Part shown: piece by piece, positions 1-64,000 of the stretch | How positions within the stretch are numbered: the stretch's first letter is position 1 | How the letters are laid out: every line of letters begins with the position of its first letter | Source of the DNA: Coptis chinensis | Lineage: Eukaryota; Streptophyta; Magnoliopsida; Ranunculales; Ranunculaceae | DNA length: 64,000 nucleotides | Assembly: GCA_015680905.1 (NCBI GenBank) | Contig: CM027379.1 | Location: 96,399,001 to 96,463,000 of the forward strand | Reading direction: 5' to 3' | Program-made: the position numbers and the translations under genes | The notes under the pieces: generated by a model | What the model saw: the letters and a program-made list of their open reading frames with translations, nothing else | Told to the model about the DNA's origin: nothing | Databases searched by the model: none

Positions 1-395
1 GTAAGTAGTTGTTATGTTCTTTCTCTCTTCTGAATCTCTGACGCAACACTTCTAAAGGCACACCTTCATCTCCTATCTCCATATTCTCTGAATCCGCTTT
101 GTTTGCCTCTAGATCTTGAGAATGAGTTATTAGAGCCTGAAGTCGTGTACGTCTAGATCTGCGTTGTCGTGGCACCTGGAGGTTTGAAGGCTGAGCTTAT
201 AGATCTGGAGCGACTAGTTGATTCATCAAGGTCTGACTAGTCAGAACTTCGGGATTGGGTAAGTTGTTTTATTCTTCTTGTTGTAATCTTGTGTTCTTGC
301 TCACTTGAGATCTTGTTGTTTTTGCCATTACCAAATCTTGGAAGAAAAAACGTGGACGAAGGTTCGTTGGTAAGAACCACAGACGGCGCCAATTA
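1..395 (-). mobile_element. Ty3/gypsy element, 5' internal region (partial, runs off window)
   Basis: Read on the minus strand, the LTR is followed by a primer-binding-site-like stretch at about 393-378 (TTGGCGCCGTCTGTGG, the tRNA-Asp-like type common in gypsy elements). A gag-like ORF then starts with ATG at 328 and reads MAKTTRSQVSKNTRL before breaking. The rest of the element lies beyond position 1. No protein domain can be named from so little sequence; the assignment rests on LTR, PBS and ATG order. Confidence 0.7.
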
Positions 396-1022
396 TGTTT
401 GGGTAAGAACTCGCCCAAACACACCAATGGTTTCGTAAGGGAGGTTGTTGTAATGAATTGTTGAAATTGTACCTTCAATGGCTGCCTACGTATCCAAATC
501 ATTCTCTGGAATCAAGTCTCTCAAATGAACGTAGTTCTTTGTTTCAAAGGAATGGAGTATTTATAGGATAATAATGAGAAATATCATTTCATTAATTGCT
601 AGAAAATCTTATGTAATTATGTAAAGTCTTAATATGGAAGCATATCTTGACAAATATGTTTTCTAAATCTAAACCTGCTATATCTAGCTTATGGCGCCAT
701 AATTTTGGGCAGGGCCGGCACCCCATAATTTTGGGCAGCACAGGCACGCCATAATTTTGGTCAGCGCTGGCATGCCATAATCTTGGGCATCGTGCCTAGT
801 AGTAAGTGGCACTATAATGGTACCCAACGATGGTTGTTTATAAGGGTGCAGATATGGTGGCACATACAGTACTGTTTGATAGGACTGTTCCAAAGTAAGT
901 GGTGGGTCTTTTCAAAGAATTTCACCACGCACTTGATCATACATACTATCCAATCTAGAGAGGAACATGTGAACCCTAAGACGTCCTACATATTTTTGTA
1001 GGAGGGCGATAGACTCTAACAC
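396..1022 (-). mobile_element. LTR of the gypsy element (minus orientation)
   Basis: On the minus strand this 627-bp block begins TGTTAGAGTC at 1022 and ends CCCAAACA at 396, directly before the primer-binding site, so it is the 5' LTR. A TATA-like TATAAATA lies near 558-567 in the minus sense. A 26-bp tandem repeat sits in the first half. The LTR start cuts a copia gag reading frame, so this element inserted into an older copia copy. The other LTR and the target duplication are outside the window. Confidence 0.75.
693..790 (-). repeat. 26-bp tandem repeat inside the LTR, four copies
   Basis: CCATAATTTTGGGCAG-like units start at 698, 723, 749 and 775, a period of 25-26 bp. The units differ by a few bases and alternate with GGC-rich spacers. 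The array lies in the LTR upstream of its TATA box, a position where tandem repeats often modulate LTR promoter strength; that role is inference. Confidence 0.8.
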
Positions 1023-1532
1023 TTCCTCCTTTCACCGTGTTGCGCTGGTCAATCTCTTGAAAAATTGCTGCTAATTCATCATAATAAGTCGCAAGAGATC
1101 GATCAATTTGTTTTGTTGAGAAACACTTCCTATGTAACTCAAAGATTTGAGTTTCATCAGATGTGTCAGTGTACATAGCTTCAAGAGAGTCCCAAACTTC
1201 CTTCGCAGTTTCCAAACAAACATACCTGTTCATTAGTGTTGTGGACATTGAATCACACAACCATCCCTTCACCTTATCGTTCTTCGAGCACCAATTTTCA
1301 TATTTTCATACTCTTCACTCCCTTCTGCAGGCTTCGTTTTAGTACCATTGATGTACCCCACATCTTCCAACCATTAATACGCATCTTCATGACCTTCGAC
1401 TAAAAGGTGTAATTGTTCTCATTCAGGGTATTGCCAGTTGGGAAGGGTGCATCGATGTGGTTATGAACATGTGAGGATTAGGGTTTGAGTTTGATGATAC
1501 CATTGTTGTATCATCATTGGAACCCATTGAGC
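1023..1532 (-). pseudogene. Ty1/copia gag remnant (UBN2-type), interrupted
   Basis: Starting at an ATG at 1532, the minus strand encodes a copia-type gag start, with a stop soon after. From about 1272 a readable stretch follows with the family hallmarks: TAKEVWDSLEAMYTD, then ELHRKCFSTKQIDRSLATYY and an EL..IFQEID segment. The frame runs into the gypsy LTR at 1022. There are stops and frame changes, so it is not functional. It lies just inside the copia primer-binding site and LTR. Confidence 0.75.
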
Positions 1533-1601
1533 TTTTAATTTGAAATTAGCAACGGAATTCAATTCAATTCAATTCGAAAGAACCAGGTTCAATTATCAAA
1601 C

Positions 1602-1615
1602 CCGCTCCGATACCA
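1602..1615 (-). other. copia primer-binding site
   Basis: On the minus strand, TGGTATCGGAGCG directly follows the LTR terminus CTACA. It matches the initiator-tRNA-Met primer-binding site TGGTATCAGAGC of plant copia elements with one mismatch. Confidence 0.8.
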
Positions 1616-1754
1616 TGTAGAAACTAATACAAAGAATAGGAGATTCAAAAAGACTAATTTTATTATATTTCGATGATTACAATCGAAGAACAATTGAAAA
1701 AGATCTTCTCTTTATATAGTTACAATTACTTGGACGCTAATTAAGGAAATTAAG

Positions 1755-1785
<31 letters not shown>

Positions 1786-1866
1786 TTAGTTAGTTTAGTA
1801 TATCCTATATTTAGAGAATCTTATATTTAATATATATTCTATATTAAGTATATTCTATATTCAACA
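1616..1866 (-). mobile_element. LTR of the copia element (251 bp)
   Basis: In the minus sense it begins TGTTGAATATAG at 1866 and ends TTTCTACA at 1616, abutting the tRNA-Met primer-binding site, so it is the 5' LTR of a minus-strand copia element. It contains a TA/GA microsatellite around 1754-1785. The rest of the element is truncated or displaced by the gypsy insertion. Confidence 0.75.
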
Positions 1867-3762
1867 ATATGACATATTGACATATGAGCATGGTTCGTAC
1901 CCATGCTTTTATATGAGTACAGATTAAGCATCAAGCCTAAGATGGAAACATTGAGCAACCGTAGCTTCAGAGTAGTTGCTTCACGGCGGTCAACAAAATC
2001 GAAAACAACAGAAGCAAATTAGCACGCAGAAAACTGACATTCATTTTCATATCCCCTTTCCTTAGCGCTACTTAAGGAAATAATATGTGCAACAAATGCG
2101 AGAATTGGATAAAAATTGAAAACAAAACTGAAAATGACAATAAAAAATTCAAAAGGAAACAGTTAATATGCATCTATATTTTTTGTTGATACAGTTACGT
2201 CACTTCCCCACTCACCACTTCTATGTCCATGACTGACTTGCTCGAAAGGTGCTCTGGCAGAATTTAGCTGACCATCTGAATGCCTTCATTGATATCAACT
2301 TCTACATGTAAATGAACATTAGGTGGGAAAAAGGATCAGATGCACAAACAGATGCACGGTAAATGACAAACTGCAGTTTTCGGTTCCCAGTATACAGCAT
2401 TAAACTAATGACCAAAGTTACACCAAAATTATCGCCCTTTTCATTTATAAACTCAGACACCCGAGTTCAATACATTACAATGATCCTCTTGTTGGATCGA
2501 TAAAACCACTCTAACCACATCATATTACATTATCTTTATCTGTTATTGTACAAGTCATGTAGCATGTAATGTAAAATAGGGTGAAGGGAAACCGATGCTC
2601 CCTTTAGAATAGTCCATGTCTGGTCTGAATTCATCCGACTCATAAGGGTAGCACTACATGGTTCGCCACCTCTTTCTCAAAGTTTTCTTTGATTTGAGGT
2701 CTTCTGGTCCGCCATTTAATTTTCTCAATTGCCTTGATTATCTATGTATAAGAGTTAATTGACATCACTTTTCCATCAAAAATCTAACCCCATTCGCCCT
2801 TAAATTCCCCTTCATACCAGTCAGCAGTGAAAAATGTTTCAGCTAGCTGCACACTGCATTAGACATGGAAACCTAATTAACCAAAAACATACAAAAAGAG
2901 ACAATGAACAAATATATAAGATGGAAAATAAGAAACTGCATTGATTTGTTGAAAAGGTGGTCCGAACAAGTGAGTACAGTAGAAACCAGGTAAATTTTCT
3001 TTCCACTACTTCTAAAAGCACATATTTAGAATTTTAAAGCGACGAATCAAGAATTGAAGTTTGACACATTCTTGGAGATCAAAAAGTGGAAGGAAGAGAA
3101 GTAGCATATAAGACACAGATTAAAACGGTTGTAATTTAGCTAGCATTGAATCCATGATATGGTGATCATATGCACGAAAATTAGCCATTAACTCATTGTG
3201 CAGGTCAATTCCGGATAGGGCCTGACCGAATTAAATAGTGCCAGTTTCTTTCTCACTTGCAATGTGAGCTAACCACCAGCTGGAGAAATTGACCCAACCC
3301 TTCCTACGATAAATAAGATTGTCCCTCGCCAACAACAAGAATATAAGACCACTTGATGATTAAGGAGTTTTCGCATGACACTTGGGGTCAAACATTTGGA
3401 AGTTGTGTATGTAGTTATTTCTTCCATGACAATGAGATGGTGCAGAAGTACCTAAAGACAGACCATCCTGAGTTCGAGAAACAACTCTCGAAAGGGAGGT
3501 AGAATTCTATTAAGCTATGGCACCAAAGATAAGGTGTGGTTGCATATTCACTTGTTGCTAAGCAGGTTTTGTTGGAGGTTTTCTCAAAGAAAATGCCCTC
3601 TAATAATCAAACTCTTAGGGAGAGGTGGAAGAATTTCTCGAGTTAATACAGGTGGGGTCTGTCTTAACCAAAATAAAATTTTCAAAAAAAAAAAAAACAC
3701 GCTTGTTCTCAAAGAGACGAATATTGTTAGGAAACAACATTACATTCAAAATGGTACCTGAT
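1867..3762. other. intergenic / 3' flank of the large gene
   Basis: I see no coding region or structured repeat here. The part nearest 3762 must hold the 3' UTR of the minus-strand gene, but I could not fix a polyadenylation site. An A-run at about 3689-3701 reads as poly-T in the gene's sense. Confidence 0.4.
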
Positions 3763-3919
3763 TCATCCACACAATGATTGCCAGAACAAGCTCGGATTGT
3801 TACTATACAATGAACGGTCTTGGATCTCTAGATTAGCTACATGCCAATTGATGAGACGCGACTGGACACATTTACACAGAATAAGCCCAGTAGGAAACAT
3901 CCACCACCCATTTTCATCC
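3763..3919 (-). CDS. exon 22 (last) of the glycine-rich membrane protein gene
   Basis: Encodes residues 1397-1448, including HVANLEIQDRSLYS and the family's terminal FWQS motif followed by LCG and a TGA stop at 3763-3765. The acceptor reads TTTACAG before GGATGAAAATGG. The phase-2 junction with exon 21 restores a Met codon. Confidence 0.93.
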
Positions 3920-6900
3920 CTGTAAACATGATTAGTATACAACATAATATACATTAATAGGGTCATATAAAGGATAAAATCACAGAGCAGATAAACCATT
4001 CACTCACATGCTAAAACTCCATGGCTGAAAGTTTGGATGTTTTTTAGCTGATGATTGAGTCTTGTAATGTATAAATCCACAAATAAAGGCAACCACCTGT
4101 TAAGAATGGAGCATCATTAAGAAAAGAAAGAGAATATTCCAAAGTACTGGCTTAAAATATTAGCATGCACCTAGAAGTAAAGCAGTGGCTGCAAAACAAT
4201 GACAAGGAGACTACTTGTCGGGAGAGAAGCCGCTCAAATAAAGTAGAAATATTAGGAGTTGCACAAGGACAGATGGTATATACAAGGAAGACAGTTGTAA
4301 CTCTTCAGAATCCCATAGTTCTTGAAGACAAAGGGGCAAAATAGTGTACAAAATCAATAGCAGCTCCAGCCATAGTAATATTTTTAAAACAATCCATCAC
4401 AGATGTGGGGAAATAGGTGAACTCCTTCATGTTATGGTCAGTCAAGCAGCAAGGTATTTCACTAAGCAAAAGTCATGAGGCTCAAGGCATAAAGTGGTGA
4501 AACCATCAGAACCAGCTTTGTCTTTATTAACAACCCTTTAATATTAAATGTGTGTTGTGTGGGTACGGTGCATCTATTGACATTTGGCATAACACTCAAA
4601 AAATTAAAAAACTTCAAATCGGACCTCAGCAAATATTTAAGTATTATATTGTTTTTAAATGAGTATATTTGAGACCATCTGATCATATTTATTTTTCAAT
4701 GTATACCACCATATAACAAGTTTGGTGTAGGCCAATGAAGTGGAGGGCCAGGATGGCCAAATCATACTTATTTTGTGGAAAGCCACGCTATAAAAAGCTC
4801 TCTCTGAAACAAGGAAAGGCTAGGTGTATTCTTTTGGAGTCCAGACATATGTGAAGATAATGCACCAGCATAACTTGATGTTATAACTATCCCAAGGAAA
4901 TGTTATATTCACTCTTCGTTTTTTCATCAATAAATGTTATCTTCATTCTATCACCCATAGGGCTGAAAATTTAAGGATAACAGCAAACTTGAGCAAAACA
5001 GTCTAGATGGAGATGTGTTTCCAGAAAACCAAATTACTAAATTCAAATTAAGTTAAAGAAATGATGCTTTCAAGTCGAAAGTTGCATGATAACTATACAT
5101 GTTAATAGACATAGCGCTGTCAAGAGTGCGTTGTCATTAATATGTGTTTATACCACCTGTTTTCTTTTTGGATCAGTTAAAGATCGGGAATAGGCTCACT
5201 AGTGGAAGATCTAGTAGGTGATAACTGATAAGACATAAAAGTAGAATGTACGTTCTAAACAGTGGTAATGAGAAGAAAACAAAAACAAACATTTGAGGAC
5301 TTATTGAAAGATCGCTGGTGTGATTGGAGCAGTTCAATTGACCAAATATATTAAAGAATCAACACATGATAGCAAAATCATAATACTGTGCAAAATACCT
5401 ATGTTTCATTGGCAAACGATGGGTTCAAAAGTAAAATGCTTCTAAAACAATATTTACAAAGTCTCCGGGGAATAAAACCAATGAAACAAAGTCAACAGAA
5501 ACAAAATAATTAGAAATCAAAACAGAAACTTACCACGTTAATCAACGATGTAATGTTCCACAAAGCATAAACACGTGCAAGCCCTGCTGACCGCCTTGGT
5601 CCATGACTGAATAGAGCATTAATTCCAGCAGGGAATGGAGATAGGATGCCCAGGGGAAGCACAAACAATACTAGAAAGAAGTCCAGTAGAGAAATAGAAT
5701 ACAACTGGAGCAAAGTAAGCAATACTAAGCTAAAATCCCCTAAAAGAAGTATTGATATAACCAAACCCACAAGATCCTGCAACAAACATGGCAACATGAA
5801 ACAAAACGGTCATCAACCATGAATAGAATCTTGCAAATTCTAAGATGTGCAGGCCCAACTGGTTGTAAGCTCTCACACATACACCACATAAAAAATATAT
5901 ATATAAATAAGATGGACAAAAAGAGACATACCTGATGACCAACTGGTTTAGTGTTATGCAGTATAAAAGAGAGAGGATAAACTATATCCTTCCTCTCTTC
6001 AAGCAGTCTCAAACTTTGATAATCTAAAATCTCTCCAACAATCCTTTTACGCGTCATGATACATTCACTGCTCAAACGACCTGGTGGATTATGTCTTGTA
6101 ATATTGTGCACACTGCAGGTCAAAGCCAGTTAAGCCATTCAATGACTGGACCCCGTTAGCAGCTTACACTGTAATAAAGCAATAACAATAAGAATTAAGT
6201 TACAGTAACAATACCGTGGTGGTTGGTTGTTTCTCACCGCACCATTGACACTTTCAACAGATGCCAGCTCCAATTCTCCATCAATGGCATGTACCACAAG
6301 TCCAAACTGGCAATAGCCACATGCTGTCGCCTGAAACCAAGCAAGATCAACACGAATACCATACGTTCTCAAAGCAGGATTCGCATGAGTTTCAAGCCAG
6401 TTGAGAACAGGAATAAAGGTTATTTTAAGCTGTCCACGTCGAACCAATCGCAAATTTGCATTCAATCCAGCAACAAGCCGATACCAAATGGTTGGTGGAA
6501 CAGACTGCAAACCAATAGGAATCAACTCACCAATTCAAAATGACATAAGGATAACATAGCCCATAGGTGCTTTGATCAATAAAATAGACAAACCTGACTC
6601 AGGAGGCTAGTGAGAACATTATCACTGTGAAGTGTGAAAGGAGCCATGTAACTTCCATCGCCACCAAAAACTAAACACATGGGAAATCTTTGATTAAGAC
6701 GAGGAGGAAGATCAGATCTCTTTTCATCACCCCCAAGAAAAAAGTCCAAGTATGCTAACATTAAATCTGAAGTTGCGGCAACCTGCAGAAAGGAACATAC
6801 ATGTCATTGGCAGCACAACAATAAACATTGAGGACAAATACGACTTATTCAGAATGTAAATGATTTTGTCTAATGAAATATTTGGAATCAGTAAAGTAGA

Positions 6901-9900
6901 CTATTCTATTAATGAAAAAAGAAATCTAGGATGAGGTGACAGCTACAAGCAAAAGAGGTAAGGGAAACAACCAAAAGCAAAATACCAACACAGTCCCAAA
7001 CCCCGCCCACCCACCCAAAACCAATAACGGCTCCATCCAGCTAGCTACAAATATGATCAGAATGGACAGCCCTCAACTCTACACATACTTTTTTACTAAA
7101 AACAAACAAGACCTTCAAATGACAACATGAACTTCCGGGGACATGAAATCGCCGCCAATTATAGACTAGATTAGCTAACTGGAAGGTGAACACAAACCAT
7201 ATTTTTCATGCCCGTATTATCGGTGAATAAGTCTATACATTAGGCGGTTGAAACCTATTTACAAAAACATAGATGGTAACTCAAAATCACCATCTATAGA
7301 GTGTAGACCTAATTAATTGAATGTGCATTACTACCCTTTTCGGTAATGGAATGTGCATTTAGCCGCAAATATCAACTAATTAATTGCATGAATGGTAATT
7401 CAAAAACATTTGAATTTTCTCCCTGCCGCACCCCACAGATAGTCTACTGGGTATTAATACCCAGTTGACCATCCTCCGCTAGAGTAACACCCTTTCATCT
7501 CTCATTTTCACCGGGTTTGGGTCTACTTTTCTAATTTGATCGAGTTTGTGCACAAGGAGTTGGTCCAACATTAGTTTTTACAGATTGTCATCTCACAATA
7601 ACGAGAATATGCGAAGTATAAGGTTCAAAAATAGCTTTGGTAGCTAAAACAGAGTATTCAACGATTGATTTCATTGAAAATAAAACTTAGAGAAACTTGT
7701 ACTCCTCTTCGCAGATTCCATCCCCATAAATTTCAAATCACAATTAGACAAGACTTTGTGTTTGTTAGCAAAATTAATATCTCAATTCTAATTATAAATA
7801 TTTATCACTAATACTAACTAATGAATTATCAAATAGTTTATGCACAAGTTTAAAGAGCATAAATAAATACACACAATGAGAAAGCCACCAAAATCAAAAT
7901 TGCCCGACTATGAATATTAGCAGGAAATATATATTAAAGAAGCATTGTCAAGAACCTTAAGCCCTTCATACAGGGCACGTGAACGGCAAGAACGCAAGCA
8001 AGCATGATCATACTCCGATCTAACAAATTCACGCAATCTTTGCAACTTCTTTCTTCTGCGCCATTGCTGCCATGAAGATGCAAGGGGATATGCAAGTATA
8101 GATAGTATACTATATACAGATCCCTCCCACCATTGATAAGCAGCCAAAGCATTAATATCGTCAACGAATCTATTGAATGCATCCTCGTATCTGCATTAAG
8201 TACAAGAGGGCCTCCATTACTGATTATGTTTACACTACCACAGCTATTAGCACCAAAAGAAGCGTGAAGAATCTAATTGATGCAATAAACACAATTCATC
8301 AAGGAAGAATATAAATTAGACAGCTACAACATAGTGGAAAATAACATACACAATATCTGTTATTTGTTCAGGAGGAGAATGGGGAAGATGCCAAGGCTCA
8401 CTAAAAGTATTAGGCCCCATAAAATACATTCTATGCACGTGACTTTGAGACTCCTCTGCTCTATTTGTTTCCATAACCTGTAAAAAGGTGTAGAATTAGT
8501 TCCCAGCAATGTCATGAACGCCTTCGAATTAAGTTTACAAAGTGTCATAACAACTTGTGACCAACCTCATTCAAAGACTCCAGAAAGGGGAAGGAGTGGT
8601 CAATTTGAGAGCCTTGCTGTGTGGGAGCTGGACCTGGTAGTTCATCAGAACTGACAAATTTCATCCGTGCAACACTAAGCACTAGAGCTAAAAGGATGAG
8701 GAGACCCAAGAGCAAAAGACCAAACAACCATGGGCCACCAAAAGTGTATATCAATTCTTCAAGAGCAGTGTAACAATGTGGCATGTGATATCGATCTGAA
8801 ATGCATTTGTAAGGGCAAGGGGTCTCCGCAACACCACCTGTTAAAAGAAAAAAACTGAGATTAAGGAACCAATTAACAAAAGTTAAAAGTTACAAAATGC
8901 AACCAACAAGTTTCACATGTGAATATACATAGAATCATTCTCCAGACAGAGGGGCAGGGATCCACTACACCATGAGAAGGAAAATACACATAACATTTTG
9001 GGCAAGAGGTAGAACAAAATAATTGATACTCGAAACAAAAAATAAAAATATTTTTGTAGATCATACAAAAGTAATGTTTTAGACTATACCTCTAACACTG
9101 GTATATATGGCACGATGTGGAAGCTCATAAGGTGGACATCCGCGACAAAGGTCTTTATTAGAACCACTGACATTCTTAAAAGTGCCAGGAGGGCATTCCT
9201 GCAGTAATACAGTCCACCTGACATAAACTTATAATGCATATCAACAATAACTTTGGTGCTATGTCACATGGTCACGCCATATTTTAACAATAATCCATGT
9301 CAGATAAACGTATCCACGTGTCCATGTCGGACTCAAAACGGACACATTGTATGTGATATACCCCAGTTTTTATATTTCACTGTGTCAAACACTTCCTATC
9401 AGTGTCGAATATGGACACACGTATTCATGCCGATGTAACTTAGGTAATAAGTATAAACAATCCACAGAAATAATAATAACAGTATAAGAATAATAATAAT
9501 AATGGTAATAACAACAACAATTATAATAAATTTTTTACAGGTCTTATAATTACGATGTGAACTAATAACAATAGGATCAAGGATACATAATAAGTGTAAA
9601 ATATCAGAATAACCTGCTAATTGGTGGTCATAAATGAAATATATCTCCCCACAAATTAAAGTATAAAATCTAGCGAGCAGTGCCTTTAAAAGCGCTAGGC
9701 CAACGACGGGAGCAGTGTCTTTTTAAAGCATATTAAAATAAAGACAATTCCTTCAGGAACTGAATAAATCAAACTTTTTAAAATGCACAAGTGTTCTCCA
9801 ACCAACAGCATGAGTTGCTCGACTAGGTCTCTAACATTTCTTCTACAAGTCCCTCCAAGACTCTCTCCATCAAAGTTCAAACTCCTCTTCCTTGTCTTCA

Positions 9901-12900
9901 ACATAAATAGGATTTTTGGATTTTCCTTTTTGGTGCTTTTTGGTTGAGATTTTTATTTTCTAATCTACTAGACACATGCCCATTCCATAGAGTTGGCACA
10001 GACGATTTCCTGAACTATCAGAGGCCTTACATGGCGCTTCAGTGTAGACTGTAGAGCCTAGGCAATCGCCTAACACAAGCTAGTCACTCCTGCTAATGCT
10101 AAAAATTCTCCTTTATTTCCTACAAATTTCCCAAAAAGAAATACATTTCGATGTTTATTGCCTAATTTATAGGGCACACAAACATAGAACTAGCATGTAT
10201 GCCTCTTACATTACAAAGAAACTGCCATTGTGGCTTGTAGCCACTGTTTTTGATTCCATTGTCGATGAATCCATCAAATGTTAATCATCTAAAATGTAAA
10301 CAAGGTATAATTACATATAACGATAACATCATCATCCGCAAATTGAATCTACGCTCACAGCTCCAATTGCTCTTCTAGTTTGAAGACCAAAGAATTGAAT
10401 AACCAAGTTCTAGATGCACCTCCAATCTCTGAAGTGGGAGATTGTTGGACTAATGCACAGCCAGATCATCTTCATCATGTCATGCCGGGTATTTCAACTA
10501 TTCAGATGCCTACATCAAACATAAAGGCGGTACGAACCTTATTGAACAAGTGACCAAAACATTGGCAAGAGTACAGGGGCCAGACAAAGTTTGCCTACTG
10601 TACTGCCACTGATGATCAGAGCCCCCAACACGAAAATTTCATTTAAGTTGCTACAATCTTCTTTATCAAATCTTATTCCAGTTTATCACTGTTTCGTCAG
10701 TGCTAGGTGAGCTTGGCCCTAGGCAATTTCCTAGACACAGATGAGCCTAGATCACCCAGGAGGCGAGAGTGAGGCTTCTACTAGTGCCTATAACATAGAT
10801 GCAACACCTAGCCTCGCTCGGTACCCCTCATTGCTTATCACAGAAAAGTCAAACAACAAAAAACAAGCGTTAGGCTCGTAATTCCATTCTCCCACCCAAT
10901 TATCAGGTCAGCAAACCTTGAACCTCATCAGAGGATTATGTGCATTGAAAATCTGGTCACATCATATACATGCCATCGAAATCCTCTGATTCCATTCAAG
11001 TCATGGTTTCAGCAAAGAACGTGAAGTAACATCTTCAGAAAAGCTGCCAAATAAATTTGGGCTCTGAGACTTCTAAAATTTGCAAGGAAAAAGTACCAAA
11101 TATGCAAGCATACAATCCTACAAAAAGTGTCAGATAATCTTCCTCCTTCCCACACTGAGCCCCTCCTTTCCTCTCACTCGTGAGCTAGAGTTCCCGAAGA
11201 TTACAATGCCCATGAAGACATTGATCTTTGATGGGTTCATTTCAGCCCAAATTTTCCTCCAAGGCAAATTGGCATCATAAAAATGAGATTTAGCCTTTCA
11301 GCAGAAAGATGCACAAGTTGGTTAGAATGTAATCTTGGTAGAATCTTGAATGCGAGAAGCCAATGATATATCCTTGATGCTCTTTATTTATTTACTTATT
11401 TGGTCCATAGAATAAAAGACTAAATGAAGAAATTGCATATCAGAACACATCCATAAGACGGAACTATGAACATATCCATGGAAACGAAGACATTACAACC
11501 AGGTCAGAAGTCCTAATTGAAAAAAAAAAAAAAAAAAAAAACCAACAACAACAACGACGACATTGCCTTGCCTTCATGTCATTCACAAAACAAATGATAA
11601 CTTCAAATAAGATTAAAAAAAAAATGTAACAAAAAATACATCAAACTCACCTCGCAAAAAATCCCATAAAGCCCTTTTGGACAAGCTTTTCCAGTAATAG
11701 TTCCATTTTCACCAGCCTGACCTTGGTCCGTACCCAAACCTCCCCTGTTATAAAAGTTAAAACATAAAAAACAAAAAAGATCACAACCAAAATTGATATA
11801 ATTGCATTAAATCATACAATTACACCAACATCTATAAGAAAAACAAGCCAAACGACAATGGGAAAGTCAAGGCAGGAGCCAAGCCTCTGACCCCTGGTCC
11901 TCCCAAGAAAGAATCCTATCACCAAAGCCCATGGTATACCTAACCAGAATGGTAAAATGATTAGCTCTCAGACTCTCAGTGTCTTCCCCTAGAACGAATA
12001 CTATGACTCTTTCTAAAGCCTCTACGGTTCCTCCCCAAAACTCTAGAGTCTCTTTCCCAGCAAGGCTTGATTGAACAAAATGAGTCATTTAGCACAGGCC
12101 TCCATTTTTCAATGTAAAACATAATCTCCCTCACCTCACCAAATGGTATCTAATTATCTAATCAGTAAATCAATAAATCAATTCTAAAGCAGCAATCTTG
12201 GGTCACAAGAATGGTACACAAAGGCACCTAATGGTATCAAGAAACTCATACTTAAGACAATGTGTTTAAAAGTAATTCTCTCCCATTTCAGACAAAAGAC
12301 TAGAGGAAGACTAGACAGTTCTAACACATCTAAAAGCATTAGAGGGGCCAGACTGGGAACAATTTCAGAAATTCCTGTTAACCTTTTTCTCTTTGAAGAT
12401 TCCCCTCTCCCCCCCACACACACACACACAAAAACAAACAAACAAACAAACAAAAACAAAAACAAATAATAAATAAATAATGATAATGATAATAATACTA
12501 ATAACAACAAAAATATTAATATAATTATATCATTAAGAAATATAATTTCTTGGACCATTAACCAAAAAGTTCGGCGTACTTTCACAAATTTTCAATTAGG
12601 CATATGAACTTTTTTTTTGTCAATTCAGTATATTTACTTTTGATTCCTGTCAATTAAAGAATCTGTCAACACACCGTTTAAATAGCACATATGTGGCAAT
12701 TTATTTTCACATTTTTTTTTTACAAAAAGTAATAAATAAATAAAAATTGAAAAAATGTGTTTAGGAGGATTCACTTTGCGATTCAAAAGGGGGCTTGCAG
12801 CACAATTTGTGACACGCCTGACCTCCAAATCCTTTGTATGATTTATTTTGGATATCAAATAAAATATAGTCAATCAATAAAGAAAAATAAAAAGAGTTTT

Positions 12901-15900
12901 CTTCTCTAATAAAGCCATTTTGCTCTTCCTGTTCTTCACTCTATAACTATCTTCGCCACCAGCAAACATGGAGATCAGTGTCCTTTTTCTACATCGTTCC
13001 AATTACATTTCTCAAGATATAACAAAAAGATTCTCAAAACTACGATCCAAACTCCCAAGATTGAAATCTTTCCTTGGGTATATTAGAGGACAAGAAAGCT
13101 TGTACCCCTTTTTTTAGTGAGTATATTAGAGGAGAAAACAACTCTTTCCTTTTTTTCAGTACTCCATTTTTCTCGACTTTTTCTAAAAAAATAAATTAAA
13201 AAAAAATGTGAAAAATAAATTGCCACGTATGCATGATGCCCACAGTGTGATGATAGACTCCTTAATTGACAGGAATCAACAGTTGGTATACTCCAACGAC
13301 AAAAACAAACATATACCTAATTGAAAATTTCGTGAAAGTAAGTCGGTCTTTTTGGCTAAGTTTTCCTAATTTCTTTTCTAAAGAAACAAAAACATATAAG
13401 TGAAAGCCAAGTAGACACGGCATCAAAAGCATTAGGAAAAGGAAATGAACCCACAAAGCCATATGAAGGGACTAAGCCCTGACTTGGAAAGTGAAGGTAT
13501 ATACTGAAGGAGTAAGTGCTCAACCAGTTCAAAACAAGAAACGCAAAATAACAATAGAATTGTCACAAATTCCAAATTTCATCTACAAAATCTTACGCAA
13601 AAGGAAAATCCAACTAAAATGAAAATTTGGGTAAATACACATTCTCAATCAAAATACCTTGTAAGAATATTTCCTTTCACACTAGCAAGAGGTTGATACT
13701 CATCTCCCATGGGAATTGAAGACCAATGAAAGTGAATCCTTCCACCGCCACCACCACCACCACCCTTATGACTACCAAGTCCTCCAACACTTGAAAGAAC
13801 GGCAGTATCGCTCAGTATAAGAGCATTCAAAAATAAGAGAAGAGTTCCACCAGATCCACCTCCAGGGCCTCCAATGGACTTATTTAGAATCCTATGATCT
13901 TGCTCTCGGTTAGTTTGTCCAAAACTTTCTCCATCAGTTACAAGGGAACCATAAATAGACAAGGATGCCAAAGAATGCTCCAAAGAACCCATCACTGTCG
14001 ATTAAATAAACAAATAAAAACGTATTTATGCCAAAACATCAACTAATAAGTCAATATAGCAAAAACCAAATGTATGCAATCATCCTTCCAGGTTCAAATG
14101 CAACCAAAACAGTTACAGAATTCTAGCAAATGTAAATATTATCTATACAAGACCGGCAAAATATGGGAAAGAGGAAAAATTAAAAGAAGGATTTAAGTAC
14201 TAGGGGAAAAAAATTAAAACAAATACCAAACTCAACCCTATAGGCTAAAACAGCTTTATAATGGAATGTGAATTTGTGGATGAAGACAAAAGCCTAAAAT
14301 GGAATGCCTTCTCAAACTGTATAAGAACTGTAACTTTCAATGGAAATATAGCTTCCATGGATGGAAGTTGATTTCTGCCTCATTATAATGCATTTTCCAT
14401 GTGAATACAAAAGGGAAGATAATCTACATTCTCCTATATGTATAAAGGATATTACGGACAGCCAACACTTTAATCCATAAGAAAACATGAAGATGCCCTA
14501 TAGGGAGTTCAGACTGAAAGCATGTCAAGGGAATGAATATACTAAAGATACACTCTGATAATGGCCATCTTGATAATTAAACAATAACTTCAAGCATCAG
14601 TCCAAACAAAGAATGCAGCAATAGATTACAGAAGGTCATAACAATGACCATGTCCTCAATGTTACCTATTATTCCACCACCAGTTGTTGAACCATTTAAG
14701 CTATCATTTCCACTTCCACTACCAAGCTCACAAGGCAAATCAGCATCTCCATATGCAACACCACCCTCTGCAATACTGCCATTGTAATACCCGTCACCAC
14801 CTTTCCCACCATGCCCACCCCCACCACCAATTCCGTTGGTTAAAAGATTTCCTCGACCCACCCCACCTGTGCATCCTGCATGCATAAACGTTCTTCCATT
14901 ATCAGTTTCACCCTTATATTGGCATTTTTATTTGTTCCTTGTTCAAAAAACTTCTATTTTTATCAGCTATTCCTTTTCTATATTTAAACATATATATCTT
15001 TATTGATTTCACGCATTGGTTTAAAAAGAAAATTTAGATAAGTCAGTTACTTAGAATTGAAAACTTTCTTATTAATCCAAAGCCTAGAATATAGAACTCA
15101 TCCAACATTTCATGTAAAATTTAGTACAGTAAATACTTAATATTTCAAAATGTCTTGGACCCTCAACTGTTTATAAACAGTTTTTGTTTGAAATCTCCTT
15201 CATTATCTTAAAACCTATTGTTGAATTCTCCTAGCTAACAATAAAGAACTGCAACGTATTCAACAAAAGCATTCGGAGACTCGAGTGGAATGAGAAAGAT
15301 ACAGAGTAATTGTGGGAGCTGGTTCCCATGATGACTTTCTAGACTAAAGTTCTGAAGGTATGTGGACTAGAGTTCTCCCTTAAGCACTACATTCCAGTTC
15401 AGTGAGATGGAGACAGCCTTTCACCCCTTTCGGTACAGTAACAACGTCCTGAAAGTTTGCAGGCAAAGAAGGCTGAATCTCGACAGAGTATAGAGTGCAA
15501 GTACACGTGTGAAATGGGTTCAAGTGGGCACAGAAAGTGATTACGTTTGGAAATGAGAAGAATGACAGTAACAATAAGCAAGAGCCTTAACGTTCACCTT
15601 ACATGTGGAAAACCTTTCCGCTCCTCAACTAGTGCATGCAAGGGGAATAGCAACTACAGTGTCAATAGTTTGGGGAAATCCGGCTGCCTCCAAAGTCCGA
15701 AAGACAAATTTTCTAATCAACACAATTTGCCTGTACTCTGTACCATATGGTTTCACCATGTTTAATTATATATTACTTTATTTCTTATTTTATTATTCGG
15801 GGAGAGGTGGGGGCGTGTGTGTGTTACAATAAGATGCCTTTATAATCTAAAAGACAGATGTTCTAATCAATACAATTTGACTATACTCTGCAGTCTGTAG

Positions 15901-18900
15901 GGGGTGGTTAAGATGCCCAGAGGAAAATTTGTTCTGCATATATGAACTTTATGATCACTTTAAGGTCTAAACATACCCAATCCTGTTGCACTTATAGTTC
16001 CAGAAGACTGAACAAGAACATTCCTTGCCCGGTGGAAATGAACAACACTCCCCTTTATGAGGCCTTCAACTGTGACATCTTCGACTCTGCAGATCTAGGT
16101 AAAACCATAAAACAAAATTGTTATTACGTGCATTCAAGCACTAAGTTATGAATGTAATGGAAGAAATACCTGAAGAGTGAAAGCCAGAGTAGAGTTCACA
16201 TTGCAATCTTCAGGTGGATGAAGTAACTCTACTGGGCAATCTTGGTTGTCACAATAAAGTTTTGGTGTCCTATCATATATAGAACAAAATAAACAGGGTC
16301 AAACAGAAAAATTGAAATGAGAGAATTTCGCAACTAGAAAGATCAAATAACCAGAGTCTTACAAGTCATCCGCAGTTGCGTTATCTAAAGGGCCTTGCAA
16401 GACAGATCCTGGCCCAACCTTCAAACAATTCAGAGAATTTAACGTCAGTACGGAAAAAGGGTAAATGGATGAGACCAAGTCATGAAGTTTCACAAATTAG
16501 AGTAAACAAATGCAGAAAATTAAGTTATACACTCATGCCTCTCTCTATAGTGTATGCCAAATATCGGAGGAAGTATGTAAAGTGTATGCTGATTGAAAAC
16601 ATTAAGTACACATATTACAATCTAAAAGATATATAAATAGAATTAAGAGGTTCAAAGACATAGAGACTAAGCAACCACCAGTAGAAGATAACATTTCTCT
16701 ATTTTCGTATAAACTTATTATTGAACCCTGATCGACCAGAAAGCAGGAAATCGAGACTAAACTTAAGGTATAAAGTTAAATTGTTTACTGATGGTGTTAT
16801 TGTGAAGATCCTGAATTTATTTAGGCGATGGCTGACATCTCCCATGAAGTACAGTCAAATTTGTATCAAAATATTAACTACAAAGTGCAAGGCTTTGAAA
16901 AAAAAACTGCAGTGGGCTTCACCGCAAAATAGTGCAACCGCGAAACACTCTCAAATGGTTGAAATTACAGTGCAAACAAGTAGGGCCTAAGTCTCTAACA
17001 AGTAACAACTATAAATTGCATGTGGAACAACATTAGAAGAAAGACCTACACAAACAATGAATCAAACAGAAATCAAGATGAGGTGCATCTATCCCTACGA
17101 ACATGCAATTTACCTTCACTATTCTGATTCTCTTAAGATTGTATTGGTCAGATCTGTCCCTATAAAGGAGCAATTCGTTACCCGCTGCATACTCCATGAG
17201 AGTAAATTGACAGAAAAAGATATCTGAAAAGGTGGTCTAAGGACTTGCATTGGTTAATTACCATCATTTGAAAGAGATCCTTGCTCATTATCTTGGGTGG
17301 GGCAGGTAAGTGTCAATAAGGGTGCAACCTAACTGGCATGTGTTTAGGCATATGGATCTATCACCCTCCCAATTCTATGATGTAATGTGCTTCATTACTA
17401 ATAACAGTATGTTTATCACCACCAAAAATATAAGAGCAAGGCATGAGCATCAATCACATTGGAAATAACTCGCTATCAGTATGACTAGTTTTGTTTCAAT
17501 GTTGAACGACATCTCTCCATTCCAAAAACCAGATATAGTTAAGTTAACAACAGCACAATCTAGGGAGAACATCAACAAATAGCTAACGAAGATGGCCTTC
17601 CACTTACATGGATACTGTAAAATAGTGAGAGAATGAGACGTTGTGCTTCAACCTGATCTCCAGGTCCAGATAAGTTCAGTAATCCTTGTCCATGGACTCC
17701 TAGATTTGCATTTGAGTGTATTACAGATGACTCCTGTAATGAGCACGGTGAAGTATGTCAAAGCGAGCGCTTACTGGCAAAGGTTAGAAGAACTGTGTGT
17801 CTGTGTTATCTGAAATGAGTGGAATACCCTGAGTACAATCAAATTGCTAGCCTCAAGCAAAGATGTTGCAACAATAGTATCTCCGCCACCATCTATAAGC
17901 ATTTTGGAGTTCCACATCAAGAATATCTTTACAGACATACGCAGTGCCCCATATACCTGAGCATAGCCAAAATTAATGAGGAAACGTTCTACAGTTGACT
18001 AATATTAACTTAAGCTGCAGCCGAGTTCTCTACAATCCTTAGAGAGTTTGTCCTCTCCTCTTGTGGGTGCTTCTGTGCGTTTGTGCGTGTGTGATCTCCA
18101 ATTAAAATGCCCTCCCTTGCCTCAAGTGTTTCCCCTTTAGATCCCCTCCCTTTAGTTGTATCATTCAGATCTTTAATTAATAAACTTTTTTCTCATCCAA
18201 AAAACAAGAAAAAAGAAGATACATTTATTCATCACATTAAAGTATGTGAATGAGCTTGAGTTCGACTATGAAAGGCTTCAAATGATAACAAGGCGAGGAT
18301 TTGACAACTTTGTGGTTTTCCTAGGTACAGTTAGGATAATCAAATAGAAAATAAAAGATTAAACTGCAACTTGCCCTGATCAGTGAGTCACTCATCAAAA
18401 GTTCTTCTGCCATAAGCTCAAACTCAGACGACGGATAGTGTGCTAGTCCAAAGACCAATACTCCTCCATTTAGTAAACTAAGTTGCCCTTGAACCTGCAT
18501 AATGAAGCCACAAAAGATGTAAAGAGACAAGATTAATAGATACAAGGAGATTAATATCTCGGATGCTATAAAGTACATAGTCATATTCCAATCAAGAAAC
18601 AATTGGACACAGCAGGAGGATCATGTGAAGCTGATTATGACTCCTGGGCAGTACTGATATCCCACTCCCACCCTAACAAACTAGAGCTTCAGCATTGGTA
18701 TCTAGGCCAAACCTTAAGGAGCATGTAAGCTCAAAGTTTTACTTTCAACACTTTAATATATTTATTTATTTTTATCGATAAAACGCAATTTATTCATAAT
18801 AGTTCAAAAGGTTACACAAATGCATATAGATTTTAGCCCTCTTAGGTAGCAAGTAGCTACTTGATCCTACCCACCCCTACCCTTAAGTTACAAGAGTATC

Positions 18901-21900
18901 CCAATTACATAGAAAATCTATATAACCCACTCCCCGGAAGCTTGGGCACACACTAGCCCACTCGAACAGCACTTCTTTGACTTCTTCCACGATCTTATGT
19001 AGCTCTCTCTCCTTGTGCTCAAAGATTCTCATATTTCCCTCCTTCCATAAAGTCCACGGAATAGCACTAGGGAGATGATCCACAAGCCACTCGGATTTGC
19101 TAGACAAAGGACCCACAATCAATATCTTCACTAAGGCTTCTCTAACATTTTATAGTGGGTCCCAACTCCCAAGGTTTATGGAATGAGAAAAGAAATAGTT
19201 CCAAACTTCGCTCACAAGTGGGCAATTGACAAAAAGGTGATCAATACTTTCATCCACCCTTTTGCAAAGAGAACAAAGGTTTGGGAGATTCATGCCCCTT
19301 CTATTTAGATTATCCACCGTTTTGATCCTTCCCAAATAAGCAAGCCAACAAAAGAATACCACTTTGAACGAGATAGACACCTTCCAAATCCTTTTATGTG
19401 GGAAATTAAGGATCCTCTCCGTAGCATGAAGATGTTGTAAGGTAAACTCGTTGGCCAAGACCAAGTAAATGGATTTCATGGTAAACCCATCTTTCTCCTC
19501 CCAAATCCACTTCCTTGAATCCACCTCTCCAAATTTATTCCCCTCATGGTAAATAGACTCCAGGAAGGTCTCAAAATTTTCCATCTCCCGATCATTAAGG
19601 CCTCTTCAATGTAACACGTTCCACACCACCCCGTGACTCTCCAAATAATCCAATATCAAGGCTTTCTTATTGCATGACAAGCTATAAATATCACCAAATT
19701 GTTCCCTAAGTGAGGTTTCCCCCACCCAAACACCATCCCAAAATGATATGGTCTCTCCGGTTCCGGGTAGCAAAATCACGCCTTTCTTAAATATCACACT
19801 TTAATATTAAGAATCTCTGAAATCTTTCTAGCCAACTCTCAAGTCCCAACAATCAACTCAGTAAAACCACTAGATCCATAAAGGATATTACAGGCTAAGA
19901 AGTCAAAGGCACCGCCGTAGCGGCAATTTATAGTGAAAGTTGGTAATGGTTGCTGTCAAAAGTGTTGCCACAGGCCACGTCGCTGCCATAACGCCACTTG
20001 GGAGGCCTAGCGAGTCAACGCCTCCCCAACAACACAGATTACAGCATACAAACGTTTTGATTTCCAACAGATATCATTAAAATATCAATAAGACATTCAG
20101 TTGGCAGATAAGGCAGATGAAAATTAGAAACATAACATTAACAGGAGTGAAGCATACAGAATTCATCCAATCACTGACCTGCACACGACTCCAGAGTAAA
20201 GGAACAGATGCCTTAGCATAATTTCGGACGTAAATATTTGTCCAAAGAGGTTGGTGAGGGAACTCTAACAGAAGTGTATCTGTCTGTGTTGACAAATTGT
20301 GGTTGCTGATTGTAAGGGTTCGAGGAACGGTATCATAAAAAGTCCCAGCAGCGCCAGAGTTTTCTGAACAACCATAGCTCCGTCCTCCTGCATTCCAAAC
20401 AATAAATTCATAAAGCACAGAGTACAGGATCTCACGATTATACTAACAGAAAAAACACAATAGTTAGTAAAGAAGCTCCAAAACAGCAGCCTACCAAACT
20501 GGAATGGAGTTTACTAGGCCTGACTCTTCTTCTTTTTTAATCAGTAAATGTCAGATTTCATTGATATTGCAAAGTTACATATATACAAGGAAGGGCTTTT
20601 CAGACATTACCCTCTCCCCAGAACTATGTTGAAATTAGGGATGCCTCCTCAAAACTATTAGAATTAGACATGCCCCCTCAAAAAACACAATAGTTAGTAA
20701 AGAAGCTCCAAAACAGCAGCCTACCAAACTGGAATGGAGTTTACTAGGCCTGACTCTTCTTCTTTTTTAATCAGTAAAAGTCAGATTTCATTGATATTGC
20801 AAAGTTACACATATACAAGGAAGGGCTTTTCAGACATTACCCTCTCCCCAGAACTATGTTGAAATTAGGGATGCCTCCTCAAAACTACTAGAATTAGACA
20901 TGCCCCCTCAAGGAATAGGTGTCGTAGCAAGAATCTACTAGACCTAGAAGAAAAAAGAGGCAAACCCCAAACGCAACCCAATTACAACCTCTTCTTAATT
21001 TACATGTGTGTCCCAATTACAAATAAAGTCTTAATAGGTCACCCCCCTTAAAGCAAACATTAACACATGCCCAAACGTATAGCTCCTTTTTGACCCCCTT
21101 CATTACCTTGTGAATTTTCTTTTCTAGTTACTCAAACTCCCTAGAATTTCCCTCCTTCCACAGGGTCCATGATCCATCCATGATGCTCTTGGTAGATGCT
21201 CTGCCATCCATGATGCCTTGCCAGAAAGCAGTGATTGTATTTACTTCTTACTAAGTACTTCCTTAATATTGGTAGGCATTCTCCAAGGTTTTTGAAGTGA
21301 GGAGAAGAAAACCTTCCAAATAATCTATGAGAAAGTACATGTGGGAGGATATGATCCACACTTTCTTCCCTCTCCATGCACAAAGAGCAACTGTTATGGA
21401 TATCAAATTATCAATACCTCAAAGAGCAAGTGTTATGGATATCAATACGTCTTCTACTAAACTGTCGATGGTCTTAATTCTCCCCAAGTAAGCAAGGCTG
21501 CCAAGGCAACAAAAAAACGCCATCGTTGATGGAATAGAGTCCATCCATATATTCCTGTATGAAAAGTTATGAATTAACCTTCATCCTGAAAATTTCACCA
21601 AGGCTTTGGACAACTCTTGATAAAAAGACCTAACCAAAGAACTCCTCCTATCAACCTCCCCAAACTTCTCCCCCTCTTGATAAATGGTAGTCAACAAGTC
21701 CCCATAGGATTGCACCTCCTAATCATGTTAACTTTTCCTTAATGACACATTCCACTCTGGATTTCATACCTTCTCTCTATGTAATCCCAAATCCATTCCA
21801 TTTTTGTTATTAGCCAACAAATAAAGGCCACCATATTGCTCTTTCAAAGGAGCTCCTCCCGCCCAAATGTCTTCCCAAAAGGAGATAGATTCACTGGTAC

Positions 21901-24900
21901 ACAGTGTAAGGCCACACCCTTGTCAAAGTCCCTCCATCCACTAACAATGCCTCTCCAAAAAATGGCCCCATAAGGATTTGCAGGTTCCTTCATAAGCCCG
22001 GCTAATGAACAATATCCATGAACCATGTTATCATCTGTCTAGCCTTGAATGGCCACATTTAAACAGAAAATGGACTGAAGCTTCTTACGTGAGAGATCAC
22101 AAGGAATACGGGAAATTTGAAGAAGAAGTGAGATCACAGAGACGATGGGGAGGTAGATGCACGAAGGGAATCATGTAAACTGAGGTTCCAATATCATGTT
22201 TTTTGTAATAAACCACCTATAACATTGTTTCGGAGTTTTTTTAAGGGAATGGTAAAAAGTGTGTGGGGGGGGAGGGATCGGTATACCATGGTTTATACCA
22301 CGCCCATTTACAAGATGAGTTAAGAGCTAATATATTGTGGATATGATCTACCAACCATGGATAGCTACTCCACAAAAATTCAGCTCATTTGGAAACATCT
22401 AACCTAGTTAAACAAATTAAACAACTTTGAATTTTTTTTAATGGCCGATATTCTTCGATTTAGCAATCAACTTTTGGCATTGTTAAACTCCATCAAATGA
22501 GCTGAAATTTTGTAGAGGTGATCTTCATAGTTTGTTGGACATATCCACAAAAAAACTAGGTTCTAGTTCATCTTGTAGGTGGAGTTATGGGGCATGGTAT
22601 CAACCATGGTATATATATATATATATAAGGGGAAATTCATAAAAACCTAAACAAACCTAGTCTTAGAGGATAAGTTGTGATTGGAAGGAAAAAACAAAAA
22701 AGAAAGATAGAGAAAGCGGGGTGTGAACAATTCCCTTGATGATAGAAACTTGATGTTTTAAGGCATTGCATGATTCACCCATTGAGAAAAGCTACCTACA
22801 GTGCTATTTCTTAATATTATTACATCAATAGGAGTGACAACATATGGATGGTACCTTATCCCAAAGTATCACCTTAATAAGAAAGTACATAGAGTTTTAT
22901 TATGATTCATTTATTCAGACAAGTCAAAGAGGTTACAAAATTATAGACCTTTTTCATTACTCTCTTAGCTAGAGTTAATACACTCCTTCAGTGCAAAAAG
23001 TAGATGAAATACAAGTAAAATCAATAATAATATGTTAAGAACGTACTGCAGATAAACATGGATAGCTTTGTCATTTCAAGTTAACAGTTGGCAAAAGTCC
23101 ATAGTCAAGCTACTCAGTCGATTGTGTTTTTCCTCTGTATTGAAGATACCCATAGACAATAATCCACTTATCGACTATGTTGTCTGACTGAACATTTTGT
23201 ATCCAAGTTGAATAAATATAATAAAATACAGTAACGGTAACAACAAAGTCAATAAGCTATATATGTCGGAATAAGAAAATTTGTTTTACCATGAACAGAG
23301 ATTTCTGGATCATCGTGCCTGCTGAAGATGTCAATAGAAACTCTTCCACCACCTCCTCCACCCCAACCGTTACCACCAGAGGCACTTATGTTTCCATTTC
23401 CGTTCCTGCCCTTGATGAGGAACAAACTTAGAAGCAGAAAGTAGACACGGAGCTCAAACAAAGACACGACTTAATAGGGCAACTGCATGTCTAGAGTGTA
23501 TAATTACTAGATCTGTGTCAGAACATCAGGAGCAATTTAGTTCACATATATCACTACAATTGGGACTCATAACATGAAATTATAACAACTTTGCGTAAGC
23601 AAGTTCTGGAAGAGAATTCAGTTTCTTGTTGTCTTCAAATTGCATACTAGGTCCACAAATCTACAGTGTCAAAAATGTGAGTTGGATAACTTACTTTAAA
23701 TTTTTAAATGTTGCATTTCAAATGTCAGACTTAAATATCTTCTGATCTCGTGGTTCACCTACCAAACAAGAGCAATGTCCACCTACCAAGAAAGATCTCA
23801 CTGTGATCTACTGATCTGTGATCTAGCACAGTGCGAAAATCTGTATAAAAGCTGTTACGAAAGTAACATCTAGAGGTGGTTCAGGCTGATTGCAGTATTG
23901 CACCATGGGGTGTAGGAATCCAATACCTTGAGATGTGGTCTTGATTGAAGTTAAGAAATGTACACAAACAACGCAGAAAAACTGCATGTGTGAAAACTTC
24001 TAAAACATGAATGATCCAGCCAGCCACGAGGTCACTGCAGGGTCATCGTTTTAGGAGGTAATTATCAAAATAGGTAAATTACAAGAGAATGCCTGCTGAA
24101 CACCATTAGATGAGGTAGTTGGGATCAGACAATCTGAATCCAGCTCTTCTATATCAACCCAAAGACCACGCAGTCTAGGGCAGGATATAGGCAACTCCAC
24201 TTCACATGGTCAACAATTTGTATAATCAGGCTTGCCATCATAATAGGTTTATTCTTCCCTTCCAACATCAATGCTCTGATTTATGGACAACAGTGAGGAC
24301 TTCATGTGAATGATCCTTGTTCCAGAGGGATATTGAAGCCAATAACCACCTTAACACTAAATAGAACAAACAAACAAAAACTGCTCTATGACATTCCAGA
24401 TAGTGGTTGCAGTTACTGATACATTCTTGACATTTATTTGTAGGAATAGGACACATCAAAAAGACTAATGGAGCCAAAGCCTAAGACAATATTAACTTTT
24501 GTACAAGGAAGCAACTAAGGTATATATCTTGTGTTGCATAACCAATATCTCGGAAATATCATCTTATTCATGATAAATTGATAAGAGATTTACATCTTAA
24601 CTTATAGCTCTTACAATATCTACCTATTCAATATGTGTTGTCATCCATAAACTTTCCCAAGTGACATGATATTAAGAGTCCCAAGCAACATGATATTGAG
24701 TGAAAAAATCTGTGAGGCACCTCTCTTGCCTAAGCTTTTTCTGTCACCTCTTGGTCCTATTATTGGAGCTGTGCAAGTGATCTGTGGCTTCTTTCGTGAT
24801 GTTGTCGAATACATGGTGTCCTAAGTTCCCACCTTAAATAAAATAATGTCCTAACTCTTGATTTTTTTTTTTTTTTTTTTTTGGTTCTATTAGGTTTCTT

Positions 24901-26502
24901 TTGAGTAGAGCAGTCTCTCTAGTATCATTCAGAGCACTATTCTGCTTTCACTATTTTGCAGGAGCAGGAAGGGGGTCTTTTTTAGCTATACTCTTAAACA
25001 CTTAATGAGAAGTAGTTTATTTTGGTTTCCAATTAATGCCACACCCATACCATTGTCTCACATGGTTTGTAAATAAGAGTTGGGAAAGCACATAGGCTTC
25101 AATTGAAATGCAAAAAATTACTCAAAAGGGACTAGGTGGGTCTCCACGGCCACCCAATGGGTTCATGTGTGAGTGGTCCGTGATCCAAGAAAGTCTGGGG
25201 GACATCCAAGGTCCTGTCCTCTTACAATGCAACTATGACGAAACCATGTAACTACCGCTCATTACTATGACCTGAAGGTAACTTGAAAATCCAAAACTAG
25301 CATATGTATTGTCATATCCGGATGCTGACAGTGTGTCCCATTTTAATCCTAGAGACCTGAACTACTTTATGAGTTTAATATTTGTTGTTAATAATTTCAT
25401 ACAACATGACATGTGAGGATGAAACAATGCGAGTTCAAAGTTGTTGTTGTTATTAGAATGTAGACTTCCAAGTGGCAGTAGCATTTTTGTTTCTATGCAT
25501 GGAATGAACAAATAAAAGGACATACCAAAGAAAATATTTTGCAAAAAAAATACCATGTGATCAACAGAGTTGTAAATGTATATACGTACCAAGGATGGAG
25601 TGCATGCATTTGGGCATAATTATTTGGCAATCTAATAAACTACCACAAATGAGAATAACTTACATTCTATGGGCCAAAATGTAGATGCTACCACCAGAAC
25701 CTCCTCCGCCTTTAAGCCCGCCTTCGCCACCTTCCGCTAAAATACTCCCGCTAAGCTCAAGAAACCCTTTCACATCTATTCGTATAACTCCACCGCCACC
25801 ACCACCATAATCCTCCTCTTTGCTAGTCGTCCCACCTTTACTTCCAAAACTAAGCGGAGTTTCAAGCAAAGACCAAGAATAAGTATCACCACCCCACATA
25901 TCCTCTTGACTCTTACTAAAATCCACTAAACAACACGCCCCTCTCCCTCCATGCCCACCACCCGCACCATCAATCCCTTGCGGAGTGCCACTCGTCCGCG
26001 CCGGTGGTTTACCAGCTAAACCCGTAGTATTAACCAAAGTCCCCTCAACAAAACTAGCATTAAACGCATGCACCTCAATCGCCCCAGTCACAATCGAAGC
26101 ATTATAACCCAAACTAAAATTGGTAGTCATATTAATAATAACCGAACAACCGGGAACTAAACAAGTAATAGAAACATTAGGAAAGATAATTAAACTTCCT
26201 TTCCCTTCTATATAAACATCGTCGTAAAGTTCTAAATCATTACTAATTTGACATGAAGTGTTTAATGAACCATTTCCTTTTAAATCATCTTCACACGTAA
26301 CTGATGCTTTATGTGACGGTGGCGGTGGTGGTGGTGGTGGTGGATAATAATCTCCTCTAAACAATTCCAAATCTGATTCTTCATCATCATCGAGTATTGA
26401 GATATTATCATTTGAACCAAAAACAAAACTAATATCTATTATTATTATAATAATAATCAGTGAGAAAACGAGAAATTGAAACAGAAATGAAATCTTCGCC
26501 AT
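3763..26502 (-). CDS. large glycine-rich, signal-peptide, multi-pass membrane protein (22 exons, 1448 aa)
   Basis: The coding sequence was assembled by hand from 22 exons (given separately). Junction phases agree throughout and total 4347 nt. Residues 1-30 form a signal peptide. A run of prolines follows at about 54-62, then N-glycosylation-rich sequence and the motif GGGHGGRGACCL near residue 190. Glycine-rich GGGGGGR repeats recur around 300, 615 and 765. Residues 800-850 are Cys-rich (CPKGLYGIFCEECPPGTF), recalling GCC2/GCC3 ephrin-receptor-like modules. A strong membrane span lies at about 890-912, followed by a cytosolic WWEGSVYSIL/SWQQWRRRKK region and two or three further spans at about 1288-1380. 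The order matches the plant family of AT5G11700, AT5G47020 and AT4G32920, about 1420-1480 aa, of unknown molecular function. The gene is stretched to 22.7 kb by TE-filled introns. The frame is open throughout, so it is probably functional. Confidence 0.95.
4008..4096 (-). CDS. exon 21 of the glycine-rich membrane protein gene
   Basis: Encodes residues 1368-1397, beginning VVAFICGFIHYKTQSS. The hydrophobic start completes a membrane span begun at the end of exon 20. The donor is GTGAGT and the acceptor TTAACAG. Confidence 0.9.
5534..5776 (-). CDS. exon 20 of the glycine-rich membrane protein gene
   Basis: Encodes residues 1287-1367. It contains two hydrophobic segments (LVGLVISILLLGDFSLVLL and SLLDFFLVLFVLPLGIL) and the conserved GINALFSHGPRRSAGLARVY loop. 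It is the most strongly conserved C-terminal block of the family. The donor is GTAAGT. Confidence 0.95.
5932..6112 (-). CDS. exon 19 of the glycine-rich membrane protein gene
   Basis: Encodes residues 1226-1286, ending HNTKPVGHQ, a family signature just before the terminal membrane spans. The acceptor CTGCAG lies before TGTGCAC. The frame needs exon 18 to end at 6215 rather than at an earlier GTGAGA. Confidence 0.92.
6215..6504 (-). CDS. exon 18 of the glycine-rich membrane protein gene
   Basis: Encodes residues 1130-1226 with SVPPTIWYRLVAGLNANLRL and RVDLAWFQATACGYCQFGL, both diagnostic of the family. The donor is GGTATTG at 6214. A stronger-looking GTGAGA 23 nt earlier would bring an immediate stop in exon 19, so it was not used. 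Confidence 0.92.
6594..6782 (-). CDS. exon 17 of the glycine-rich membrane protein gene
   Basis: Encodes residues 1067-1129 with DLMLAYLDFFLGGDEKRSDL and FGGDGSYMAPF, a conserved cytosolic block. Canonical GT-AG borders in phase 0 on both sides. Confidence 0.95.
7446..7465. repeat. perfect 20-bp palindrome in intron 16
   Basis: ACTGGGTATTAATACCCAGT reads the same on both strands. It lies in an otherwise plain 1.17-kb intron (6783-7955). No larger inverted repeat surrounds it that I can see. Confidence 0.9.
7956..8190 (-). CDS. exon 16 of the glycine-rich membrane protein gene
   Basis: Encodes residues 988-1066 with AAYQWWEGSVYSILSILAY, SWQQWRRRKK and SEYDHACLRSCRSRALYEGL. This is the most recognisable block of the family, with a hydrophobic segment followed by a strongly basic stretch. 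Confidence 0.95.
8350..8477 (-). CDS. exon 15 of the glycine-rich membrane protein gene
   Basis: Encodes residues 946-988 (MGPNTFSEPWHLPHSPPEQI). The donor is GTATGT at 8349 and the split valine codon GT/A joins to exon 16. An alternative GTGTAT two bases earlier would shift the frame. Confidence 0.92.
8566..8837 (-). CDS. exon 14 of the glycine-rich membrane protein gene (first internal membrane span)
   Basis: Encodes residues 855-945. After the last cysteines comes a membrane span WLFGLLLLGLLILLALVLSV at about 891-910, then a charged tail (VARMKFVSSDELP). It separates the Gly-rich ectodomain from the cytosolic part. Confidence 0.95.
9090..9198 (-). CDS. exon 13 of the glycine-rich membrane protein gene
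   Basis: Encodes residues 819-855, ECPPGTFKNVSGS and LCRGCPPYELPHRAIY. This is the second half of the Cys-rich, ephrin-receptor-like segment. The acceptor is TACTGCAG. Confidence 0.93.
9307..9430. repeat. small imperfect foldback element in intron 12
   Basis: ACGTGTCCATGTCGGACTC near 9313 is imperfectly inverted as GTGTCGAATATGGACACACG near 9402. The arms are about 25 bp with a short centre, looking like an old MITE. I found no convincing target duplication. Confidence 0.4.
11651..11744 (-). CDS. exon 12 of the glycine-rich membrane protein gene
   Basis: Encodes residues 787-818 ending ACPKGLYGIFCE, the first half of the Cys-rich module. The donor is GTGAGT. Flanking introns are 2.45 kb and 1.9 kb, the latter holding a foldback element. 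Confidence 0.93.
12415..12500. repeat. compound microsatellite (CA, CAAA, AAAT, ATA units) in intron 11
   Basis: A CA run is followed by CAAA repeats, then AAAT and ATA-like units. It produces a spurious poly-hydrophobic reading frame on the minus strand. Confidence 0.85.
12558..13359. mobile_element. foldback (long-TIR, MITE-like) element in intron 11, about 0.8 kb
   Basis: The left arm starts TTAACCAAAAAG and includes ACTTTCAC, TTTTCAATTAGG, TTGATTCCTGTCAATTAA and GTGGCAATTTATTTT. The same blocks occur in the same order on the opposite strand inward from 13359. The arms are about 170-190 bp with moderate divergence, and no transposase lies between them. The long inverted arms suggest a Mutator-like or other foldback MITE; the superfamily is not settled. 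Confidence 0.7.
13658..13994 (-). CDS. exon 11 of the glycine-rich membrane protein gene
   Basis: Encodes residues 675-787, starting VMGSLEHSLASLSIYGSL and containing GGPGGGSGGT and an eight-glycine run before RIHFHWSSIP. The acceptor CGACAG joins in phase 1 to exon 10. Confidence 0.93.
14666..14875 (-). CDS. exon 10 of the glycine-rich membrane protein gene
   Basis: Encodes residues 605-675 with CTGGVGRGN, GIGGGGGHGGKGGDG and LPCELGSGSG, a Gly-rich repeat block with two conserved cysteines. Acceptor CATGCAG, donor GTAACA. Confidence 0.93.
15697..15895 (+). repeat. diverged direct repeat in intron 9
   Basis: A segment of about 50 bp at 15697-15745 (AAAGACAAATTTTCTAATCA...) recurs with several changes at 15850-15897 (AAAGACAGATGTTCTAATCA...). 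The origin is unknown. Confidence 0.5.
15977..16094 (-). CDS. exon 9 of the glycine-rich membrane protein gene
   Basis: Encodes residues 566-605 (ICRVEDVTVEGLIKGSVVHF and SSGTISATGLG). The pattern matches the beta-rich turns of the ectodomain. Acceptor ACCTAG, donor GTATGT. Confidence 0.92.
16170..16269 (-). CDS. exon 8 of the glycine-rich membrane protein gene
   Basis: Encodes residues 532-565 with three cysteines (LYCDNQDCPVELLHPPEDC). Canonical borders; the split Leu codon TT/G joins to exon 7. Confidence 0.92.
16363..16418 (-). CDS. exon 7 (56-nt mini-exon) of the glycine-rich membrane protein gene
   Basis: Encodes residues 514-532, VGPGSVLQGPLDNATADD. It is too short to stand alone but is supported by exact phase, a GTAAGA donor and family-like sequence. 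Confidence 0.9.
17608..17733 (-). CDS. exon 6 of the glycine-rich membrane protein gene
   Basis: Encodes residues 472-513 (ESSVIHSNANLGVHGQGLL and EAQRLILSLFYSIH). Donor GTAAGT, acceptor TTACAG. Confidence 0.92.
17828..17956 (-). CDS. exon 5 of the glycine-rich membrane protein gene
   Basis: Encodes residues 429-471 (VYGALRMSVKIFLMWNSKML and DTIVATSLLEASNLIVL). Its acceptor CTCAG belongs to the GC-AG intron. The donor GTATTC is weak but gives the correct frame. Confidence 0.92.
18003..18210 (+). mobile_element. possible LINE 3'-end fragment (plus strand) in intron 4
   Basis: TTAATTAATAAACTTTTTTC followed by an A-rich tail resembles the 3' ends of plant LINEs. No coding part remains. The call rests only on tail style. 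Confidence 0.3.
18375..18494 (-). CDS. exon 4 of the glycine-rich membrane protein gene, GC splice donor
   Basis: Encodes residues 389-428 (VQGQLSLLNGGVLVFGLAHY and FELMAEELLMSDSLIR). The exon ends ATCAGG followed by GCAAGT, so the downstream intron (17957-18374) is GC-AG. No GT nearby keeps the frame or the conserved residues. Confidence 0.9.
18748..19807 (-). mobile_element. 5'-truncated LINE in intron 3 with 12-bp target duplication
   Basis: The insertion (about 18760-19795) is bounded by identical 12-bp copies of ACACTTTAATAT at 18748-18759 and 19796-19807. In the minus sense it ends with an A-rich AAATAAATAAAT tail, as expected for target-primed reverse transcription. It carries the C-terminal part of a LINE polyprotein in three broken frames: 19797-19606 (GTGETISFWDGVWVG), 19584-19150 and 19131-18883. 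The middle part is zf-RVT-like, with CSLCKRVDESIDHLFVNCPL. It is inserted in the same orientation as the host gene and contains no intact reverse transcriptase. Confidence 0.88.
20179..20387 (-). CDS. exon 3 of the glycine-rich membrane protein gene
   Basis: Encodes residues 319-388 (RSYGCSENSGAAGTFYDTVP and LWTNIYVRNYAKASVPLLWS). Acceptor ATGCAG, donor GTCAGT. Both flanking introns contain LINE copies. Confidence 0.93.
20451..20910. repeat. 230-bp tandem duplication in intron 2
   Basis: Positions 20451-20680 and 20681-20910 are near-identical, with three mismatches by eye. Each unit holds about 75 bp of non-LINE sequence plus the 3' end of the neighbouring LINE (AATCAGTAAA..TCAGATTTCA), so the duplication happened after the LINE inserted. 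Confidence 0.95.
20761..22060 (-). mobile_element. degenerate LINE in intron 2
   Basis: In the minus sense the 3' tail is at about 20761. Further in, 21383-21141 encodes a zf-RVT-like block (MEREESVDHILPHVLSHRLF) and 22026-21844 encodes the upstream GAIFWRGIVSGWRDFDKGVA type segment typical of plant LINE polyproteins. Stops and frameshifts abound. The 5' boundary is uncertain and no target duplication was found. It is related to but older than the intron-3 copy. Confidence 0.7.
22280..22613. mobile_element. foldback MITE-like element in intron 2, about 334 bp
   Basis: The left arm begins GGTATACCATGGTTTATACC and includes ACAAGATGAG, TGTGGATATG and AATTCAGCTCATTTG. The right arm, read on the other strand inward from 22613, has TATACCATGGTTGATACC, ACAAGATGAAC, TGTGGATATG and TTTCAGCTCATTTG in the same order. 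The arms span nearly the whole element, about 150 bp each. A TA microsatellite abuts the right end, consistent with a TA-rich target. Confidence 0.8.
23290..23405 (-). CDS. exon 2 of the glycine-rich membrane protein gene
   Basis: Encodes residues 280-318 (NGNGNISASGGNGWGGGGGG and RVSIDIFSRHDDPEISVHG). Acceptor GGGCAG; it joins exon 1 in phase 2, restoring the Met of the AHRM junction. Confidence 0.93.
23406..25663. other. intron 1 (2.26 kb), no recognisable element
   Basis: I see only a T-run near 24859-24881 and unremarkable AT-rich sequence. Reading frames here are short and lack recognisable domains. Confidence 0.6.
25664..26502 (-). CDS. exon 1 of the glycine-rich membrane protein gene
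   Basis: Encodes residues 1-280. The ATG at 26502 starts MAKISFLFQFLVFSL and a hydrophobic signal peptide, followed by acidic sequence, nine prolines, conserved cysteines and several NxS/T sites. TSGTPQGIDGAGGGHGGRGA and DYGGGGGGVIRIDVKGFLEL identify the family. The start is chosen for the signal peptide and the AATGGCG context. Donor GTAAGT. Confidence 0.96.
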
Positions 26503-26607
26503 TCAACAAAAAAGTTTAATAAGCAGATACTCATTACTCTATACCGAATTGCATTTGTGTAAACCCTAACAAACCAAAACCCTATTCTTTGAATTTTGAG
26601 TATCACT

Positions 26608-26640
26608 CTCTTTTTTTTCTCTCTCTCTCTCTCTCTCTGT
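26608..26640. repeat. GA/CT microsatellite in the 5' leader
   Basis: In the gene's sense a run of GA repeats lies about 110-140 nt upstream of the ATG and downstream of the TATA box. GA/CT-rich leaders are common in plant genes and can bind BPC-type GAGA factors; that role is inference. Confidence 0.75.
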
Positions 26641-26689
26641 CTAAATGGGAAATGAAATTGAAAATGAGAGTTTGGAATTTTTTTTCTTT

Positions 26690-26697
26690 TATTTATA
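26690..26697 (-). promoter_or_regulatory. TATA box of the glycine-rich protein gene
   Basis: TATAAATA on the minus strand lies 188 bp upstream of the ATG. A start of transcription near 26660 would give a leader of about 160 nt that contains the GA repeat. The call is by motif and spacing only. Confidence 0.6.
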
Positions 26698-26699
26698 AA

Positions 26700-27396
26700 G
26701 TGAAAGAGAAGGAAGGAAAAGGAAAAAAAGGGACAGAAAGGATTTAAAAGAACTTTATTCGTGTAGTATAGGTTGCAGTTGTTGGAGTTTGTAACCGGGT
26801 TCGTTCACCGTTTAAAAGAATATGATGCTTATTTGGATGGACTATAAAGTGTTGTAGAGTTTTAGTTAGTGTGCATCTGGTTATACGGGAGAGGTGATTA
26901 AGTAATTAATTAGTTTTGTTTGTGGGGTTCTTTGTGGTGGGGATGACAGCTGGGTAAGTTGGTAAAGAATGTGCGGCAGTTTTTTTCACCTGTCGACTTA
27001 CATTTTTTTTTTTTTTTTTTTCCGTTAAACCCTGTCGACTTACATTAATTAAGATATGAAAATATCAGTAGTTTTGATATTTTGATATATTTTATTAATA
27101 AGTGTTATTTCAGAGTTAAATGATAAGGCATAAAAATAAAATTAATAAAAGAATGTGACCTGTTACGATAAATTTGGTTAGGGTAATTTTTGTTATGCTT
27201 TCTTAACCAATTCTGCTCCAAAACAATGCATGATTGATATCATTGGGGTAATCTAGCTAGTCGAGATCATTACAGTGGAAGCAATATTCAATATTTAGTA
27301 AATTTTATAGTAAATATAGTTTGGTAGAAAAAAGTATGATGGCAAAAAACCTAATTGTTAAACTTAGACCAACAAATATGAAATATACTAAGTTAA
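26700..27396. other. upstream intergenic DNA
   Basis: AT-rich sequence with a T-run near 27004-27021. No gene seen. The last 50 bp (27346-27396) recur within the downstream tandem array. Confidence 0.5.
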
Positions 27397-28787
27397 GAGC
27401 ATCTCTAGGTGGTGGTAGTATCACTTTTAAATTTGAAGGCGAAATTTAAATAAATTTGACGCAAATTTTGACCAACTCTAGGTGGTCTCAAATATCGATC
27501 GCAAATTTGATTATAGGATCTACCACACGCGTCATTACCATTGTCGCCCCAAGTTAAAAAAAAAATTAAAAAAACAAAAAAACACAACGCGACATTCCCA
27601 CTGTCGCGCAAAATTGAAAAGTAAAAAAAGATAACCCACACAACAAAAACCTAATTGTTAAACTTAGACCAACAAATATGAAATATACTAAGTTAAGAGC
27701 ATCTCTAGGTGGTGGTAGTATCACTTTTAAATTTGAAGGCGAAATTTAAATAAATTTGACGCAAATTTTGACCAACTCTAGGTGGTCTCAAATATCGATC
27801 GCAAATTTGATTATAGGATCTACCACACGCGTCATTACCATTGTAAAAAAAAAAAAAAAAAAATAAAATAAAAAAAAAAAAACAACGCGACATTCCCATC
27901 GTCGCCAAAAATTGAAAAGTAAAAAATATAACCCACACAACAAAACCTGTTAAAAGACCAACAAATATGAAATATACTAAGTTAAGAGCATCTCTAGGTG
28001 GTGGTAGTATCACTTTTTAAATTTGAAGGCGAAATTTAAATAAATTTGACGCAAATTTTGACCAACTCTAGGTGGTCTCAAATATCGATCGCAAATTTGA
28101 TTATAGGATCTACCACACGCGTCATTACCACTGTCGCCCCAAGTTAAAAAAAAATTAAAATTAAAAAAAAAAAAAAAAACACAACGCGACATTCCCACTG
28201 TCGCGCAAAATTGAAAAGTAAAAAAAGATAACCCACACAACAAAAACCTAATTGTTAAACTTAAAATATGAAATATAAAGTTAAGAGCATCTCTAGGTGG
28301 TGGTAGTTTTTTAAATTTGAAGGCGAAATTTAAATAAATTTGACATTTTTTGACCAACTCTAGGTGGTCTCAAATATCGATCGCAAATTTGATTATAGGA
28401 TCCCAAATTACCACTTTATCGCCCAAAAAAAAAAAAAAAATTAAAATAAAAAAAAAAAAAAAACAACGCGACATTCCCACTGTCGCGCAAAATTGAAAAG
28501 TAAAAAAAGATAACCCACACAACATTGACAATGGTGCGTGACAATACCACTGGCGCAGTGTGTTGGTCAAAGTAAAAAAAAAAATTGAGCGACATTTGTA
28601 ATGGCACGCGATATTACCACTATCACTCTACATTCGTATCCCAAATCTCAAATTTGCTAACAAGTATGCGGCTAGACAGGTGGTGCGACCGAATTTGCTT
28701 CCACTTAGAGTTGGATTTCCGCAAAATTTCAAATTTTAAAAGTAAATTTGAATAATTTGGGAGGTGATACTACCACCTAGAGATGCT
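27346..28787. mobile_element. MITE-like element with internally amplified left part (about 300-bp tandem units)
   Basis: GAGCATCTCTAGGTGGTGG occurs at 27397, 27697, 27986 and 28285, with spacings of 300, 289 and 299. Its inverted complement, ending AGAGATGCT, occurs once at the right end (28780-28787). This is a TIR element whose left terminus has been tandemly multiplied. Each unit also carries the adjoining flank (AACTTAGACCAACAAATATG). The units share a CG-rich core around GCGACATTCCCACTGTCGCG followed by A-runs of variable length. The fourth unit is shortened. Minus-strand reading frames across the array are poly-Phe artefacts of the A-runs. Confidence 0.8.
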
Positions 28788-29073
28788 ATAATATTCTTTT
28801 CCATTCCATCATAAATAAAATACAAGAAAATTAACAACAACTTTAAAAAAAAAAGTGAAAAAAGAAAATCAAACAGACAAGGCTCCAAAGTAGGACACTC
28901 CAAAGATTTTTGTAAGCCTCCAGTATTTCCTCACCTCTCTCAATTAAATCCTTGTGAACCTCTATGCCTTTGTTCAGTTTGATGTTTGACATTGTCATAT
29001 GTGATTTGCATAGAGGGGTGTTGAAGTTTTAAAAGGTTACAAAAAATATGAATACTATTTCCTTTAATTTCAA

Positions 29074-29112
29074 CTAGTTTTTGAACCCGTCCTATAAACG
29101 GGTGCATTTATA
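29074..29112 (-). other. Helitron 3' terminal hairpin and CTAG
   Basis: The minus strand gives stem ACCCGT / ACGGGT with a 7-nt loop, a short spacer, and CTAG followed by T. Stem, spacing and end all fit Helitron 3' ends. Confidence 0.6.
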
Positions 29113-31649
29113 TAAATTATTCTGAAAAATATTTGCTACTATGCAGACTATGAGATATGAATATTATATTGACTGCTCATTTAAATTTCTTGTAACATGA
29201 AAACTCCGCTCTCCATCAAAAGAAAAAACTCATTAATGAAAAAACTGTAACGCCCGTATTTAAAATATGTATTTTTATATTTATTAATTAATTAAATTAT
29301 TTATTTAAAAATCGGCTGGATTGGATTTGGGATATGTGGGTGGTTTATGGTCCCGAGTCTGTGTTGGGCTTGGGTTTCAAACCCAAATATATAATCACAT
29401 TGTTCTAGAGAATAGGGTTTTTGGGAGAATAAAATATAATAAAAATGGAGGCAGAGCTAGAAACTCATTTGCTGGAAGGTGGAGCGCGACGATTCGGACT
29501 AAGAGGATTCGTGGAGTTGTTAAGCTAGGTGAGTAGAGTTTATTTCACACCACTACTAAAACTATGATTTTAAATGCATTTTAGTATTCTGAATTCTTGT
29601 CGAAAGTGTTTCCGACGAGTTTTTATAATTTTAGTTCTGTCGATATGTTTTAGATTTTAGTTGAACTGCTGAAGCTCGAAAGAGCGTTAATGGCGGTGAG
29701 CCAAAACAAGCAGTTGTTCGGTATACGGGTTGGAACTGTTTGTAGTTTATTGAACACTGTTTATATATTAAATCTTGTTTGGGGTCATTGGTTGATGTCG
29801 GGCTGTCGAAGCTCTGTCGGACGTCAATGGCGGCGCAAGACAGAGAGATTGTCTCTGTATACGGTTTAAACTTTTATTGTGTTTAATATGTGGTGTGTTT
29901 GTTGGATATGTTATTGATTGTTATTGGTAGATGATGGGTGAGGTCGAGTTTGAATTTTGTGGAGGCTGTCGAAGGTAAGAAATAGTTTTTATGGCGTCGT
30001 CTGCCTTAATTGATGTGGGTTGAACTCCTATTGTCGTGGTTAAGTTTGATTTAAGCGTAGTTGTTATTGGGAAGTGTGGGGTATGGGTTTTGACGATGGA
30101 ATGAGGGTTGTTAAAGCTTTGAACAGCGGCAATGGCGGTCGGGGGTCAAGTTTTGGAGGTGAGGGGAATCGTGATTTGTTGGTATGGGAAGATTGGGTTT
30201 TTCTATATGAGTCAAACCGTTGGGATGAGGGGGCGATACATGTGAGGAGTGGTGGCCGACGCGAGCTGGAAGTGGTGGAGGAGAGAGCTGCTGTGAGGAA
30301 GAAGGAAGAGGATGACCTGTTCCTCTTAGTTGGGCTTGGGCCTGAATCTATTTGGTTTGGGCCGGTTTCAGTTTTTGAGTTTTGGTTTATTGGTTGGGCC
30401 GGACCACATTAGTTAGTTTGGGCGTTCTATTTTAGTATCTTTGGGCCGAACCAAGTTAAGTTTTGGGCAATTCTTTTTGTTTTGTTTTAGGCCGAAATCT
30501 AGTAATGTGTTGGGCCAGTTCTAGATTAAGTTGTGGACCAATTTTGGTTTAGTTTGGACCCAGTTTAGGTTAAGTTGTTTGGGCTAAAACTAATCGCTTT
30601 TATTTGGACCAGTTTCAAGTTTGTTCTGGGGCCAGTCCATATAACTTAAAATAGATCTAATTGGGTCTTTACATATTTAGACTTTCGGTTCTAAGGTTTG
30701 GGCTTGGCTAGTTGGGTTCGAACCATTCCTTTGGTCATGAGCCCATGAGTCATGCACATTGCCCTTAGCCATGAACCATGACTATGACCCTGAACCTGTT
30801 GAACATAGAAACGACAGTTTGACTTTGACAATGACAGTTTGACTTCTACCATGATGTGTTGACTTTGACCGTCAACCATTTACTTTGACCGTCGACCGTT
30901 GACTTTGACCGTTGACTGTGGAATGTTGACTTTTTTTAGTTTTTTTCACATGTTTAAGAATATTGACAAATGTAGTAATAAAATATTATCGAAATTGTAT
31001 AACCTTGTTTGTCATTATCTAATTAAGTTTTGACGTGAGTAGTGCAATATAATATTGGCACGTAACCAGAGGGGAATTTTGATAACAAGACTTAGATATA
31101 TATGTTTTTATGAGTATTCAATTGTATACGAACTTAGATTCATAGACTTTAGATTTTTGGGATTTGATTGTGAACTATGGACTGTTTAATTGTGTTACGT
31201 TTTAGGTTGTAAATTGTATGGACAAATCAAATGTTAAAATGCTGTGGAAGCTTGTATAAATTTGGTTGTCATTATCTAATTAAGATTTGACGTTGATATT
31301 GTGACATTATATAATATGTTAAGTTGGGATATATATTTTAAATGCAATAGTTTTGGAGAAATAAATGTATAAACGCTCCATTATTTTATCTGTGAGATGC
31401 TAGTAGAGTATTTGTAGATATTTCCCACGGGAGTGTGGCGTAGTACAATAATATATTGGCACGTGAAATAATGAAATTGGTTATGAGATATAATTGAGAT
31501 ATTTCTAAATATTGTGGCTTAGTGCAATAAGGTATTTGACCTGCACGTGATATAGTGGAATTATTCTGAGATATATATGTATGACACTTGAATAAATTAC
31601 GTAACGAAAATCCTAGAACCTAGCTACCACAACTCATGTGATTTGCCCT

Positions 31650-31780
31650 GTGTGGCGTGTGCAATTTGATTGGCCCTTATGGCGTTTCAGTGAATCTGAA
31701 TGGCCTTCGGGCGTAAGTAATGTGATTGGCCCTTCTGGCGTTTCAGTGAATCTGAATGGCCCTTATGGCGTAGCCGAATA
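31650..31780 (+). repeat. tandem GATTGGCCCTTATGGCG-type repeat within the solo LTR
   Basis: Alternating units of GATTGGCCCTT(A/C)TGGCGTTTCAG and TGAATCTGAATGGCC recur across about 130 bp. They lie in the 3' half of the LTR. Confidence 0.75.
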
Positions 31781-32228
31781 GTGGCTTGATTATTCCGTTC
31801 GCAAAATAGAACGAGGCCTTGCCGATATTTTATGCCGAATAGTGGCAGTACTTACATAATGGCTTTCGTGTGAGGGTTACCTGGTGTACGACATCCCTCT
31901 CAGGGTAGTTACGCACAGAGTGGTTCATTATATAAGGGGAGGCATGTGGATGTACATGTTCGGCGTTGGGAAGCAATTGTGGTAGCCAGAGAAACTATGT
32001 AAGACATAGATACGACGTGATTTTAGGGACACACAAAGAAATACTTAATTAATATAATTATTGTAATATGTTGGTTAATGATATATCTTTAGACAGATGA
32101 TTGTATATGGTTTGGCATAAAGGTGGGTCAAACTAATTATTTGGGCAGAGACGACCCACTCTGTTATTGAGCATGAAATGCGGTACGGATATAATATGTT
32201 TGGTTGGTTATTTGTTTAGTTAGAACCT

Positions 32229-32405
32229 AAGGCGCCTCGATGGAGGAACTACATGCCTTATTTATGATGTGTATAATTTGTTGTGTGGTTAGTGGGAAGT
32301 TAAGGCGCCTCAGTGGAGGAACTACTTGCCTTAATTATTATACTTAAGGATGTTGTATTAGTTGTTAGAAGTTAAGGCGCCTCGGTGGAGGAACTAACTG
32401 CCTTA
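32229..32405 (+). repeat. 73-bp tandem repeat, three copies, within the solo LTR
   Basis: AAGGCGCCTC followed by GGAGGAACTA and GCCTTA occurs at 32229, 32302 and 32374. The units have diverged in their AT-rich spacers. Confidence 0.85.
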
Positions 32406-33054
32406 TGGATTGTGTAGGTATATGTATAAGTATATGTTGTATTTTAGAGTTACTCACACCAGCATTTTTATAATGCTTACCCGATTTGCATGTTTGCTTA
32501 TCGGGTGTGTTCATTAAATGAACATAGTTGATAAGTCTTGACAGGTTTAGTGTTGAAGAAGATGGGTTGATGCTTGTGGTTTGCGTTAGCGTCGCATTTC
32601 AAGATAGACTTTGTTTTCCTTTGAGGTGATATAGATTTTCAGTTGAGATAAGGTTATTTGCATTTTCATTTGTAAATTTTTGTAATGAATAGGACTTTTG
32701 TTTAAGTTAAAAATTTTATTGGTTTTTAATTATCCGCATATTTAAACTGTTTATGGGTTTTTGGAAGGGGAGAGTGCGTCACACCTCGGAGATCGAATAG
32801 TCGGGAACAAATAATGTTTTTCCAAATTCTGTCGAAATTCGGGGTATGACAAAAACCATTTGACTTATTTTTGTTGTTGGAAAATAGAGATTTTATTGAA
32901 GTCCTGTGTGAATGCCCAATAAGGCAATGATCATATTGAAGCTACTTGAATAAAAAACATTCCCAATTATATCAAAATAGATATGATAAACACTATTTTC
33001 AATGTAAAACTATATTTGTCGAGACATTATGACTACATATAATATAATTATGCT

Positions 33055-34255
33055 TTGTGGTTGGTTCAATGCATTTGGGCATCCAGTTTCTGATTTTCCA
33101 TTAATTATTCTTTGAGGTTAGTTCAATGTAGTTTCCTTAAGTTTTTTATTTTTTGCTAATTATTTTTTTGATGTTAGTTCAATACATTTGCATTTAGTTT
33201 CCGATTTTCCATTAATTATTCTTTGAGATTAGTTCAATTTAGTTACATCGAGTTGGTACTAACTTAATACACACGGAATCATTTTTCCAGTTTTTTTTTC
33301 TCCTACGAACAGGTGCTATTATATTAAATTACTTTAAAAAATATTAGCAACTATGCAGAGCTAGCTATGAGATATGAATATTATATTGATCACTCATCCA
33401 AATTTCTTGCAACGTGAAAACCACACTCTCCGTAAGAAGAAAAAACCCACATTTGTTAAAACCTTTCGATTTCTTTTTGTTGTTTGATAATAAAAGTTTG
33501 ATTGGAGTTTTGTAAAAATCCCAATGAGATGAAGATCATATCGAAACTACTTGAATAGCAGGGGTTTTGCCAATCATACAAAAAGATATATGATAAACAC
33601 AATTTAAAATGCAAAACTATATATGTCGACACATTTATACCATAATACAACTATGTTTTGAGATTAGCTTAATGCATTTGCATCTAATTGCTGATTTCCC
33701 GTTAATTATTTTTTGAGGTTAGTTTAATGCATTTGCATCCAGTTGCCAATTTCTCGATAATTATTCTTCGAGGTTAGTTTAATGCATTTTCATGTAGTTT
33801 ATTCTTTCCTGTTAATTATTTTTTGAGGTTAATTCGATGCATCCATCCAGTTTTTGATTTTGTGTTAATTATTCATTAAGGTTAATTCAATGGAATTGCA
33901 TCCAATTTACAATTTCTCATTAATTATTCTTTAAGGTTAGGTCAATGCATTTGGGTCAAGTTTCTGATTTATTGTTAATAATTCTTTTAGATTATTAGTC
34001 TAATGTATTTGCTTCCAGTTTCCGATTTCTTATTAATTATTTCTTAAGGTTAGTTCAATACATTTTCATCCAGTTTTCGATTTCACGTTCATTAATCTTT
34101 GAGGATAGTTCAATGCATTGGCATCAGTTCCCGATTTTCCGTTAATTATTCTTTTTAGTTTAGTTCAATGCAGTTGTATCTAGTTTACAATTTCCCATTA
34201 ATTATTTTTTGAAGTTAGTTCAATCCATTGGCATCTAGTTTCCAATCAAACATTA
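33055..34255 (-). repeat. minisatellite of about 60 bp in two blocks
   Basis: Units of the form TTAATTATTCTTTGAGGTTAG plus TTCAATGCATTTGCATCCAG and TTTCCGATTT recur about three times at 33055-33250 and about ten times at 33655-34255. The blocks are separated by a second copy (about 33290-33655) of the Helitron 3' domain, so the larger unit of 3' domain plus minisatellite is itself duplicated. Confidence 0.85.
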
Positions 34256-34683
34256 CATTAAGAAAAAATTATACATGATTCATTATATGCGATCATCAAC
34301 AATTGTTAAGTTTTTGATTTCTCATTAACTTGTAAAAACTGACATTCTTATATGCTTTGATAGATTTGTATACCTTCATATAGTTACAAATTATTAAACG
34401 GAATTGTGGTGATATTAGTGATATATGGTCGGGTTCTTTTTGATATTTTGATTGATGAAAAAGGTTTAATTCTTATGCAAAATATATTTATACATCTATA
34501 ACTCTTTGAGTTGTATTGGGAAATTAATGACCTCACTTCTATGAGAATAAATATCTATGAGTTCATAAAATAGTAGTGGTTCGTCTTTACCAATAGTTTC
34601 TCCATGCTCGGCTTGCATTATTTTCTATCCATTTTGTAAGCAATTATGAAACAATACTACAATTCATAGAGTTGAAATGATGG

Positions 34684-34755
34684 GACATTAATGGATTTGA
34701 ACCACCATCTCCTATACTTCTACACTCAAGTGCTCTTCCATTAAGCTAAAGATCT
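34684..34755 (-). ncRNA. tRNA-like sequence (degenerate tRNA or SINE head)
   Basis: The minus strand has TAGCTTAATGG (A-box consensus TRGYNNARNGG) and, about 40 nt on, GGTTCAAATCC (B-box consensus GGTTCRANTCC). D-arm-like and T-arm-like segments surround them. I could not form a convincing acceptor stem, and the anticodon stem is weak, so it is more likely a tRNA pseudogene or the head of an old tRNA-derived SINE. Confidence 0.4.
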
Positions 34756-35684
34756 AGTTTGAGATACATATATAAGCATAACATGGAACATAAATAATAA
34801 TGGTTTCCTTTAATTGAAAAAGTGTTCAAAATATATTAGATAAATAAAAAAGTGACCACCAACCACCAAGTCATGGTTTCTTGTTCTATAGCACATAGAA
34901 AACTACATAATAAAAGAACCCCACAGCTGCTTTAAAGCACAGGGTAACAGTTCTACATTGATTTAAACCAATTAACATTTTCAAGCTCCAGTTCAAAACT
35001 CAAGTTTATACCAAATTCAATAGACCACTTACTATTTTCTCTTGTTGAAGCAATTGAATTGAGTTATGAAAATCTGCAAGTACCAAGTACCTTGATAGCC
35101 ATGGGACGTCATTAGATCTTCCATTAAAATACTTGAAGTCTCACCACTATCTGTAGCAAACAGAAAATAGTAGATCATAAACTTTGGCGTAACAATAGTT
35201 ATGGATCTTCACTTGACATGCCTAAAGTTCTTATCGTAAAAACAGTTATAGGCATCCACATATGACATTGTCAGTATCTTTGACCACCTGACACACCTTA
35301 TGCACTCGAAGGATCAATAAATATATTCCCATTGAAGCTTTCTAGCTAGTGTTTTCAAGGATCAACAAGTCTTCTATTGCTTCAAAAACTTATAGACAAA
35401 TTATACAAATCTAATAAATGAATCAAATCAAACAAAAATAAAGACTTGGGAAGTCAAAAATCTCACCTCACTACAAAGATAACCACCAATTAAGTTTCGA
35501 ACATATTCGATAACCACTTTCACACACACACACACATATAAAGTGTTTTGTCGAGGAAATAGGTGCCTAAGTTTGATTTTTACATATTGTCATGTCCAAG
35601 ATACTAAATCAAAGGAAAATGTTATATACATGCAGATCTGGCTCACTCAATTTTTTTAAAAGTAACTGTTGGAGCACAAACCAC

Positions 35685-36262
35685 CTGTTGGGTATCCCAA
35701 CTATTTGTCACAGGCTTGTTATCGTTGTTTTCAAGAGTAATGTGCCTCAACAAACTGTTGGGTACATCCTTTACAATGTGCCACTTGACAGGGAAGCATC
35801 CATTCCATTAATCTTGTTGCCAGTACTCTACACCTCTTGTTAAAATCAATTGGACCCACCATCTCTGCAAGATCCACAAATTGCCCACTTGTGTTTACCT
35901 GAAAATTGGAGAAGAGACCTAATTAAACCAAAATGTTGAACAAGGAACGTAGGAAGCTGTCCTTAGAATATGAAGCACAAAACTTAAAATGAACAACAGG
36001 AACACAGAGCAATCACCTGACTTTTCCTTAGCCTTCGACCTGGTATCCAACATTCAATTTATTGTTTCCAATGGGAGTGCTAGCTCATGCACACTGTACT
36101 TGATGCACTTGTGCACATCATTTTCACTATAGGATTTTATAATGAATTTTTTTGCATCTGTGTACTTAACAAGAAATTCTTCCTTAGCTTGTTGTACTGT
36201 ATAGCATCGCACTCAAATTATCCTTGTTATCACTAGTAGCATTTGAAGAGAGTTTGCCCCTA
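35685..36262 (-). pseudogene. YTH-domain (ECT-type m6A reader) gene fragment with retained intron
   Basis: Two exons and the intron between them survive. The upstream exon (about 36262-35989) reads TDAKKFIIKSYSENDVHKC, then ASTPIGNNKL in a shifted frame, and SVFLLF at its end. The intron acceptor TTTTCAG is intact at 35899. The second exon (35898-35685) reads VNTSGQFVDLAEMVGPIDFN, EYWQQD, then [19 protein letters not shown] and NKPVTNS. It is 214 bp, one base longer than I expect from family members, because of a frameshift. A nonsense codon replaces the Lys after WQQD. These are hallmark YTH motifs including the aromatic cage region. Regions on both sides are absent, so only part of the domain was copied. 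It is non-functional and lies inside the candidate Helitron in its sense direction. Confidence 0.85.
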
Positions 36263-36841
36263 AATAGCTAATGTGCTAGTAGTAACCCCCTTTTGATTAG
36301 ATCATTCAGAATACATGAAGACAGGCCAGTTGGCTACACAGGTGGGAGAGCCTACTTTAGTACATCAGAGATTTTCTTAACTTGTATAGCTGTTGTACTA
36401 ATGCTTTGAAAAATTGGGGCAGAAATATACTTGTTACCCTCCCTAATATTCTTATCCTTCTCCTTTATATGTTAGGTTAACAGTCAGCCCACTTCATGTA
36501 ACAAACATTATGCCTTAGGCCCATCTCATATGAAACTTGTGACTGTCTTAAGCCAGTCAAAACATAATTGGTGCTTACCTTTTGATTCAAATCCCTAGGC
36601 TATACTACTGTTTCATGCAGTGTGCAATCTGGGACTTCTTTCCCCCAACCCATGGAAAACTCTAATATGCATGTGACATGCATTATTCAAAATGATGTAA
36701 ATATAACTACTACTCAGCTAGTATATGCATGGCTTTAGTGTTAATGGTAATAGAGTAAGCGAATTACAGGTACAAAGCATAAAAAGCAAGCAAACTACAG
36801 GTGCAAAACAAAATCCAAAAAGAAAGAAAAGAAAGATAGAC

Positions 36842-37091
36842 TCAGGTACTCTCCACCAGCTCAATGGGGATCATGATTTCGTTAGTGTTCAAAGGAAGCA
36901 ATGCCCAAGGTGTACCTTGCTATCAAATAGTCTCCAATCATCTTGTACCCACCTTTTTTCAAGCTCTTCATCAGTTTCTCAACTTTCTCTTCTACTATAG
37001 CTTCTGTTGCCATTCCTGAAAAACTTATCACACAACGAATTCTCCATCCTCCCTCCTTTATAACCACCTTCTCATCAATCGGTTTCGGTGC
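36842..37091 (-). pseudogene. SOUL heme-binding protein, last-exon fragment
   Basis: The minus strand encodes PKPIDEKVVIKEGG, FSGMATEAIVEEKVEKL and GGYKMIGDYLIARY, the C-terminal SOUL/HEBP pattern. A frameshift follows, after which another frame gives WALLPLNTNEIMIPIELVE and a TGA at 36842. Plant SOUL proteins end ARYNPPW...TNEVMIPVE, so a few bases were lost at the NPP position. An AG precedes the exon near 37092, as expected for an intron acceptor. The N-terminal exons are missing. It sits about 0.6 kb upstream (gene sense) of the YTH fragment. Confidence 0.85.
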
Positions 37092-37094
37092 TTA

Positions 37095-39418
37095 GTAACA
37101 ATGGGCACCTTAGTAAATGTTTGCATTTCTTCTCAAAACGCAATGTCAATATTGAGTTACTAACTAAGATTTGATGCTTTGTGTTAAGAGTTTATTATCC
37201 CTTCACTACTTAACACGCAACCCACAAATTCGCTACCAATTGGCTAACACAACGTTATAATTAACAATGATATTAACTTAAAAGAATTCATAATCCGAGT
37301 TAATCACAATCTACATACTAATAGAAATCCCCCGAATACAATTAATTGTGTCAAACAATGAACATGTTGTTAAAGCAGAATATTCAGTATTTTTAAATAT
37401 ATGTAATCAAATAAAATTATAATATGGCGAGGGGCAAGGAACCAAATCAAAATTTATCTCCTCATTTCATCCAAGGGCTTATTCCACTCTCTTAGTTACA
37501 TAATGATATATCTCACTTATAGATCTTATATTGTGAAGAGGTTCATTTAAATGCATTTGGCTTGAAATTCAGATTGAATTATATTCCTTTATGACATTCC
37601 AAGCATAATTTTATCATAAAGATAGAGGGTACACACTCATTACTAACAATTCATTTACGCGGTCATTGTCAAAGATAGATGGGCTGGTGAATGAATTACA
37701 TTAGGATCCATTAAAAAGTTCACATATATAAATCATACTTAACCATACATCCTTACACTCGCAGAATACCATTTCCCATACATTATTTCTAACTATATTT
37801 TGTCAATAATAATCTAAGACTTACCATACACCCAAAGAAGAAAGAAGGGCGGTACCTTTGAGGGAATATAAAAGTTGCATAGTCCTTTGTTCATGTACAA
37901 AATCCACATTTCACTTTTCTTTATCGTGACTACGATGCCACAAAAATGAATAAAGTATAAGAATAATAAGAATTATAAAAATCAATATTTGCTAACAATT
38001 GTAAATCGTGCAACTGTGCCTAACTGTAACAAAAGAGAGTTTGAATGCTAGAAAACAAAAAGTAGACAACTCATTCATAAATAACTAATTAATCGTGATT
38101 AAAACCCTAATATATTTAGAATACATTAATAAGCGAATAATAATAGATTATGGAACTCAAAATACGGAACCAATGAATCATGTGAAATTTTACCTTTTTT
38201 ATTTATTTATATTTACAGAAATTCTTGCCGACCTTCAAAGTGAAAAGCAACCACATCAACTTGGCGAAAAGCAACCACATCAACCTGAAGGGATGGAAAT
38301 GCTTATTTTAAATCAACAAAAGAGACTTTGTGAATATAAACAATAGATCAATTAGCATTGGCATCATTGTCATGCGGCAAAAAAAAAACTGCCGTAAAAT
38401 ATGCATTACAATGTAGAGTCTAAATTGATACAATAGCAAGTTCAAATATTAATAACTTCATTTTTGGAACCATTGTGTAGCTTGAACTAACATCATTTTA
38501 CACATGGAAGCTACATAATGAGGAAGCTGATATTAGCTTTGAATGTCAAGAGTTATAGTGCTCTTCATTATAATTATTAACATTCTCTATGGGTTACCTA
38601 TTACATATCCATCACATATTTTTTTTTTCAAATAACATGCCTCAATTCAGTAAGCTTCTCATAAAAAAGCGATTAGAAAAACTTGTTGGATCAAAATTAC
38701 TACAACATATTAAGGGAAAAAACCATCAACTGAATCATGTGAGATTCAAACGAATCTATAGCTCAAGAGGATATAATAATAAAAATGTTGATGACATAGA
38801 GTATACTTACCAGATACCGATAATTGAAGACTTCAAGTGTTTGTGGCTCAATGCTTAAACTTCACTATGCAAATTAAAAAAAACAAAACAAATAAAAAGT
38901 ACAACAATGAATAGATTGATCAAACGGTGGGCAGGTCTTATATATAATCTTGAATAATGATACATACCCTGCATTAAAAGATCAAGAGCAGAATAATACA
39001 TATCTAGATATTTTTAGGCTATATATGGTACTAACTAAACTACATGTAGAATCAAATTGCTTGGTATTCACCAAAAGTATACAAAATAGAAGATAACATC
39101 CGTAGGTTGTTTCAAGATCAACCCAGAGTTTAGTTCGATTGGAAGCGAGTTTGAATACTTAAGTTTCTTTTATTTGTTTTTCTACTTCTTTGGCATGTCA
39201 TCATTCTAGAATTGTGTTACATATTTATTTGTATGATGCCTCTCCACCCTTAGTCATGAGCATGAAAAGGTAATCGAATTACATAAGACTTCAATTCCCA
39301 CTCACACACACACAATCTCAGTTCAAGAGTGTGTATCAAGAAACATATAAACATTTGTTCGCTGAAACCCAAGCAGAATTTTTGTTGGTTAAACATTCTA
39401 AGTAGATCGCATGCACAA
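37095..39418. other. unrecognised internal Helitron sequence
   Basis: AT-rich. Short plus-strand frames at 38095 and 38589 have no family resemblance I can name. A 22-bp direct repeat (GAAAAGCAACCACATCAAC..) occurs twice near 38240-38285. Confidence 0.4.
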
Positions 39419-39630
39419 CCAAATATTTCAATGTTGGTCTAGCCATAAATAATAAGCATTCCAAGAAACTTTTCTAAGCATTATGCTATGTACTCCAAAT
39501 ATTTCAATGTCGGTCTAGCCATAAATAATAAGCATTCCAGGAAACTTTTGAAACTTTTCTAAGCATTATGCTACGTACTCCAAATATTCCAGGAAACTTT
39601 TCTAAGTATTATGCTATACACTCCAAATAT
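39419..39630 (+). repeat. tandem repeat of about 76-85 bp
   Basis: CCAAATATT starts units at 39419, 39495, 39580 and 39623, each linked to AAACTTTTCTAAG(C/T)ATTATG. The last unit is shortened. Confidence 0.85.
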
Positions 39631-39867
39631 TGTTTGTACTTAATAGTCTTTAAATAGTTGTTATTACCTTTATAACCACCCAACATCTGAAAGGCATTCA
39701 CAAATTGTCGGTGCAAATCTGATGACCAACATCTCCTTGCTTTTCTATGAGTCCTTGAGTTTGGAGTAAAGGCCATTCAACTTTCCCTTGTAATTAAAGA
39801 TAGATTATCTTCTTGGTTGCAAAACCATGAGGTGATTTTCTTCTTCATCTTTATATAGGGAAAAAAA

Positions 39868-40510
39868 AACTTCAATTATTCTTAGAATTGAATAAAAAAA
39901 TAATCTTTAGAGATAATTTGGTGGGGTTCTATACCGGAGTTGAATCCGATAAATAAAGGGAGAAGAAAGGGTTTTGGATGGGAAATAAAGGGTTTATTTA
40001 ATGTTGTGACGAATTGTATTTTATTTTTATTTTTTTAAGGCAAATTAGAAAGAAACAACGTCTAGATTTTTTTTTTTTCTTATTTATTGTATAGGGCAGT
40101 TTCTCTCATGTAATCATGTCAATTCCTTGCCTTCATAGGGTGACAAACGCAAAAATTAAAAATCAAACTAATTTTATTGGTATAGTAGACACTTATGCAA
40201 TTCAAGACTCAAGAGATGATTACATGGAAAACACAATTGCTATTAATTGAAACAAAAAAATAATAATAATAATAAATAAATAAAATTGAAACACTAAATG
40301 GAAGAGAGGCATAAGAACCACAAAGGTAGAGATAAGTAATGATGAAACCAACCTGAGAATTGCGAGAGCGACGATTATATAAAAACTCAATATTTCTCAT
40401 AATTGAATAAAAAAAATCTTTAGAGATAATTTGGTGGGACTCTTTACTGGAGTTGAATCTAGTAAGTGGGGGGAGAAGAAAGGGTCTGGTTTTATGAGTG
40501 TTGTGATGAA
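39868..40510. repeat. direct duplication near the Helitron 5' end
   Basis: Segments of about 110 bp at 39880-39985 and 40390-40500 share ATCTTTAGAGATAATTTGGT and GGAGTTGAATC. They lie about 510 bp apart, with the second copy about 150 bp from the candidate 5' terminus. Confidence 0.75.
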
Positions 40511-40664
40511 TGGATTTTTTGGGCTTAAGTTTTTTAACTTTCTTTAACTTTTTGGGTCGGGTCTACACAAACTTTCATTATTCTCTCCTAAATTTTCATA
40601 ATACCCATGCTGACGTGGATAACCTCAATGAGCTTGAAAAAGGGACTGTTATTATATATACAGA

Positions 40665-43600
40665 AAAAAAGTTAGGGAGACCAAATCCGGCCAACTAAAA
40701 GGCAAACACAAAATTACACAGACAAAAAAGTATAAAACATACTACCTTTGGTTGATTATCGATTATATCAGGCAACTTTAAGTTGTTGCTTTGACCCACT
40801 GCTGAATCATCTATTCCTGAAATCTTTTCCATGCTCACTTAACACATTTTCACCTAAAATAGAAACAATATAAAACAACCAATTACTAAAAAATCAATAC
40901 CTTAATAGAACAACACTTAATATGACGAAGCAATAACGCAATAAGAAAGATAAAATATAGAAAATTAAAATCAATTAACCAAAACCAAATTTATCTCCAG
41001 ATTGCACGAATTAAGATGGACATACGGCTAATTCCACTTACCTTAATATTAAAGTTGAAATTTTAGGGTGTTTGATCTATCTAAGAAATTTTAGAATTAC
41101 TAAAGTTGAAGGATCTAATCCTTCTTACCTTATTATTATAGTGAATTAGATGGTCATATGGACAATGTCAATGGCAAGTGCAAAACATACAGAAATAGTG
41201 CATGAAGAAAGCTCATTTTTCTATTGTCTTGCATACATTCGAGGAGAGACCAACCTAGTAGTAGACAAAGTTGTTAAATATCGAAAAATAATATGAGGAA
41301 ACAAAATGCCCTACATTTAAACTTTCAAAGGAAAAAAGATATAGAGATGAATATAGTATCAATACAATACCAATAAGTAATATTTCAGTTGCATAGGTTA
41401 TGCATTGTTCTCGCTGATTTAAAGTTAGCTATCTTATGACATTGCCAGGCCAAGAAATGGCTTTGAAAGTACTTGTAACTTGTAAGTGAATCAGTTCTAG
41501 TAAGTCTATGAGAACTTCATCAATAAATATACATTTTTTACACTGTCCCAACTGAAATAATCAAATGGTACTGATACTTTGTTCAAAATAAAAATTCATA
41601 TTATTATTTTAATCCTTGACAAACCACTCAAGCTGAAATTAAGGTGGAAGTAAGTTTTGTTCAAAATCGATTTCGTTGTTTGAAACATTGTTGATGAAAA
41701 CACGACCCCTACTTGTTAACAAAATACTGTATAGAATGCAAAAAAGAACATAAACTATGAACACCTAACTTAGATTGGGAATTTTGTTTTTGAATACATG
41801 TGATTCATCAACCTGTCAAACCACACCAAAGCTTTAGTTATAATAGCAAGCACACTAATACAGCTAGCTAGCTCATTGAGCAATTCCATGGATCGATTTT
41901 TGAAAGGGATTGTACACTCGCACTAAACAAATTACCAAACAAAAACAATAACAATGATATTAAACAAAAATGTAAAATAAATTGGACTAAATCGCAGAAG
42001 TATCACTGAAGAAGAATATACATATAGAGACATATAGTACTCACATGTTTCCTTCAATGTGATCACTTTAGCAAAAGGTTCCCCTGCATCCAAAAATATA
42101 AAGTTAAAAATACTAGTAATCTCCACTTCAAGAGTGTCATTACTACTACTATAGGTCCACGCAAATAAGAGTACTGAATGGATTACAAAACCAATAGCTT
42201 ACCAATTCGAACCTACTTTCAAAGTCTCCTATCTTGAAGAACGAACACTGCCAATCTGATTTCTACCTCATCTAAATACGAAGAAACGATTGTGCAAAAT
42301 AAGAAGAGGCATCATTAATGTCTTATCTAGGGTTTCTGAAAATGACCTATAATTATCCTATATGTCGACCTCTGCATAATCCATACAATTTTGATATGGG
42401 ATCCAATCTAATTAATTAGCCATTCTCAGTTCATTTAGAGCAAAATGATAAATTTATCTATGTGTTAGTTGTGAAATTGTTAGATTAATGATGACAAACA
42501 CAACACTCATTAATATAGTGGGATAAAGAATATACAAGAAAATGGACTTACAATGGTGGCAACACATAAGAGAAAGTTAACATGCATGAAACACATCATT
42601 AGTTATTTGATACTGTTTTGTTTAGTGCCACCTGAGACGTTGCAATGGGCTTTCTGGTCACAGAGACATGACCCTTCTGTCGCTTCTAGTAGGCAGCATA
42701 CTTATGCACCATGTCTTGGATAGTTGGATCCCTGCAAAAGCCACCAGGAACTCCGCCGCTTGTGATTTACTTAGCAGTTTCTTCACCACCAACTCTAATA
42801 TTGTCTTGTACCTGTGTCACAATGTTACCACCTAGCTAAAACGTTGTGGACGTTCAAGAACTACAAAGATGAAAACATACTTGAGTTGGAGAGTTTATGA
42901 GTCTGAGTTATGACTCTGTAAATCTTCTTCAACTCCACATGAATCAGGCCATTTTAGCACTACTGACAAATCAACTGTACTAAAACTCAATAAACCCTTT
43001 CATCCAACATCGAGCACCCTGATAAAGATCGTGAGAGCGAATATAGTAGTATGAGTATCATAGAAGGTCTCTAATTGAAACAACTTTTATTAAAAACTAA
43101 CAATAAAATCCTTGTTCAAGTCTATTATATTGGGTTATGGAATGGCAAAAAATTCATTAATGATATTGAATGGAAAGTGTACAATAGCACCATTCTCATG
43201 GATGACAGCGCCAGGCCTTTACAGTCCAGCAATGTTTATAGTTTGACATTTTACAACTTTCCCCACAGCTTCCAGTTTATTTTTATTAGAAAATACTGCT
43301 CAGTTACCTAGGAGCTAAATAAGCACTCGGTTTTCTATTTAGTTATACCTACCTATGTTTAGTTACTCTATGTACTGAGTAGTACCATACAGGCATACAC
43401 TATGTTATACACTGATACAAATTGTTGATATCTCAAGTAAAAGCACAAACAAACTAACCAAAGCCATAAGCAACATTTGTTATTCAACTTATCTACTTAA
43501 GATATCTCATCAAGCATCCGTTATATAAATCATAGTAAGACAAATTTAAAATTTGGAATTAAACTATAAACCAAAGCAATATAAAGAATTAAGACAACAC

Positions 43601-43782
43601 ATTTGTAATAAAATCTATCATCACCTCAAAATAGAATGTGATAAGAGTGGTAGCATACCATAGATCGATTTTTTTTTTTTTTTTTTTTGAAGAAGAAGAA
43701 TAAGAGAAGAAAATCAATGCCGAGCTCATACTTGGTTGTCCATCAGTTCTGCTCCTTGCGTTTCAGCAAAGTCTTAACAATT
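40665..43782. other. intergenic DNA, nothing clearly recognised
   Basis: AT-rich. The minus strand of 42590-42790 has coding-like texture (GGFCRDPTIQDMVHKYAAY then KRQKGHVSVTRKPIA) with stops; I do not recognise the family. Other frames are short. Confidence 0.35.
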
Positions 43783-43790
43783 ATAAATGG

Positions 43791-43989
43791 CATAGTTCGG
43801 GATTTTGGAATTCTCGAAATTCCGACAAATCCAAAAACCGGAATTCATTAAATTTCGACCCTATCACAGTCGGAATTTCGATGATTTTGGAATTTCAGAT
43901 ATTTTGACTCTATATTCGGAATTTCGGTTTTTTAAAAAACCAAAATATTAGGCGGAATTCCAACGTTTCGTTCGGAATCACGAACACTG
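43791..43989. mobile_element. hAT-type MITE, 199 bp, 8-bp target duplication
   Basis: ATAAATGG flanks the element on both sides (43783-43790 and 43990-43997). The ends are CATAGTTCGGGATT and, inverted, CAGTGTTCGTGATT. Inside, GGAATTTCGG-like motifs recur on both strands. The 8-bp duplication and short CA..TG terminal repeats fit hAT MITEs. Confidence 0.85.
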
Positions 43990-43997
43990 ATAAATGG

Positions 43998-46398
43998 TAT
44001 GTGTCATCTGATTGCGGCTACCCGAACAAAAAAGTTAGATGTATTCATTATTCGATGATATCCATATAATATACAGCATGTCTATGCCAGTAAATAATTA
44101 GAAGATCCATCCAATAGATTCAAATATATATAAAACCTTACACATTTGCATTTTCTTTACATTGTAATTCAATTGTTGTAAGAAAAATGAAGCATATGTT
44201 AGTTTTGTTAGGCCTGGTGCATTTGACTTTGGTTATTTATGCAAAAATATCAAGGGATGTGTTAAAGGCTGAAGCTCTAAACACATAGATGTAAACCACT
44301 CTCCAAAAAAAGGTGCAAGTGATTTAAAATTAAAATGTATCAGTAAACAGAGTTTTCATTATACAAAATATTAGAAGAGTTGGAGAGAGATAGAGAAGAA
44401 GGATACGTATAGGATACTCAGGCCAGACTGGGTCAAAGCACACCACCATATATTGAAAAATTTTAAACATCAAAGGTATCTAACTCTAAGGCACCAAACT
44501 TTCAAAGTCCTAACACAAAAAGCTATCGCCACTCTTGGTGAATCGTAAAAAATGTAAAGTCCAACAAAGATGTGAACCGTATATGACACATATCTTGGTT
44601 AAGTCGGAAATACCTCATCAGCTTACGTGTTTCTATTTTCACATGATACATCAGTTTTCCTTTGTGCGGGTCGACTACTTCAAAAGTTTTTCATTGACAA
44701 CCATGGTGCCGAATCTATTGTAACAAAGTGATGCATTTAGTTGAGCATCAATTGAATTAAGTGTCACCGGGCTAATAGTATAGGCGCTTATTGAAAAAAA
44801 AAACTTGGTATGAGTAGAATTATACCTGAAGAATATATGAGTAGAATGACCAAGACAATTTATCATATTCCTATTAGTGCCAACGGTGTTCAGTCCCCAT
44901 CCAGAATCTCCCTTGGGAAGTAGGAGTGGATACTATATCATGAACAAATTGTAAAATTCCATCTTGTGTCTGCACAATAATCTCTATTTATCCCATAATC
45001 ATTGGATCTTCTCCAACCAAAATTGCTAGGACTTAAGAAGCAGATCGATGGGACATTGTAATTGTGACATTGAAGAGTCTACAATTGTACAAATCTTCTC
45101 GCATTGATGGGAGAAGAAAGGGGTTTTTGAGAACAACCCGATAAAAGGAGCTTCAAATAACTATTCTCACTTTGATATACGATTGAAAGCCCTTACCTGT
45201 TAATTGAGTTTTTACTTTTGAGACACTATATAAATCCCCTCTTCATCGGGTTATATGCAGCTGTGAACGTGAAGATATCGATGATGAAGAAAATCTGTTT
45301 GAAGTGATTGATAAGCGTGAGTGTTGTTCATTATTTGATGTTTGGAAGAAAAAGAAAGATTATTACCTTTTTCTCAGAGTGATTTTAGTTTTCTACGATT
45401 CCCATATTTCTCTCTGGATATTGACTTTGGCTTTGCCTAACAATAAGTTAATTTAAGTGCTTTGAGATGAGTGTGTCGACTTTTGAGTGCAATGACTTTT
45501 TGAGTACCACGGACTTCACCTCTTACAATCGTGCATTTGATTATTGTTATGAGATAGCTATCCAACCGTGATGGCTCAGGAACTGGCTTAAAGATGGGAT
45601 TGGTAGGGTCCTTTTTAGGCAATGGTTCTTGTCATGCGGCTTTACGTGTCTTGTTCTTGGCCCCGTCATTTAAGAAAGGGAAATGAAGGTATTTATAAGT
45701 GCAGAAAACAACGTTAGTTAAAACAGTTTTCAGAGTGTGTCCATGAATTATCTCCTTTTTGAAGCCATGATTGCTCTTTGGGCTTGCTTGGCGTGAAAGG
45801 TTTTGGTAATAGAATTGAAACCCGAAAAACAACCAAATAAATAATTTCCTCGCCATAGTTTTTCAGATAAGGAAAACTATACGCTAGTATATAAAAAAAA
45901 AAACGAAAGAGAAAGCACTAACCTTTTGTTGTTCCATTGTGGATCATCCATGCATTCAATCAAAAACTCTACATTCCTCTCCATAAATGGATTGGTTGAT
46001 AGCTGTAGAGCGATCATAATCACACTTAATCGCAAAAAGAACCTCAAGAGTTCAATGATTGACCAAAACTGAAGGAGTCGGGTAAGAAGTTTCAAAATAA
46101 TTAAAGAATAACCTGTGGTGACAGTGTGTATCGACTTCCAAATCTGTCATAAAGGCACTGATAAGTGCTGAATTTGAAACTTTGATCTGATAGAAGCAAA
46201 AAAAAAAACGTAAACAGAAGTGAAATATGATTGTATGATTCATATGAAGCAATCGGATCCAGATTCCTTTGCTTCTAGGAGGGATTCAAATGTGGATTCT
46301 GAAGAGATAACTCAAATGAGATAACTACATTTTCCTTACTTGCGTGCAAAAAAAAATAGATAACTGCATCAGGGTTAATAATTTTGGTCTTAGAGTTT
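43998..46398. other. intergenic DNA, nothing clearly recognised
   Basis: Small frames on both strands (for example 45437-45856 and 45877-46252 minus) show no domain I can name. No repeats of note. Confidence 0.35.
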
Positions 46399-46479
46399 TA
46401 GGGCCATTTGTTTTTGCCTCTTATAAGAGCTTGAAGTCTTATAACCTATCAAGGACCATTAATACTGAGTAGTGGAAAA

Positions 46480-47250
46480 TGCTCCCAGGCACCCACGTCA
46501 GCCCCATTTTTTTCTCTGAGACTGACACATCAGATTTTTTATAAAAAAATGAATTCTACGCCCTTTTTTGCTGATTTCAATTGTTTGTAGCCCAAAATAA
46601 TTACTCTTTTTTCAATTCTACAAAACACTCCCAACTCTCTAAAAAAAATTCATCTCTTCAAACCCTCTCTCTTATTCTTCTCTTCTTCCAAAATTAAACG
46701 AGTGTAGCTCACAGGAGATGACATTCTAGGTCATCGACTCATCATCTTATTAGGCTCCCCTGAATATGTCGCAGATTAAACTCTATGTTCTTCTCTCAAT
46801 TGAAGGAAGCGACCAATACATAGAGTATGACAAAGAAAAAGAATGGGGAAGATTCATTAATATTGAATAGTTGAGAATGCTCCCTGTGACCCACGTCAGC
46901 CCCCCTTTTTTCTCTAAGACTGACACATCAGATTTTACATAAAAAAAAGAATTATACGCCTTTTTTTGCCGATTTCAAATGTTCGTTAGATAAAAACCTT
47001 TTCCATACTCTTTTTTCAATTCTCCAAAACACTCCCAACTTTGCAAAAAAAAAAAAAAAAACACATCAGATTTTATATAAAAAAAAGAATTCTACGCCCT
47101 TTTTTGCCGATTTCAATTGTTTGTTAGATAAAAACCTCTTCCATACTCTTTTTTCAATTATCCAAAACACTCCCAACTTTGCAAAAAAAAAAAAAAATCA
47201 TCTCTTCAAACCCTCTCTCTTATTTTTCTCTTCTTCCAAAATTAAACTAA
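46480..47250 (+). repeat. three tandem copies of the Helitron 5' domain
   Basis: Blocks at about 46480-46710, 46888-47045 and 47062-47250 share ACTGACACATCAGATTTT, TACGCC(C)TTTTTTGC and CAAAACACTCCCAACT. The first two also share AATGCTCCC and CCCACGTCAGCCCC. A-runs vary in length between copies. Confidence 0.85.
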
Positions 47251-47712
47251 GAAATTGTTCAAGATGACGAAATTAAGTTTATGGACGAGGTCAAAAAGGA
47301 TGATAGAGTGATGTCAAAATTACAGAAGATGATGTGTTCTTCATAAGAAATTGTTCAAGATGATGAACAATTCTATACTGCAATTTCAAGATGATGAACA
47401 AACAACTTATGGCCGGGATCACTCATTATTTGTTTTTTCGGTTTTGGTTACAGAAATAACGTGTTGCTAGAAATTCTTGATAAACACTGTTTTCAAGAGA
47501 ATGAAAAGATTAAGAAGCAAGAGAATGAGCACTCATCAAACTGTTTCTCATAATATGATTTTCTGTATTTACCTATGGATTTCCGGTATGTATACACTCT
47601 TATTCACTTTATAACCCAATATCTTTTTTTCGTCACTAAATTAAAACTTTGGAAAAAAAAACTATCTAATTACAAAATCATCTACCCTTCGAACTTATTC
47701 TTCAACAAACAT

Positions 47713-48104
47713 GATGTCGGGAAGGTCATGGAAGTGTTGTAGATTGGTGGACATTCGGCATTTTTCTATACAAATTGATTCACGGGAAGACGCCATTCAG
47801 AGGCAATGGTAATCGTGAGACATTGTTCAATGTTGTTGGATGACCGCTCAAGTTCCCAGATGGATCCACTTTCAGTTTTGCTACCAAAGATTTGATTAGG
47901 GGTTTGCTTGCAAAGGACCCAAAACAAAGATTATACAAAATGGGAGCTATAGAAATCAAGCAGCATCCATTCTTTGAAAATCTTAATTGGGCTCTTATTC
48001 GTGGAACTCAGCCTCCAGATATTCCAAAACCAATTGATTTAAATTGTGTTGACCAAAGTGTTAAATGTTACAGGCCACAAAGTGAGAAGGGAGCAAGTGA
48101 TTGA
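47713..48104 (+). pseudogene. AGC-type protein kinase (AGCVIII, D6PK/PVPK-like) C-terminal fragment
   Basis: A single frame reads [38 protein letters not shown], then a TGA stop at 47841 in place of a conserved Gln, then PLKFPDGSTFSF, DLIRGLLAKDPKQRL and AIEIKQHPFFENLNWALIR, ending at 48104. These are subdomains IX-XI and the C-terminal extension of plant AGCVIII kinases. One residue is missing after KQRL. The catalytic half (Gly loop, Lys, HRD, DFG) is absent. The fragment lies inside the candidate Helitron in its sense direction. Confidence 0.9.
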
Positions 48105-50305
48105 GATCTGTTCATCAGGTCCATACCTCGACTTTGAATTCTTTTAGATATATTGACAAAAAATAATAGTGTACATTATTTTCCCCATCAATGAAATTTT
48201 GTTTCCATTTATTTATTTTTCTACAATAAAAAACACAAGGAGAAGGTACCAGGTTTCTGCATAAAATGGCTGCTCTATGTTTTGATCTTTGCAGAATTCA
48301 TGAGAGTTGCTGGGATGCAGTTGCCCTTTTCTAGCAAGCTTTCATCAAACACACTTGAATTAAAACTCCGTGCCTCCTCCTTGCGTGAGTAAGGTTAAGG
48401 TTCTTATAGCGATCAATATTGGAAGAGATCTAACAATATCTAATTCTATTGCGGTGAGTTTCCTTCATTTCTAATCCTTTTCATTCACAGTTCGGTTTTT
48501 CTGAGATTTCTTTGGTATCTCTGTTGTTGTTGTGATCTGTAACTCTGTAAATGTACTTATATGTATGTATTTTATGATATACTTTTATAAAAACGTATGT
48601 CTATGGTATAGCTGACTCTGTAGCTCTGAATCATTTTGATTTGGTGTTTCAAGGTTATCTCCCATCTAGATGTCTCTGATCACCTGCATTCATTTTTCAA
48701 CCTGAGCTTTATTTGGTTAACTTTCTGTTGAAGAATGCAATAGCCTTGGAAAAGATGACTATCATTTCTTCTTTAAAGTTATCGGCTGATTACATCTATT
48801 TTTAGGACTATAGTCCACAGAGACGTATTCATCTCTTTGCAAGTTTGAGTTTGAGTATATGTGCATGTCTGACCAACCTGACCAACGAGTATTCAAACTA
48901 TCGCCATTGAAATATTGATGAATTTGCCACTACTAAAACACCTTTTCACTACCACCCTCCACTCCATCGGCGCCATTCACTATTTTCACAATGATGGATG
49001 TGGGATTGTGGATACTGTTAATCAAAATTGATCTCCACTTGCTATACAAATATCACTACTAACATGATTATTACAAATACACAGCCTGTGCAGACACACC
49101 ATCTATATGATCAACCCATATCTAGCACCACAGATCTAATTTCTGCCCCTACGCGACTCACGTGTTCGCCATCGGACGCTATTGGGTACAACTACCAGCT
49201 CACATGCTTCCTAGAAGCTTGGCCTCTACCAACTGAACCTACAAGTTTCACAATGGCTTCCCTAAAGAAAGATGAGTTCAATGCCGTAATGAAGCAGGGC
49301 GTTAGTCCTAGGGTTGGTAATGTTGTGACCAAATACTACACTAGACCCAGTTTTGTATTCAATTTGTGAAAAATGCCTCTACCTTGAGTCGAACTTGGGT
49401 AGGAATAAAGCAAATGTAAAGTTATATCAAGTAGATCACTCACATTTTGATGTTTAAATAGCCTTAAGATACTTATTACCTATAAACAATATGCATATGA
49501 TTGGTCTTTTTCTTCTCACCAAACCTTATAACCAAAAAGAAAAAAAAAAAAAAAAATAAGCAAAAGACTCTTCGTCAAAAACCCCAGTCCAATCAATCCA
49601 TCCGCTGAACTGAACTCCTCTACGGATCCAAGAAAAAAGGCGCCTTTTTGGTTCTTATTGTTTTTTCCTAATCTCTTATTTTTGTCTCTATTGTGTATTA
49701 ATTTTCCTATGTGACCCATTATTTGTGCTTAAATATAAAATGGGTGGTATTACTATATGCAGGTTGTTAAGGAAGTTCAATGTTTAGGAAATAGATTCAC
49801 AGTTAAGACGGAGAATCAGTGTTTCTATCAGTTAGCATTGGTGTTCTCCAAAGCAACCTCATTGAACTTCAATCTCCTTTATCTGTAAGTTATCTTTGAA
49901 CTCTGTAAGACTTCAATCTCCTTTATCTATAAGTTATCTTTGAACTCTGTAAGACTTCAATCTCCTTTACTTTGAACTCTAAGGTGCATGATTAATTTAA
50001 ATAGTTCGCCTTTTTTTATGATTGGATTTATTTGATTGGTCATAGTGTAACTTGGTTAGTTGTATATCTTACTAATTCTAATTTGCTATTTTCAAATTTG
50101 AATGGAAAAGAGTTGCTTGAGGTGCAAGAGCATGCCTAATATCAAGATGCTCCATGATTCACTCAAGAATTTTAAAATCATGTATTATTGTGAGAATCTT
50201 GAATCAATTACCCAATGATGGTTATGACTGAACTTAGGGAGCTAGTTCAAAACCCGGCCATCTATATGAATCTTTTGATTGATACCCATCTATTTGGGTG
50301 TTTAT
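48105..50305. other. unrecognised internal Helitron sequence
   Basis: A plus-strand frame of 113 codons at 49028-49369 has no family resemblance I can name. A 44-bp tandem repeat (CTTCAATCTCC at 49867, 49911, 49955) lies near the end. The first 150 bp look like the 3' UTR of the kinase fragment. Confidence 0.4.
49867..49985 (+). repeat. 44-bp tandem repeat, about 2.6 copies
   Basis: CTTCAATCTCCTTTATCT units start at 49867, 49911 and 49955, the last truncated. The first two differ by one base in the TCTGTAAG/TCTATAAG part. Confidence 0.9.
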
Positions 50306-50375
50306 AGATAGATATATTTCTCCTGAGCAAGTACCAATTCAATATGGTGGTTTGAACAAGGATGGCGATGCGTAA
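50306..50375 (+). pseudogene. patellin (SEC14-GOLD) exon scrap
   Basis: After a TTTATAG acceptor-like sequence the plus strand reads YISPEQVPIQYGGLNKDGD, the conserved segment at the start of the patellin GOLD domain (YI(A/S)PEQVPVQYGGL). It ends in a stop, and no other patellin exon was found nearby. Short, but the motif is distinctive. Confidence 0.6.
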
Positions 50376-51028
50376 TTACTGCTTATGCAGTATTGAGGTT
50401 ATTATCAATTGAGACATTCAAGTTCTTTGTTGTACTAACTCCTAATGTTGCAGTGATCTCATTTTTTTAACCAGTTATTTAACTGCTCTGGCATTCGTCG
50501 AGACGGTTAAGTAGCTGGGTTAATCAATGAGAAGTATATTGTTTTAAATTTTCAGGTTATGACAGGTTTTATATTTATGAAATGTCAAAAATACAGAGGA
50601 GACTCTGTTGAAATTTTTCTAGAAAAGTCACGTACTTTAGGTATATAATTGTTCGAGTTTTGGGGCGTTGGACTCGACAAAAAATAATTTATTTACCTTG
50701 CATTGAGTGGTTGTTGGGAAAGTTCAATTCTGATTCCAGGGTAAAATTGCTTCTCTATTTTTTTTTCAGTAATATGTTATTTGCTTTTAAACTAAGTCGA
50801 TGACAAGTGATGATTTTACTACCTCCTTTAACAGTTTAACCCATTGTTTTGTTGGTGTTAATTAACAAATTTCTCTAATATTTTGTATTGGTGCAGATGG
50901 ATATTTAATATCTGGAATGTTTGCATTGGCTAATGAAGTTCATTGCATCGTGCGCTCCTCTTCTTGGGATTACTTGATCTGATGAAATTTATCAGTATGT
51001 TTTCACCAAATCTATTCTCTTTTTTTCG

Positions 51029-51288
51029 TTCTCAGACAGATCAACAGTTTCAAGGTAAGGTAAGTTCCAAAATACTGAAGAGAGTGAACCAATGTAGCCA
51101 GCTCGGTCTAGAATGATTTATGTGACTCGACTTTTCTCAGACACAACCATGTCACATCTGAATCCACAAGTGAAGTGTTCACTATAGATGTGGTCACATG
51201 GATCCAGTTTGAAGTCCCATGAGCTCACACAAGATCTAGGAGTCACTGAAGAAGGATCAAATCTCTTTTTCAGCTGTTTTAAGACTTC
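51029..51288 (-). pseudogene. leucine-rich-repeat protein, N-terminal cap fragment
   Basis: The minus strand from about 51288 reads EVLKQLKKRFDPSSVTP, SSWDF, LDPCDHIYSEHFTCGFRCD, then a stop where VTE is expected, then LDRAGYIGSLSSVFWNLPY and LETVDLSEN. This is an LRRNT-type cap with its cysteines followed by the first leucine-rich repeat. The remaining repeats are absent. It runs opposite to the kinase and patellin fragments inside the same candidate Helitron. Confidence 0.8.
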
Positions 51289-52319
51289 TATATCTCCCTA
51301 ATGAGTTCTTGAATCTCCCTTTATGAACAACTCTGAAACTGTAATCACTAACACTAGAATGATAGATAGAGAGAAGTATGATGTACCCATTTCTTCTCTC
51401 CCAATCTTCTTTTTGTTCTTCATAGATTTTCTCTTTTTGGGTTTGTTAGATCTATATAGATAAGAGAAAGAGAAGTCAAGAAATGCAGAGATAAGGAAGT
51501 ATTGTATGCATCATACACCCATGAGTTTGTATGACAAATGCTGATGATCAGAAAAATAATAAAACTAAACTACAAGGCTGATATACAATAGTGGTGGGCT
51601 TTAAAGCTTTCTCTGCTTTTCCTGTCTTTGTTTCGGAGATATTTTGAAAGCTTTTCAATGGAAATTGTAAGGATACTCATATTCAAACCCTCTCCAAGTG
51701 CCAAGTGCTACTTATGTTTGAATTTCTAATATTTGTTCACCACGATACCCTTGCACATAGACTCAAGAAATGAATGCAGCTATATGGTATGTTTTGAGTG
51801 TTCTATTCCTTGATTGTTGTATTATATTTTGATAGTGAATTGTTATTTAGGACAATAATAACCTAGGTGAATTGTTATTTAGGACAATAATACTTCAAAA
51901 AAAAAATTAGAAAAACATAAACCCATCAAACAAAGTATATATATATTATAAGCAAAGAATCATTAACTATCAATATACATATATTATTTATTCAAGTGGA
52001 CTTTAGGTTTTTAAGTCATTAACTATCTATATAGCAAGTCCGGCCATAGGCAGGGCCAAATGGCTAGTTATAAGATGTGGCCTAGTGATTTTGGACATTT
52101 TTTTGGTTTGTTTTTTTACTCTTATAAGAGGCATTCTATTAGAAATGCCTTATAAGGGGCTCCAATTTTATAAGTACCAAAATTAGATCTACTTCAATTC
52201 TATAAGTCTTATAATTTTAAAAATGACTCAAACACCCCCGTCCATATACCCCTAGCCTCATTTCTCTTTCTTTCCCTTTTCATTATCTTATTTTCCAAAT
52301 AACTCCATTACCCTAGCCA

Positions 52320-52705
52320 CCATCGACTACCACCACCACCACCACCACCACCACTGCCACCACCACCACTGCTGCCACTACCACCACCACCACCATCACC
52401 ACCACTACCACCACCACCCACTACCACCACCATCATTACCTCCACCACCACTACCATCGTACTATTAAGACTATCACCACCACCACCACCACTACCACCG
52501 TACTATTAAGACCAATATTATCACCTCTACTACCACTACCACCACCACCGTACTATTAAGACTATCACCACCACCACCACCGTGCTATTAAGACATCCAC
52601 CACTTCTACTACCACCACTATCACCGTGCTATTAAAACCAATATCATCACCTCCACTACCACCACCACCGTGCTATTAAGACCACTACCACTACCACTGC
52701 CAATT
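52320..52705 (+). repeat. CCA-rich minisatellite with GTRCTATTAAGAC punctuation
   Basis: Runs of CCA/CCACTA are interrupted six times by GT(A/G)CTATTAAGAC-like units between about 52450 and 52690. It fills the middle of the TTATAAG-rich element. Any Thr/His/Pro frames are by-products of the repeat. Confidence 0.9.
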
Positions 52706-53204
52706 AAGATAGTTTCCTAAAATCGATATTCTAATTATCAAAATTGATTTGAAACCGAAAATCAAACTATACGTTTGTTTCAAATTAATATATTCAAGTT
52801 AAATATGATGTAAAGTAGGGTTATATTTGTCAAATAACCATCTATAAGATGTCATGTATTTATTTTTTCTATTTTTACAAGTGCTTATAAAAGGAACTTA
52901 AAATTAAAAACAAACCACTTTATAAGACCATCTTATAAGGCCCTCTTATAACACATGGTCTTATAAGACCCTCTTATAACTTAACCTAAAAAAACAAATA
53001 GCCCCTTAGTTGTGCTTTTCTACGTGAATTTAGAAGTAGAGAAAGAAGGTTTTGGGGGAAGTGGAGAAAGAAGGTTTTGAGGGGACCGTGGGGTATAGAA
53101 TCGTATTTGTGGGGGACTCATATATAATTCCTTTTTTCTCTCCTTTTTTCCGGGGGGTTTTTTTTTCCTCTCCTGATTTCAAGTGAGTAAATAGGGTACT
53201 TAAA

Positions 53205-53267
53205 ATTAGCCGACGTGGACAGTCTCATAGCGCAGCAAAAGGGACTGCTATTATATATATATAAAGA
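53205..53267 (-). mobile_element. Helitron-like 5' terminus (minus strand), partner end not found
   Basis: The minus strand reads A then TCTTTATATATATATAATAG and CAGTCCC, followed by CCACGTCGGC. It closely matches the 5' end proposed at 40664, including the A-before-TC context. I could not find a convincing hairpin-CTAG partner. Confidence 0.5.
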
Positions 53268-53456
53268 TTTACACTCTCATTTATAGCCAACAATTTTGAT
53301 TGACAACCAGTGTGATTAGGAACTAAGCATTTAAAATCGATTTTTGAAACTAATCGGTCGAAGAAAAGTGATATGCGATTAATTGGTTAATCGACGATTT
53401 AATCGGTTATATCGAATGTATATATTTGACATTTTCAAAATATATAATAATATAAT

Positions 53457-53908
53457 TGTAAGTACCCTCCGTTCCACACTATAGTACATGTTTCCACATA
53501 ACAGGTCGTCCTCCTTCAGGTCGTGCAAAACCCATCAGACCGTACCCAACAATCCAACACCCAGGTCATCCAAAGTGTTAGTTACAACCATTTATGGAAG
53601 GATATCAACTAGCGCAATCTCGGAGCTCAATCAACGCCCCAATCAAGGAAACATTAACTTTATAACAACACATTAATGGCAAATCATCAAGATAGCACAC
53701 AAGATGGATTTATACTTCATAACGGTCCAAAGCAAATATGAAAAGTCAACTCACACATTTATAAATAGAGAGAGATGAACTACGTAAGGCTTGATTCAGG
53801 TTTAGCCCAAGAAACTTGATATGTAGGTAACTCTTATCCCAAGAAGAGTGCAGCCATACCCAATTCTCCAGATCATCAGGTCATTGTCCAGTAAACACAA
53901 CATCTACA
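53457..53908 (+). repeat. 5' LTR of the Tat element
   Basis: Begins TGTAAGTACCCTCC and ends CATCTACA. A TATA box TTTATAAATAG lies at 53758-53768. Several AGGTCGT(C/G) motifs recur in the first third. The length equals that of the 3' LTR. Confidence 0.95.
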
Positions 53909-53925
53909 TTGGTGCCGTCTGCCGG
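53909..53925 (+). other. primer-binding site of the Tat element
   Basis: TTGGTGCCGTCTGCCGG follows the LTR end directly. Position and sequence are those expected for gypsy elements of the Tat/Athila branch. Confidence 0.8.
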
Positions 53926-53971
53926 TTCATTTCCTTAAGAAAAGCACACTTACTCTTTTCTCAAGCCCACA

Positions 53972-55160
53972 ATGCTGGTAAAAACCACCATGGATACTTA
54001 TTTTCAGATGTTGGCAGAACAAATGAAGACGCTACAAGACGCTTTCGTCACTTTACAACAAGAGAATCAGACGATGCGCGACCAGGCCACCTCCAACGCC
54101 AACAACGGCACAACAGAAGCAGTGAAGCACAATGTCGTTGCAGCCCTCACCAACACCATCAATCAACGCTTAGAAGACTTCTCCCAAAAATTAGAGAAGT
54201 CAAACGAAAGAGCCAGCGTGATCCAGATCGCTCAGAAGATGCTAAAAACGTATAAGGCATCACCATTCACCACAGAAATCAGAGACAAGCAGTCTCCTTC
54301 AGAGTTCATCCAGCCAAAGTTCCCATTGTACAACGGTACCTACCTCCTTCCAGCGAGCACGTGGCTTCGCTTCACCAAATCCTTGCACTCTACAGACCAT
54401 CCGGACTTCGACTACACCGGTGCAAACTTTTTCAGCCGGTTTGAAGGGCCGAGCAATAGACCGGTTTTACACACTCCCTCCCGATTCGATCGAAGAACCC
54501 GACAAACCCGGTCGAGACGTTCATAGCGAAATTCCGCCCACAAATGTAAAGAAGTAAGCCGACCTAGACTCTTTGTTCCAATTCAAGCAAGCTCATAGCG
54601 AAACGATTCGCGTCTTCCAAGGACGTTTCAAGAAAGACCTCCTCTCACTGGAATCAGGACTCAGTGACGACTTTGCAATTTCTGCGTTCACAAACGCCCT
54701 ATTAGACGACTCCGACCTAGCAGGGTCTCTTATGCGCAACAATCCAGAAACCTCAGCCGACCAGTATCACAGAGTCGACAAGTATATCAAGTACGAATAA
54801 TGGATGGCCCAGCGCAAAGGCAAAGAGGTCCTCGCAGTTAGCAACGAGCAAGACCCCAAGGAAAGCAAGCAATATTCAGCCAACAACAACAACAACAACA
54901 AGAGATCCAACTCCAGCATGCCTTCATACACGAAGAGGGAATTATCCAACTTCTCTAGGACGCTGAGTCAAATCCTGAAGAAGATATATACAACACCATA
55001 CTTCAAACCCAACATTAACAAGGTGATCGCCATACCAAAATGTCCATATTGCCATTTTCACAAACTCCACCACCACGACACCAATGATTGTTGGAGCCTG
55101 AAGCACTACCTCCAAGACTTAGTGGAGGAAGACAAATTAAAAGAGTTCCCGCGAAAGTGA
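53972..55160 (+). pseudogene. Tat element gag, broken
   Basis: It starts with ATG at 53972 and has an N-terminal coiled-coil-like stretch (LAEQMKTLQDAFVTLQQEN). Frame changes occur near 54430-54570 and a stop at 54798. The retrotransposon gag core follows (FQFKQAHSETIRVFQGRFK, LDDSDLAGSLMRNNPETS). Near 55041-55093 is a zinc-knuckle-like CPYCHFHKLHHHDTNDC, then LVEEDKLKEF, the usual gag C-terminus in this lineage. It would form the capsid but is not intact. Confidence 0.85.
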
Positions 55161-55499
55161 CAGTGGCATAAGGCATAAGGATGCCAAACGCCACGAAGCG
55201 AGGAGCCGAAAAGAATGAACGACTGCGGATAAATGAGACGCGAGTAGGGCGGATCAACCCGACGATCTAAATCTCCAGATCGGTCGAGGCACAACAAGAG
55301 ACAACACTCCTCCGACCACGATGAGGACAAAGTAATCAACATGATTACAGACACCTCAAACGACGAAACCTCAGGTCGGGATAAGTGCAGAAAAGTAGGA
55401 GCGCTTCAAGAGATCTACCACCTCTCACACAAAGTTGAGATGATCAACCCCACAAATCCACAAACAACAAAAAACAACAATTTCATTTACTGAAGAAGA

Positions 55500-55773
55500 C
55501 CTGGACAAGGTGTGCCTACCCCACAATGATGTCATGGTAGTGCACGTAAAAATCAATGGGTGGACAGTCAAAAGAGTCCTCATCGATCCAGGTAGCTCGT
55601 GCGACATACTTTTCTATCAAACTTACAAGGACATACACATGCTTTTCGGTGATGATAGAATCAAACCGCAATACTCTAAGGGTTCAATGGAGACATCGAC
55701 GCCATTGGAGATGTCATCCCCATCTCCATTGAAGAGAAGGAAGACATGGTCAAAACTTCAACACGATTCATGA
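55500..55773 (+). pseudogene. Tat element aspartic protease
   Basis: The frame from 55510 contains VLIDPGSSCDILF at about 55576-55614. The D-x-G triad appears as DPG, a form seen in plant Tat proteases. The frame is lost at about 55700-55770. It would process the polyprotein. Confidence 0.8.
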
Positions 55774-56179
55774 TGAGATCGATGTCTCAGTCTTCCTATT
55801 ACCGCCATTCTAGGACGCCGTTGGATTCACAAGATCCAAGCTATTCCATCAACCCTACACCAGGTCCTGCAATTTCCCGGTCCCAGAGGCATCATAGAGC
55901 TCAGAAGCAACCAACTGGAAGCCTCACCGATGCAATCAAGTCAACACAACGACTTCACCCAAGCCTCAGGTTGTTGAAGCCAAAGACGTCCCAAAGAGGC
56001 AAGATCCTCAAACATCCAGCCCTCCAGCAACTGCATCAGACAAGCTCAAAGGAAAACAAGCTCAAATAGAACCGGAGAAAAAAGGCAATTTGGGCTGGCC
56101 GACGACCCAAAATTTGTCTATGTAGGGGCTGATTTAAAACATGGCTCAAGATAACTTGTCAAGTTTCTATCTTTCAATA

Positions 56180-56911
56180 AAGATGTTTTGCTTGGTGTTA
56201 ATCGATATGCCGGGAATTGACCCTCAAGTTGCTTGCCATAAGTTAAATGTAAATCCAACTGTCAAGCCTATCAAACAATGACCTAGGAAATTAGCACTCA
56301 AGTTTCAAAAGGCCATCAATGAAGAGATAGAAAAGCTCAAAATGTTGTTGGATTCATCGAAAGTCGAAAATTCACCGACATTTCATTTTAGTAGCCGTTC
56401 CAAAGAAGAACGGTCAGGTACAACTTTGCATAGACTTCACCAACGTCAACAAACATTGCCCAAAGGACAGCTTCCCCCTACCAAGGATCAACATACTGGT
56501 ATATCAAACTTTAATCATGAGCTTTTGTCATTTATGGACGATCATGTTTAGTTTAAATCGCTGCTTGCGGAAGATCAAGAAAAGACGTCCTTCATAACCG
56601 AGCAAGGTACGTTATGCTACAACGTCCTACCATTTGGCTTGAAGAACGCAGGTGCGACCTACCAAAGATTGGTCACCAAAATGTTCAATGACTTGCTAGG
56701 AGACACAATGGAAGTCTACATAGACGACATGGTGGTCAAAAGCGAAAAGGTGGGTGATCACATCTCCCACCTACAAGAAGCCTTTGAACGACTTCGCCAA
56801 AACAAGATGAAGCTCAACCCAGCCAAATGCGTATTCGGAGTAGCATCAGGGAAATTCTTAGGTTATCTCGTTTCACAAAGATGCATTGAAGCAAACCCAG
56901 AACAGATATGA
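56180..56911 (+). pseudogene. Tat element reverse transcriptase
   Basis: Fragments in several frames cover the RT fingers and palm. TLCYNVLPFGLKNAGATYQR leads to the catalytic YIDDMVVKS at 56717-56743 and then KLNPAKCVFGV and KFLGYLVS. In-frame stops occur upstream (around 56280 and 56550) and at 56909. The catalytic Asp pair is present, but the domain is not open. Confidence 0.92.
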
Positions 56912-57580
56912 GCTCTCCTCGAAATGCCAGAACCAACTACAAAACAACAAATCCACAAGTTATCTGGCATGGTTTCAGCCCTCAACAGGTTCATCTCAAG
57001 AGCATCTGACAAGTGCAGACCATTCCTGCAAAAACTCAAAAAGGGAGCAACTTTCACTTGGATAGACGAGTGCCATAAAGCCTTCAACGACCTGAAAGCT
57101 TATTTATCAACTCCACCCGTCTTGTCCAAGCCAGAAAAAGGAGAAACACTGGGGTTGTACCTTGCAACTACCGAATTCGCAATCAGCTCAGTTCTCTTTC
57201 GCGAACATGATAGAGTAAAAAAGTTGGTCTACTTTACTAGCAAGACGTTGGCATATTCAGAAAAGCACTACTTTCCGATAGAGAAAACAATGCTTTCATT
57301 ACTCTACTCAGCTCGGAAGTTCCGACCTTACTTCCAATCTCACAGCATCAAAGGTCATCGCAGATACACCCATCAAACAAGTATTGAGTTCCAACAATAA
57401 AATAGCCCGCATGGCCAAATGGGCTAAAGAACTTGGAGAACATCACATCGAGTTCATTCCTAGAACGTCTCGAAAAGGTCAAGTTGTTGCTGATTTCTTG
57501 GCAGATTTTCCCGTTGAAGATATCAACTGGGAGCCCGAGCCAGTCACTTCATTCCATAAACAAGCCACCCCAGACACATG
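56912..57580 (+). pseudogene. Tat element RNase H (first) and connection
   Basis: Continues after a stop from RT. It has FISRASDKCRPFLQKLKKG, FTWIDECHKAFNDLK, YLATTEFAISSVLF and LVYFTSKTL, then a frameshift near 57350 into WAKELGEHHIEFIPR and VVADFLADF. This is the RNase H that follows RT in gypsy elements. Confidence 0.85.
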
Positions 57581-58016
57581 ACACCTCTACGTAGACGGAG
57601 CACGCAACAACAATGGAAGTGGACTGGGGGCTGTGTTAACTTCACCAGAAGGAAGCCAGCTACAAAAATCAATCAAGATCAATTTTGCAACGTCCAACAA
57701 TGAAGCGGAATACGAAGTATTGATAACAGGACTCCGCATGGCACAACAGCTACAAGTCCCAAAGCTTAAGGCTTACAGCAACTCCCAGTTAATCGTCAAG
57801 CAGATCACCAAAGAATATATCACAAATGGAGCAAACCTAGCAAAGTACGCACAGGTTGTGAATGACCTCATCAGATCGTTCAAAACGTTCTCATTGGAGC
57901 ACATTCCCAGGGAAGATAATAGACATGCAGACAATTTAGCTTTCTTAGCTTCAAAGACACAAGAGGTCTGCCCCACCACAGTCTACATTGACATCCTGGA
58001 AAGACCCACTTACTAG
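57581..58016 (+). pseudogene. second (aRH-type) RNase H of the Tat element
   Basis: After a stop at 57579 the frame gives LYVDGARNNNGSGLGAVL, ATSNNEAEYEVLITGLRMAQ and AYSNSQLIVKQ, carrying the D, E and S/D positions of a plant/archaeal-type RNase H. In the Tat lineage a second RNase H was added downstream of the original one. The Asp usually found in YSDSQL is Ser here, so this copy probably lost activity. Confidence 0.88.
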
Positions 58017-58284
58017 AAAGAAAATGTCAATAGCCTCACTGATTTCCAACACTTATCCGTAGAAGAGATCAATCAATCTTGGATAGGCCCATTTCTCAAG
58101 TTCATCTTACATGGCGAACTCCCGTCAGAAACAAAAAATGCTCATGCAATACAATTCTGATCCCCAAGATACACAGTAATCAACGGACGATTATTCTGTG
58201 AATCTGCAGGAGGGCCCCACCTAAGGTGCATAACTCCACGCCGCGCGGCCTCATTTTTCGGCGAAAATCCACAAAGGTGAATCA

Positions 58285-59274
58285 AAGTAACCATGCATGC
58301 GACGATTTCCTACGGCACATAAAGCAATAGCCCAAGGATATTATTGGCCAGACATGCATATAGAGGCAAAAAGGTACATTCTTAAATGCCTCCAATGTCA
58401 AACATTTGGTCACAACCACCTAAGTCCAGCTAGGGAATTGATTAACTTAGCCAGCCCATGGCCTTTCCACATATGGGGGCTAGACATCATGGGACCGTTC
58501 ATCCCACAAAAGAAAAAAAAAGTCTCAAATCGTCCCTATCGACCACAGACACTTCACCAAATGGGTTGAAGCAATCCCACTAGTCCAAGTCAAGGAAGTC
58601 AATGTCATCAACTTCATATGGACCAATATCATCACAAGATTTGGTCTACCCCACACCCTTGTTATGGACAACGGAACCCAATTTGCAGGCACACAAGTCA
58701 AAGCTTTTCTACAAAAATGGCGCAACATTCAAGCATTTTCTACATGCACAAAGCAATGGCCAAGCAGAGGCCACAAACAAGGCAATCAAAGAAAACCTTC
58801 AGAAGAAGTTGGAAAGCAAGAAAAGCCAATGGCGGGCGACCGAGAATATACTATGGGCATACAACAACCGAGCCCGGCGCAAATGAGTCTCCATTCACAC
58901 TTTGCTTCGGAACAGAAGCAGTAATACCATCAGAACTCACATTCACAACCACACGTTCTGACATAGTCGAGTCAGGAGTTAATGACAGCATCTTGGCAAA
59001 AGAAGTTGATCTCCTAGAGGAACGAAGAGAAACAGCCGCAATATCCCTAGCTCGGTACCACCAAACAATCCAACAATCTTACAACAAGAAGGTCGCCCCA
59101 AGATCTTTTCAAGCCGGGGACCTAGTCCTCAAAAAGGCACTAGCTCCAAAGCCAAACTCGACCCAATATGGGAGGGCCCCTATATTGTTGACAAAGTCGT
59201 TGGAAATGGCGCATACTGGATCAAAACTTAGCTCGGTGATATGCTTCCCCGACCTTGGAATACAGCTCTCCTAA
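58285..59274 (+). pseudogene. Tat element integrase, broken
   Basis: The zinc-binding HHCC region ends CLQCQTFGHNH. The core begins IWGLDIMGPF near 58470 and continues in other frames with VMDNGTQFAG and SNGQAEATNKAIKENLQKKL. The C-terminal part reads ESPFTLCFGTEAVIPSEL, LLEERRETAAISLARYHQ and FQAGDLVL. At least three frameshifts occur. The D,D,E residues can be located across frames. Confidence 0.88.
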
Positions 59275-60074
59275 AGCGGTTCTATCAATAAGTTTTTCTT
59301 TTGCACTCTCCAAATACATTAGTCGATATAAGCAAAATGTCATCAACATTTCAAGTACTAATGTCATTTTTGCATTACATAAGTACAATGCATTTCACTG
59401 CGCAATCCGACCTACATCATCACAATGTCAGGTCGTACATCAAAGGTGGAGTCTACAACGACTCAACAACAACCACGCAGTGGTTATATTTCAATCAATT
59501 CAAACAAGGTCCCCCAAAAGGACCCTAAATCAACTTAACACCAACACCAGGGTTAAGAATGATTCAACTGTAATTGCCACTCAAAGGCCAATTATTAGAC
59601 AAATACAATCCAGGGGGACCCCCAAAAGGACCCCAAGTCAACTTACGACCTCACAAAAGGGTTAAGTTAAACTCAAATATAATGGTCACTCAAAGGCTAA
59701 TTATATCAATAAGAAGTTCCCCCAAAAGGAACGAATCAGGGCGTACACCTAGGGACAAGGCGACCTAGCAAAGTCAAGGAATTCATCAGTACGACAATGA
59801 TGCAACACAGGTCGTCCAACAACAAATCAAAAACAACAGAGCAATCACATGCATGCTTCAAGCAAAATTACAACAAGTAAGTAATTTAAGTATTGCTAAT
59901 TACATACAATTTCGGTTAGATACATGAGGCCCCCAGGTTATCCCAGGAAAACGACCTCAGTATCCCCATCATAAAAATATAAAGTGTATCAGTATCATTA
60001 TCAACTCGAGCAAAAAGAGAATATTGTTCCAACACTTCAACCACATCACAAACATCAATCAAACAAGAAAAGGC
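59275..60074 (+). other. spacer of the Tat element with diverged tandem repeats
   Basis: No coding region seen. CCCCAAAAGGACC-type units with CACTCAAAGGC recur near 59510, 59620 and 59720, a period of about 110-120 bp. Confidence 0.6.
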
Positions 60075-62513
60075 TCAAACAACACGTGTTACTTGATCAA
60101 CATTCAAAGGCTCCAGGGGCCCACCCTTTTCACCCACCGAGCCACTAGCTAGATCAACAACAACTTCAGAAACATCAGAGACAACAACAACAGGAGGCAC
60201 AATTGGAGGAACCACTGGAGTAGAACCTAGGTCGGTTGGCAGGTCAGATCGTCCACCAGTATCTATGCCAGTATCTTCAACAAACATTGTTGCAGCCCCA
60301 CTTTCAACTGCCATCTTCAGGAGCTCATACCTATGATCTAGTTCCAGATAATCATCTACTAGAACGTAGGTATCTCCGCTCTCCACCAAATCAACCAGGT
60401 TATTATATTCAGTTTCAGCTCGTTCAACAATGGACCACAACTTCTTGCACTCGGCAGCCTATTGCTGAACCTCCAACTTTACAGAGTCAATAGAGGGTTG
60501 CAAGAGAGCTACTTTCCCACCCAACTCTTGCACCTCAGCCCTCTCCACTTGTCGCTTTCGGCCACTAACATCACAAGTTTGCGCTGGCGGCATCCAAATC
60601 CTTCTTGAAATGATCAGAAATAGAAGCCATCTCCTTCAACTTCAACATTTGCGAATCTAACAAACAAGAGAACAAATATAGATATCGATTGGATCAAAAT
60701 CGACAAAGCCCAAAAAAGCAAGCTCGAATCCAAGAACACTCACATAGCACAAAGACCGGTCCATCTCCGAGAAAAGTTCACTTCCGGACCCTTATTATCC
60801 GACTTTACGCCTATCCCCATCAAAGCTTCCACTTCCAAAGAATGCCCCACCAACCAACTTGGACTTAAAGCTACATTCACCATTCTCCACAAACTTCTTC
60901 AACCCACTAACAGGGTCTTCATACATAACCAGCCTGTCCAGAACATCACTTTCACTCTTCTTACTTGGGTCCATATTTCCTGACCCTTTGCACTGTTCAA
61001 CAACATGCTCAACCTCATCAACTTTCTTCTTTCCACGGGCCTCAGCCACCCCATCATCAGCAGCCAAATCAATCAGGTTCGTTTTCTTTAGATGAACCCG
61101 ACCTGAAAAAGTATGACCCTCACCAGTACTAGGTCGTTCCTCAGACTTAGTTCAAGCCCTCTTAGTCCCCTCCGACTCAACCACTTCGGAATGCCTCTTC
61201 AGATTAGGCTTCCAGAATGAAGTGGGAGCATCACCCTCCCTACCAACACTTCCTGCACCCGCATCTCCAGAAGAGAAGCAAGTGGGCATTAACGATCTCA
61301 GATCACCCAGGGAGAAGCGGTTGGATGCGAGTGTGCCACATCCCCCTTCGGCGTTGGGGCCTAAATGATTTTCGTTACCAAAACTCGAAACGTTGTGATG
61401 ACAAACGATTTCGTCACCAACTTCGAATCCGGATTGCATCACTCCTCCAACATCCTCACGCCCGAGCGGGTGTTCAGAATCCTCCAAATTTACCTAGCCA
61501 CCCGAGCGGCTATCACCAAAAGACCTCCAACCGCTTTTCCCTCGAAATAGGTGCTTTCTTTTTAGCTCTCCCTCTCCATGGCGGATTCCCCTAGAATTAG
61601 AGATAACAACCGCAGCTTTGTGAGCCCTCGCCTTTTGCTCTAGCCTTTTATGGTTGATCTTCTCTCCTCCGCGCCTCTTAAAATAATGCACAGCCTCCCC
61701 CAACAACGCTTTATTTCTCCTCCAAGCTCAAACAAACAAACCTTTCAATAACAACACGGCCTTAGTAATGCAAACGAATATTGATCTCTCAAAACAAACG
61801 AAATAAATCAGAACGTCCAAATTATGAAATACCATACACACATTACGACCTAAAACTAACGACCTACCAGGCAACTTTATAACCCGATTTTCAATCTCCA
61901 AACCAGGAGGACAATATCTACCCACAGCCAACAATGACCTACGACTCCAGTCCTCCCTACTCACCCCCACGATAATAGGAGACTTCCCCTTAAAGACATG
62001 AAAACCAAAATTCATAGCACTCGACCTTTTCATAACAAAGTTCTCCATCACATCCGATAAACAGATGTTATAGCCCCTGTCATTCAACAAGTCCAACACA
62101 TGGAGAATCCTCTAACTGTTCCCCACGAACTGACAAGGGGCTTTCCCCAAAAAGTTCAACACCTCCACAGTAAGATGGGAAAAAGGCAACCTCATCCTAG
62201 CCTTCAACTGTCCATAGAAAACAACTACTCCTCCACCCCAAGGAACGTAGTCACTATGAAACAAATTCCTCTCTCCCCTCAGGTCGTACATGGCCTGGCC
62301 AGACTCCACCCAACCAAACTCCTCCCTCAGAGAAGCATAGCAATCTTCCGACTTAGGCCTCCTCGGATCCTCAGCCCCCGTCTCCAAAGATGAAGACGAT
62401 GAGGCCTCTACACAACTACAGACCCTATCATCAACATCTTCATCACTTACCGTTCTCTCTCTCCATTCATCAACTTCAACCTCACCACTCAAGCTATCAC
62501 TGGTAGCAGACAT
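60075..62513 (-). pseudogene. antisense gene of the Tat element (putative gypsy-type transposon domain, spliced, decayed)
   Basis: Opposite to pol, an ATG at 62513 starts MSATSDSLSGEVEVDEW. The domain follows with ERNLFHSDYVPWGGGVVVFY, LPFSHLTVEVLNFLGKAPC, one in-frame stop at 62112-62114, then LLNDRGYNICLSDVMENFVM and RSLLAVGRYCPPGLEIENR. It resembles the Pfam 'putative gypsy type transposon' family (PF04195). Further minus-strand frames at 61706-61494 (basic), 61487-61152, 61067-60795 and 60440-60075 (charged, coiled-coil-like ELDHRYELLKMAVESG) look like its later exons. Such antisense ORFs are known from Tat elements; their role is unknown. I did not fix the splice sites. Confidence 0.75.
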
Positions 62514-62910
62514 TACGATATCTAAAATTAATAAAAGAGAAAGATTTGCAAGATCAAAAGACGACCGATAATCGGGAAGAAGAAAAAGGTTTTTTTTGTT
62601 CTTCTTTTTTTTTTTTTTTCGCTCGGGTTTTCTCTTTGTCTGAATGAGAACCAAAGCAAGAAATCCCAAAGTCAAAAATCCCTTAATTGCCCCAAACCTC
62701 GAGAACACAAAAATATTTCGTGTTCCCAAAACCTAAATCATTACTCGCCCACAAATCGCCGTAACTTAGGGCCCACGAATCCAGCCTAAACAGTTCCCAC
62801 ACATTCTCCAAAACCTAAATTCAAAACAAAACAGCTGTCAGACACGTGCTTTCCAATCTTTACTTTTTAAACCGTTCTTTCTCCACCCAACAACTGTCCA
62901 AAGAGCGAAT

Positions 62911-62928
62911 AAAAAATAAAGGGGGCTA
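62911..62928 (+). other. polypurine tract of the Tat element
   Basis: AAAAAATAAAGGGGGCTA lies directly upstream of the 3' LTR, as needed for plus-strand priming. Confidence 0.85.
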
Positions 62929-63380
62929 TGTAAGTACCCTCCGTTCTACACTACAGTATACGTGTCCACATAACAGGTCGTCCTTCTTCAGGTCGTCCAA
63001 CACCCATCAGACCGTACCCAATGACCCAACACCCAGGTCGTCCAAAGCGTCAGTTACAGCCATTTATGGAAGGATATCAACTAGCGCAATTTCGGAGCTC
63101 AATCAACGCCCCCAATCAAGGAAACATTAACTTTGTAACAAAAGACATTAATGACTTTAATCATCAAGATAGCACCAAGGTGGATCTACACTTCATAACG
63201 GTCCAAAGCAAATATGGAAAGTCAACTCACACATCTATAAATAGAGATGAACTACGTAAAAGCTTGATTCATTTTAGCCCAAGAAACTTGATCATGAGGC
63301 AACTCTTATCCCAAGAAGAGTGCAGCCATACCCAATTCTCCAGATCATCAGGTCGTTGTCTAGTAAACACAACATCTACA
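62929..63380 (+). repeat. 3' LTR of the Tat element
   Basis: 452 bp, TGTAAGTACCCTCC to CATCTACA, with the TATA box CTATAAATAG at 63235-63244. It is followed by ATAAT, the target duplication. Confidence 0.95.
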
Positions 63381-63385
63381 ATAAT

Positions 63386-64000
63386 CATACAAGGTATTCT
63401 TAAATAATTATTCGAGATACAACAAAAAATATCAAATTCTCATAATTATATATAATTAATTCAATTTTAGAGTACTATATAGATGCCAAACACAATAATT
63501 ATGTTAAATATTTAAATGAATAAAGCAAGAGAGATAAGAGATAATATATATTAGAGAGATAGTACAATAATTTGTATATTTAACATTCGTTAAGAAAATA
63601 AAATAAGTAAACTCTTAGATTTGTGTGTTTATTAGGTTCCATTATTATTAATATAATTTAAAAATCTAATTTGTTAATTTTATATATTTTTTTGGGTGGG
63701 GAACCGATATTTTTAATAATTTTTTTTATTGGTTTAGCGAGAAATCGGTCATCTCAACCAATTAATCGGTTAATTTGGTAATTAAATCGGTTAAGTGAGA
63801 ATTTTTTTTAAAATCAGTACAAACTAATCGGGTTACAAATAATACGCGTTTAATCCGCTGAGATAACGCATAGATTAGGAATGTGTTTTTTGTGAAAATT
63901 TTAGCATACATAATTTGGTGTGGCCGTGTGGGCGTTAAAAGCCCAAAACATATGCCTTCATAAGAAACATGATTAGCTTCTGTATAACCGTATAAAGTAT
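63386..64000. other. flanking DNA
   Basis: AT-rich, with recurrent ATCGGTTAA motifs that also occur on the left flank (53330-53430), so the Tat element landed in an older repeat of that type. No gene seen. Confidence 0.4.

Follow-up and report, generated by a model that had tools for sequence, protein, structure and literature searches.

A probable non-autonomous Helitron copy with captured YTH and SOUL gene DNA in Coptis chinensis

The region 29074-40664 of the window (the whole stretch of 64,000 nucleotides of Coptis chinensis DNA analysed here) is very probably a single worn, apparently dead copy of a non-autonomous plant Helitron with captured YTH and SOUL DNA. It is a gene-capturing (transduplicating) Helitron: host gene fragments, including an intron, were multiplied with the element and are found at nine loci. 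An earlier note on this DNA had proposed a Helitron-like element on the minus strand, and both the identity and the orientation are supported. Transposition of Helitrons by the RepHel rolling-circle ('peel-and-paste') route is established, and non-autonomous copies use the enzymes of an autonomous relative; the window copy would have transposed by this route, with enzymes supplied from such a relative. The genome size of the host plant is 936 Mb. The ends and the body of the element comprise the following features.

29074..40664, minus strand: probable non-autonomous Helitron copy (both ends are repeat boundaries; body parts shared with two loci)
29074..29103, minus strand: last 30 bp at the 3' end, hairpin plus CTAG/T (repeat boundary, fold, motif)
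37093..38616, minus strand: element body common to siblings (91% to C6; 89% to C3_39 and C3_41 up to 38159)
39661..40022, minus strand: element backbone tied to the 5' end (co-occurrence with the terminus at other loci)
40245..40376, unstranded: small dispersed repeat of 132 bp in the 5' region (matches elsewhere)
40584..40664, minus strand: 5' terminus, with TC at 40664-40663 and T, not A, as the outside base

The two loci that share body parts are C6:47.34-47.355 Mb and C4:58.622-58.632 Mb. For the 3' boundary, 40 of 2436 candidates were scored, giving 40 matches besides the window itself. Matches starting at 29070-29073 made up 21 of these 40 and those at 29066-29068 another 7; two began further out (29053 and 29062) and 10 inside the element. 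The proposed 3' terminus at 29074 with its hairpin and CTAG|T was thus confirmed as a repeat boundary. Its last 30 bp are identical at 27 positions to those of a related element, C7a. Helitrons carry a GC-rich hairpin about 10 bp before the 3' end; the window copy's hairpin folds at -10.5 kcal/mol, and its C7a counterpart at -13.3 kcal/mol. An A precedes CTAG in all 12 motif-fitting ends, the window copy included. Taken alone, the motif of ACTAG and a 6-bp stem was observed once, against a mean of 0.69 and a maximum of 4 in 100 first-order random sequences. The hairpin by itself was rejected as Helitron evidence; since the bare motif is not significant, the evidence for the element is its repeat boundaries.

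At the other end, 39 of the 41 matches besides the window itself end at 40643-40672 (40 of 79 candidates scored). At seven other loci, 39861-40022 is followed by the terminus after 106-149 bp, in the same order and strand. The 5' boundary is therefore favoured to lie near 40664, and the proposal of a repeat boundary there holds within limits, as the first base is fuzzy, TC is inconsistent among ends of this type, and the 5' flank is T instead of A. The window copy reads T|TC...CTAG|T, i.e., a TT insertion site at the 5' flank. The terminal match at C6:8.33 Mb is short (E 6.8e-4), and a possible 5' end on C2 was read by eye. The 132-bp repeat has at least 15 matches elsewhere (40 of 147 candidates scored). 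Among the loci compared, none except the window's own continued its match through 38617-39864, and C4:58.63 Mb alone extends to 39418, at 78%. No second locus with both the 29074 and the 40664 ends was seen, the 5' ends of C6, C3_31, C3_39, C3_41, and C5 being unreached; the link between the two ends rests on overlapping loci. Terminal inverted repeats are absent (termini read directly). Joined flanks of 29074-40664 gave no contiguous match to an empty site (6 of 6 candidates scored).

A Pfam scan of 32853-40664 (three minus frames) detected neither a Rep nor a helicase domain, and the Helitron is accordingly classed only as non-autonomous. That scan gave no other domain above the cut-off beyond YTH and SOUL; nor did scans of 40665-45650 (six frames), 46290-53010 (three minus frames), and 48500-53010 (two plus frames). 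Sub-cut-off matches in the scanned element and neighbouring DNA were eIF3h_C (E 0.04), DUF4325 (E 0.023), and FBD (E 0.033).

The captured DNA and its borders are as follows.

35560..35650, minus strand: element backbone adjoining the YTH capture
35657..36298, minus strand: captured YTH gene fragment, frame broken (87% to C8:80.2410-80.2416 Mb; Pfam YTH)
35899..35987, minus strand: retained YTH intron, donor GT lost here (alignment with the parent gene)
36293..37093, minus strand: captured SOUL gene fragment with about 0.55 kb of 3' flank, truncated (79-82% to C3:76.91 Mb; Pfam SOUL)
37092..37093, unstranded: deletion junction (0.37-0.41 kb absent relative to five siblings)

The YTH-domain fragment with its intron was confirmed both by Pfam (E 3e-16; three-frame scan, stops masked as X) and by alignment with the parent gene, in which the intron is 89 bp long; presumably the fragment is of the ECT-type m6A reader class. 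The earlier note spoke of retained introns in the plural. One YTH intron is retained, and the SOUL part has none. In the same scan SOUL scored 25.4 bits (E 1.6e-5), just below the cut-off of 27, and its open frame alone scored 32.3 bits, which exceeds the cut-off. The two coding parts lie in the same orientation about 0.6 kb apart, as had been noted, and the SOUL stop codon is near 36845. A SOUL last exon bounded by an intron, as the note had read it, was rejected: in five siblings, as in the donor-like gene, the SOUL coding sequence continues across 37093, and in the window copy a later deletion cut it there. The 0.37-0.41 kb retained by these five siblings consists of SOUL coding and some element sequence; a sixth sibling, C3_31, diverges just past 37093. 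The SOUL capture edge, TTTCCAAG, is common to six loci.

The template of capture was genomic DNA, because the captured sequence takes in an intron of YTH as well as some 0.55 kb of flank 3' of SOUL; the earlier claim of DNA-level capture is supported accordingly. That the two pieces are retroposed copies of transcripts, for which the intronless SOUL stretch might speak, was rejected on the retained YTH intron and is exceedingly improbable; the SOUL piece runs beyond its stop, and the donor-like SOUL gene likewise has no intron in the matching stretch. The YTH and SOUL pieces would have no protein function, because the frames are broken and the splice donor is lost.

The captured YTH and SOUL DNA abut, and this single junction is present at nine loci, the window copy included, so the flanks of the fragments do not differ in every relative. 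In all, thirteen related cargo loci were found in the genome; copies lie on C2-C9. Sibling comparisons left out low-scoring alignments and matches wholly within 33640-34260, 33040-34260, or about 33000-34300, and one comparison took in only matches longer than 150 bp. The probable donors lie on different chromosomes (YTH on C8, SOUL on C3), and their overlap at the junction, read from the alignment, is only 2-3 bp. Three junction-bearing elements, C7a, C8y, and C7b (10.1-11.8 kb), all read A|TC...CTAG|T at their ends, lie between unrelated flanks, and are 94-99% alike across most shared blocks. Such ends agree with the 5' TC and 3' CTRR termini of Helitrons and with their insertion between A and T (sometimes T and T), which leaves no target duplication. 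From these sharp ends and unrelated flanks it follows that the fused cargo was mobilised. The three copies with their different flanks stand in for an empty site. A segmental duplication or tandem array without any mobile unit would find some footing in the SOUL-like donor, which belongs to a C3 cluster whose three members are spaced 74-82 kb apart; the dispersal of the copies, the separate donor chromosomes, and above all the exact Helitron ends of the three copies contradict it, and we consider it highly improbable. Pack-MULEs and gene-bearing CACTA elements also transduplicate gene fragments; they are bounded by terminal inverted repeats and flanked by target duplications (about 9 bp in Pack-MULEs). 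Neither feature is found in the ends and flanks of C7a, C8y, and C7b (3 of 3), and a Pack-MULE identity was rejected on these grounds.

The C7a/C8y/C7b subfamily shares its cargo with the window copy and has different subterminal domains. There is about an even chance that the YTH|SOUL fusion passed between Helitron subfamilies by replacement of both end domains. The window lineage would then be of the 29074/40664 type, C7a, C8y, and C7b would combine another 3' domain with a 53267-type 5' domain, and SOUL-only copies would possibly have a third 5' end type. If so, the captured DNA would be a module exchanged among vehicles, not the passenger of one family. The 53267-type end also occurs in the window.

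53006..53267, minus strand: 5' end of a second Helitron of the C7a/C8y/C7b subfamily (or, alternatively, of this one)

The earlier note had likened the 40664 end to this terminus; the terminal parts do resemble each other, and the subterminal domains differ. An unlikely alternative is a larger element whose true 5' end is 53267, 24.2 kb from 29074, with 40664 as an internal older 5' terminus. The three sharp-ended YTH|SOUL elements own this type of 5' end, and A|TC holds at 53267. The sequence of 53006-53267 resumes at 45844-46295 past a 6.7-kb interruption, and the two blocks are collinear with C7a/C8y/C7b (93% and 90% to C8y; 83% and 82% to C7a). Between 40664 and 53267 there is just one weak 3'-end motif in the same orientation (49195). 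In the C6:5.13-5.16 Mb region, the 40245-40376 repeat and the right-flank repeat 40706-40820 lie 1.55 kb apart (C6:5.14 and C6:5.16 Mb), with a 3' end match 9 kb left of the first, all in the window's order; this collinearity would fit an element extending past 40664. The same locus gave a possible weak alignment across 40664 with the 5' terminus and no result with the left flank. However, 38616-45844 is missing from C7a and C8y, and 40664 is the boundary in nearly all of the scored matches given above. Moreover, the 40664-type end accompanies 39861-40022 at seven loci, and 35560-35650 does so at three. The more probable extent of the element is 29074-40664.

Other features lie inside the element; the earlier note did not include the solo LTR, the relic 3' end, or the tRNA-like piece.

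29246..32851, unstranded: nested solo LTR of 3606 bp, TG...CA (5-bp target duplication AAAAC at 29241-29245 and 32852-32856)
33280..33325, minus strand: relic of an older 3' end, hairpin and CTAG lost (fold -2.0 kcal/mol)
33649..34246, minus strand: 3' domain stretch of tandem repeats, each about 55 bp long
34682..34755, minus strand: tRNA-like sequence, probably a pseudogene (Rfam RF00005, 32 bits vs gathering score 29, E 0.0088)

The LTR site is uninterrupted in six sibling loci (L002, L003, L004, L005, L006, and L008). The match between 29090-29232 and 33301-33449 (80%) marks a double 3' domain, also present in L002-L004 and C6. Related tandem repeats occur in C4a, C9, C2, and C4b, as seen through window positions 33045-33254. 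ARAGORN found no tRNA in 28800-41200.

SOUL would have been captured first and YTH second, each as genomic DNA. Jukes-Cantor distances to the donor spanned 0.116-0.153 across nine SOUL copies; for YTH they spanned 0.091-0.126 (window copy, C6, C3_31, and C3_41), with 0.21 over 143 bp in C7a. These distances weakly favour the earlier capture of SOUL, weakly because the C3 SOUL copy carries an in-frame stop and might differ from the direct donor. An unrooted tree places the donor-like SOUL genes among members of the window lineage, weakly supported at 48-52. Capture might have proceeded by read-through beyond a weakened 3' terminator into the flank, as far as the 3' end of a neighbour, or during repair, with the template switched at short microhomology. 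In Helraiser, bypass of the 3' end accounts for capture and for the origin of new ends, and the relic 3' end without hairpin inside the present element is what that model expects (PMC4778049). Slightly short of an even chance is the uptake of YTH and SOUL by filler-DNA repair or template switching within an existing element, not by bypass. Backbone flanks the captures: at C6:8.33, C4:93.80, and C9:65.72 Mb, 35560-35650 and a match to 39661-40022 occur in order, separated by 0.5-1.8 kb. The short donor overlap at the junction fits as well; yet bypass ending in the 3' part of a neighbouring relative would yield an identical picture, and judging by the relic 3' end, some old terminator was probably passed, if not in the capture of the YTH and SOUL fragments. 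Whichever the route, the window copy would later have been eroded by the solo LTR insertion and deletions.

The element shows in good resolution how a plant Helitron shuffles exons and introns; this kind of gene shuffling is known, and no new mechanism is added. Thirteen cargo loci in one genome, together with the capture edges, a relic terminator, and probable donors, allow the order of capture and the replacement of ends to be studied, and the element may serve as a test case for deciding between end bypass and template switching. A literature search for Helitrons with YTH or SOUL listed five papers, none on such a case.

Among the closest known systems, Helibat/Helraiser shares the 5'-TC/CTAG-3' ends and the hairpin terminator; it is an animal, autonomous, and experimentally tested system (PMC4778049), whereas the window Helitron is known from sequence alone. 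The non-autonomous Mothra Helitrons likewise have a TC 5' end, a CTAG 3' end, and a hairpin upstream of the 3' end; they insert at AT and sometimes at TT, the latter matching the TT site of the window copy (PMC4683698). Mothra has an RPA-coding mother element (PMC4683698), whereas the Pfam scan of 32853-40664 in three minus frames detected no RPA domain. For maize, published Helitrons include cases of stepwise gene-fragment capture and of multiple termini (PMC3288121). As here, the maize ZmhelA elements have TC/CTRR ends, a hairpin, several fragments gained stepwise, internal pseudo 3' termini with damaged CTAG, and internal sequence loss between copies (PMC3288121). The present case differs from them in the plant and the genes, and in that the fused cargo also occurs with other subterminal domains, at the 5' end and the 3' end alike.

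The window is C3:96,399,001-96,463,000 of a plant genome (936 Mb, 116 contigs). Pieces of the window element (the proposed 3' and 5' ends, the cargo, and the body) served as queries against this genome, and sibling loci were fetched and compared; all locus counts from the searches are lower bounds. All candidates were scored for the SOUL cargo (23 of 23) and for the joined flanks, the query that gave the 40706-40820 matches (6 of 6). The best 40 were scored for the YTH cargo and junction (of 49), the 5' end (query 40440-40720; of 79), the 5' region (39861-40022, 40245-40376, and the terminus; of 147), the backbone covering 39661-40022 (of 156), and the 3' end (211-bp query around 29074; of 2436). 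The earlier note proposed a minus-strand Helitron with YTH and SOUL gene fragments; this element is real, and the proposal was correct in the main.

The captured YTH and SOUL DNA join at 36293-36298. At 79-82% identity, the SOUL part (36293-37093) matches a SOUL-like gene at C3:76.91 Mb, which belongs to a group of three spaced 74-82 kb apart on chromosome C3. One in-frame stop in this gene makes it a possible relative of the donor. The capture edge, TTTCCAAG, is identical in six siblings. At 37093, the window has lost 0.37-0.41 kb of SOUL coding and element sequence that five siblings keep, and divergence of C3_31, a cargo locus on C3, sets in just beyond this point. C8:80.24 Mb, the site of a YTH gene with long open exons (3.6 kb read, part of the gene), matches the YTH part (35657-36298) at 87% identity. 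An 89-bp YTH intron is kept in the window copy with its donor GT lost, and the captured reading frame is broken. Fragments of the same YTH gene with a common start point (window 36106 equivalent) were observed at L036, L037, L038, L040, L041, and L042; these probably represent an independent transduplication because a deletion spanning the intron donor is common to the five aligned loci (L038 excluded).

The identical YTH-SOUL junction was found in at least nine loci (best 40 of 49 candidates): the window element, the sibling loci C6, C3_31, C3_39, C3_41, and C5, and three cargo Helitrons with sharp ends:

C7a, C7:17.501-17.513 Mb, 11,818 bp
C8y, C8:5.072-5.083 Mb, 11,256 bp
C7b, C7:1.104-1.114 Mb, 10,146 bp

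All three have TCTTTATATATATATAATAGCAGTCCC after a flanking A at one end and CTAG before a flanking T at the other (3/3), with unrelated flanks; most shared blocks are 94-99% alike, some 90-94%, and the lowest 86%. Because they carry the junction, Helitron transposition must have moved the fused cargo. Four more loci (C4a, C9, C2, and C4b) hold SOUL without YTH and cluster with these three in an unrooted tree (ultrafast bootstrap 92), a grouping that points to loss of YTH in the four. By eye, the opposite strand of the junction-bearing L028 and L029 (C3:39.57 and C3:41.67 Mb) also appears to carry part of a gene for a WAT1/MtN21-like membrane protein.

At the 3' end, 21 of 40 non-window matches (best 40 of 2436) started at 29070-29073, another 7 did so at 29066-29068, 2 began further out, and the other 10 started within the element. 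A random window contains the generic 3'-end motif 0.69 times on average; hence, the argument for this end rests on the repeat boundary. Among the fetched loci, A precedes CTAG (CTAG then T in element orientation) in 12 of 12 motif-fitting 3' ends, window included. Over their final 30 bp, the window element and C7a are identical at 27/30 positions and have a hairpin fold in common. Near 33300 lies an older 3' end that no longer has its hairpin or CTAG, and the doubled 3' domain is present too in L002-L004 and C6. A solo LTR (29246-32851, 3606 bp) lies between AAAAC repeats (5-bp target duplication) in the window copy; the site is uninterrupted in six siblings. Immediately left of the element, 27345-28524 is a tandem repeat (~300-bp unit, 87-90% identical). 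At L017 and L018 (C3:76.84 and 76.76 Mb), a window-type 3' end lies ~0.3 kb from SOUL-like donor-cluster sequence in opposite orientation.

C6:47.34-47.355 Mb matches 32846-34270, 34106-36449, and 36451-38616 at 88-91%, with a retrotransposon (two 3.1-kb repeats, 94% alike) between the 36449 and 36451 equivalents and the last part behind an apparent second LTR, as judged by eye. C4:58.62-58.63 Mb matches the 3' end (88%), the SOUL flank (94%), and 38550-39418 (78%). Both 29074 and 40664 ends were seen together only in the window, and among the fetched loci compared, none besides the window's own matched through 38617-39864.

At the 5' end, 39 of 41 non-self matches ended at 40643-40672 (best 40 of 79). 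At seven or more loci (best 40 of 147), a 39861-40022 match is followed 106-149 bp on by a terminus match (40584-40660), with order and strand kept:

C3:121.32 Mb
C4:40.86 Mb
C7:46.12 Mb
C5:91.92 Mb
C2:47.15 Mb
C3:25.41 Mb
C6:8.33 Mb (terminus match limited to 40593-40653, E 6.8e-4)

The gap in the window is 561 bp and contains a 132-bp repeat with at least 15 matches elsewhere (best 40 of 147). At C6:8.33, C4:93.80, and C9:65.72 Mb, a distance of 0.5-1.8 kb also separates 39661-40022 from 35560-35650, which adjoins the YTH capture (best 40 of 156); these look like backbone copies without captures. The exact first base is uncertain because the flank at 40665 is T, not A, TC is inconsistent at other 40664-type ends, and the C6:8.33 terminus is shorter.

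No match between the end domains of C7a/C8y/C7b and those of the window element was found past the terminal 30-55 bp. Their 5' domain corresponds to window 53006-53267 and 45844-46295 (93% and 90% to C8y). Separated by 6.7 kb of other sequence, these segments are read as the 5' region of another minus-strand Helitron from that subfamily, whose own 3' end was not found. The window element could instead be a 24-kb composite with its 5' end at 53267: at C6:5.14 and C6:5.16 Mb, the 40245-40376 and 40706-40820 repeats are spaced by 1.55 kb and ordered as in the window, and in C6:5.132-5.161 Mb a 3' end match lies 9 kb left of the first such pair, which recurs 18 kb on. However, the boundary at 40643-40672 and the loci linking 39861-40022 to the terminus make this composite less favoured, and replacement of end domains among the cargo elements is favoured. 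Window 53457-53908 and 62929-63380 are direct repeats (90% identical, 9.5 kb apart), perhaps retrotransposon LTRs.

A rolling-circle model with 3' bypass, as described for Helraiser (PMC4778049), accounts for the relic terminator and the growth on the 3' side. Template switching fits equally well, given backbone on either side of the captures and the 2-3-bp overlap at the YTH-SOUL junction. Distances to donor are 0.116-0.153 for SOUL (nine copies) and 0.091-0.126 for YTH (four copies; C7a 0.21 over 143 bp); therefore, SOUL capture before YTH is weakly favoured. For maize Helitrons, published work already documents capture in successive steps and the presence of multiple termini that are partly damaged (PMC3288121).
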